From contig PLHQ01000206.1 in the NCBI GenBank assembly GCA_003138975.1, positions 1-37,610 on the forward strand: DNA of 37,610 nucleotides. The letters are read 5' to 3'. Below, in pieces: positions 1 through 37,610 of the stretch. The notes beneath the pieces were generated by a model. That model saw only the letters and a list, made by a program, of their open reading frames with translations, did no database searches and was not told the origin of the DNA. The position numbers and the translations under genes are program-made. The DNA is from Acidobacteriaceae bacterium. GTDB lineage: Bacteria > Acidobacteriota > Terriglobia > Terriglobales > Acidobacteriaceae. Each line of letters starts with the position of its first letter. Position 1 is the first letter of the stretch.

Positions 1-1183
1 ACATCAACGAGGTTGGTTAAAGAAAGAAAAGCGCAGTCAGGGTGAAACGTGGGTGTTGTTCTTTCGTACAGTTCGGAAGTCCGACGGTAAGCGAGTCGAG
101 AACAAAATTCCAATTGGCCTTCTCAAGGACTTCTCTAGCAAAAGCTGTGCATGGGCCGAGGTCGAACGACAACATCTCCACATCAACCAGGTGGATTCCC
201 GCGGAGGTGCAACATTTGCGGATCTGGCACATCCATCCAAAAGCACACACGACAATCAGAGGTTACGAGCGAGTGCTCCGCAATCGACTGCTGCCACAAT
301 GGGGGAATCGGATCGCGCTGGGCCTCGAACCGCTGGAGGTGGAGGAATGGTTGAAAGCCTTGAAGCGCAAAGAGGGCCTTGCAAATCCAACGCTCGACAA
401 AATCCGCCGTGTTATGTCGCTGGTCTACAGACATAGCCAACGTTACGGGCTCATTCCTCGAAATCAGGAGTCGAACCCGATGCGCTTCGTCCGTTGCAAG
501 ACCACGAGCGAGTACGAAGCGATGATTCTCACCCCTGAACAAGCATACACAGTATTGCTTAACTTACAGGAGCCGGAACGTACTCTGACGTTGTTGGCCG
601 CAGGCACGGGCCTGCGTATCTCAGAGTGCCTCGGGCTGCAATGGCAAGACGTGAGTTTTGCTGAAGCCGTCATCCAGGTGCGCCGCACATGGACAGCCCA
701 AGTGGGCTGGCCGAAAAGCAAAGCCTCGAAAGGCCCGGTGCCGCTGCATCCTTTGCTAGCCGAATTCATGTTTCGCTGGAAACGTGAGACGCCCTATTCC
801 CAGCCGGGGGATTGGGTGTTTCCCTCATTCAAGCTCAAGGGCCAGCAACCGCGTGTGGCTAACATGCTGGTGGAAGATTATCTGCGGCCAGCGGCAGTGA
901 AGGTGGGCATCCTTTCATCGCACCGAGACGACGAAGGCAGACTGCTAGATGTGATCCACGGCGATTTGGCTTCCATAATCTGCGTCACAGCCTGGCATCG
1001 TTCCTGGTCCGCATTAGAACTGACCCAAAAACGGTACAGACTTTGCTTCGCCACAGTGATGTTAAGTTGACCCTGCAATGTTATACCCACAGTGTCAGCG
1101 AGGATCGCATGGCTGCGGCAGGGGCAATGCTGACTGCGATTTTCAGCCACGCCGCAGACAGAAGCGGACTGAAAGCGGACTGA
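1..1183 (+). pseudogene. tyrosine-type site-specific integrase, 5'-partial and frame-disrupted
   Basis: The coding sense enters from the left edge of the window in the frame of position 2 (GWLKKEKRSQGETW, then KSDGKRVENKIPIG), the N-terminal arm-binding region of a tyrosine recombinase. Near position 225 the sense jumps to another frame (HTTIRGYERVLRNRLLPQWG), which looks like a small deletion. That frame carries the catalytic core with GTGLRISECLGLQW (first catalytic Arg) and a following Lys region. Near position 950 an extra GT or equivalent indel shifts the sense back, giving DDPRRFGFHNLRHSLASF (HxxR box) and LLRHSDVKLTLQCYTHS with the nucleophilic Tyr, ending at the TGA at 1181-1183. All catalytic boxes can be read, but not in one frame, so I call it a pseudogene; a sequencing error could explain one shift but hardly both. 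It lies directly before the tRNA-Phe repeat at 1314, the usual place for an island integrase. Confidence 0.85.
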
Positions 1184-1526
1184 GCGAGAGGCAATTCGAG
1201 TTTAAGTCTTTAACCGTCATCGCGGCCAGGAACCGAACCCGATCTCGCCGAAAATAGCGGACTGAAGGCGGACTGGGAGGGCAAGAGGCAGTTCCGCTAA
1301 GTTCTTTGAAATGTGGTGGCCAGGGACGGAGTTGAACCGCCGACGCCAGCCTTTTCAGCTGTAGTCTCAACAACTTAAGTGACTCCAGGTGGCCGCCGAA
1401 GTCCTTGAGAAGACTTGAGAGACACGCGAATCGTGGGTTGAAATCGTGGGTTCAAAAACAGGCGCAGAAAGCCCCGCAACCAGCGGGTTCACCTCGACAT
1501 TGCTGAACAAGCTCCTCATCTTACCG
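1184..1526. other. non-coding junction between integrase and toxin-antitoxin pair
   Basis: No credible gene is visible here. Just after the integrase stop there are several copies of the short word GCGGACTGA (around 1162-1275). The stretch then holds the tRNA-Phe fragment listed separately, and after it a doubled ATCGTGGGTT word (around 1430-1451). A similar doubled GTGGGTT-type word lies next to the right-hand tRNA repeat (about 37530-37551), so the flanks of both repeats share more than the repeat itself. Confidence 0.6.
1314..1358 (-). repeat. 3' fragment of tRNA-Phe (attachment-site copy, left)
   Basis: Read on the minus strand, this is the 3' half of a tRNA-Phe. It starts with the anticodon loop CTGAAAA, then a variable region, a T arm with the loop TTCAACT closed by a five-pair stem (GGCGG/CCGTC, one wobble), the acceptor strand CCTGGCC and an encoded CCA end at 1314. 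Upstream sequence on the minus strand has only the first five acceptor bases (GGCCA) in roughly the right place. It has no proper D arm and no anticodon stem partner, and the only foldable alternative lacks U33. It is therefore not a working tRNA but the piece that a tRNA-targeting integrase leaves behind. Bases 1314-1334 are identical to 37590-37610. Confidence 0.8.
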
Positions 1527-1566
1527 TTGTCAGCTATTACCACATTTGTGGTATAGTTTTACCACA
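1527..1566 (+). promoter_or_regulatory. promoter with embedded operator for the MNT-type antitoxin gene
   Basis: A -35-like TTGTCA lies at 1527-1532 and a -10-like TATAGT at 1552-1557, 19 bases apart. Between and over them sits a perfect palindrome TACCACATTTGTGGTA (1538-1553: 7-base arms, 2-base centre), with a third half-site TACCACA at 1560-1566 touching the start codon at 1567. The first codon is only about ten bases after the -10 box and no Shine-Dalgarno sequence precedes it, so the transcript is probably leaderless. The product begins with a winged-helix domain, so autorepression at this palindrome is the simple reading (inference). Confidence 0.7.
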
Positions 1567-2145
1567 ATGCTTGACCTTCGCTCTAAGGCGCGCCAGCAAC
1601 TGCTGGCTTATTACTTCACAAACCCGACGGCCCGTCACCACTTGCGCGACTTGGCGGAGCGGCTGAGCATCGATCCGTCTAACCTGTCGAAAGAACTGGG
1701 ACGCCTGGAGCGCGACGGTCTATTTCGGTCGGAAGTGATTGGCCGCCAAAAGTATTTTCAACTGAACCGGGAGTATCCGCTTTTTGATGAAGTGCGCAAG
1801 ATCGTTGCGAAGACTATTGGCGCGGCACAGTTGATCGCACAATCCCTCAAGAGAATTGAGCGAATAGACGAGGCATACTTGTACGGTTCATTCGCAGGCA
1901 ACCAGCAGGACGTTGCCAGCGATATAGACGTGCTCGTCATTGGCGCCCCTCGCGAGGAAGTCTTAGCGCAAGCCGTGCGAACGCTTGAGCGGCAACTCGG
2001 ACGCGAAATCAACTACACCGTCCTAACGCCGAAGGAATTCGAGTCACGCCGCGCTCGGAAGGATGCGTTTTTGGAAAACGTCTGGCACAATAAGCGTATT
2101 TCGCTCATAGGTGGAGATGAAGAAGCTAAAACCGCACGCGGCTGA
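1567..2145 (+). CDS. winged-helix/nucleotidyltransferase (MNT-type antitoxin) protein
   Basis: This is a protein of 192 residues when started at the ATG at 1567. An upstream TTG in the same frame lies inside the operator and is rejected. Residues about 5-75 form a winged-helix DNA-binding domain (LRDLAERLSIDPSNLSKELG, followed by a wing around GRQKYFQL). Residues about 95-190 form a minimal nucleotidyltransferase domain with the signature YGSFAG from G107 and the metal-binding SDIDVLVIG. In characterised MNT/HEPN modules the MNT partner modifies or blocks a HEPN RNase. The next gene starts inside the last 29 bases of this one and encodes a HEPN domain, so the pair is translationally coupled. 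The N-terminal winged helix and the palindrome at its promoter suggest that it also represses its own operon. Confidence 0.8.
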   Translation: MLDLRSKARQQLLAYYFTNPTARHHLRDLAERLSIDPSNLSKELGRLERDGLFRSEVIGRQKYFQLNREYPLFDEVRKIVAKTIGAAQLIAQSLKRIERIDEAYLYGSFAGNQQDVASDIDVLVIGAPREEVLAQAVRTLERQLGREINYTVLTPKEFESRRARKDAFLENVWHNKRISLIGGDEEAKTARG

Positions 2146-2671
2146 CTGGCCGCAAATCGACCGCTTCCTCGCGAGCGCGGATAAGAAGCTGGTTTCGGCC
2201 CGCAAAATTCTCGCTTTTGACGAGGAGGCTTGCCTTCAGCAAGCCTACGAAGCAATGCTCAAATCTTCCCTTGGATTCATGTTCAGTCATGGATTCCGTG
2301 CGAGAAGTCAGCCTGGGCACCACATCGCCATCATCGATTTTGTGCGTTCGCGCATCGACAAGAAAAATGCTGGTCTGCTGCTTGTTTTTGATCGTCTACG
2401 CCGGAAGCGCAATATGGCCCTTTATGATGACACCGGATTTGTCTCTCGTCATGACGCAGAGAAACCGGCAATATCGTCGAGGTTCACGTATTGGCTGCTG
2501 GAGGAATCGTACAACCCGCGATTCCCATATTTCTGGATGAGGACGGAAGCCGGCTTCATTTCGCCTTGCCTATGCTGCTGTGCACACAAAGCAAAATATA
2601 TATTGACACAACTGCCACAAAATAGTATAGCTTGGTTAATGCTGCAGTGCAGCAATTTTAGGAGGTCTACC
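2117..2671 (+). CDS. HEPN-domain toxin-like protein, C-terminus lost
   Basis: The start is taken as the ATG at 2117 (AGG at 2109, five bases before); a GTG at 2111 is possible. Residues about 1-115 are a four-helix HEPN domain ending in FDRLRRKRNMALYDD, the region where HEPN RNases carry their basic, RNA-contacting motif; the classical R-x4-6-H spacing is not clean here. After FVSRHDAE the usual last helix is not found. The frame carries on as Cys- and aromatic-rich sequence of no recognisable family, and no stop occurs before the phasin start at 2672, so the frame stays open to 3583. I read this as a toxin whose 3' end was replaced at about 2460 during a rearrangement; the end coordinate given is simply the start of the next gene. 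A true HEPN-phasin fusion is unlikely because 2672 has its own promoter and ribosome site. Confidence 0.5.
2603..2666 (+). promoter_or_regulatory. sigma-70-type promoter and ribosome site for the phasin gene
   Basis: A perfect -35 TTGACA lies at 2603-2608, followed 17 bases later by a -10-like TATAGC at 2626-2631. A strong Shine-Dalgarno AGGAGG lies at about 2660-2665, seven bases before the ATG at 2672. These signals decide the phasin start and argue against translation as part of the upstream open frame. The stretch is AT-rich compared with its surroundings. Confidence 0.7.
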
Positions 2672-3583
2672 ATGCCAACAACCGCAATTTCAAGAACTCA
2701 TTCCCCGGAGTCGTCTTTTGTTAATCTTCTTTCGGGTTGGGCACAGCAAGGGGTGCAGAGCTTCTTTGCCACGCAACGGATCCTCATGGACCTGGCGACG
2801 CGGCAGAAGGCAAGCTTGACGCACTCTGTGCGGCAACAAGTGTCCGACCCCAATCATTCCCCGACCGCCATTCTGAGTGAAGCGACTGCCGAGAGTGTGA
2901 AGAACTTCATTGAAGGGCAAAGGGTCCTTCTTGAACTGGGACAAAAACAGAACGAAATCCTGATGACCGGTGTCAAGGAACGTGTAGGAGACTGGCCCCC
3001 GGCGCAGACTATTACCGACCTGCTCCAGCGCAGCGTGGAGACTTTCGTCCACATGCAGCAGGAGTTCCTGAAGATTGCCGACAAGCAAACTCATACCTGG
3101 GTAGAGGCAGCCAAGGCCGGGAAACCGTACCAGAGCAAGCAACTGGTGGAAACGGCCCGCGAGGCGATGGACAACTTTGTCAAAGCCCAGAAGCACTTCA
3201 TGGACGTCATCGCCGAGGAGACAGCCAAGGCCACCGGCGCCAAGCACACCAATGGCGTGAGGAAAACCAAGAAGACCGAGTTGTCGCAGCTGGCGCGCCA
3301 CGCCACGGAGTCGTTCATCGATGCGCAAAGGAAGCTGGTTGATGTCGCCGGGCGACAGATGAACGCCAACGTGAAAACCGCCGGCAAGACTCTGGAACTC
3401 TTGCGGCCATTTCCCTTCTTGCCGTTGGGAGAGTTGACGCGGGAAGGAGTGAAAAGCTACGTCGACGCCCAAAAGGAGTTGATGAACGTCATGGTAAAAC
3501 CGGGTGCTGAGCACAAACACGCGCACAAGGTCGTACATCGCGCGAAGCGGTCGCCAAAGAAGCACGCGGCGGCGGTCGCCTAA
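2672..3583 (+). CDS. phasin-like granule-coating protein with six repeats and a basic tail
   Basis: A protein of 303 residues made of about six imperfect amphipathic helical repeats of the pattern (E/R)(S/A)(V/M)xxFxxAQKxLMDVAxKQ. Examples are GVQSFFATQRILMDLATRQ near residue 28, TESFIDAQRKLVDVAGRQ near residue 212 and GVKSYVDAQKELMNVM near 258. This is the periodicity of phasins, which coat polyhydroxyalkanoate or neutral-lipid inclusions. The last 25 residues are rich in Lys, Arg, His and Ala, recalling the DNA-binding tails of some phasins. No PHA synthase is visible in the window, but a wax ester/DGAT enzyme is, so a wax or triacylglycerol droplet coat is the likely role (inference). It has its own strong promoter and ribosome site and precedes the acyl-CoA ligase. 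A generic coiled-coil protein cannot be excluded. Confidence 0.75.
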   Translation: MPTTAISRTHSPESSFVNLLSGWAQQGVQSFFATQRILMDLATRQKASLTHSVRQQVSDPNHSPTAILSEATAESVKNFIEGQRVLLELGQKQNEILMTGVKERVGDWPPAQTITDLLQRSVETFVHMQQEFLKIADKQTHTWVEAAKAGKPYQSKQLVETAREAMDNFVKAQKHFMDVIAEETAKATGAKHTNGVRKTKKTELSQLARHATESFIDAQRKLVDVAGRQMNANVKTAGKTLELLRPFPFLPLGELTREGVKSYVDAQKELMNVMVKPGAEHKHAHKVVHRAKRSPKKHAAAVA

Positions 3584-3928
3584 CGGCGGAGCGACGCATA
3601 GAGCTTTCATCTTGAGCCGAGCATGACCCGCGCGAAGTGCGGGCCATGCGAAGTCGGGGGACCCCCGCACGGACCAGTGCGCAAGGCCGCCTGGGTGTTC
3701 TTTTCGCACAGCCTGCTTCGCGCGTGTGAAACAGCACGAGAGAATTCCTGCGAGGCAAGTGTAGAGGTACGCGCCCCCGGGGGTCCTTCGCCTCCGCGAC
3801 CACTTCGCGTCGCGAAGTGGTTCCTACACTCAGGATGGAAGGTCAACTCAATTGACAACCCCGGCTGAGTATCGCGCGCTGGCGCCAGCTCTTGCCAGCG
3901 GATACTGGTCATCCATCGCGAGGCGGCC
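3584..3928. other. intergenic region with palindromes
   Basis: No gene is visible. The 345 bases are very GC-rich and full of short inverted repeats: CCCGC...GCGGG near 3629-3645, CGGGGGACCCCCG near 3656-3668, and the nested structure listed separately at 3758-3830. No oligo-T tract follows any of them, so I do not call a classical terminator. A TTGACA at about 3853 has no partner -10 at a proper distance. Confidence 0.6.
3758..3830. repeat. nested palindromic element
   Basis: Outer arms AGTGTAG (3758-3764) and CTACACT (3824-3830) enclose two perfect palindromes: CCCCCGGGGG (3774-3783) and an 11-base-arm hairpin ACCACTTCGCG/CGCGAAGTGGT (3799-3821, one-base centre). The layout, an outer stem holding inner hairpins, is shared with the larger element at 37079-37206. 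It could be an extragenic palindrome of the REP type or an RNA fold after the phasin gene. Confidence 0.6.
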
Positions 3929-5542
3929 ATGAAAATCCCACTAACTCCCGTTCGTTTCCTGCGCTATGCCCATGAACAATTTCCGAACAAGGTCGGAGTG
4001 GTGTGCGGCGAGCAGCGATTCACGTATGCGCAATTCGCCGAGCGCGCAACTCGGCTGGCAGGCGCCCTCATCGCCGCGGGGGCAAAGCCTGGCGATCGCA
4101 TCGCCTTTCTCAGCACGAACTGTCATCGTCTGCTGGAGGCCTATTACGGCGTCCTGGAAGCCGGCTGCGTGTTGGTGCCCTTAAACATTCGCCTGGGCCC
4201 ACAGGAACTTGCTTTCGTTTTGAATGATGCGCAGGCAAGATTCCTGTTTGTCGAACCGGTCTTCTTACCGCTGCTGGAAGCGATTCGGACGACCGTCACT
4301 TCGATCGAAACCTCTTTCCTTTTGGATGGCCAACCGCAAGCGAGCTGGCTGGCGCCCAGGAACTACGACGAGGTTCTGGCTGTCTCTCCTCCGTTCGAGT
4401 GTGACTTCACGCAAATTGACGAGGACTCGCTGGCCGAACTCTTCTACACCAGCGGCAGCAGCGACCGCCCGAAAGGTGTGATGCTCACTCATCGCAACGT
4501 GTATTTGCACGCTTTGTCGGTGATCGCCGCCGGACAGACCTCCACGAGCACGATTGGAGACATGTCATGCAAATCCGTGTTGCTGCACAGCATTCCGCTT
4601 TTTCACGCGAACGGTTGGGGCACGGCCCACAGCATCACGGTGGTCGGCGGCACGCATGTAATGATTCACCACTTCAATCCGGTGGAGGTGTTCCACCTGA
4701 TCGAGCGGGAGCGCGTAACCACCTGTGCCATGGTGCCCACTATGGTGACAGCTTTGGTGAATTCTTCCGCGCGACCAAAATACGACTTGACCAGCCTGCA
4801 GGTCATCATCATTGGCGGAGCTGCTTCCTCTCCCACTCTGGTGAAAGAAGTCGAGGAGAAGCTGGGTTGCACCTGCATCTCTGGCTACGGCCTGACCGAG
4901 ACTTGTCCCACGCTCGCCAAATCGCCAATGAAATTGGACCTCCCCTCACAAGGAGAACAACGCTATGCCCGCCAGGCGATGACCGGCTTTGCCATTCCCG
5001 GCGTGGAACTTCGAGTGCTCAGTCCCAACGGGACGGAGGTACCGCACGACGGCACCGTAATGGGCGAAATCGTCGCGAGAGGCGACGGCGTCATGGAAGG
5101 CTACTGGCGCCAGCCGGAGGCCACGGCGACCGCAATGGAAGGTGGCTGGTTTCACACCGGCGATGTCGCCATTGTGGATCGGTACAACTACGTTCAAATT
5201 GTCGACCGCAAGAAAGAAATCATCGTGAGCGGGGGCGAGAACATATCTTCCCTGGAAGTGGAAAAGGTCCTCAGTGCTCACCCGGACGTGTACGAGGCAG
5301 TCGTGATTGCCGTTCCTCACGAGAAGTGGGGCGAGGTACCGAAAGCGCTCGTGACCTTGAAGCCCGGATCACAAGCCAGGGAGGACGACATCTTGGAGTT
5401 CTGCCGCTCCCGGCTGGGGCATTACAAGTGTCCGCGCTCGATCGAGTTTGTCGAAAGCTTGCCCAAAAGTGGAACGGGCAAGGTTTTGAAACGAGAGCTG
5501 CGGCAAAAATATGCGGTTGCTCAGAAGAATGCAGTTCCCTAA
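3929..5542 (+). CDS. acyl-CoA synthetase (AMP-forming fatty-acid CoA ligase family)
   Basis: A 537-residue ANL-superfamily enzyme that would activate a carboxylic acid with ATP through an acyl-AMP and transfer it to CoA. The P-loop-like motif FYTSGSSDRPKGVMLTHRN lies near residue 173 and GYGLTETCP near 318. GWFHTGDVAIVD and the hinge DRKKEIIVSGGENISSLEVE lie near 408-435, and the catalytic-Lys end SGTGKVLKRELR near 522. Length and order are full and normal for the family. The motif set fits medium- to long-chain fatty acid ligases, but substrate cannot be read from sequence. The ATG at 3929 follows a weak GAGG at 3918. The gene sits between the phasin and an acyl-CoA dehydrogenase remnant, in keeping with recycling of free fatty acids into the acyl-CoA pool that feeds the wax synthase (inference). 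Confidence 0.9.
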   Translation: MKIPLTPVRFLRYAHEQFPNKVGVVCGEQRFTYAQFAERATRLAGALIAAGAKPGDRIAFLSTNCHRLLEAYYGVLEAGCVLVPLNIRLGPQELAFVLNDAQARFLFVEPVFLPLLEAIRTTVTSIETSFLLDGQPQASWLAPRNYDEVLAVSPPFECDFTQIDEDSLAELFYTSGSSDRPKGVMLTHRNVYLHALSVIAAGQTSTSTIGDMSCKSVLLHSIPLFHANGWGTAHSITVVGGTHVMIHHFNPVEVFHLIERERVTTCAMVPTMVTALVNSSARPKYDLTSLQVIIIGGAASSPTLVKEVEEKLGCTCISGYGLTETCPTLAKSPMKLDLPSQGEQRYARQAMTGFAIPGVELRVLSPNGTEVPHDGTVMGEIVARGDGVMEGYWRQPEATATAMEGGWFHTGDVAIVDRYNYVQIVDRKKEIIVSGGENISSLEVEKVLSAHPDVYEAVVIAVPHEKWGEVPKALVTLKPGSQAREDDILEFCRSRLGHYKCPRSIEFVESLPKSGTGKVLKRELRQKYAVAQKNAVP

Positions 5543-5607
5543 CGGTGCTGGCTCGAAATCATTCGATAAACAAACCGTCGTTCAACGAGATTCAATCGAG
5601 GTGAAAT

Positions 5608-6674
5608 ATGGCTACGCTTACCGCAACAAGTCCTACCAAGCGGCAAGGGCCATCACATCGCCTTCAATGTTCTGAACGTGGGCCGCTTCAAACTGGGTGC
5701 GGGAAGCGTGGGCTGGGTCCGCAACTGTATCGGCAGTGCTATCGCCTACGCGAAGCAGCGCAAAGCTTCGGGAAGGTGATTGCCGATTTCGGGTTGATTC
5801 GCGAGAAGCTGGTCCAGCATGGCCGCGGGCATTTTCACCGGCGAAGCCATGGCCTATCGCACGGTCGGCATGATGGACGCGTCCATCGAGCAACTGGGCG
5901 ATACCCACTGCGACATGGCCGAGGTCCGCAAGGTGATCGACGAGTACGCCGTCGAGTGTTCGATCCTCAAGGTATGGGGGTCGGAGTTCATCAATTATGT
6001 GGTGGATGAAATGATGCAAATCTACGGCGGATACAGGTTCGTAGAGGAGTACCCCGCCAAACGCGCCTACCGCGATGCCCGGAGCAATCGGATTTTCGAA
6101 GGCACGAACGAAATCAACCGCCTCCTCATTACTGGTTTCTGCGGAAACGGGCGATGTCCGGGCAGCTTCCCTTGATGGCAGCCATCAAGAAGCTGATGGA
6201 CGAAGTGCTCTCCGGCACGAGCGACGACGTCGCGGAAGGGCCCTTGGCCGAGGAGCGAAAACTGATTGCGACGGCTAAGAAAATTACCTTGTTCGCAGCC
6301 GGATTTGCCACACCAGAAGTACATGCAGGCGATCCAGGACCAGCAGGAGATCCTAGGAGCGATCGCCAACATGACCATTGAAACCTATGCCAGGGAGTCA
6401 GCTGTGCTGCATGCCCAGAAACTGGCCACGCGGAATGGCGAGGCGGGCGCAGCCAATGCCATCGCCATAATTCGCGTTTATATGGCGGGCGCGCTCGAGA
6501 GAATCGAAAGCGCCGCAAGAATGGTCGTTGTGGCCGCCAGCGAAAGCGACATGCTGCGTTCGCAGATGGCCATCTTGCGCCGCTTGTGTAGGTACGAAGT
6601 GTTCAATGTTGTGGCCCTACGGCAGGCGAATCGCACAGAGAATCATCGAAACCGGCATATACACGGTGGCATAG
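5608..6674 (+). pseudogene. acyl-CoA dehydrogenase remnant (internal deletion, several frameshifts)
   Basis: The gene still has a ribosome site (GAGGTG before the ATG at 5608) and ten N-terminal residues. It then jumps to the middle of an acyl-CoA dehydrogenase (GHHIAFNVLNVGRFKLGAGS), as if some 250 residues were deleted. Sense then moves between frames at about 5762, 5815, 6170, 6300 and 6625: [55 protein letters not shown] with the catalytic region [29 protein letters not shown]; and finally RIIETGIYTVA before TAG at 6672-6674. The family is the roughly 600-residue type with an extra C-terminal domain. The gene is dead; an intact acyl-CoA dehydrogenase of a different subtype is at 16406-18085. 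Confidence 0.88.
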
Positions 6675-6805
6675 CATCGCTACGGGGAACGGAGTTCGCT
6701 GACTCCCGTTGTGTGAGTGCCCCCTTCTCGACTTCGCCCGAAATGACCGGTGCCGCGACCCCCTGATTCGTCATAGGGCGGAGCGACCGGCGTCCCGCAC
6801 GTCCC

Positions 6806-6826
6806 GCCGGGTGTATACGCCCGGGC
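6806..6826. repeat. GC-rich palindrome with GTATAC centre
   Basis: CCGGG (6807-6811) pairs with CCCGG (6820-6824), and the centre TGTATACG continues the pairing with one wobble. It could act as a transcription stop for the dead gene upstream or as a protein site. No T-run follows. Confidence 0.5.
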
Positions 6827-6895
6827 TCTCCACCGGCAAGATTGGCACTGAGCCGCTCAACGCAATCCATCCGCACGAACGTTGCCCCTTTCTCA

Positions 6896-6935
6896 CGTCA
6901 CAAGGCGGTGTGACGAAACTCACGGACTCGTCACA
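6896..6935. promoter_or_regulatory. inverted CGTCACA/TGTGACG sites
   Basis: CGTCACA (6896-6902), six bases, then TGTGACG (6909-6915) form a perfect inverted pair; a third copy of CGTCACA is at 6929-6935. The half-site shares TCACA/TGTGA with the CRP/FNR-type palindrome at 7170-7185, but with the arms in the everted order. Confidence 0.5.
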
Positions 6936-6982
6936 GCGCTCAGTGATGTAATGTGCTTTAGTACCCCCGGTCATAGACCGTT

Positions 6983-7134
6983 AGGAGCCGATGGATTTAC
7001 GCAAGTAGTCGACGTCAAGTGCTGATTACGGCCGAAGGCTCCTGGATTCTCCCCACGGTCGAGAGCTGGGAACATAAGAGACAGCGCGCTCCTTTTGCGA
7101 CGGAGAGTAGCAAGGGCTGTGAGCAATCTTGCTC
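6983..7134 (+). ncRNA. candidate structured leader RNA
   Basis: Several nested pairings fall in series. AGGAGCC (6983-6989) pairs with GGCTCCT (7037-7043), enclosing GTAGTC/GATTAC (7005-7010 with 7024-7029). Next comes GAG-A-GCTG...CAGC-GCG-CTC in the repeated element at 7057-7093, and then GAGCA/TGCTC (7121-7134) with a four-base loop. I do not recognise a riboswitch class. The call rests only on base pairing and on the recurrence of part of it at 7701-7741. Confidence 0.35.
7057..7093 (+). repeat. regulatory direct repeat, copy A
   Basis: Shares the word GAGAGCTGGGAACATAA (from 7061) and, after a short gap, AGCGCGCTC with copy B at 7701-7741 (AGCGTGCTC there). The copies are about 645 bases apart. 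Copy A lies upstream of the small gene at 7273 and copy B immediately upstream of adhE. Both can form GAG-A-GCT...AGC-GNG-CTC, so the changed base falls in an internal loop. Confidence 0.65.
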
Positions 7135-7141
7135 AGACGAA

Positions 7142-7157
7142 TGGCACGTGGAGTGCT
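7142..7157 (+). promoter_or_regulatory. sigma-54-like promoter
   Basis: TGGCACG (7142-7148), four bases, then GTGCT (7153-7157) differs from the sigma-54 pattern TGGCACG-N4-TTGCW at one position in the -12 element. It is about 115 bases before the ATG at 7273. One match in 600 bases could be chance, and no activator gene of the NtrC type is in the window. Confidence 0.35.
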
Positions 7158-7169
7158 AACGTTCCCAGT

Positions 7170-7185
7170 TGTGACCAAGCTCACA
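7170..7185. promoter_or_regulatory. CRP/FNR-family binding site (perfect palindrome)
   Basis: TTGTGA-CCAAGC-TCACAA at 7169-7186 is an exact TGTGA-N6-TCACA, the consensus of CRP-type regulators. It starts 13 bases after the sigma-54-like -12 element and about 87 bases before the next start codon. Two partial TGTGA words follow (GTGTGACG at 7191-7198). A cAMP- or redox-sensing regulator of this family is therefore a plausible controller; the regulator itself is not in the window. Confidence 0.6.
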
Positions 7186-7272
7186 ACGAAGTGTGACGTG
7201 TGTCTACACCTCAGCCCCAGCGCGAGTAGTGAACTTATCACGGATCCGAAACAGCAACAGCGAGGAAAACCG

Positions 7273-7659
7273 ATGGCGTTACGCGAGTGGACCAAATCGA
7301 ATGCTGATTATGGGCGAAAGCTTTTCAATTTCGGAATAGAGGGAGCCCGTTCCGGTCGAGAAGCATTTCTCAACGGAGAATCTCTGACTCCTTTCCTTAG
7401 CGAGTCAGTTCGAAACGCCTTGAAACCCGCCGCCCTGGGGGCGTGCATCGGCGTGTTGGGCAGTTATCCAGGGTATCGGCAGAAATCCATATGCAGAGCA
7501 TTGGCATACGGTCTGCTGGGCGGTGCCATCGGCCTGGGTGCAGGGTTCGCATGGGAAAGCCGCCGTTTAACTGCAAGCGCCGGTGGTAGTGCTTTGAGGA
7601 ACATTAGCAGGGTGCGCGATGAGCACTGGCTGACTAAGCATCCCATCGACTACGCATAG
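7273..7659 (+). CDS. small Gly-rich, probably membrane-associated protein of unknown function
   Basis: A 128-residue protein that I do not recognise. The ATG at 7273 has GAGG about ten bases before; a longer reading from 7129 would run through the CRP-type site and is rejected. Residues about 1-45 are polar and probably helical (MALREWTKSNADYGRKL). Residues about 55-97 hold two Gly/Ala-rich hydrophobic stretches (ALGACIGVLGSYPGY and GLLGGAIGLGAGFAW) separated by a short basic turn, as in a glycine-zipper hairpin. The last 25 residues are polar. It is the first gene after the regulatory region and is followed by copy B of the repeat and by adhE, so it may be co-regulated with the lipid cluster. 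A hairpin of this kind could sit in a lipid monolayer, which is speculation. Confidence 0.65.
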   Translation: MALREWTKSNADYGRKLFNFGIEGARSGREAFLNGESLTPFLSESVRNALKPAALGACIGVLGSYPGYRQKSICRALAYGLLGGAIGLGAGFAWESRRLTASAGGSALRNISRVRDEHWLTKHPIDYA

Positions 7660-7700
7660 AACCAGGAAAGTTTTACTAGCGATCAGACTACCGGTCTTCC

Positions 7701-7741
7701 AGGTCGCGAGAGCTGGGAACATAAAGTAAGCGTGCTCTTCA
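7701..7741 (+). repeat. regulatory direct repeat, copy B
   Basis: Second copy of the element at 7057-7093, ending 40 bases before the adhE start. It keeps GAGAGCTGGGAACATAA (from 7708) and AGCGTGCTC, and the same small stem can form. The 121-base gap between 7659 and 7781 holds nothing else I can name. Confidence 0.65.
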
Positions 7742-7780
7742 CAGGCAAGGGAATCCGAAAGATAGTTACAGGGGGCAGCA

Positions 7781-10447
7781 ATGATTACGAGTGAAGTAGT
7801 GGAGGAACGGGTTCAGATCCCACTTGCCGCGGAAAACCTCAGTGAAGAACGGATCGCCTACCTGGAGAGACTAGTCAGTCAAGCCAGAACCGCCGCCGCC
7901 GTCTTTACCCAATTTACCCAAGAGGACGTTGATCGCATCGTCAAGCCGATGGTCCTGGCTGGCCTGGAGCAAGCTCAACATCTCGCTCGCCTGGCGGTTG
8001 AGGAAACCAAGCTCGGTGTCGTGGAAGACAAGGTCCTCAAGAACATGTGCGCCACGGAGTTTACCTACAATTACGTCAAGGATAAACGTACGGTCGGCAT
8101 CATTCGCGAGTTTCCGGAGCGCAACCTCGTGGAGATGGCGGAACCGATCGGGGTCATCTTCTCAATCACGCCGATCACGAACCCTACGTCCACCGTGCTC
8201 TTCAAGTGCATCATGGCCATCAAGACGCGTAATGCGGTCATTTTCAGTCCCCATCCACAGGCCTGGCATTGTTGCTCCGAGGCCGTGAAGATCATGTATG
8301 AGACCGCGCTGAAGCATGGCGCGCCCGAAGGGGTTTTTACCTGTCTGGAATCACACACCCTGCAGGACAACGCCTACCTGATGCGGCACAAGGACGTGAG
8401 CCTGATTGATGCCACCGGCGGGCCGGGTGCAGTCAAAGCCGCCTATAGCTCCGGCAAACCAGCTCTGGGTGTAGGGTCGGGCAACACGCCGGCCTATTTG
8501 GAAAAAACGGCGGATCTGAGTACGGCCGTGGTGGACATCATTCTCTCCAAAACCTTCGATAACGGAACCATCTGTGCCTCAGAGCAAACGGTGGTGATCG
8601 ACGATGAGATTTATGACGTCGTGCTGAAGAAATTTGCGGAGCTGGGCACGCATATCTGCGATGAGAAAGAAACGGAACTGCTAGCGCGCACGGTAATCGA
8701 TCCTAAGACCGGGTTTATGCAACCCATGGCAGTCGGGCAAAAGGCTACCGATATCGCCCGTTTTGCCGGTCTTTCCGTGAGACCGGACACTAAACTCCTG
8801 ATTGCGCCGATTCAAGGCGTAGGCCGCGAACATCCCCTGTCGGTCGAGAAGTTGTTCCCGGTGCTCTCGGTCTATCGAGCGAAGTCGGTCGACGAGGCGC
8901 TCAAGGTTTGTATCGACGTGAACCATGCCGGCGGGCTGGGACACACGGCAGTCATTTTCTCGCGTAACGATGAGGTCATCAGCAAGTTCAGTGAGGTGAT
9001 GAACGCGGGGCGGATCATTGTGAACTCGCCCGGCTCCATCGGAGCGCTCGGCGCCGTTTACAACGATCTGGTGCCCACATTTTCCTTCGGATGTGGCACC
9101 GGCGGTGGCAACAGCACCACGGATAACATAAATATCTATCACTACCTCAACATCAAGCGTCTGGCTCGGAGGACACAAGCCCATATGTGGTTCCGAGTTC
9201 CTAATCAGATCTATTTCAACCTGAACTCGGTGGAGAATGTACGCCAGTTCCAGTCCCGCTCCACCATCATCGTTACGAATCCGTCTTTGGAGCAAATCGG
9301 CCACGTAGACCTGGTTCGGCGGTACATTCCGGAGGGAACCCACGTCCACGTCTCGGTCATTCCCGATGCGGAGCCCGAGGTCAAGGTGGTCATGCAAGGC
9401 GTGGAGGCGCTCAATTTCTACAAAGCGGACCAAATTATCGCACTCGGTGGCGGGTCAGTGATCGATGCGGCGAAGATCATGAAACTCAAGTACGAGTCGC
9501 CGGACGCTGACCTGGAAGAACTGGCCGCGCCTTTTCTGGATCTGCGCAAACGCGTGATCCAGTACCCGACCGAGAAAGTGAACCATGCGCGGCTGATTGC
9601 CATCTCCACCACCAGTGGAACGGGGAGCGAAGTCACTCCCTTTGCCGTCCTGACCGACAAGGAGCGCGGGCGCAAAGTGACTCTGGCCGACTACTCGCTG
9701 ACCCCGGATGTAGCCATCGTTGATCCGCAATTTGTGATGTCTATGCCGAAGGGGCTTACCGCGGATACCGGCATCGACTGCCTGACCCATGCGCTCGAAG
9801 CTGTTGTGTCCAGCTACGCTTCGGCTTATACCGACTCCAACGCAATGCAGGCGATTCTTATGGCATTCAAGTATCTGCCTATCGCTTACGAGCAACCTAG
9901 GGATGAAGAGGCACGCTCGATGATGCACAATGCCGCCTGCATTGCGGCGATGGCATTTGCCAACGCGTCGGTAGGCGTGAATCACGCGCTGGCGCATGCT
10001 TTCGGAGCACGCTTCGGCGTGGCGCACGGCCGGGCCAACGCGCTCATGCTGCCGCACGTCATTGCCTATAACGCGTCCGTGCCGACCAAGTTCGTGCCGT
10101 CGCCGTACCAGAAGGGGTATCTCGCCCACAAGAAGTACGCCACGGTCGCGGGCTTGCTGGGTCTGGGCGGAAACACGATTGAGGAAAAGGTGAAGAACCT
10201 GGTGACGGCGACGGAACAGTTACTCGACCAATTGGGCTTCCCGCGTTCGATCGCCGACCTGGGAATCTCGAGGGAGGAATTCGAGCGGGCAATGCCGGAT
10301 CTGACCAGGCTTGCATTTGACGATCCGTCTTGGCGGTCGAACCCTCGTATGCCACTGATAAGCGAATTGGCTGAGCTGTTTTGGAAGGCCTATCAGGGGC
10401 GAGGTTTAGCGAAGGTGGCGAGTGTACCTCAGCGACAAACCGCGTAG
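7781..10447 (+). CDS. adhE: bifunctional acetaldehyde/acyl-CoA reductase - alcohol dehydrogenase
   Basis: An 888-residue protein, the normal AdhE length. Residues about 1-450 are a CoA-acylating aldehyde dehydrogenase with the catalytic Cys in GTICASEQ (C265). Residues about 465-870 are an iron-type alcohol dehydrogenase with the NAD-binding GGGSVIDAAKIMK. Iron ligands lie in DTGIDCLTHALEA and HALAHAFGARFGVAHG. AdhE reduces acyl-CoA to aldehyde and then to alcohol with two NADH, and usually forms spirosomes. Its classical substrate is acetyl-CoA. Here it stands three bases before a STAS gene and just ahead of a wax ester synthase, and no dedicated fatty acyl-CoA reductase is visible, so a longer-chain substrate is possible (inference). 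The ATG at 7781 follows a GGGGG-type ribosome site, and copy B of the duplicated element lies directly upstream. Confidence 0.95.
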   Translation: MITSEVVEERVQIPLAAENLSEERIAYLERLVSQARTAAAVFTQFTQEDVDRIVKPMVLAGLEQAQHLARLAVEETKLGVVEDKVLKNMCATEFTYNYVKDKRTVGIIREFPERNLVEMAEPIGVIFSITPITNPTSTVLFKCIMAIKTRNAVIFSPHPQAWHCCSEAVKIMYETALKHGAPEGVFTCLESHTLQDNAYLMRHKDVSLIDATGGPGAVKAAYSSGKPALGVGSGNTPAYLEKTADLSTAVVDIILSKTFDNGTICASEQTVVIDDEIYDVVLKKFAELGTHICDEKETELLARTVIDPKTGFMQPMAVGQKATDIARFAGLSVRPDTKLLIAPIQGVGREHPLSVEKLFPVLSVYRAKSVDEALKVCIDVNHAGGLGHTAVIFSRNDEVISKFSEVMNAGRIIVNSPGSIGALGAVYNDLVPTFSFGCGTGGGNSTTDNINIYHYLNIKRLARRTQAHMWFRVPNQIYFNLNSVENVRQFQSRSTIIVTNPSLEQIGHVDLVRRYIPEGTHVHVSVIPDAEPEVKVVMQGVEALNFYKADQIIALGGGSVIDAAKIMKLKYESPDADLEELAAPFLDLRKRVIQYPTEKVNHARLIAISTTSGTGSEVTPFAVLTDKERGRKVTLADYSLTPDVAIVDPQFVMSMPKGLTADTGIDCLTHALEAVVSSYASAYTDSNAMQAILMAFKYLPIAYEQPRDEEARSMMHNAACIAAMAFANASVGVNHALAHAFGARFGVAHGRANALMLPHVIAYNASVPTKFVPSPYQKGYLAHKKYATVAGLLGLGGNTIEEKVKNLVTATEQLLDQLGFPRSIADLGISREEFERAMPDLTRLAFDDPSWRSNPRMPLISELAELFWKAYQGRGLAKVASVPQRQTA

Positions 10448-10450
10448 CGG

Positions 10451-10738
10451 ATGGTGGTGCTTATGGCAATGTTCGCCGTGTGTCTCAAGATTGATGAAGA
10501 GCGAGTTGTCCAGGTGTTGCAAGAGGCCGGTGACAAACTGGACAGCGCCGAGGGCGAAGTGGTTTTGGATTTCTCTGCCGTGCTCCGGATCGATGCGAGT
10601 GCGCTCAAAGCGATGGAAGCGTTCGCGGGCATGGCTGACAACAAAGGCGTCAAGGTGGTGTTGCGCGGCGTCCACGTCGGTGTCTACAGAGTGCTCAAAC
10701 TGGTGAAGCTGGCGTCGCGATTTTCCTTCGTGAGTTGA
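10451..10738 (+). CDS. STAS-domain protein
   Basis: A 95-residue single-domain protein that begins three bases after adhE stops (ATG 10451; an ATG at 10463 is also possible), so it is co-transcribed with adhE. The core EVVLDFSAVLRIDASALKAM followed by KGVKVVLRGV has the beta-alpha pattern of STAS domains such as anti-sigma-factor antagonists and MlaB. At the place of the usual D-S-S-G loop it has D-A-S-A, so one Ser remains and the Gly is lost. Classical phospho-switching is therefore uncertain. No partner kinase or sigma factor is in the window. It might instead act as a protein-interaction subunit for a membrane lipid complex, as MlaB does; this is inference. Confidence 0.75.
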   Translation: MVVLMAMFAVCLKIDEERVVQVLQEAGDKLDSAEGEVVLDFSAVLRIDASALKAMEAFAGMADNKGVKVVLRGVHVGVYRVLKLVKLASRFSFVS

Positions 10739-10752
10739 GAGGCGCGATGTGT

Positions 10753-10778
10753 GGCAACTGAAGTTCGGCAACTGAAGT
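10753..10778 (+). repeat. 14-base-period tandem duplication before the wax synthase gene
   Basis: GGCAACTGAAGT occurs at 10753-10764 and again at 10767-10778. It lies in the 52-base gap just ahead of the ribosome site GGAGAG of the wax synthase gene. A second exact tandem duplication of period 14 lies before the carboxylase gene (26679-26706). Confidence 0.7.
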
Positions 10779-10790
10779 AGGAGAGCTGGC

Positions 10791-12395
10791 ATGCAGAACA
10801 ATCATCAGGGTGACCGCCTTTCCTGGGGGGACGCCGTTTTCCTCCATCTGGAACGCGAGGGCATGCCCCTCAACGTAGCCTGTGTCTGCGTTTTTGAGGC
10901 TGAGATCCCTTCCGAGGCTTTCGTTCAGTTCGTCGAGTCGAAGCTGCCGCTTATTCCCCGCTACCTAAAGCGTGTGGTACCCCCGCTCCTTAATATTGGC
11001 CTTCCAAGTTGGGAATACGACCCAACCTTCGACATCCGCAGGCACGTACGCGAAGTGACGCTCAAGCATGGTTCCGACGCAGAGCTGAAGACGTTTGCGG
11101 GGAAAATTCTGAGCACAGTGATGGACCGGCAGCACCCTCTATGGGACCTGACCGTGGTGCATGGGCTGAAAGGTAATCGCAGCGGGCTCATTTTCCGCCT
11201 GCATCACTGCCTCGCCGATGGCATCGCCGGGGTTGGGATCATGAATGCGCTCATGGACGCGAGTCCAGTGGCTCCTCCTCTGCCCAGACGAAAGCGTCGG
11301 CTCCGAGTGCCACCGCCTCGTGACGTTTTGACTTCGCTAACCAACGACTGCGTCGATTCCTATTCCGAATTCGTCAAGGGAATTCTCGGCGCGCTGGCGG
11401 ACGTATCGAGCATGGCGGAACGCTCCGTCGCAAATGGCGGGAACCTGGCCACGGACGAGTTCACCCATCTACTTCCGGAACTCACCGTGTCCACAGAGCG
11501 GCTGCGGTTCAACGTTCTCTACCGCGGGCCCCAGAAATTCGCCTGGGCTGACGTTCCGCTGGCAGAAGTCAAAGCCATACGGCAAACGTGCGGGACCAGC
11601 GTAAACGATGTCATTCTCGCGCTGGTGACGGCGACCATCCGGCGCTACCTCGAACTGCATGGTGACCGCGTTAAAGGGCGACTGCTCCGCATGATGGTTC
11701 CGGTCAATCTGCGGGGCACCGACGGTCCGGGTGACTTGGGGAACCGCATCTCCCTGGTTCCGGTCACCATCCCTCTAGATATTCGCAACCCTCGGAAACT
11801 GCTTGCTGCCGTCCATAGGAGAACAGAGCTTCTCAAGCGCGCGCATACCGCCGAATTGGTGAGCCTGACCGGTGGTTTGCTCGGCATGTTCCCGAATTCC
11901 GCGCAGGCGCTTGCCGGCCACATCCTGAACCGGTTGCCGTTCACGCCTTTCAACATGGTCTGTACCAACGTGCCGGGACCGCAATATCCGCTCTACGTGC
12001 TCGGCAACAAGATGCTGCACTGCTATCCCTATGTTCCGGTCGGCGGCGAGATGGCGCTCAACTGCGCCATCTTGACTTACGACGGCACGGCGTATTTCGG
12101 GTTCAGCGGATGTGTGCATGCAGCGCCGGATCTGCGGCGTTTGGAAACTTGTCTGAAGTTGAGTTTCACGGAGCTGCGAGAAGCCGCCGGGGTCAGACCC
12201 CCGCGAAAGGAAGAGAAAAAGAAAGTGAAAGAGAAGAGGGTGCGCGCGAAGGCGTCGATTGCATCGACACCGGCGCGTGCGCCGGCGTCAGTTCATGCAT
12301 CCATTCTTCTTCGCCCTGTCGCTTCGGTCGAATCAGCAATAGCACCGGGGCCCCCAGGTACGGAGGAAAAAGTCTTGACGCGGCTGATCGCCTAG
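10791..12395 (+). CDS. wax ester synthase / diacylglycerol acyltransferase (WS/DGAT)
   Basis: A 534-residue enzyme of the bacterial WS/DGAT family, which esterifies a fatty alcohol or diacylglycerol with acyl-CoA at the membrane or droplet surface. The catalytic motif HHxxxDG is present as HHCLADG (H138, H139, D143). Upstream PLNVACVCVF and HPLWDLTVVHGL and downstream SVNDVILALVTATIRRYL, MVPVNLRG, GNRISLV and NVPGPQYPLYVLG are family landmarks in the right order. The family domain ends near residue 465. A further tail of about 65 residues follows, first a Lys/Arg/Glu-rich helix (RKEEKKKVKEKRVRAK), then an Ala/Pro/Ser-rich stretch, so the protein is longer than the usual 450-475. It lies between the STAS gene and the ETF oxidoreductase gene with short gaps. 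Wax ester rather than triacylglycerol is favoured by the neighbouring adhE (inference). Confidence 0.93.
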   Translation: MQNNHQGDRLSWGDAVFLHLEREGMPLNVACVCVFEAEIPSEAFVQFVESKLPLIPRYLKRVVPPLLNIGLPSWEYDPTFDIRRHVREVTLKHGSDAELKTFAGKILSTVMDRQHPLWDLTVVHGLKGNRSGLIFRLHHCLADGIAGVGIMNALMDASPVAPPLPRRKRRLRVPPPRDVLTSLTNDCVDSYSEFVKGILGALADVSSMAERSVANGGNLATDEFTHLLPELTVSTERLRFNVLYRGPQKFAWADVPLAEVKAIRQTCGTSVNDVILALVTATIRRYLELHGDRVKGRLLRMMVPVNLRGTDGPGDLGNRISLVPVTIPLDIRNPRKLLAAVHRRTELLKRAHTAELVSLTGGLLGMFPNSAQALAGHILNRLPFTPFNMVCTNVPGPQYPLYVLGNKMLHCYPYVPVGGEMALNCAILTYDGTAYFGFSGCVHAAPDLRRLETCLKLSFTELREAAGVRPPRKEEKKKVKEKRVRAKASIASTPARAPASVHASILLRPVASVESAIAPGPPGTEEKVLTRLIA

Positions 12396-12421
12396 GGAAC
12401 GTCAAGCGGAGAGTAGAGAAC

Positions 12422-14527
12422 GTGGAAGGTATAGAGTCAGCAGCGCAAGTGACGTTGTCGTTGGCCGCGTCGTTGGCCACGGGCCGAGTCCTGTTCTTAC
12501 TTATTCATATTCTGGGTGTCCTGTGTTTTGCCTACATTGTTGCGAAGCGCATGGTCCCGCTCCTTCGGGCCGAACGCGATTTTCGTTTTGACCACCCGTT
12601 GATACGGCTCGGAAGAGTTCTGAAATTCTGGCTGGGCCAGTGGAAGCATCCGCGCTACAAGCTCGCGGGAATCCTCCATGTTTTCATTTTTGCCGGCTTC
12701 ATAGTCCTGGCGATTCGCGCCTTCTCCGTGCTGATAGTCGGCGTCTCCGAGAATTTCGTCATGCCCGGCCTCTCGGGAAGAGCCGGTCCTATCTACGACA
12801 TCATTACGGATTACTCCGCCACCATTGTTTTCCTCTGCATGGTGATCGCTGTGATTCGCCGCCTGGTTTTCAAACCTGCGCGATACGCGGTACCGGCAAG
12901 GTACGGCAAAGCGCACACGGCCGACGCCATCTTCCTTCTGTCGTTGATCGCAATCCTGATGGTGGCCGACAGCCTCTTTGCGGCCGCTAGGGCCGCCGCG
13001 CAGTCACAGCCAGGCCCGTCTGTTGAGACCTTGGCCGCGTTTTCGCTCCCGTGGATATTGCAGAAGGCTCTCCTCTCAACTGCCTTGTCCACTCTCGGGA
13101 AACTCTACTTCGGCGCTTATCTTGTCCATGAGCTGACCTTTTACTTCTTGCTATGCTACCGGCCTTTTGGAATCCAGTTCCATGTGGAAACCTCCCTCTT
13201 CAATATTTACTTCGCAAAGTTGGACCGCGAAATTCTGAAGCCGGTGCGATGGGGCGTCAACGATGAGCATCTGGATCAGGTGAAATCCTTCGGAGTGAAG
13301 ACGTTCGAAGACTTCACCTGGAAACACATGCTCGATTTCTATTCCTGCGCTGACTGCGGGCGATGTTCCGACAATTGTCCGGCCACTGCGGTGGGCAGGC
13401 CATTGTCGCCGCGATTCATCACCATCAAGGCGAGAGATTACAGCTTCAAGCGCTATCCAATTTTGGGAAGCACAAACAATGGTGAGACGAATAACGGCGC
13501 GGCATTGATCGGCAGTATTTACTCCGCGGACGAAATCTGGTCGTGCACCACCTGCGGCGCTTGCGAAGAAGAATGCCCGCTGCTGATCGAGTACATCGAC
13601 AAGATCGTCGATTTGCGGCGAGGCATGGTCGATGACGGAAATGTGCCCCAATCTCTGCAGAAGCCACTGAAAGCGCTGGAAAGCCGGGGCAATCCCTACG
13701 GCAAGATGGAGAAGAAAAAAGCCGACTGGGCAAACGCTAAAGAATTCCAGCAAACCTGCCCGGTCAAGACCCTCGGCAAGAACAACAGCGCCGACACCTT
13801 GTATTTTGTCGACAGCATCACCTCCTACGATGACCGGATGCAGTCGATCGGGCGCGCAACGGCGAAGATCCTCAACCACGTCGGAGAGAATTTCGGAATC
13901 CTGGGCGCGGCGGAAAGAGATAGCGGCCATGAAGTCCGGCGCTTCGGCGAAGAGACGCTGTTCATGGCCTTGCGGGATCACAACGTGGATGCCATCAGAG
14001 CGTCCGGGGTCCAGCGGATCGTCACGGCTGACCCGCACGCCTACAACGCCCTGAAACATGACTACAAGGATGTGCCGCCGGTGGAGCATATCAGCCAGGT
14101 GATCGCCAGAGAAGTGAAAGCCGGCAAGATCAAGTTCAATCCGATCGAAAACGGGAACAGTGTCTACACCTACCATGATCCCTGCTACTTGGGGCGGCAC
14201 AACCAGATTTACGACGACCCTCGAGATGTGCTGGATGCGATTCCCGGCCTGAAGCGAGTCGAAATGACGCGGTCTCGCGACCGCTCGTTCTGCTGCGGTG
14301 GTGGTGGCCTGATGTTGTTCTACGAACCGAAAGAAGATCAGCGAATGGGCGTGCAGAGAGTGCAGATGGCGGCGGAAGCCGGAGCCAATGTGATAGTGAC
14401 CGCCTGCCCGTTCTGCATGGTGAATATAGAAGATGCGATTAAGGTCGCGGGCCTGGAAGGAAAGATGACCGCCATCGATCTGGCGGAACTGGTCGACCAA
14501 CAAATTGCCCGTGATGTCCCGATCTGA
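12422..14527 (+). CDS. membrane-bound Fe-S oxidoreductase, likely ETF:(mena)quinone oxidoreductase (EMO type)
   Basis: Started at the GTG at 12422 (GGAGAG about nine bases before), the product has 701 residues. Residues about 18-270 contain five or six membrane helices like the NarI haem-b subunit (LFLLIHILGVLCFAYIV, GILHVFIFAGFIVLAI, ATIVFLCMVIAVI). Two 4Fe-4S motifs follow, CADCGRCSDNCPA from C309 and CTTCGACEEECP from C375. A C-terminal HdrD-like region has two CCG-type domains; the second is intact (DPCYLGRHN, CCGGGGLM at C624). In the first the expected Cys positions are Asp (D464, D500). This family passes electrons between ETF and menaquinone. The etfB, etfA and acyl-CoA dehydrogenase genes follow directly. 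Longer upstream readings overlap the wax synthase and are rejected. Confidence 0.88.
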   Translation: MEGIESAAQVTLSLAASLATGRVLFLLIHILGVLCFAYIVAKRMVPLLRAERDFRFDHPLIRLGRVLKFWLGQWKHPRYKLAGILHVFIFAGFIVLAIRAFSVLIVGVSENFVMPGLSGRAGPIYDIITDYSATIVFLCMVIAVIRRLVFKPARYAVPARYGKAHTADAIFLLSLIAILMVADSLFAAARAAAQSQPGPSVETLAAFSLPWILQKALLSTALSTLGKLYFGAYLVHELTFYFLLCYRPFGIQFHVETSLFNIYFAKLDREILKPVRWGVNDEHLDQVKSFGVKTFEDFTWKHMLDFYSCADCGRCSDNCPATAVGRPLSPRFITIKARDYSFKRYPILGSTNNGETNNGAALIGSIYSADEIWSCTTCGACEEECPLLIEYIDKIVDLRRGMVDDGNVPQSLQKPLKALESRGNPYGKMEKKKADWANAKEFQQTCPVKTLGKNNSADTLYFVDSITSYDDRMQSIGRATAKILNHVGENFGILGAAERDSGHEVRRFGEETLFMALRDHNVDAIRASGVQRIVTADPHAYNALKHDYKDVPPVEHISQVIAREVKAGKIKFNPIENGNSVYTYHDPCYLGRHNQIYDDPRDVLDAIPGLKRVEMTRSRDRSFCCGGGGLMLFYEPKEDQRMGVQRVQMAAEAGANVIVTACPFCMVNIEDAIKVAGLEGKMTAIDLAELVDQQIARDVPI

Positions 14528-14617
14528 AAGAAGAGCAGGCTGCCGAAAGAATGTGTGGCGGCTTCGTCCAGTAGGCTCGAATGAAATTGAAACTAAGGAC
14601 GATTCGCGGAGGTGAAT

Positions 14618-15409
14618 GTGGAAATTCTAGTTTGCGCAAGAAGAGTACCTGACACTTCGGAAAACGAGATTCAGCTCAACAGCGCCGGGAACGACATCGA
14701 ACGCGACGAGTTGGTCTATTCCATAAATGAAGCGGACAACTATGCGGTCGAAGAGGCACTTCAGATCGTCGCCAGAGTCGGAGGAAACGTCACGGTCGCC
14801 ACGGTTGGTGGCGAAGATGACGAGGAGATCCTGCGCCGGGAGATGGCCATGGGCGCGAATCATGGCGTGCTGATCACGGACGAGGCCTTCAGGGGATCAG
14901 ACGGCAGGGGCATCGCCTCCATCCTGAAAGCCTTCGTGCAGAAGGGGCATTACGACCTGATTTTGACGGGGATCCAGGCCGAGGACGGGGGCGCTCAGGT
15001 CGGCGGAATGCTGGCGGCGCTGCTCGACTATCCGTTTGCTTCTCTGGTCAATTCCATTGAAATCCTGGACGGCAAGAAGCTGAAAGTCAGCCGGGAAATT
15101 GAAGGCGGCAACAAAGAGATCAACGAGATCGATCTTCCCTGTGTGCTCTCGATTCAGACGGGCATCAATGAACCACGCTATGTCGGTATGAAAGGCATCC
15201 GGCAAGTGGCGTCATTGCCCATCCCAACCTTCGGCACATCGGAGCTTGGGATTCCCCCCGGTGCTGTGGGGGAAGCTGCCGCCAAAGTGAAACGGGTGGA
15301 CTACTTCGTGCCCGCACTGGGCAAGGGAGCCGAAATTCTGCAGGGCAGCCGGGAAGAGAACATCGACAAAGTTCTGGAGTTAGTGATCGCCAAAGGAGGG
15401 TTGAAATAA
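14618..15409 (+). CDS. etfB: electron transfer flavoprotein subunit beta
   Basis: 263 residues from the GTG at 14618, chosen because the GGAGG at 14608-14612 is five bases before it; a GTG at 14612 would overlap that ribosome site. Family landmarks are the N-terminal VEILVCARRVPDT, the AMP/FAD-contact loop near VATVGGEDDEEILRREMAMGA, TGIQAEDGGAQVGGMLAALLDYP, and SREIEGGNKEINEIDLPCVLSIQTGINEPRY read in pieces. The beta subunit shuttles electrons from acyl-CoA dehydrogenase to the quinone oxidoreductase. Its stop overlaps the etfA start by one base, so the subunits are coupled. The 90-base gap before it is the largest in this part of the operon and holds no evident promoter. Confidence 0.93.
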   Translation: MEILVCARRVPDTSENEIQLNSAGNDIERDELVYSINEADNYAVEEALQIVARVGGNVTVATVGGEDDEEILRREMAMGANHGVLITDEAFRGSDGRGIASILKAFVQKGHYDLILTGIQAEDGGAQVGGMLAALLDYPFASLVNSIEILDGKKLKVSREIEGGNKEINEIDLPCVLSIQTGINEPRYVGMKGIRQVASLPIPTFGTSELGIPPGAVGEAAAKVKRVDYFVPALGKGAEILQGSREENIDKVLELVIAKGGLK

Positions 15410-16395
15410 TGGCTCGCATCTTCGCTTACATCGTGCACAAAGGTGGCGTGGCTGCCGATTCTGCGCTTGAACTAGCGGCCGCTGCGCGAAAGATCGATGC
15501 TGTGGCTTCGCCGACAGCGATTCTGACCGGGTGGGGTGCGGACCTGGATGCCGCCTGCAATACCCTCGGTGCTTCCTACCCTGAGATTTGGAAGATCGCC
15601 AACGAAGCTCTTGCCTACCCCAATGCTGAACTAGTCCGGAAAGCCCTGCTCAAGGTGCTGCCGAGCGACAGCATTGTGTTGGTTGCCCATGAGCATTTCG
15701 GAATCGACCTGGCGCCGGGTCTCTCCATCAAGATGGATTCAGCTTTCGTTTCCGACGTGTTGGATATCGCCGGGGTTGAAGGTGCCGGCCTCAAAGTTGT
15801 CCGCCAGGAATTTGGGGGACAGGTGAGCGCTCACGTTCGTTGCGACATCTCATCGGGCGCAGTGGTCACGATACGTCCGGGCGCGTTCAAGGCGGTGGAG
15901 GGCGCTCCCGTCAGCGGCGTCGTCGTTGACAAATCCAACGACGTCGGCGGGCTGGTATCGGGCCGGCGCTATCTGGAGACGGTCGTCGCCGAGGCGGGTG
16001 ATGTCGATATCACCAAGTACAACGTTTTGGTTTCCATCGGCCGTGGCATCCAGGAAAAAGACAATGTGGCCATTGCGCAGGAACTGGCTGACGCCCTGGG
16101 TGCGGCGGTGAGCTGCTCGAGACCCGTGGTCGACGCCAAGTGGATGGATAAGTCACGTCAGGTGGGCTCATCCGGAAAAACCGTCAAGCCCAAGGTCTAT
16201 CTGGCATGCGGCATCAGTGGGTCTTTCCAGCATCTGGCTGGCATCAAAGGCAGTCCGTTCCTGATCGCCATTAACAAGAACCCGAAGGCTCCGATATTCC
16301 AGGTTGCAGATGTCGGAATTGTCGATGACATCCTGGAGTTCTTGCCGGAATTGACCAACAAAGTCCGTGAAATGCGCAGCGTCGCAGCAAAGTGA
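15409..16395 (+). CDS. etfA: electron transfer flavoprotein subunit alpha
   Basis: 328 residues, normal for the family. The C-terminal FAD-binding domain is clear: [55 protein letters not shown], with the GSSGKTV and GISG loops intact. The N-terminal half is the more variable domain that contacts the beta subunit. The start ATG shares its A with the etfB stop. With etfB it forms the soluble FAD carrier between the acyl-CoA dehydrogenase encoded ten bases downstream and the membrane oxidoreductase upstream. I see no features of the bifurcating subclass that I could defend from sequence alone. Confidence 0.93.
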
Positions 16396-16405
16396 GGAAC
16401 CGCCC

Positions 16406-18085
16406 ATGATCGCAAGCAAAACCCTGAAGTTAAGTTTGAAGTCGCTCAAGGACTTCGCCAAGAAACGTCTGCCGGATGAGGTGCTCCGGGAGCTTGATGA
16501 ACGCGATGAATGTCCGCTCGATATTGTCCGCCACATGTGTAGCCCGGACAAACTGGGCATTCAACTTCTGTTCATTCCCGAGGAGTTCGGTGGCATGGGC
16601 GGCGGTACCTTCGATGTGTACTGCGTCTGCGAAGAGATGGCGCGCATCGATTTGGGCGTCGCCACGGCCGTGCTGGCCACGTTTCTGGGCAGCGATCCGA
16701 TCACGGTCGGCGCCACTCCGGAGCAAAAGAAGATCTGGCTGACGCGTATCGCGGAAGAAGGAATCTTGTTCGCCTACGGCGCCACCGAGCCGGAAGCGGG
16801 CAGTGATCTGGGATCGCTTCGCACCACAGCGGACCCGGTTACCGAAAACGGCCGCGTCGTCGGCTACAAAATCAGCGGCAACAAGCAATGGATCAGCAAC
16901 GGTGGAATCGCTGATGCCTACTCGGTTTTGGCCAACACGCCCAGCGGTCCGAGTTGGTTCATCGTGGAAAAGGGCGCGAAGGGCTTCACCCACGACGAGC
17001 CGGAAGACAAGCACGGCATCCGCCTCAGCAACACGGCAGCGCTGGCGTTCGACAACGTCTATGTCGATGCCGACCGGCTCGTTGGTGGCGTGGAAGGCCA
17101 GGGGTTGAATCAAGCGCAGGCCGTGTTCGGTTATACGCGCCTGATGGTGGCAGCGTTTGGCCTGGGCGCAGGATGGTCCGCGCTCGACCGGGCCATTCCT
17201 TATTCCACCAAGCGTATTCAAGCCGGGGCGCCGCTCTCGGAAAAGCAGGGATACACGCACAAGCTGATCGTGCCCAACGTGGTGCGACTCGAAGCAGCCC
17301 GCTCCTACATCGAAGAAACCGCGGAGCGCATCGACGCCGGGGCCGAAGGAAGCCTGAACACCGAGGGCGCCATCGCCAAGTACATGGCAACCGAAGCCGG
17401 CAATACCGCCGCCGAGGCCAGCATCCAGGCTCTGGGTGGCTACGGTTACACGCATGAATATATGGTGGAGAAAATCAGCCGCGACGTTCGCATCACCACG
17501 ATCTATGAAGGCACGTCCGAGATCATGGAGATGACCATCAGCCGCGACCGTTGGCAGAATCATCTCAAAACACGCGGGCAGCACTATCACGAGCGGGCGC
17601 GAGAGTTCGAAGCGTTGCACGCCCGCCATGCGAACGTGGGCGCCGATATCGCGGCGCTGGCTTTGCACGCATTGGCTGAGGTTATGGAAAAAGCGCGAGT
17701 CGGACGCCTGACCCGCTATCAACATATTCTCCTGCGCCTGGGTGAGTTAATCGCTTATGCCGAGTGCGCGGGGAGTTTGTCCCGCCGCGCCGCGCTTTTG
17801 TCTGAAGGCAAGCTCCACGAAAAAGCGAACCGGCGCTTCGATGCGACGGCGCTGGCGGCGATCAGCCGAGTTTTTGCCCGCGACGCCGCGCTCAAGGTGG
17901 CCGAAGAAGGTTTGCGCTGGGTGGTCGGAGCCGGGGGCGTCAGCGATGCCGAGATGGCTGGCTTTGAAACGAGTTTAGGATTGCCCGCCATTCACCGCGC
18001 GCAGTCGGGCCTTATTTCGGACCTGGATTACATAGCAGACGTACTGTACGGCCGCGCGGCCAAGCGCACGGAACTGGCCGCGTAG
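16406..18085 (+). CDS. acyl-CoA dehydrogenase
   Basis: 559 residues from the ATG at 16406, ten bases after etfA; GAGG at 16394 serves as ribosome site. The N-terminal domain has [15 protein letters not shown], and the flavin/substrate region has [15 protein letters not shown] and [12 protein letters not shown]. The C-terminal helical domain has [19 protein letters not shown] and the catalytic-base motif IYEGTSEI with E368. About 150 further residues after the usual end add a helical domain, as in the larger acyl-CoA dehydrogenases. The chemistry is alpha,beta-dehydrogenation of acyl-CoA with electrons to ETF. Set between etfBA and the synthase gene, it could also run in reverse to reduce enoyl-CoA, supplying the enoyl reduction that the synthase lacks (inference). 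Substrate length cannot be read. Confidence 0.92.
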
Positions 18086-18118
18086 CGTTTAAGGATGGAT
18101 CTTTAGAGGAGTCTCGTC

Positions 18119-21100
18119 ATGGAAAACACTTCTTATCGCGCCATAGCAATTGTGGGAGTTGGAGCCGTTTTACCCGATGCTCCGAATGTACAGGCATTCT
18201 GGAAAAATGTGAAGGACGGCCGCTACAGCATCAGCGAGGTTGCGCCCGACCGCTGGGACCCGGGGCTTTACTACGATCCCGATCACAGCGCCCCGGACAA
18301 GACTTACTCAAAAATCGGCGGCTGGGTGCGTGAGCATGTGTGGGAGCCCATGAAGTGGCGCCTGGCTATCCCGCCGCGTGTGGTCGATGCGATGGATGAG
18401 TCGCAAAAATGGGCCATCGCTTGCACACGCGAAGCGTTAGAAGACTATGGCTATCCCAAGCGGCCGCTGGACAATGATCGCACGGCTGTCATCCTTGGCA
18501 ATGCTATGGCCGGCGAAAAACATTATTTCACCGCGCTGCGCCTGTACTTTCCGGAATACGCGCATGAACTGGCCGATTGTGCCAGCTTCGCCGCGCTACC
18601 AGAGAAGCTGCGCCACGACCTCACGCGGGAGCTGCACGACCGGATGGCCAGGCGCATTCCCGATGTAACCGAAGACACCATGCCCGGCGAATTGGCCAAC
18701 TGCATTGCCGGCCGCATCGCGAACGTTTTCAACTTTCACGGCCCCAATTACGTTGTGGACGCGGCGTGCGCATCGGCAATGGCGGCCATCAGCGCGGCGG
18801 CCGAGGGATTAGTGGCGAACGATTTTGACATCGCGGTCACCGGCGGCATTGACCGGAACATGGGTGCCTCGACCTATATCAAGTTCTGCAAGATCGGCGC
18901 GCTGTCGGCGACCGGCACTCGTCCCTACGCCGAAGGGGCCGACGGCTTCGTCATGGGCGAAGGCACCGCTATCTTTCTGCTCAAGCGTCTGGCCGATGCC
19001 GAGCGCGACGGGGACAAGATCTACGCCGTGCTGCGCGGCATAGCCGGATCGAGCGACGGCAAGGGAAAGGGCATCACCGCGCCCAACCCGATTGGCCAAA
19101 AATTCGCCATCGAGCGCGCCTGGCAGAATGCCGGATTATCGCCGGCTACTGTGACGTTGATCGAGGGCCATGGCACATCCACCGCCGTGGGCGACGTCGT
19201 CGAATTGCAAAGCATGATCGACGTGCTCAGCAGTTCTCATCTCCCCTCGCACTCCGTGGCGCTTGGTTCGGTCAAGTCGAACCTCGGGCACCTTAAAGGA
19301 GCGGCCGGCGCTGCCGGACTGCTGAAAGCCGCGCTGGCGCTTCGGGACAAAGTACTGCCGCCGAGCGTGCATTGCGAGCATCCCAATCCGAACATCGACT
19401 TTGCCCATTCTCCGCTTTACGTCAATACCGAACTGAAACCATGGACGATGCCAGAAGATGGTGTGCGCCGGGCCGGTCTGAGCGCTTTTGGTTTTGGCGG
19501 CACCAATTTCCACGCGGTGCTCGAAGAATACATTCCCGGCAGGCTGAACGGAAACGGCAAGCGCTCGGTGGTGGTCAGTGAGATACCGCCGAAAGTGAAA
19601 GAGCCAATTATGAATGTGGAAAGTGTTTCCCGCACTTCTTTTTCCGGTACTGCCCGCTCTTCTTCTTACAAAGCTCCGTTACGCGGAGCACTGGTAATCG
19701 GCGCCGCTTCCGAAGCTGCGCTCATCGAGCGTCTGCGCGCGGTGGAGAAAGACGCCAAAGCAGGCCTTGCACCAGCACCAACTGCCCCGGCTGAATCCGA
19801 CCTGCGCGCGCCCGAGCGCCTGGCCATCGACTACTCCAACGCCACCGAACTGGCTGACAAAACAGGCAATGCACTCAAAGCGCTCGCGGCTAATCAGCCG
19901 GCAGTGTGGAAAGTCCTGCGGGCACAAGGCATCTTCCGGGGTCACGGTCCCGCTCCCAAGGTCGCCTTCCTGTATACCGGTCAAGGCTCGCAGTACGCAA
20001 ACATGCTCCAACTGATCCGGGCAACGGAGCCGATTGTGGCTGAAACCTTTGCCGAAGCCGATCGCGTGATGACGCCCTTGCTAGGCAAGCCGCTCAGCGA
20101 ATTTATCTTCGTTGACCAAGCCGACGCCGTCGCCGTCGCCAAGGCCGAAGACGATCTGCGCCAAACCGAGATCACTCAGCCCGCGGTGCTGGCAATCGAC
20201 CTCGCGCTGACCCGGCTCCTGGCCGCATACGGCATTGAGCCCGACTTCACGATAGGACACAGCTTGGGCGAATACGGAGCGCTGGTCGCGGCCGGCGGCC
20301 TCCCCTTTGTCGACTCACTGGAAGCGGTCAGCGCTCGAGGCCGCGGAATGACCCAGGTGGCAATGGACGACAACGGCCGCATGGCCGCGGTGTTTGCTCC
20401 GATTGAAGAAATCGAGCGCATCCTGAAGACGATCAACGGCAACATCGTGATTGCCAACTTCAACAGCAACCATCAGGCGGTTGTCGGTGGCGCGAGCAAA
20501 GCGGTCGAGCAGGCCATGGAAGCCTTCCAAAAAGCTGGCTATGACGTGTCTGCATTGCCTGTCAGCCACGCCTTCCACACAACGATTGTGGCGGGAGCCA
20601 GCAAGCCGCTGCGGCAAGTTCTGGAGCGCCTGCATCTCCAATCGCCACGTTTGCCGATCGTCGCGAACACAAACGGCGAGTTTTATCCCACCGGACCTGA
20701 CGTCGTGCCGCAGATGCTCGACATTCTCACGCAGCAGGTCGCTTCTCCTGTGCAGTTTATTAAGGGCTTGCGCACGCTGTACGATGCCGGCGCTCGTATG
20801 TTTGTTGAAGTTGGACCGAAGAAGGCGTTGCAAGGATTTGCCGAGGATGTGCTCGGCGGCCACAACGATGTGGTTTCGTTGTTTACCAATCATCCGAAAG
20901 TCGGCGATCTCGCCGCGTTCAACCAGGCGCTGTGCGGTCTATATGCGGCGGGCCTCGGCCGCGGGACCGCGGAAGCCTTGCCCGAACCCGCGGTAACGAC
21001 CGTGACCGCTATTCCCTCGTCGGAAACGTCTAAACCGATTCCCGTGGCAGCGTCCCCAACCAACACCTCTGGCACGCAAACCGGGCCGTCGAACGGCGAT

Positions 21101-24100
21101 CACTACAACGAGCTCGGCCGTTTGTTCGCCGATGTTCTCGATCGCGGCTACGAGCTCTACCACGGCCAGAATGGGCGCTCCACCTCCGCCCCGGTGGTCA
21201 TCACGGGCGCGGCGTTAGGCCTGCCTGGAACCGAGCACATTTTCGACGATAGCAACATTGGCCGCATTCTGCGGGGCGATCAGTTTATCGATTTGATTCC
21301 CACAGGCTTCCGTCAGGCCATGCTCGACAAACACATCACGCGCCTGGTGAAGAGTGAGAACGGCGCACGGTTTGAGACCCTCACTGATGTCGCGGACGTC
21401 ATCAAGCTGGCGGGCCGCGGAGGCGCGTTTAATCTGAAAGATGAATTCGGAATTTCGTCCGAACGCGTAGCCGCCCTCGACCGTGTCACCCAACTGGCGA
21501 TCGCCGCGGGCATCGACGCATTGCGCGACGCCGGCATCCCGCTGGTCATGCGCTATAAAACCACGACCAAAGGCACGCAATTACCGGAGCGCTGGGGATT
21601 GCCCGACGCTTTGCGCGACGATACCGGTGTGATTCTTGCGTCCGCCTTCCCCGGGATGGACTCGTTCGCGGATGAGATGGCGCGCTATTACGCGGACCAC
21701 GAACGCCGCGAGCAGTTAACCGTGCTCGAAGGCCTGCTCGCCGGGGCGGTCGAAGGGAACGGTCATTCCAATCTGGTGCAGGAGATAAACCGGCGCATCG
21801 ACGAGTTGCGCGTCGCCATCGACAAAGAACCGTATGTCTTCAACCGGCGCTTCTTGCTCCGAGTCTTGTCCATGGGACATTCGCAGTTTGCTGAATTCAT
21901 CGGTGCCCGCGGCCCCAACACCCAAATCAACTCTGCTTGCGCGAGCACCACGCAGGCGGTGTCGCTGGCGCAGGACTGGATCCATGCCGGGCGCTGCAAC
22001 CGGGTGATCGTCGTCTCGGCCGACGACGTCACCTCCGATCATCTGATCGATTGGATGGGCGCTGGTTTCCTGGCCACTGGAGCGGCAGCCACCGACGAAG
22101 TGGTTGCAGACGCCGCCATTCCCTTCGACCGCCGGCGGCACGGCATGATTATCGGCATGGGCGCCGCAGCTCTGGTGGTGGAGAGCGCCGACGCCGCGCG
22201 TGAACGTGGAATACAGCCCATCTGCGAGGTGTTGAGCACCGTGACCGGCAACAGCGCTTTCCACGGCACTCGTCTCGATGTCCAGCACATCGGCCTAGTG
22301 ATGGAGACCCTTGTGACCAAAGCCGAAGCGGGCAGCGGCATTTCGCGTCACCAGATAGCGCCACAGACGGTTTTCGTTTCCCATGAAACCTATACCCCGG
22401 CGCGCGGCGGCAGTGCCTCCGCCGAGATCCACGCGCTGCGTCGCGTCTTCGGCGACGTCGCGGATCGCATCGTGATCGCCAACACCAAGGGCTTCACCGG
22501 TCACGCCATGGGCACAGGCATCGAAGATGTCGTCGCCGTCAAGGCGCTGGAAACCGGCTGCGTGCCCCCAGTTGCCAACTTTAAGGAAGTTGATCCGGAG
22601 CTGGGACCGTTGAACCTGTCGAAAGGCGGTAGCTATCCCGTCGAGTACGCCATACACCTGGGAGCGGGGTTCGGTTCGCAGATCAGCATGATGCTGTTGC
22701 ATTGGATCAAGACGAAAGACGGTATCCGTCCCAGCCCGAACGCTCTGGGCTATGCCTACCGCATCGCCGATGCCACCGCCTGGAGTACCTGGCTGAGTAG
22801 CATCGCGGGCCGTCCAGTCGCCGATCTGGAAGTCGTCCACCGCACGCTGCGCGTGCGAGATCAAGGGGTAGCAGCGCGGGTCGCCGAAGTTGCTAGGGAA
22901 TTGCGAACGGCGCCAGCAAAAACGACGGCTCCTACCCCCACAACGCAAGCACCACCACCGACGTCAGTCGTCACCACGAAACCGGCGCCTCCGCCGCCCG
23001 TCGCAGTCGCTGAACCGGCATCCAAAGTTCAAGTCGCCGCTGTGGCTCCCGCTCCTTCCGCGCCGCCACGACCAGCGGCAAAGGGCGATCTCAAGGGCGA
23101 TCCGGTGAAAGAGAGAGTGCTGGCTCTGGTAGCCGAGAAAACCGGTTATCCGGTGGACATGCTCGATCTGGATCTCGATCTCGAAGCGGATCTGGGCGTC
23201 GACACAGTTAAGCAGGCGGAGGTCTTTGCCTCCATTCGCGAGATCTACAGCATTCCGCGTGACGAGAACCGCAGGCTGCGCGATTATCCCACGTTGGCGC
23301 ACGTCATCCGTTTCGTGTATGAGAAGCGTCCCGACTTGGCTGCAACCCCGGCGGCAGCGAAGGAAGAAGTCAAACTCACAGCGCCTACAACCGCTGCGGT
23401 TGCTGAGAAACCGGCAGCCGCGCAAAACGTCACTGGCGATTCCGTCAAGGAACGCATTCTCGCGCTGGTGGTAGAGAAGACCGGTTATCCGAAAGACATG
23501 CTGGATTTGGATCTCGACCTCGAAGCGGACCTCGGCGTCGACACCGTCAAACAGGCGGAGATGTTCGCGGCCATCCGAGCGGAATATAACATTCCGCGCG
23601 ACGAGAACCTTAAGCTGCGCGACTATCCCACGTTGGCGCGCGTCATCCAGTTCGTGTTTGAGAAGCGTCCCGACTTGGCTGGGGTGTCTGCAGTTCCATC
23701 CCCAGCAACTATCAGCGCTCCATCTGAACCCACGCCGCCGCCAGTCGCAGCCCAAGCGGCCGCGGACGACTCCATCAAGGAGAAGGTGCTGGCCATTGTG
23801 GCCGAGAAGTCGGGCTATCCCAAAGACATGTTGGATCTGGATCTGGATCTCGAAGCAGACCTCGGCATCGACACCGTCAAACAAGCGGAGATGTTCTCGG
23901 CCGTGCGAGCGGCATACAACATTCCGCGCGATGAGAATCTCAAGCTGCGCGAGTTCCCGACGTTGGCCCACGTGATCAAGTTCGCTCGCGACCGGCAACC
24001 CGCATTGGCTAAAGCGTCTGCTCCAATCTCGTCCGCCATCCAAGAGAAACGAGAGCCGGCGCGGAAAAAACCGGCAGTGTCTGCATCTTCGGGTGCGAAG

Positions 24101-26665
24101 CCGGTTTCGCGTCCGATCCCCGCCAGTTTCGACGCCGCCAATCGTATTCCACGCCGCGTACCTGTTCCCAACTTGCGTCCGCCGCTTGCCGTTTGCAAGC
24201 CAACCGGTGTGACGCTCGGGTCCGGTCGCAGAGTGGTCATTATGCCGGACAAGTCTGGTGTAGGAGACGCGCTGGCGCGACGGCTACAGACGATGGGTGT
24301 AGAAGTTCTCCGCGTTGAGGACGCGTCCGGAGCGGACGCACTGGCCAACCGCCTCAGGAGCTGGCTGGCCGCGGGTGCGGTGCACGGAGTGTACTGGCTG
24401 CCCGCGCTGGACAACGAGGGAAACCTCAACGATATGGACCTCGCCGGCTGGCATGAAGCCCTGCGGGTACGCGTCAAATCGCTGTATGCGACCATGCGCA
24501 TTTTGTACGAGCAGGTTGCGACGCCGAGCACGTTCCTCGTGTCGGCAACGCGGCTGGGTGGACAGCATGGCTACGATGCGACCGGCGCGATAGCGCCGTT
24601 CGGTGGCGCGGTCGTGGGTTTCACCAAAACGTATAAACGAGAGCGGATGGACGCTCTGGTCAAGGCCGTCGACTTTGAAGAGGAACGAAAGCCGTCAGAG
24701 GTCGCCGACATCCTGATTGAGGAAACTCTGCGCGATCCTGGCGCAGTCGAAATTGGTTACAAGGGAGGTCCGCGCTGGACGGTTGGGCTACAGGAACAGC
24801 TCGCCGCCGATGGCCAGCCCGGTCTAACCCTGGACAGCAACACCGTCTTTGTGGTCACCGGCGCGGCCGGAAGTATCGTTTCGGCCATCACCGCCGATTT
24901 GGCGACGGCCTCCGGAGGCACGTTCTACCTGCTCGATCTGGTGCCCGAGCCTGATCCGGAGAATCCCGATCTGAGACGCTTCGCGACCGACAAGGACGGC
25001 CTCAAGCGCGATCTGTTCGCACGCATCCAGGCGCGCGGCGAGCGCGCTACGCCGGTCCTGGTTGAAAAAGAGCTGGCAGCCTTGGAGCGAGCGCAGGCAG
25101 CAAATAGCGCGATCGCTGCCGTGCGAGCGGCCGGCGGTACAGCGCATTACTTCAGCGTCAACCTCACCGATGCGGACGCTGTAACCAAAATCATCAAGCA
25201 AGTGCGGGAGCGCAGTGGGCACATCGATGTGCTGCTGCACGCCGCCGGCACAGAGCGCAGTCACTTCCTGCCGGACAAGGATGCGCGTGAATTCGATCTG
25301 ATCTTCGACGTCAAGAGCGACGGCTGGTTCAATCTTCTGCATGCCATCGGCGACATGCCCCTCGGGGCGACGGTGGCGTTCAGTTCGATTGCCGGGCGCT
25401 TCGGCAACGCCGGACAAACCGATTACAGCGCGGCCAACGACCTGTTGTGCAAGATCACGTCGAGCTTCCGCACCACCCGGCCGGCCACACGCGGCATCGT
25501 CATCGACTGGACGGCATGGGGCGGCATCGGCATGGCCACGCGCGGCTCCATCCCTAAGATGATGGAACTGGCTGGTATCGATATGCTGCCACCCGAGGCG
25601 GGGATTCCTTTGATTCGCCGCGAACTCACTGCAGGGGGCGTTGGGGAAATTGTTATCGGCCTTCGTCTCGGCGTTCTGCTGAACGAGTGGGATGCCACTG
25701 GGGGGCTGGATACATCGGCAGCGGGCACCCTGACCCGATCGCCGGAGCAAGGACCATTCATCGGCAAGATAGCAGGCATGGGGCTTCAGCGTGGCGTCAA
25801 AATCGAGACGACGCTGGATCCGGCGATTCAGCCGTTCTTGCACGATCACCAAATTGACGGCACACCGGTGCTACCCGGGGTCATGGGCATCGAGGCGTTT
25901 GCCGAAGCTGCGCTATGCCTGCTTCCCGGCTGGCACATCGAGGGGATTGAAGATGTCAACTTCCTGGCTCCGTTCAAGTTCTATCGAAAAGAACCGCGCA
26001 CGGTGACAGTCGAGGCAGTCGTCCATCCAGAGCACGACAACCTGCTGGCAGATTGCCGCTTGACCGGTGAACGGTTGCTCCCCAACCAAGCCGAGCCACA
26101 AATGACAACGCATTTCACGGCCCGGGTGCGGCTTACACCACAGATGCCCAAAGCGACGGCCGTGCCGGAGATGGGATCGCCGAACGGACACATCATCGAA
26201 GCTGCCGATATCTATCGCCTCTACTTCCACGGACCCGCATACCAGGTGGTGGAGCGGGCGTGGTGGGACGGACATCGGATTGTCGGGTTGATGGCGAAAG
26301 GCCTGCCGCCAAACCATCTGCCGTCCGAGCTGCCAACCCTGATGGCGCCGCGCCTGATTGAGCTTTGCTTCCAAACTGCGGGGATCTGGGAGATGGGCGT
26401 GCATGGGCGTATGGGCCTGCCGCAGCACATTGATCGAGTTTCATCATTATTATTGCCGGCCCCGGAATCGGCCGACACTCGCTTATACGCCGTGGTCACT
26501 TGCGACCCGGTTTGCACCAGCTTCGATGCGGAGGTAGTGGACGCGAAAGGAAACTGCTACTTGCATCTTAGCGGGTACCGCACGGTCGCGGTTCCCAATG
26601 CGGTGGATGCCGAGGGGTTGAAGGCACTACAGGCTGCGATGTCACTCGACGCCGTCGCCGCATGA
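18119..26665 (+). CDS. multidomain polyketide/fatty-acid (PUFA-like) synthase KS-AT-KS-ACPx3-KR-DH
   Basis: 2848 residues; GAGGAG precedes the ATG at 18119. KS1 (about 10-470) has DAACASAMA (C217), EGHGTSTA (H351) and NLGHLKG (H391). The acyltransferase (about 610-930) has GHSLGE (S715) and AFH (H820). A second, divergent KS (about 1020-1545) keeps C1274, H1422 in SHETYT and H1462 in TGHAMG. An Ala/Pro linker leads to three carrier domains (about 1660-1965), each with LG(V/I)DTVKQAE, so Thr (T1696, T1809, T1919) replaces the phosphopantetheine Ser. A KR (about 2030-2530) has TGAAGSI, S2422 and Y2436. A C-terminal DH (about 2545-2840) has HQIDGTPVLPG (H2577). No enoyl reductase or thioesterase is visible. 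The first half resembles PfaA of PUFA synthases and HglE-like synthases, but the extra KS and fused DH do not match PfaA. Product: an acyl chain of unknown length and saturation. Confidence 0.9.
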   Translation: MENTSYRAIAIVGVGAVLPDAPNVQAFWKNVKDGRYSISEVAPDRWDPGLYYDPDHSAPDKTYSKIGGWVREHVWEPMKWRLAIPPRVVDAMDESQKWAIACTREALEDYGYPKRPLDNDRTAVILGNAMAGEKHYFTALRLYFPEYAHELADCASFAALPEKLRHDLTRELHDRMARRIPDVTEDTMPGELANCIAGRIANVFNFHGPNYVVDAACASAMAAISAAAEGLVANDFDIAVTGGIDRNMGASTYIKFCKIGALSATGTRPYAEGADGFVMGEGTAIFLLKRLADAERDGDKIYAVLRGIAGSSDGKGKGITAPNPIGQKFAIERAWQNAGLSPATVTLIEGHGTSTAVGDVVELQSMIDVLSSSHLPSHSVALGSVKSNLGHLKGAAGAAGLLKAALALRDKVLPPSVHCEHPNPNIDFAHSPLYVNTELKPWTMPEDGVRRAGLSAFGFGGTNFHAVLEEYIPGRLNGNGKRSVVVSEIPPKVKEPIMNVESVSRTSFSGTARSSSYKAPLRGALVIGAASEAALIERLRAVEKDAKAGLAPAPTAPAESDLRAPERLAIDYSNATELADKTGNALKALAANQPAVWKVLRAQGIFRGHGPAPKVAFLYTGQGSQYANMLQLIRATEPIVAETFAEADRVMTPLLGKPLSEFIFVDQADAVAVAKAEDDLRQTEITQPAVLAIDLALTRLLAAYGIEPDFTIGHSLGEYGALVAAGGLPFVDSLEAVSARGRGMTQVAMDDNGRMAAVFAPIEEIERILKTINGNIVIANFNSNHQAVVGGASKAVEQAMEAFQKAGYDVSALPVSHAFHTTIVAGASKPLRQVLERLHLQSPRLPIVANTNGEFYPTGPDVVPQMLDILTQQVASPVQFIKGLRTLYDAGARMFVEVGPKKALQGFAEDVLGGHNDVVSLFTNHPKVGDLAAFNQALCGLYAAGLGRGTAEALPEPAVTTVTAIPSSETSKPIPVAASPTNTSGTQTGPSNGDHYNELGRLFADVLDRGYELYHGQNGRSTSAPVVITGAALGLPGTEHIFDDSNIGRILRGDQFIDLIPTGFRQAMLDKHITRLVKSENGARFETLTDVADVIKLAGRGGAFNLKDEFGISSERVAALDRVTQLAIAAGIDALRDAGIPLVMRYKTTTKGTQLPERWGLPDALRDDTGVILASAFPGMDSFADEMARYYADHERREQLTVLEGLLAGAVEGNGHSNLVQEINRRIDELRVAIDKEPYVFNRRFLLRVLSMGHSQFAEFIGARGPNTQINSACASTTQAVSLAQDWIHAGRCNRVIVVSADDVTSDHLIDWMGAGFLATGAAATDEVVADAAIPFDRRRHGMIIGMGAAALVVESADAARERGIQPICEVLSTVTGNSAFHGTRLDVQHIGLVMETLVTKAEAGSGISRHQIAPQTVFVSHETYTPARGGSASAEIHALRRVFGDVADRIVIANTKGFTGHAMGTGIEDVVAVKALETGCVPPVANFKEVDPELGPLNLSKGGSYPVEYAIHLGAGFGSQISMMLLHWIKTKDGIRPSPNALGYAYRIADATAWSTWLSSIAGRPVADLEVVHRTLRVRDQGVAARVAEVARELRTAPAKTTAPTPTTQAPPPTSVVTTKPAPPPPVAVAEPASKVQVAAVAPAPSAPPRPAAKGDLKGDPVKERVLALVAEKTGYPVDMLDLDLDLEADLGVDTVKQAEVFASIREIYSIPRDENRRLRDYPTLAHVIRFVYEKRPDLAATPAAAKEEVKLTAPTTAAVAEKPAAAQNVTGDSVKERILALVVEKTGYPKDMLDLDLDLEADLGVDTVKQAEMFAAIRAEYNIPRDENLKLRDYPTLARVIQFVFEKRPDLAGVSAVPSPATISAPSEPTPPPVAAQAAADDSIKEKVLAIVAEKSGYPKDMLDLDLDLEADLGIDTVKQAEMFSAVRAAYNIPRDENLKLREFPTLAHVIKFARDRQPALAKASAPISSAIQEKREPARKKPAVSASSGAKPVSRPIPASFDAANRIPRRVPVPNLRPPLAVCKPTGVTLGSGRRVVIMPDKSGVGDALARRLQTMGVEVLRVEDASGADALANRLRSWLAAGAVHGVYWLPALDNEGNLNDMDLAGWHEALRVRVKSLYATMRILYEQVATPSTFLVSATRLGGQHGYDATGAIAPFGGAVVGFTKTYKRERMDALVKAVDFEEERKPSEVADILIEETLRDPGAVEIGYKGGPRWTVGLQEQLAADGQPGLTLDSNTVFVVTGAAGSIVSAITADLATASGGTFYLLDLVPEPDPENPDLRRFATDKDGLKRDLFARIQARGERATPVLVEKELAALERAQAANSAIAAVRAAGGTAHYFSVNLTDADAVTKIIKQVRERSGHIDVLLHAAGTERSHFLPDKDAREFDLIFDVKSDGWFNLLHAIGDMPLGATVAFSSIAGRFGNAGQTDYSAANDLLCKITSSFRTTRPATRGIVIDWTAWGGIGMATRGSIPKMMELAGIDMLPPEAGIPLIRRELTAGGVGEIVIGLRLGVLLNEWDATGGLDTSAAGTLTRSPEQGPFIGKIAGMGLQRGVKIETTLDPAIQPFLHDHQIDGTPVLPGVMGIEAFAEAALCLLPGWHIEGIEDVNFLAPFKFYRKEPRTVTVEAVVHPEHDNLLADCRLTGERLLPNQAEPQMTTHFTARVRLTPQMPKATAVPEMGSPNGHIIEAADIYRLYFHGPAYQVVERAWWDGHRIVGLMAKGLPPNHLPSELPTLMAPRLIELCFQTAGIWEMGVHGRMGLPQHIDRVSSLLLPAPESADTRLYAVVTCDPVCTSFDAEVVDAKGNCYLHLSGYRTVAVPNAVDAEGLKALQAAMSLDAVAA
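23098..24000 (+). repeat. three tandem carrier-domain repeats within the synthase gene
   Basis: Three units of about 240 bases with periods of 339 and 330 bases encode near-identical carrier domains (each with LDLDLDLEADLG, then DTVKQAE, and PRDEN...LR(D/E)(Y/F)PTL). The nucleotide likeness is high around the acceptor region. The acceptor codons are ACA (23204), ACC (23543) and ACC (23873), all Thr. Spacers are Ala/Pro/Thr-rich. Confidence 0.9.
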
Positions 26666-26678
26666 AGAACATGACTTG

Positions 26679-26706
26679 GTTGTCCTGACGATGTTGTCCT
26701 GACGAT
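26679..26706 (+). repeat. exact 14-base tandem duplication before the carboxylase gene
   Basis: GTTGTCCTGACGAT is present twice head to tail (26679-26692 and 26693-26706) in the 59-base gap between synthase and carboxylase. It has the same period as the duplication at 10753-10778, though the sequence differs. Confidence 0.8.
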
Positions 26707-26724
26707 CCGCGGATCGGGGGACTT

Positions 26725-29700
26725 ATGGAACACGAATTTCAACGCGTGGCCATCGTGAATCGCGGCGAAGCCGCCATGCGTTTCATTCACGCATCCGGCG
26801 ATTTCAATCAAGAACACGGCACATCGTTGCGCACGATCGCGCTTTTCACCGAGCCTGACCGCCGTAGCATGTTCGTGCGCGAGGCCGACGAAGCGGTATG
26901 TCTCGGTCCCGCTCAGGTCCTCGATCCAAACACCCAGCGACTTAAGAGCAGTTACGTCGACTATGGCCGGCTCGAACGCGCGCTCGCGACGGCGCACGCG
27001 GATGCGGTCTGGGTGGGATGGGGTTTTGTGGCCGAGCACGCCGCATTCGCCGACCTTTGCCGCGAGCTGGGCCTCGTGTTCATCGGTCCGGATGGCGACG
27101 TGATGCGGCGCGTGGGCGACAAGATCGCCTCCAAACGAATTGCCGAGCAGGCGCAGATACCGGTAGCACCCTGGAGCAATGGGCCGGTGGAAACCCTCGC
27201 CGACGCCCAGGGCCATGCTGAGCGCCTGGGCTATCCGTTTCTCATTAAGGCCACCGCCGGAGGTGGCGGTCACGGGATTCGTCTGGTGCGTTCGGCTGAC
27301 CAACTCCCGCAAGCCTTTGCCAGCGCCCGGGCCGAGGCATTCAAGGCCTTCGGGGATCCAACCGTTTTCATGGAGCAACAGGTGCAACGCGCGCGTCACG
27401 TCGAGGTCCAAATTATTGCCGACCACTACGGGACGACATGGGCCGCCGGCGTGCGCGACTGCACCATCCAGCGACGCCACCAGAAAATCCTCGAAGAAGC
27501 ACCCTCGCCGGCGCTTTCTCCGGAGCAAGATCGGGCGCTGTGCGAGGCGGCGGTGCGCTTGAGTCAAGCAACGGGCTATCACAACGCCGGCACTGTCGAA
27601 TTCCTGTACGAACCGGAAATCAACCGCTTCTCGTTCATGGAGATGAATACTCGGTTGCAGGTCGAACATCCGGTGACCGAATGCACGACCGGGCTCGATC
27701 TCGTGAAACTTCAGATCCACGTCGCGCGTGGTGGCCGCCTGGAAGGCGAACCGCCGCGCACCACCGGCCATGCCATTGAGGTGCGGCTGAATGCGGAAGA
27801 TCCGGACAACGGCTTTGCTCCGGCTCCGGGCGTTATTGAGCGGTTCAGAATTCTGCCAGGGCCGGGGGTGCGCATCGATACCGGAGTAGCGGAAGGCGAT
27901 GCCATCCCCTCGGAGTTCGACTCGATGATCGCCAAGATCATCGCCCACGGCAAGAACCGGAAAGAAGCGCTTTCCCGTCTGCAGCGGGCGCTGCGCGAGA
28001 GCGTTGTCGTCATCAAGGGCGGTGCCAGCAACAAAGCGTTTCTGCTGGAATTGCTGAACCGCCCCGAGGTGCAGCGTGGAGAAGTACACGTTGGATGGCT
28101 AGACCACTTGGCGGCGACCGGTGAGCACCTCTCTAGGCGTTACGCCGACGTAGCTCTGGTTCAAGCCGCGATCGAGACCTACGATGCCCAGTTAGCCGTG
28201 GAGCAGACGCAGTTTTATGCGTCGTCGGTGCGCGGGCGGCCGCACGTCCGCCGTGAGGCAGGCCTGACTGCGGAACTACGCTATCGAGGCCATTGCTACT
28301 CGCCGAAAACCTATCGCCTCGGCCCTCAGCGATACCGTGTGGAGGTGAATGGGGCTCGCATCGATGCCCAGATCGACCGTTCGGGTCAGTTCGAATGTTG
28401 GCTCACCGTCTTCGGACGGCGTTTTCGTGTCGTCTCCGTAGTCCAGGGGATCAGTTACCGGATCGAGGTGGACGGTGTGCTGCACCGGATTGATCGAGAT
28501 GACGGGGGGGTGGTGCACGCGCCGGCGCCGGCGGTAGTGGTTTCCATTCTCGTCAAACCGGGCGACACCGTTGCGGTTGGCGACCGCCTGGCTGTGCTCG
28601 AGGCCATGAAAATGGAGACGCAGGTCGTGGCTTCATTTTCCGGAAAAGTTCGGCAAGTGATGGCCATACCCAACGTTCAGGTGGACACTGGAGCCCCGCT
28701 CCTGCAAATCGATCCCGTCGCCGGTGGCGACACGGTTACGGCCGCGGAGCAAGTGGTCTTTGGCACATCCCTTGCGTCGGATGGAACCGCAGAAGCCATG
28801 CAAGCCGGCAGCTATCAGAGCCTGGATGAACTGCGCCAGCTCATGTTGGGCTTTGACGTCGATCCCAAGCACACCACGCGTCTGCTCGCCGAATGGGGCG
28901 AGAATTGCCCCGTGGACAGCGAGGAAGTAAGACAGCGCGAAGATGAGATCCTCAACATTTTTGTGGACATACGTTCGCTGTTCCAACGCGAGCCGGAGGT
29001 GAACCATCGGGCCAGCGGTGAAGAGCCCACCGCCGAGGCCTATCTGTTTTCTTACCTGCGCATGCTGGAGACGCGCGGTGAAGGACTCCCGCCAGCCTTT
29101 GTCAGCGCGCTCCAACGTGCGCTGGCTCACTACGGTGTGCAGACGCTGGAACGCTCCCCTGAACTGGAAGAGAGCTTGCTCTGGATCTACAAGTCGCATC
29201 AACGCGCGGAGCAGCAAGTCGCCCCGGTTGTGGGCGTCCTCGAGCGGCGTCTGCGGCGCGTCCAGACGCTGTCGCCGCACGCTGAGGAGTCCTTTCGGAC
29301 GCTCCTCGACCGGATGGCCTCCATGACCAATGGGCTCTTTCCTGCGATCACCGACCTGGCTCGGGAAGTGCGCTATCGGTACTTCGACCAACCGCTGTTT
29401 GAGCGGGCACGTCAGCAGGTCTACGAGCAAATGGAGGAACACCTCGCCTATCTGGCTGCCAATCCCGATGCCGCGGACCGCTTCGAGAGAATCCGCGCGT
29501 TGGTCGAATGTCCGCAGCCGCTGTTCAATCTAATCTCCGGCCGGCTCGCAACCGCTGACGAAGCCATGCGCAAATTGATGTTGGAGGCGCTGACCTGGCG
29601 GTATTACCGGATTCGAAAGCTCACGAACTTTCGCTCCGTGGCTGTGGACGGACAGTGCTGCGCATCGGCGGAGTACGATCATGAGGGAAAGCGTATCCAT

Positions 29701-32325
29701 CTCTTCACCACGCACGCCGAGTACTCCCGGCTCGCGGAGGCGGCGCGGACGCTGTTTCCAATGATCGCGGAAGTCCCGGCAGACCACGACATCGTCATCG
29801 ATTTTTACGTTTTCCATTCCGCCAGGTTGGGCGACCCGGAGGCTACGCAGCAGGAAGTGCGCGCCGTGCTCAGCCAAGCTGGCTTCCCGCGCTCCATCCG
29901 GCGCATTGTAGCGACAGCCTCCGGCACCGGTCACGGCCCGGGTATGGCCGGCATGCATTTCACCTATCGCCCCAGCGGGAATGGGTATGAAGAGGAGAAG
30001 CTCTACCGCGGAATCCACCCCATGATGGGAAAACGGTTGCATCTCTGGCGGCTTAGCAATTTCAAGATCGACCGCCTGCCGTCCGTCGAAGATGTATACC
30101 TGATCCACGCCGTTGCCCACGATAACCCGAAGGATGAGCGGTTGTTCGCGTGCGCGGAAGTGCGCGACGTAACTCCGGTGCGAGATAAGACGGGTCGCAT
30201 CGTGCAACTGCCGCATCTGGAGCGCATGTTAGCGGAAGCGCTGGCCGGCATCCGGCTATTCCAGTCGCGGCGGCCGATCCATCAACGCCTCCATTGGAAT
30301 CGCATACTCCTCAACGTGTGGCCGCCGTTCAATCTTGGGCGGGATGAATTGCGTGATCTTGTGCGCAGACTCGCGCCTGCAACCGAGGGCCTGGGGTTGG
30401 AACAAGTGGTGGTGCGCGTCCGCATTCCCCATCCGGCGACCGGCGAGCTGCGCGACATGGTGGTGCGCATCTCAAGCCCGGGCGGCAGCGGTATGCTTAC
30501 CACCTTCCGGCTCGCCGACAAACTGCAACCAATCAGACCGCTGACCGAATACGACCAGAAAGTAGTTCGGATGCGCCAGCGCGGGTTCATCTACCCTTAC
30601 GAAATCGTCAAAATGCTCACACCTGCTCCCGAACACACGCGGGCGGAATTTCCAGCCGGCGATTTTGTCGAGCACGACCTTGACTCGGAAGGCCGTTTGG
30701 TCGCTGTCGATCGTCCCTATGGTCAAAACAGAGCCAACATCATCGTTGGCATCATCCGCAACTTTACCACCCGGTATCCCGAGGGCATGACACGCGTTCT
30801 CATGCTGGGAGATCCGAGCAAGGACCTGGGCGCTATAGCCGAACCAGAATGCCGGCTCATCCTCGCATCTTTGGATCTGGCCCAAGCGAAGGGTGTTCCC
30901 CTGGAATGGTTCCCCATCTCGGCCGGCGCCAAGATCTCGATGGACAGCGGAGTGGAAAACATGGATTGGATTGCCCGCGTCCTGCGGGGCTTGGTGGAGT
31001 TCACGCAAGCCGGCGGGGAAGTGAATGTAGTAGTGAACGGAATTAACGTCGGCGCGCAGCCGTACTGGAACGCCGAGGCCACCATGCTCATGCACACTCG
31101 GGGCATTCTGATCATGACGCCGAAAGCAGCGATGGTGCTGACCGGCAAGCGCGCGTTGGAATTCTCCGGCAGCATCTCGGCCGAGGACAATCAAGGAATC
31201 GGCGGTTACGATCGCATCATGGGTATCAACGGCCAGGCGCAGTACTGGGCACGCGATATCGATGAAGCCTGCCACATTCTGTTGCGCCACTATGATCACA
31301 CTTACGTGGCTCCGGGCGAGCGTTTCCCGCGGCGGGCCGCGACAGCCGATCCCTTTAATCGCGATGTGCAAGTCTATTCTCTCGGCAGGAACACCAATGG
31401 CGAAGAGGGATTCGAACTGATCGGCGAGATTTTGTCGGACGAGACTAATCCTGGGCGCAAGAAATCCTTTGATATTCGCAAAGTGATGATGGCCGCCATC
31501 GACCAGGACCACGCGCCACTGGAGCGCTGGGCTGGCATGCGCGCGGCGGAGACCGCGGTCGTGTGGGATGCCGATCTCGGTGGCTATCCAGTTTGTCTGA
31601 TCGGCATCGAATCCCGGCCCCTGCCCCGGTTAGGATTTGTTCCCGCCGACGGGCCGGAGCAATGGACTTCCGGCACGCTCTTCCCGCAATCCTCCAAGAA
31701 AATCGCGCGCGCGATCAACGCGGCGAGCAACAATCGACCGGTGGTGGTCCTAGCCAACCTGTCGGGCTTTGATGGTTCCCCGGAGTCGATGCGCAGGCTG
31801 CAACTTGAGTATGGTGCCGAGATCGGCAGAGCCGTAATCAACTTCAAAGGCCCCATCGTCTTTTGCGTAATCTCGCGCTATCACGGAGGCGCCTACGTGG
31901 TTTTCTCGCGGGCGCTGAATGAAAGCGTCGAAGTGGCAGCCTTGGAGGGAACGTATGCCTCGGTGATCGGCGGTGCTCCGGCGGCAGCCGTGGTTTTCGC
32001 CGGTGAGGTTGAAGCGAGGGCCCGCAAAGATGCCCGCCTGCAGCGGCTGAGCCAGGCGATGGCCCAGGCCGAGGGCGCGGAGGAAGGCCGGTTGCGCGCC
32101 CAGTGGGACGAACTCTTCAAACTCGTACACTCCGAGAAGCTGGGTGAGTTGGCCGCCGAGTTTGACCGTGTGCACACTGTGCAGCGGGCTCTCGACGTGG
32201 GTGCTCTCAATTACATTATTCCGCCCGCCAACCTGCGGCCGTATCTCATCGATGCGGTCGAACGCGGTATCGGAAGAGAGGAGAAATCCGCAAAGTCGGG
32301 AACCAGGATGAGGGAAGCGGCCTAG
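26725..32325 (+). CDS. single-chain multidomain acetyl-CoA carboxylase (eukaryote-type BC-BCCP-central-CT)
   Basis: 1866 residues. Residues about 1-480 are biotin carboxylase, with the ATP-grasp loop KATAGGGGHGIRLV and EMNTRLQVEHPVTE. A biotin carrier domain follows with the biotinylation motif EAMKMET (K629). Residues about 700-1240 resemble the non-catalytic central region of eukaryotic acetyl-CoA carboxylase (for example LYRGIHPMMGKRLHLWRLSN and PSVEDVYLIHAVAHDNPKDE). Residues about 1270-1840 are the fused carboxyltransferase (GIIRNFTTRYPEGMTRVLML, GYDRIMGINGQAQYW, VFCVISRYHGGAYVVFSRAL). Ordinary bacteria use separate AccA/B/C/D subunits, and bacterial single-chain acyl-CoA carboxylases are usually nearer 1100 residues. 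The product, malonyl-CoA, is the extender for the synthase just upstream. The ATG at 26725 follows a GGGGGA at 26717. Carboxylation of a longer acyl-CoA is an alternative. Confidence 0.9.
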   Translation: MEHEFQRVAIVNRGEAAMRFIHASGDFNQEHGTSLRTIALFTEPDRRSMFVREADEAVCLGPAQVLDPNTQRLKSSYVDYGRLERALATAHADAVWVGWGFVAEHAAFADLCRELGLVFIGPDGDVMRRVGDKIASKRIAEQAQIPVAPWSNGPVETLADAQGHAERLGYPFLIKATAGGGGHGIRLVRSADQLPQAFASARAEAFKAFGDPTVFMEQQVQRARHVEVQIIADHYGTTWAAGVRDCTIQRRHQKILEEAPSPALSPEQDRALCEAAVRLSQATGYHNAGTVEFLYEPEINRFSFMEMNTRLQVEHPVTECTTGLDLVKLQIHVARGGRLEGEPPRTTGHAIEVRLNAEDPDNGFAPAPGVIERFRILPGPGVRIDTGVAEGDAIPSEFDSMIAKIIAHGKNRKEALSRLQRALRESVVVIKGGASNKAFLLELLNRPEVQRGEVHVGWLDHLAATGEHLSRRYADVALVQAAIETYDAQLAVEQTQFYASSVRGRPHVRREAGLTAELRYRGHCYSPKTYRLGPQRYRVEVNGARIDAQIDRSGQFECWLTVFGRRFRVVSVVQGISYRIEVDGVLHRIDRDDGGVVHAPAPAVVVSILVKPGDTVAVGDRLAVLEAMKMETQVVASFSGKVRQVMAIPNVQVDTGAPLLQIDPVAGGDTVTAAEQVVFGTSLASDGTAEAMQAGSYQSLDELRQLMLGFDVDPKHTTRLLAEWGENCPVDSEEVRQREDEILNIFVDIRSLFQREPEVNHRASGEEPTAEAYLFSYLRMLETRGEGLPPAFVSALQRALAHYGVQTLERSPELEESLLWIYKSHQRAEQQVAPVVGVLERRLRRVQTLSPHAEESFRTLLDRMASMTNGLFPAITDLAREVRYRYFDQPLFERARQQVYEQMEEHLAYLAANPDAADRFERIRALVECPQPLFNLISGRLATADEAMRKLMLEALTWRYYRIRKLTNFRSVAVDGQCCASAEYDHEGKRIHLFTTHAEYSRLAEAARTLFPMIAEVPADHDIVIDFYVFHSARLGDPEATQQEVRAVLSQAGFPRSIRRIVATASGTGHGPGMAGMHFTYRPSGNGYEEEKLYRGIHPMMGKRLHLWRLSNFKIDRLPSVEDVYLIHAVAHDNPKDERLFACAEVRDVTPVRDKTGRIVQLPHLERMLAEALAGIRLFQSRRPIHQRLHWNRILLNVWPPFNLGRDELRDLVRRLAPATEGLGLEQVVVRVRIPHPATGELRDMVVRISSPGGSGMLTTFRLADKLQPIRPLTEYDQKVVRMRQRGFIYPYEIVKMLTPAPEHTRAEFPAGDFVEHDLDSEGRLVAVDRPYGQNRANIIVGIIRNFTTRYPEGMTRVLMLGDPSKDLGAIAEPECRLILASLDLAQAKGVPLEWFPISAGAKISMDSGVENMDWIARVLRGLVEFTQAGGEVNVVVNGINVGAQPYWNAEATMLMHTRGILIMTPKAAMVLTGKRALEFSGSISAEDNQGIGGYDRIMGINGQAQYWARDIDEACHILLRHYDHTYVAPGERFPRRAATADPFNRDVQVYSLGRNTNGEEGFELIGEILSDETNPGRKKSFDIRKVMMAAIDQDHAPLERWAGMRAAETAVVWDADLGGYPVCLIGIESRPLPRLGFVPADGPEQWTSGTLFPQSSKKIARAINAASNNRPVVVLANLSGFDGSPESMRRLQLEYGAEIGRAVINFKGPIVFCVISRYHGGAYVVFSRALNESVEVAALEGTYASVIGGAPAAAVVFAGEVEARARKDARLQRLSQAMAQAEGAEEGRLRAQWDELFKLVHSEKLGELAAEFDRVHTVQRALDVGALNYIIPPANLRPYLIDAVERGIGREEKSAKSGTRMREAA

Positions 32326-32345
32326 TCTCCTCCAGGGTGAATTGG

Positions 32346-33098
32346 ATGAACGTCTATTGGTTGGAACAATCCGAAGCAGATGTACCAGCGGAGAATGATT
32401 GGCTGAGCGCAAACGAAGCGGTCTGCCTGAACAGCATGCGCTTTGCGAAGCGTCGCAACGACTGGCGGCTGGGGCGCTGGACGGCGAAATGCGCCCTGTC
32501 CCTTACCCTGGATGTGCCTGCTCATCTTCAGGCCCTTAAGAAAATAGAAATACGCCCGGCGCCGTCCGGCGCGCCCGAGGTCTTTTTCGACAACCAACCG
32601 GCAGCGGTCACTATTTCACTCAGCCACCGCTCCGGTATCGCGGCTTGTGCCGTGGCGATATCCGGCGTGGAGATTGGTTGTGATCTGGAAATGGTCGAGC
32701 CGCGTAGCGATGCTTTTGTCGCCGACTATTTCACAATCGAAGAACAAGCGCTGGTTGCGCGCGCGTCTGTGGCGGACCGGGATTGGATCCTGGCACTGCT
32801 TTGGAGCGGGAAAGAGAGCGCCCTCAAAGCGCTGCGTGCAGGGCTTCGACTCGACACCCGGTCTGTGATCGTCATCCCTTGCGCCGCGTTATTCGACCTT
32901 AATGGCTGGAACCAACTCCGGGTTCGTTACACCGGTGGTCGTTGTACCGAAGGGCAGGTCTTCCACGGCTTGTGGCAACATGCAGACAATATCGTGCGAA
33001 CTGTGGTCGCCGCTCCGCCGCCGGATCCGCCGATTCCCTTAAAGATCCGGGCCAACTACTGCGACAGTGCTTCCCGGTTGAAACCTGTTCCGTGCTGA
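32346..33098 (+). CDS. 4'-phosphopantetheinyl transferase (Sfp type)
   Basis: 250 residues from the ATG at 32346; a GTG at 32337 is less likely. Family motifs are present in order: RFAKRRNDWRLGRWTAK near residue 32, SLSHRSGIAACAVA near 94, the Mg-binding GVEIGCDLE near 109, and WSGKESALKALRAG near 155. The enzyme would transfer the phosphopantetheine arm of CoA to carrier domains. It lies 20 bases after the carboxylase gene and in the operon of the three-carrier synthase, so that synthase is its obvious client. Since the client domains show Thr at the acceptor position, this enzyme either tolerates Thr or serves another carrier. I cannot judge which from sequence. The C-terminal 60 residues are poorly conserved-looking and proline-rich. 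Confidence 0.88.
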   Translation: MNVYWLEQSEADVPAENDWLSANEAVCLNSMRFAKRRNDWRLGRWTAKCALSLTLDVPAHLQALKKIEIRPAPSGAPEVFFDNQPAAVTISLSHRSGIAACAVAISGVEIGCDLEMVEPRSDAFVADYFTIEEQALVARASVADRDWILALLWSGKESALKALRAGLRLDTRSVIVIPCAALFDLNGWNQLRVRYTGGRCTEGQVFHGLWQHADNIVRTVVAAPPPDPPIPLKIRANYCDSASRLKPVPC

Positions 33099-33128
33099 AT
33101 CAGGGACAGCTTCCTTGTTGGGACTTGT

Positions 33129-34784
33129 ATGGCACACCGCGACAACCAATTCGATTTCGACTTCATCGTCATCGGTTCAGGCTTCGGCGGCAGTGTTTCC
33201 GCCCTTCGGCTGGTGGAGAAGGGATATAAAGTCGCGGTCATGGAGATGGGTCGACGCTGGACGCCGGACAATCTGCCGCGCACCAGTTGGTCCGTCCATC
33301 GCTGGTTTTGGCGTCCCAACCTGGGCCTGCGTGGCTTCTTCAACATGCGATTCTTCAGGCACGTGACCATTCTGCATGGTTGTGCTGTAGGTGGCGGGTC
33401 CATTACCTACGCCTGTACTCTGCTTTCTTCCCCGGAGAAAGTGTGGGAGACGGGCTCGTGGAGGGGATTGGCCAATTGGAAGGCGGAGATGCCCCGGCAC
33501 TATGAAACCGCCGCGCGGATGCTGGGCGTCACTGAAAACACGATCCTCGGACCTGCCGACCATCTCCTGAAGAACGCTGCCGACGCCGTGGGATGCGGGC
33601 ACACTTTTTACCGCACGAAAGTGGGCATCTTTCAGCCCAAGCAGGGAGAACCCGGCAACCAGGCCATCTCTGATCCATTCTTCGGGGGAGAAGGCCCCGA
33701 GCGAACCACCTGCATCGCCTGCGGTGGTTGCATGATGGGCTGTCGCTATGGCGCGAAAAATACCCTGGATCTTACCTACCTGTATCTGGCGGAAAAGCAC
33801 GGCACGCGGGTCTTTCCTGAAACCCAGGTGGTGAGCGTTAAGCCGCTGGGTGCCGTGAGTGATGGCGGCGCCGGATACGAAGTGCGCACCGTGAATTCCA
33901 CGGCGTGGATTCGCCGACAGCCGCGGCGCTTCACCTGCCGTGGGGTGGTCTTCTCCGCATCCTCGCTGGGCACAATGGAACTGCTCTTTCAGTTCAAAGA
34001 GAATGGCTCATTGCCGGCCATCAGCCAGCAGCTGGGCAAACACGTGCGCACTAATTCCGAATCGCTGATCGGTGTACGCATGCCGGGTTACCGTGAAGAT
34101 TTGTCGCAGGGCATAGCCATCGGTTCCGGCATCTACATTGACCAGCACACCCACATTGAAGCCGTCCGATATCCGCGTGGCTCCGATGCCATGGGCCTCC
34201 TGACCACGATCCTGACGAATGGCCGCCCCGGGCCGCGGCGGATTGCACTCTGGCTAAAGAATGTGGTCTCCTCGCTGCTACGCCATCCGCTCAAGACCGT
34301 GCGCGTGCTGCAACCGTTGGGCTGGGCACGGGAGTTTGTGATTTTGCTTTGCATGCAGGCGCTCGATGGCGAGATTGAGATGCGCTGGCAACGTCCCTGG
34401 TTCTGGCCGTTCCGGAAATTTCTTGTCAGCCGTGGCGAGAAAGTGCCTACCTACATTCCCAAGGCGAATGAGTTTGCCGAAAAGTTCGCGAAGTTGACCG
34501 GGGGGTTGCCCATGAGCATGCTTCCGGAGATCCTCTTCAATGTTCCGAGCACCGCTCACTGCATCGGAGGTTGCGTCATTGCCGATTCTGGCACCCACGG
34601 TGTCGTGGATTCACAGCATCGCGTTTTCAACTACAAGAACATGTACATTTGCGACGGATCGGTGGTGGCGGCCAATCTCGGCGTTAATCCGAGCCTGACC
34701 ATTACTGCGCTTACCGAGCGAGCCATGAGTTTCATCCCACCAGCAGCGGACACGGCTTGGAACGATACAAGCCTTGGTTCTTGA
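33129..34784 (+). CDS. GMC-family (cholesterol-oxidase-like) flavin oxidoreductase with four-Cys cluster motif
   Basis: 551 residues; ATG at 33129 after a weak ribosome site. The N-terminus has the FAD dinucleotide fold DFIVIGSGFGGSVSALRLVE with the acidic end of the second strand (VMEMG). The C-terminus has the GMC signature region NYKNMYICDGSVVAANLGVNPSLTITAL. Near residue 195 lies CIACGGCMMGC followed by GAKNTLDLTYL, a CxxCxxCxxxC array (C195, C198, C201, C205) of the ferredoxin type. That hints at an Fe-S cluster and hence at electron transfer rather than simple oxidase chemistry. Relatives oxidise sterols or alcohols, or act as dehydrogenases. In this operon a long-chain alcohol or hydroxyacyl substrate is plausible but unproven. 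No signal peptide is visible; a hydrophobic stretch near residue 400 (FVILLCMQAL) may contact membrane. Confidence 0.85.
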   Translation: MAHRDNQFDFDFIVIGSGFGGSVSALRLVEKGYKVAVMEMGRRWTPDNLPRTSWSVHRWFWRPNLGLRGFFNMRFFRHVTILHGCAVGGGSITYACTLLSSPEKVWETGSWRGLANWKAEMPRHYETAARMLGVTENTILGPADHLLKNAADAVGCGHTFYRTKVGIFQPKQGEPGNQAISDPFFGGEGPERTTCIACGGCMMGCRYGAKNTLDLTYLYLAEKHGTRVFPETQVVSVKPLGAVSDGGAGYEVRTVNSTAWIRRQPRRFTCRGVVFSASSLGTMELLFQFKENGSLPAISQQLGKHVRTNSESLIGVRMPGYREDLSQGIAIGSGIYIDQHTHIEAVRYPRGSDAMGLLTTILTNGRPGPRRIALWLKNVVSSLLRHPLKTVRVLQPLGWAREFVILLCMQALDGEIEMRWQRPWFWPFRKFLVSRGEKVPTYIPKANEFAEKFAKLTGGLPMSMLPEILFNVPSTAHCIGGCVIADSGTHGVVDSQHRVFNYKNMYICDGSVVAANLGVNPSLTITALTERAMSFIPPAADTAWNDTSLGS

Positions 34785-34800
34785 TCATGTGGAGGAAGGA

Positions 34801-35760
34801 ATGAGAAGCCGAAACAGCCACTTTGATAGTGTCTGCATCAAATCCACCGGTTCTTACGTTCCGTCTAAGATTCTGACCAACGAAGAAGTCCTGGCAAACT
34901 TGCTAACCTCGCCAGAGTGGGTCGTGGAAAAGTTGGGGATTCGCGAGCGTCACATCGCTGAACCAGAGGAATACACGTCGGATCTTGCTGCCCGTGCCGG
35001 GCTGGACGCAATCGCTTCGGCGGGGCTTGAACCAAACGACATTGACTTGATCATCGTTTCCACGGCGACACCCGACCGCAAGATGCCCTCCTCGGCATGC
35101 ATTGCGCAGAACAAGATGGGCATTCGCAACCGCTGTGCCGCGTTCGATGTGGCGGCGGTGTGTGCCGGGTTTGTTTACGGCATCACGATCGCCGGCCAAT
35201 TCATCCAGAATGGTATGTACGAGCGTGTGTTGGTGATCGGCGCCGATACCTTCTCCAAGGTCACGGACTGGAACCACCGCGACTGCGTCGTTTTTGGAGA
35301 CGGTGCCGGTGCGGTGGTACTCGAGAGGAAGGATCGGCAGAATGGGCTCTTTTCAAGCATTCTCCTCGCCGAGGGCGAAGGAATGGATCAGTTCACTGTC
35401 TACCCCGGGGACGCCTACTTCACAATGAACGGAAAAGCGGTTTACCAGAAGGCTACAACCGCGGTGCCCGAGTGTATTCAGGAGATCCTCCGCATAAACG
35501 GGCTGGGACTCGAAGACGTCTCGATGATCGTTCCGCACCAGGCCACGGCTGGCGTCCTCAAGCGTATCGCCGAGGTACTCAACATCCCTTTTTCGCGAAT
35601 CCAGACGAACCTGGAGTCGTACGCGAACACCGCTGGAGCTACAGTTCCGCTGCTCCTGGACCAAGTAAACCGACGCGGTCTCCTCCGCGAAGGCGATCTT
35701 CTCTTGCTCGTGTCCATCGGCGCAGGCTGGACTTGGGGCGCAAGCTTATATCGATGGTGA
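34801..35760 (+). CDS. 3-oxoacyl-ACP synthase III (KAS III, FabH-like)
   Basis: 319 residues from the ATG at 34801, with GGAGG eight bases upstream; an earlier start at 34774 would overlap the GMC gene. The catalytic triad is intact: C121 in AAVCAGF, H246 in PHQAT and N276 in YANTAGA, with the nucleotide/CoA region GDGAGAVVLER. FabH-type enzymes condense an acyl-CoA primer with malonyl-ACP. OleA-type head-to-head condensers share the fold, but I see nothing that favours that branch. At the end of the operon it could load primers onto the synthase product line or make short 3-oxoacyl units. Substrate choice is open. Confidence 0.9.
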   Translation: MRSRNSHFDSVCIKSTGSYVPSKILTNEEVLANLLTSPEWVVEKLGIRERHIAEPEEYTSDLAARAGLDAIASAGLEPNDIDLIIVSTATPDRKMPSSACIAQNKMGIRNRCAAFDVAAVCAGFVYGITIAGQFIQNGMYERVLVIGADTFSKVTDWNHRDCVVFGDGAGAVVLERKDRQNGLFSSILLAEGEGMDQFTVYPGDAYFTMNGKAVYQKATTAVPECIQEILRINGLGLEDVSMIVPHQATAGVLKRIAEVLNIPFSRIQTNLESYANTAGATVPLLLDQVNRRGLLREGDLLLLVSIGAGWTWGASLYRW

Positions 35761-35797
35761 GGTCCGATCTACCATCACCAAAACGGATTGTGAAAGG

Positions 35798-35806
35798 TGC
35801 TACACT
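35798..35806 (+). promoter_or_regulatory. possible extended -10 promoter for the 3-hydroxyacyl-CoA dehydrogenase gene
   Basis: TGCTACACT (35798-35806) fits an extended -10 element (TGn followed by TACACT) in the 100-base gap before the ATG at 35861. No good -35 box stands at the right distance. Because this is one of the longest gaps in the cluster, a separate promoter is reasonable but not certain. Confidence 0.35.
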
Positions 35807-35860
35807 CAATTGCTTTGCGCGCGCGCCTGGACGCACTAACCAACCGCATTTGAGGCAATC

Positions 35861-36709
35861 ATGGACATCAGAACTGCAGGAGTAATCGGCGCCGGCACGA
35901 TGGGCAATGGCATCGTCCACGTGTTCGCCAAAGGCGGATACAACGTCGTGCTGGTCGACGTGGAGCAGAGCTTCGTCGACCGAGGTCTGCAGACCATCAG
36001 CAAGAACCTGGAACGCGAGGTCGCTAAGAACAAATTGACGTTTGAGCAGCGTGACCAATCGCTGGCGCGCATCGCGGGCACAACTGATCGTAAGCGGCTG
36101 GCCGGCTGCGATTTCGTCGTGGAGGCGGCCAGCGAGCGTTTTCAGGTCAAGGCCGACCTCTTCCACGACCTGGATGCGATGTGCCGGCCCGAGGTCATCC
36201 TCTCGTCAAACACTTCGTCCATTTCGATCACCAAGCTGGCAGCGGTAACCAAACGGCCCGACAAAGTCATCGGGATGCACTTCTTTAATCCCGTGCCGGT
36301 GATGAAGCTGGTCGAGGTGATCCGTGGACTGACAACCTCGGACGAGACTTTTGCGACAGCAAAAGCTCTCGCCGAGAAGCTGGAGAAAACTCCAGTCGAG
36401 GTGAATGACGCGCCGGGCTTTGTCTCCAACCGCGTACTAATGCCCCTGCTGAACGAAGCCATGTATGCGGTGATGGAAGGCGTGGCCACTCCCGAAGCCG
36501 TGGATGAGGTCTTCAAGCTGGGCATGGCGCACCCGATGGGACCGCTCACGCTGGCGGACTTCATCGGACTCGATGTCTGCCTAGACATCATGCGCGTACT
36601 GCAGTCCGGCCTCGGCGATCCAAAGTACCGGCCCTGCCCGCTCCTAATCAAAATGGTGGACGCGGGATGGCTCGGCCGGAAGTCAGGGCGCGGGTTTTAT
36701 CAGTACTAG
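35861..36709 (+). CDS. 3-hydroxybutyryl-CoA / 3-hydroxyacyl-CoA dehydrogenase
   Basis: 282 residues, the standard length of the single-function enzyme. The N-terminal NAD fold has [11 protein letters not shown]. The catalytic region has [28 protein letters not shown] and the His of [16 protein letters not shown]. The C-terminal helical domain has [18 protein letters not shown] and ends [14 protein letters not shown]. It interconverts 3-oxoacyl-CoA and (S)-3-hydroxyacyl-CoA with NAD(H), either in beta-oxidation or, in reverse, in chain building. No enoyl-CoA hydratase or thiolase accompanies it in the window, so it must work with enzymes encoded elsewhere or with the DH and KS activities of the synthase/KAS III. 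It is the last intact gene of the island. Confidence 0.93.
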
Positions 36710-37078
36710 TGGCCTGTCGCAGTGAGTTCGTTACTGCGGATGCAGCAGGGCGATGCTGTTGATGCCCGAATGCTGCTATTGAGTGAGCAAGGGTTCGCTT
36801 CGGTGACCGCTCAAAGCGCGCACTCTACACCCGGCTGGCTTGTTCTGTGATTTGAGCGCCTCTTCAAAATCTGTAGATTCCGGTACAGCTTCAGAAGACG
36901 ATTTGCCCGGCATTAAGTTCCGTAATCCCAGCGCGGGTGGAGCCGGCTAGAATCGAGGATTGTGGTACGCGCTCATCTGCCCGCTTCGAGTCCTTAACAC
37001 GTGCTCGTTCGGGAAAGATTGTGTGCTCTGGCCAGCGAAAGAAGCGGAGCGGTGGCGCTGGTCGTCTCTTTCTGACAT
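36710..37078. other. non-coding stretch after the last gene
   Basis: No gene is visible in these 369 bases. There are short open stretches but none with a ribosome site or a recognisable product. A loose GCAGCA/TGCTGC pairing lies at about 36740-36780 without a T-run, so I do not call a terminator. Confidence 0.55.
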
Positions 37079-37206
37079 CCCCGGATAGAGGAATGATAAG
37101 CCGAGGCCGCAGAGGTATGTGTCAAGTCCGGGCGAAGCCCGCCGCGCAACGCGGTCGGAGAGTCTTGACACAGACCGGGCCTCGGCTATGCTCTGGCTAT
37201 CCGGGG
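37079..37206. repeat. 128-base interrupted inverted repeat with inner hairpins (MITE-like or structured RNA)
   Basis: CCCCGGATAG (37079-37088) pairs with CTATCCGGGG (37197-37206). Inside, AGCCGAGGCC pairs with GGCCTCGGCT, and further in GTGTCAAG pairs with CTTGACAC. The apex holds two small perfect hairpins, CGGGC-GAA-GCCCG and CCGCG-CAA-CGCGG. The two arms are otherwise unequal, giving internal loops, so the whole has the form of a multi-branched RNA or of an extragenic palindromic element. It lies about 180 bases before the integrase remnant. Confidence 0.75.
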
Positions 37207-37388
37207 TATGTCATTCGAGAATACAACATCACAGACCAAGGCCGAAACCGTGAACAATCTCGTTTGTGTGCGCGGGCTGTGGCTCTATCTTTTGCGCTAC
37301 TGGCTCCTGTTGAATCGCCGGCGAATGGGACACATCGCGGCTGAGTTCCTTGCCGAGCGTCGATGCATTGTTCGTGTAGATCTGCGTG

Positions 37389-37526
37389 CTGCGCCACGAG
37401 GACTTCGGCACGACCATGGGACTCTATGCGCAGTCCGACATGGACTCTATGCGGGATGCGCAAGGCAAGTTCCTGGAACAGCTCATGGGAGACAGAATTC
37501 ACCTGCTCACAGAGCGAGTTCAGTGA
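37389..37526 (+). pseudogene. C-terminal remnant of a tyrosine integrase
   Basis: Only about 45 residues remain, beginning LRHEDFGTTMGLYAQSDMD and ending HLLTERVQ before the TGA at 37524-37526. LRHEDF...TTMGLY is the terminal box of tyrosine recombinases with the nucleophilic Tyr. An in-frame stop precedes it at 37377. The sequence differs from the integrase at the left end (LRHSDVKLTLQCYTHS), so it comes from another element. It stands 64 bases before the right tRNA repeat, the same order as at the left end. Confidence 0.75.
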
Positions 37527-37589
37527 GAATCATGGGTTGGATCGTGGGTTGGAAATTTCCGCTCTTCGCCACTAAGTTCTTAAGAATGA

Positions 37590-37610
37590 TGGTGGCCAGG
37601 GACGGAGTTG
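37590..37610 (-). repeat. 3' end of tRNA-Phe (right attachment-site copy, cut by window end)
   Basis: These 21 bases are identical to 1314-1334. On the minus strand they are the CCA end, the acceptor strand CCTGGCC and part of the T arm of tRNA-Phe. The preceding bases also share CTAAGTTCTT with the left flank. The rest of the gene, if intact, lies beyond the window and would decide whether this is the functional tRNA. Confidence 0.75.

What the first reader, a model, noticed from the sequence alone, without database searches (positions are those of the whole stretch)
23098..24000. All three carrier domains have Thr in place of the phosphopantetheine Ser
The acceptor motif reads LG(V/I)DTVKQAE in each repeat (T1696, T1809, T1919), where PUFA-synthase carriers have LGIDSIKRVE. 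Three identical changes in otherwise well-kept domains are not decay. Either Thr is phosphopantetheinylated here, with the operon's own Sfp-type transferase adapted to it, or the domains hold substrates in another way.
Basis: partly seen in the sequence, partly recalled or inferred. Interest (0 to 1): 0.8.

Follow-up and report, generated by a model that had tools for sequence, protein, structure and literature searches.

The report
Lipid synthase carriers anchored on threonine
In a lipid-making mega-enzyme of soil acidobacteria, the spot where carrier domains normally have a serine to hold their chemical arm is instead a threonine in every close relative examined, and the enzyme comes with its own arm-attaching partner, which suggests a natural exception to a rule taken as universal.

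Summary
The 2848-aa synthase (window 18119-26665) has three carrier domains with Thr (T1696, T1809, T1919) where the phosphopantetheine Ser belongs. This is neither decay nor chance. In this synthase and its relatives I read 141 Thr carriers (50 loci) and 70 Ser carriers (30 loci); no locus mixes them. Within the Thr group the codon changed silently about 32 times by parsimony but never became Ser. The six other carriers found in the genome have Ser. Catalytic residues of the other synthase domains are kept. A linked Sfp-type transferase with intact catalytic residues was found in the same 12 of 299 genomes of the class as the Thr synthase. A second phylum (Nonomuraea) has a one-carrier synthase with Thr and the same gene order. 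Best reading: Thr is the phosphopantetheine attachment residue, loaded by the linked transferase. This is inferred; no modification was measured. The architecture fits the published 'Type R' secondary lipid synthase (Shulse & Allen 2011), product unknown; the word threonine is absent from its main text. My literature searches found no natural threonine attachment site; in ordinary ACPs Ser-to-Thr mutants are reported to lose function.

The parts
18119..26665 (+). Type I iterative synthase P0001, 2848 aa: KS-AT-KS2-ACPx3-KR-DH
23111..23314 (+). Carrier domain 1; acceptor-position Thr1696, codon ACA 23204-23206
   Evidence: model
23450..23653 (+). Carrier domain 2; acceptor-position Thr1809, codon ACC 23543-23545
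23780..23983 (+). Carrier domain 3; acceptor-position Thr1919, codon ACC 23873-23875
18137..19378 (+). Ketosynthase 1 (Cys217, His351, His391)
19967..20848 (+). Acyltransferase (Ser715, His817)
21938..21940 (+). Codon of Cys1274 of the second ketosynthase-like domain (His1422 and His1462 also present)
25079..25522 (+). Ketoreductase (Ser2423, Tyr2436)
25790..26608 (+). Polyketide-type dehydratase region (His2577)
26725..32325 (+). Single-chain acetyl-CoA carboxylase-like protein, 1866 aa (malonyl-CoA supply, inferred)
   Evidence: relative in 19 of 28 Thr loci examined
32337..33098 (+). Linked Sfp-type 4'-phosphopantetheinyl transferase P0003, 253 aa
   Evidence: PF01648 55.9 bits against 25; invariant residues; fold match to Sfp 4mrt Z 21.4
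16367..18085 (+). Acyl-CoA dehydrogenase-like protein just upstream of the synthase
   Evidence: relative in 21 of 28 Thr loci examined

Best explanation
The three domains are true carrier domains in which Thr, not Ser, accepts the 4'-phosphopantetheine arm. The transferase encoded two genes downstream activates the Thr hydroxyl and attaches the arm from coenzyme A. The AT then loads malonyl units, and the KS, KR and DH domains extend and process a lipid chain on the thiol as in other type I iterative lipid synthases. Shown: Thr sits at the acceptor position, it is fixed across the clade sampled, the other active sites are kept, and a transferase with intact catalytic residues is linked and co-occurs. 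Inferred: the modification itself, which enzyme does it, and selection against Ser, perhaps to keep these carriers apart from AcpS and other transferases.
For:: 141 Thr and 70 Ser carriers, 0 mixed loci of 80; one Ser/Thr change on a weakly resolved tree of 157 distinct carriers; among 113 distinct Thr carriers about 32 silent codon changes and 14 V/I changes at position -2, no Thr-to-Ser, although ACN to TCN is one base; the own genome's six other PF00550 carriers are Ser. KS, AT, KR and DH residues kept in nearly all aligned cells; 12 of 299 genomes have a Thr synthase, and the same 12 have a transferase over 300 bits; next best 75 bits (7 of the 12 contributed rows to the profile, 5 did not); three genomes whose held synthase locus lacks the transferase (G298, G345, G596) have one of the same family elsewhere; the single-contig genome G227 has two PF01648 genes, one AcpS-sized and the linked one; catalytic D, E, W, K, E, K columns 29 of 29 in Thr-associated transferases; a Nonomuraea synthase with one carrier also has Thr, followed by carboxylase and transferase; no Ser carrier was found on the window's contig. 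Ser-to-Thr in ordinary ACPs is reported to lose function, so a Thr carrier kept in nature should need a transferase that accepts it.
Against: No mass or activity data. Reports that Ser-to-Thr breaks E. coli ACP (binding lost) and spinach ACP (as cited in PMC9310384) could equally mean that Thr is not loaded at all. Linkage makes the co-occurrence non-independent. Residues around Thr are also invariant, so its invariance is not unique in the motif. Three Thr genomes have transferases outside the main clade. Thr arose once on the tree, so there is no repeated co-variation with the transferase.
Confidence: 0.78

Rival explanations
1. The Thr is a tolerated substitution: Sfp-type transferases of this kind load Thr well enough, the change happened once by chance in the founder, and nothing is specially adapted. 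(This shares the modification with the best explanation; it denies the adaptation.)
For: Single origin on the tree. Thr goes with more than one transferase branch. None of the columns printed is both invariant in the 29 Thr-associated transferases and absent from the 11 others.
Against: If Ser and Thr were equivalent, one-base reversions should appear among 141 carriers with many silent codon changes; none did. Two genomes hold both a Thr and a Ser synthase and the carriers stay distinct (G658, G659). Ser-to-Thr is reported as damaging in E. coli and spinach ACP.
Confidence: 0.22
2. The Thr domains are not phosphopantetheinylated; they are docking or structural domains, and the chain rides on CoA or on a separate Ser carrier.
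For: Ser-to-Thr mutants of ordinary ACPs lose function. Ser carriers exist elsewhere in the genome.
Against: A transferase with intact catalytic residues lies beside the Thr synthase, or elsewhere in the genome in three cases, wherever enough sequence was held to look. No Ser carrier was found on the contig. Thr carriers come in one to six copies per synthase, each with Thr. A one-carrier synthase also has only Thr (L033).
Confidence: 0.12
3. Decay or sequencing artefact of a dead synthase.
For: None found.
Against: Three domains in the window, two synthase copies in the genome, 50 loci from two phyla, active-site residues kept.
Confidence: 0.01

Closest known systems
Type R secondary lipid synthase (Shulse & Allen 2011, PMC3098273; passages and section 8 read)
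   Same: Acidobacterial pfaA homologue KS-MAT-CLF-ACP(3-6)-KR with a downstream transferase; in Koribacter a carboxylase gene lies between, as here. The transferase has the hShxH-type motif reported there for types M-T (ISLSH in P0003).
   Different: The word threonine has 0 occurrences in the main text held. A dehydratase region is found here, and the second KS keeps its Cys. Identity to the paper's own loci was not computed.
PfaA of omega-3 PUFA synthases (TIGR02813)
   Same: Large KS-AT-tandem ACP-KR type protein; best NCBIfam match of P0001.
   Different: Score 981.9 is below the curated cut-off 1010.1. Ser-type relatives read here mostly end DSIKRVE (variants DSIKRI/L/T/A; one DSVKLGE protein), against DTVKQAE here; no characterised PfaA was fetched. 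A second KS precedes the carriers.
Sfp-type 4'-phosphopantetheinyl transferases (PF01648; Sfp 4mrt, human AASDHPPT 2cg5)
   Same: Fold (Z 21.4 and 19.3) and catalytic residue pattern (roles recalled from Sfp).
   Different: The G-[KR]-P residue is Ala in 26 of 29 Thr-associated transferases and Lys/Arg in 11 of 11 others; the partner carriers have Thr.
Ser-to-Thr mutants of ordinary ACPs (E. coli S36T, PMC13343975, passages; spinach ACP-I Ser38, as cited in PMC9310384, passages)
   Same: Same residue at the same position.
   Different: Laboratory mutants reported to lose binding or function; here Thr is the natural, fixed state.

Membership tests
Phosphopantetheine carrier domain (PF00550) | Profile match and carrier fold | tested here: met
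   62.2 bits against cut-off 20.8; model matches solved ACPs at Z 11.5-13.2
Phosphopantetheine carrier domain (PF00550) | Acceptor Ser at start of helix II | tested here: not met
   Thr in 3 of 3 window carriers and 141 of 141 carriers of the group
Phosphopantetheine carrier domain (PF00550) | Carries 4'-phosphopantetheine | not testable with these tools
   needs mass spectrometry
Type R secondary lipid synthase | KS, AT, second KS/CLF, 3-6 ACPs, KR in one protein | tested here: met
   the second KS keeps Cys1274, so it is a CLF only in position
Type R secondary lipid synthase | Transferase gene downstream, with a carboxylase gene between in Koribacter | tested here: met
   the paper's description
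Type R secondary lipid synthase | Groups with the named Type R KS sequences | not tested
   the paper's loci were not fetched
PUFA synthase PfaA (TIGR02813) | Score over curated cut-off | tested here: not met
   981.9 against 1010.1 bits
Sfp-type transferase | PF01648 match and D, E, WxxKE, K residues | tested here: met
Sfp-type transferase | Two-lobe Sfp fold | tested here: met
   216 residues aligned to 4mrt, Z 21.4, rmsd 3.0
Sfp-type transferase | Transfers phosphopantetheine to a carrier | not testable with these tools
   needs an assay

The most novel reading that the evidence does not exclude
Threonine is a natural, obligatory phosphopantetheine acceptor in a whole clade of bacterial type I lipid synthases, served by a dedicated transferase lineage that forms an orthogonal loading system separate from AcpS and the Ser-specific transferases in the same cell.
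Probability: 0.5. Interest if true: 0.85.

Novelty: new variant of a known kind. Interest (0 to 1): 0.72.

Why it matters
Carrier domains are defined, searched for and engineered around a Ser treated as invariant. A natural Thr clade would widen the definition, warn annotators against calling such domains dead, and offer a possibly orthogonal carrier/transferase pair for protein labelling and pathway engineering. It would also make testable why nature uses Ser almost everywhere: transferase chemistry, arm mobility, or removal of the arm. It gives a handle on a soil lipid synthase whose product is unknown.

Tried and rejected
A hidden nearby Ser acceptor was rejected by sequence, profile and predicted structure. 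Decay was rejected. A transferase residue that explains Thr acceptance: 29 Thr-associated against 11 other transferases. Candidate marks: Ala for Lys/Arg in G-[KR]-P (26 of 29 against 0 of 11), Cys before the first catalytic Asp (24 of 29 against 0 of 11), Ser after the catalytic Glu (24 of 29 against 0 of 11). By recalled Sfp structure the first is on the CoA side; all follow one clade, so none is claimed as causal.

Literature: strings of the motif gave no relevant paper. Phrase searches on Thr and carriers gave E. coli S36T (PMC13343975, passages read) and, through PMC9310384 (passages read), the spinach mutant. Passages of PMC7949117, PMC11744666, PMC8007912 and PMC12391972 were also read; none of these passages reports Thr as attachment residue, and those of PMC11744666 and PMC12391972 concern a Thr next to the acceptor Ser. 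The other listed papers were seen as listings only; subscription papers are not covered. Searches for a Type R product returned no paper that I saw to name one; beyond the 2011 paper only listings were seen.

Viral contigs gave no relative. Chloroflexi and Elusimicrobia, named in the 2011 paper, were not sampled. One search printed nothing because of duplicate names and was repeated. Rows dropped: 23 of the 30 loci L034-L063, each covered by a longer locus or the window, carriers with under 55 filled columns, and identical rows (157 left). One Ser row (L032, LGLGSLERVE) is a doubtful carrier. Coverage: of 33 matching genomes carriers were read in 22, the other 11 being matches of E 1.6e-5 or weaker; of 81, read in 36, the other 45 at E 3.3e-6 or weaker; four extra contig pieces (G376:C65, G542:C22, G409:C38, G332:C56) were not read; of 617 plasmid records five were fetched. 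The genome searches scored only the best few candidates per genome.

Full report
What is there. It holds a run of + strand genes, among them an acyl-CoA dehydrogenase-like protein, a 2848-aa type I synthase, a single-chain acetyl-CoA carboxylase-like protein of 1866 aa and a 253-aa Sfp-type transferase. Domain order of the synthase is KS-AT-KS2-ACPx3-KR-DH. The three carriers read DLEADLG(V/I)DTVKQAE with Thr at 1696, 1809 and 1919.

Is Thr at the acceptor position? Yes. PigH, the one solved sequence relative at E <= 0.001, aligns its LGVDS Ser with this Thr. In the own genome PF00550 finds six other carriers, all with Ser at this place, AcpP-like LGADS among them. The predicted structure puts T1696 at the start of helix II and matches solved ACPs (Z 11.5-13.2). 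No Ser or Cys column is invariant in 35 aligned carriers; one further Thr column is, in both types.

How general is it? Relatives came from named MAGs, 299 genomes of the class, 396 of the phylum (overlapping), 19 of one order and five plasmid-collection records. In the first set 128 carriers have Thr (44 loci) and 53 have Ser (16 loci), none mixed. A second set, fetched to cover weaker matches, gave 13 Thr (6 loci) and 17 Ser (14 loci), again none mixed. Complete Thr motifs read DT(V/I)KQA(E/Q); most Ser motifs read DSIKRVE or close variants, and one 564-aa reading frame has DSVKLGE. Two genomes, G658 and G659, carry both kinds. Loci are contig pieces, not independent species; some are fragments of one genome or near-copies. 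Unread weak matches are told under Tried and rejected.

Is it under selection? On a tree of 157 distinct carriers built without the acceptor column, Ser/Thr needs one change; the tree has 67 columns and many open forks. Among 113 distinct Thr carriers all four ACN codons occur with about 32 changes by parsimony, and position -2 flips between Val and Ile 14 times, while Thr never becomes Ser. Thr to Ser is one base (ACN to TCN), and 53 of 53 Ser codons read are TCN. Neighbouring D, G, D, K, Q and A are equally invariant. I read this as constraint on the whole acceptor motif, Thr included.

Is the synthase active? In 35 Thr synthase reading frames over 1500 aa, KS1 Cys is kept in 31 (3 gaps, 1 Arg), KS1 His in 32 and 31 (rest gaps), AT Ser in 31 (4 gaps), AT His in 28 (3 gaps, 3 Gly, 1 Ser), KS2 Cys in 32 (2 gaps, 1 Arg), KS2 His in 32 (2 gaps, 1 Gly) and 32 (3 gaps), KR Ser in 27 (7 gaps, 1 Pro), KR Tyr in 27 (7 gaps, 1 Gly) and DH His in 26 (8 gaps, 1 Arg). 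Many loci are cut; I did not check the odd cells one by one. Activity itself is inferred.

The transferase. P0003 matches PF01648 at 55.9 bits against 25 and its model folds like Sfp in complex with CoA and a carrier (4mrt, Z 21.4, 216 residues, rmsd 3.0). A relative lies in the same locus for the window and 24 further Thr loci. Of the 13 Thr loci without one, ten hold 0-2 bases beyond the synthase reading frame; the other three (L014, L068, L082) are from G298, G345 and G596, which have a same-family transferase elsewhere at 305, 257 and 253 bits. Six short Thr loci hold too little sequence to tell, and those were not examined for a transferase. In the class sample the 12 genomes with a Thr synthase (one search read) are the 12 with a transferase over 300 bits; the best other genome has 75 bits. 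Seven of the 12 contributed rows to the search profile. Linkage explains much of the co-occurrence. G227, one contig, has two PF01648 genes, one AcpS-sized and one linked.

Transferase tree: 26 of 29 Thr-associated transferases form one clade (support 100/98), Nonomuraea included. Those of G505, G514 and G366, whose carriers read DT(I/V)KQAQ, fall outside on long branches. So either Thr came first and the transferase diverged or was replaced, or more than one lineage can load Thr.

Second phylum and gene order. Nonomuraea gerenzanensis (Actinomycetota) has a synthase in which one carrier was found, with Thr, followed by carboxylase and transferase. Of 28 Thr loci compared, 21 hold a relative of the dehydrogenase and 19 of the carboxylase.

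Comparison with the known. The architecture agrees with the Type R secondary lipid synthase of Shulse & Allen 2011 (PMC3098273; passages and section 8 read): acidobacterial members, transferase downstream, carboxylase between in Koribacter, product unknown. The main text held has no 'threonine'. E. coli ACP S36T lost binding to its partner, which the authors ascribe presumably to the arm (PMC13343975, passages). Spinach ACP-I with Ser38 changed to Thr or Cys is cited as losing function (PMC9310384, passages; the 1989 original was not read). I recall, from no call, that protein-modification lists give phosphopantetheine on Ser only.

Verdict. The finding is real and stronger than stated: Thr is the fixed acceptor-position residue of a synthase clade seen in two phyla. 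Most likely the arm is on Thr and is placed by the linked transferase (0.78). A dedicated, orthogonal Thr system is the bolder version (0.5). The missing proof is a mass measurement.

Noticed in passing
window 21938-21940; residues 1274, 1422, 1462 of P0001: The second ketosynthase, called chain-length factor for Type R in the 2011 paper, keeps Cys and both His (32 of 35 Thr reading frames each; the rest gaps plus two odd cells), with HET where KS1 has HGT; it may be catalytic.
   Followed up: partly
L013 (own genome contig C146): The genome carries a second copy of the cluster: dehydrogenase, synthase with three Thr carriers, carboxylase and transferase.
   Followed up: partly
window 26725-32325: A bacterial single-chain acetyl-CoA carboxylase with an ACC_central domain, which I recall as typical of eukaryotic ACC.
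   Followed up: no
P0003 residues 78-80 and relatives: The G-[KR]-P residue of transferases is Ala in 26 of 29 Thr-associated enzymes and Lys/Arg in 11 of 11 others; recalled as a CoA contact in Sfp.
   Followed up: partly
L076, L087, L144, L077: Thr synthases with DT(I/V)KQAQ carriers and transferases outside the main clade; they may be an old branch or a transferase replacement.
   Followed up: partly
L086 7014-8705: A 564-aa reading frame with two Ser carriers reading DSVKLGE, between the two motif types, next to a transferase.
   Followed up: no
window 7781-16395: Upstream genes: AdhE-like aldehyde/alcohol dehydrogenase, wax ester synthase/DGAT and Fe-S protein and two that look like electron transfer flavoprotein subunits; suggests reduced lipids or wax esters as end products.
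   Followed up: no
L033: An 11.85 Mb replicon of Nonomuraea gerenzanensis is filed as a plasmid in the plasmid collection; by size it is probably the chromosome.
   Followed up: no
L136, L137 (G658) and L138-L140 (G659): Two genomes hold both Thr and Ser carriers of this type; natural systems to test transferase specificity.
   Followed up: partly
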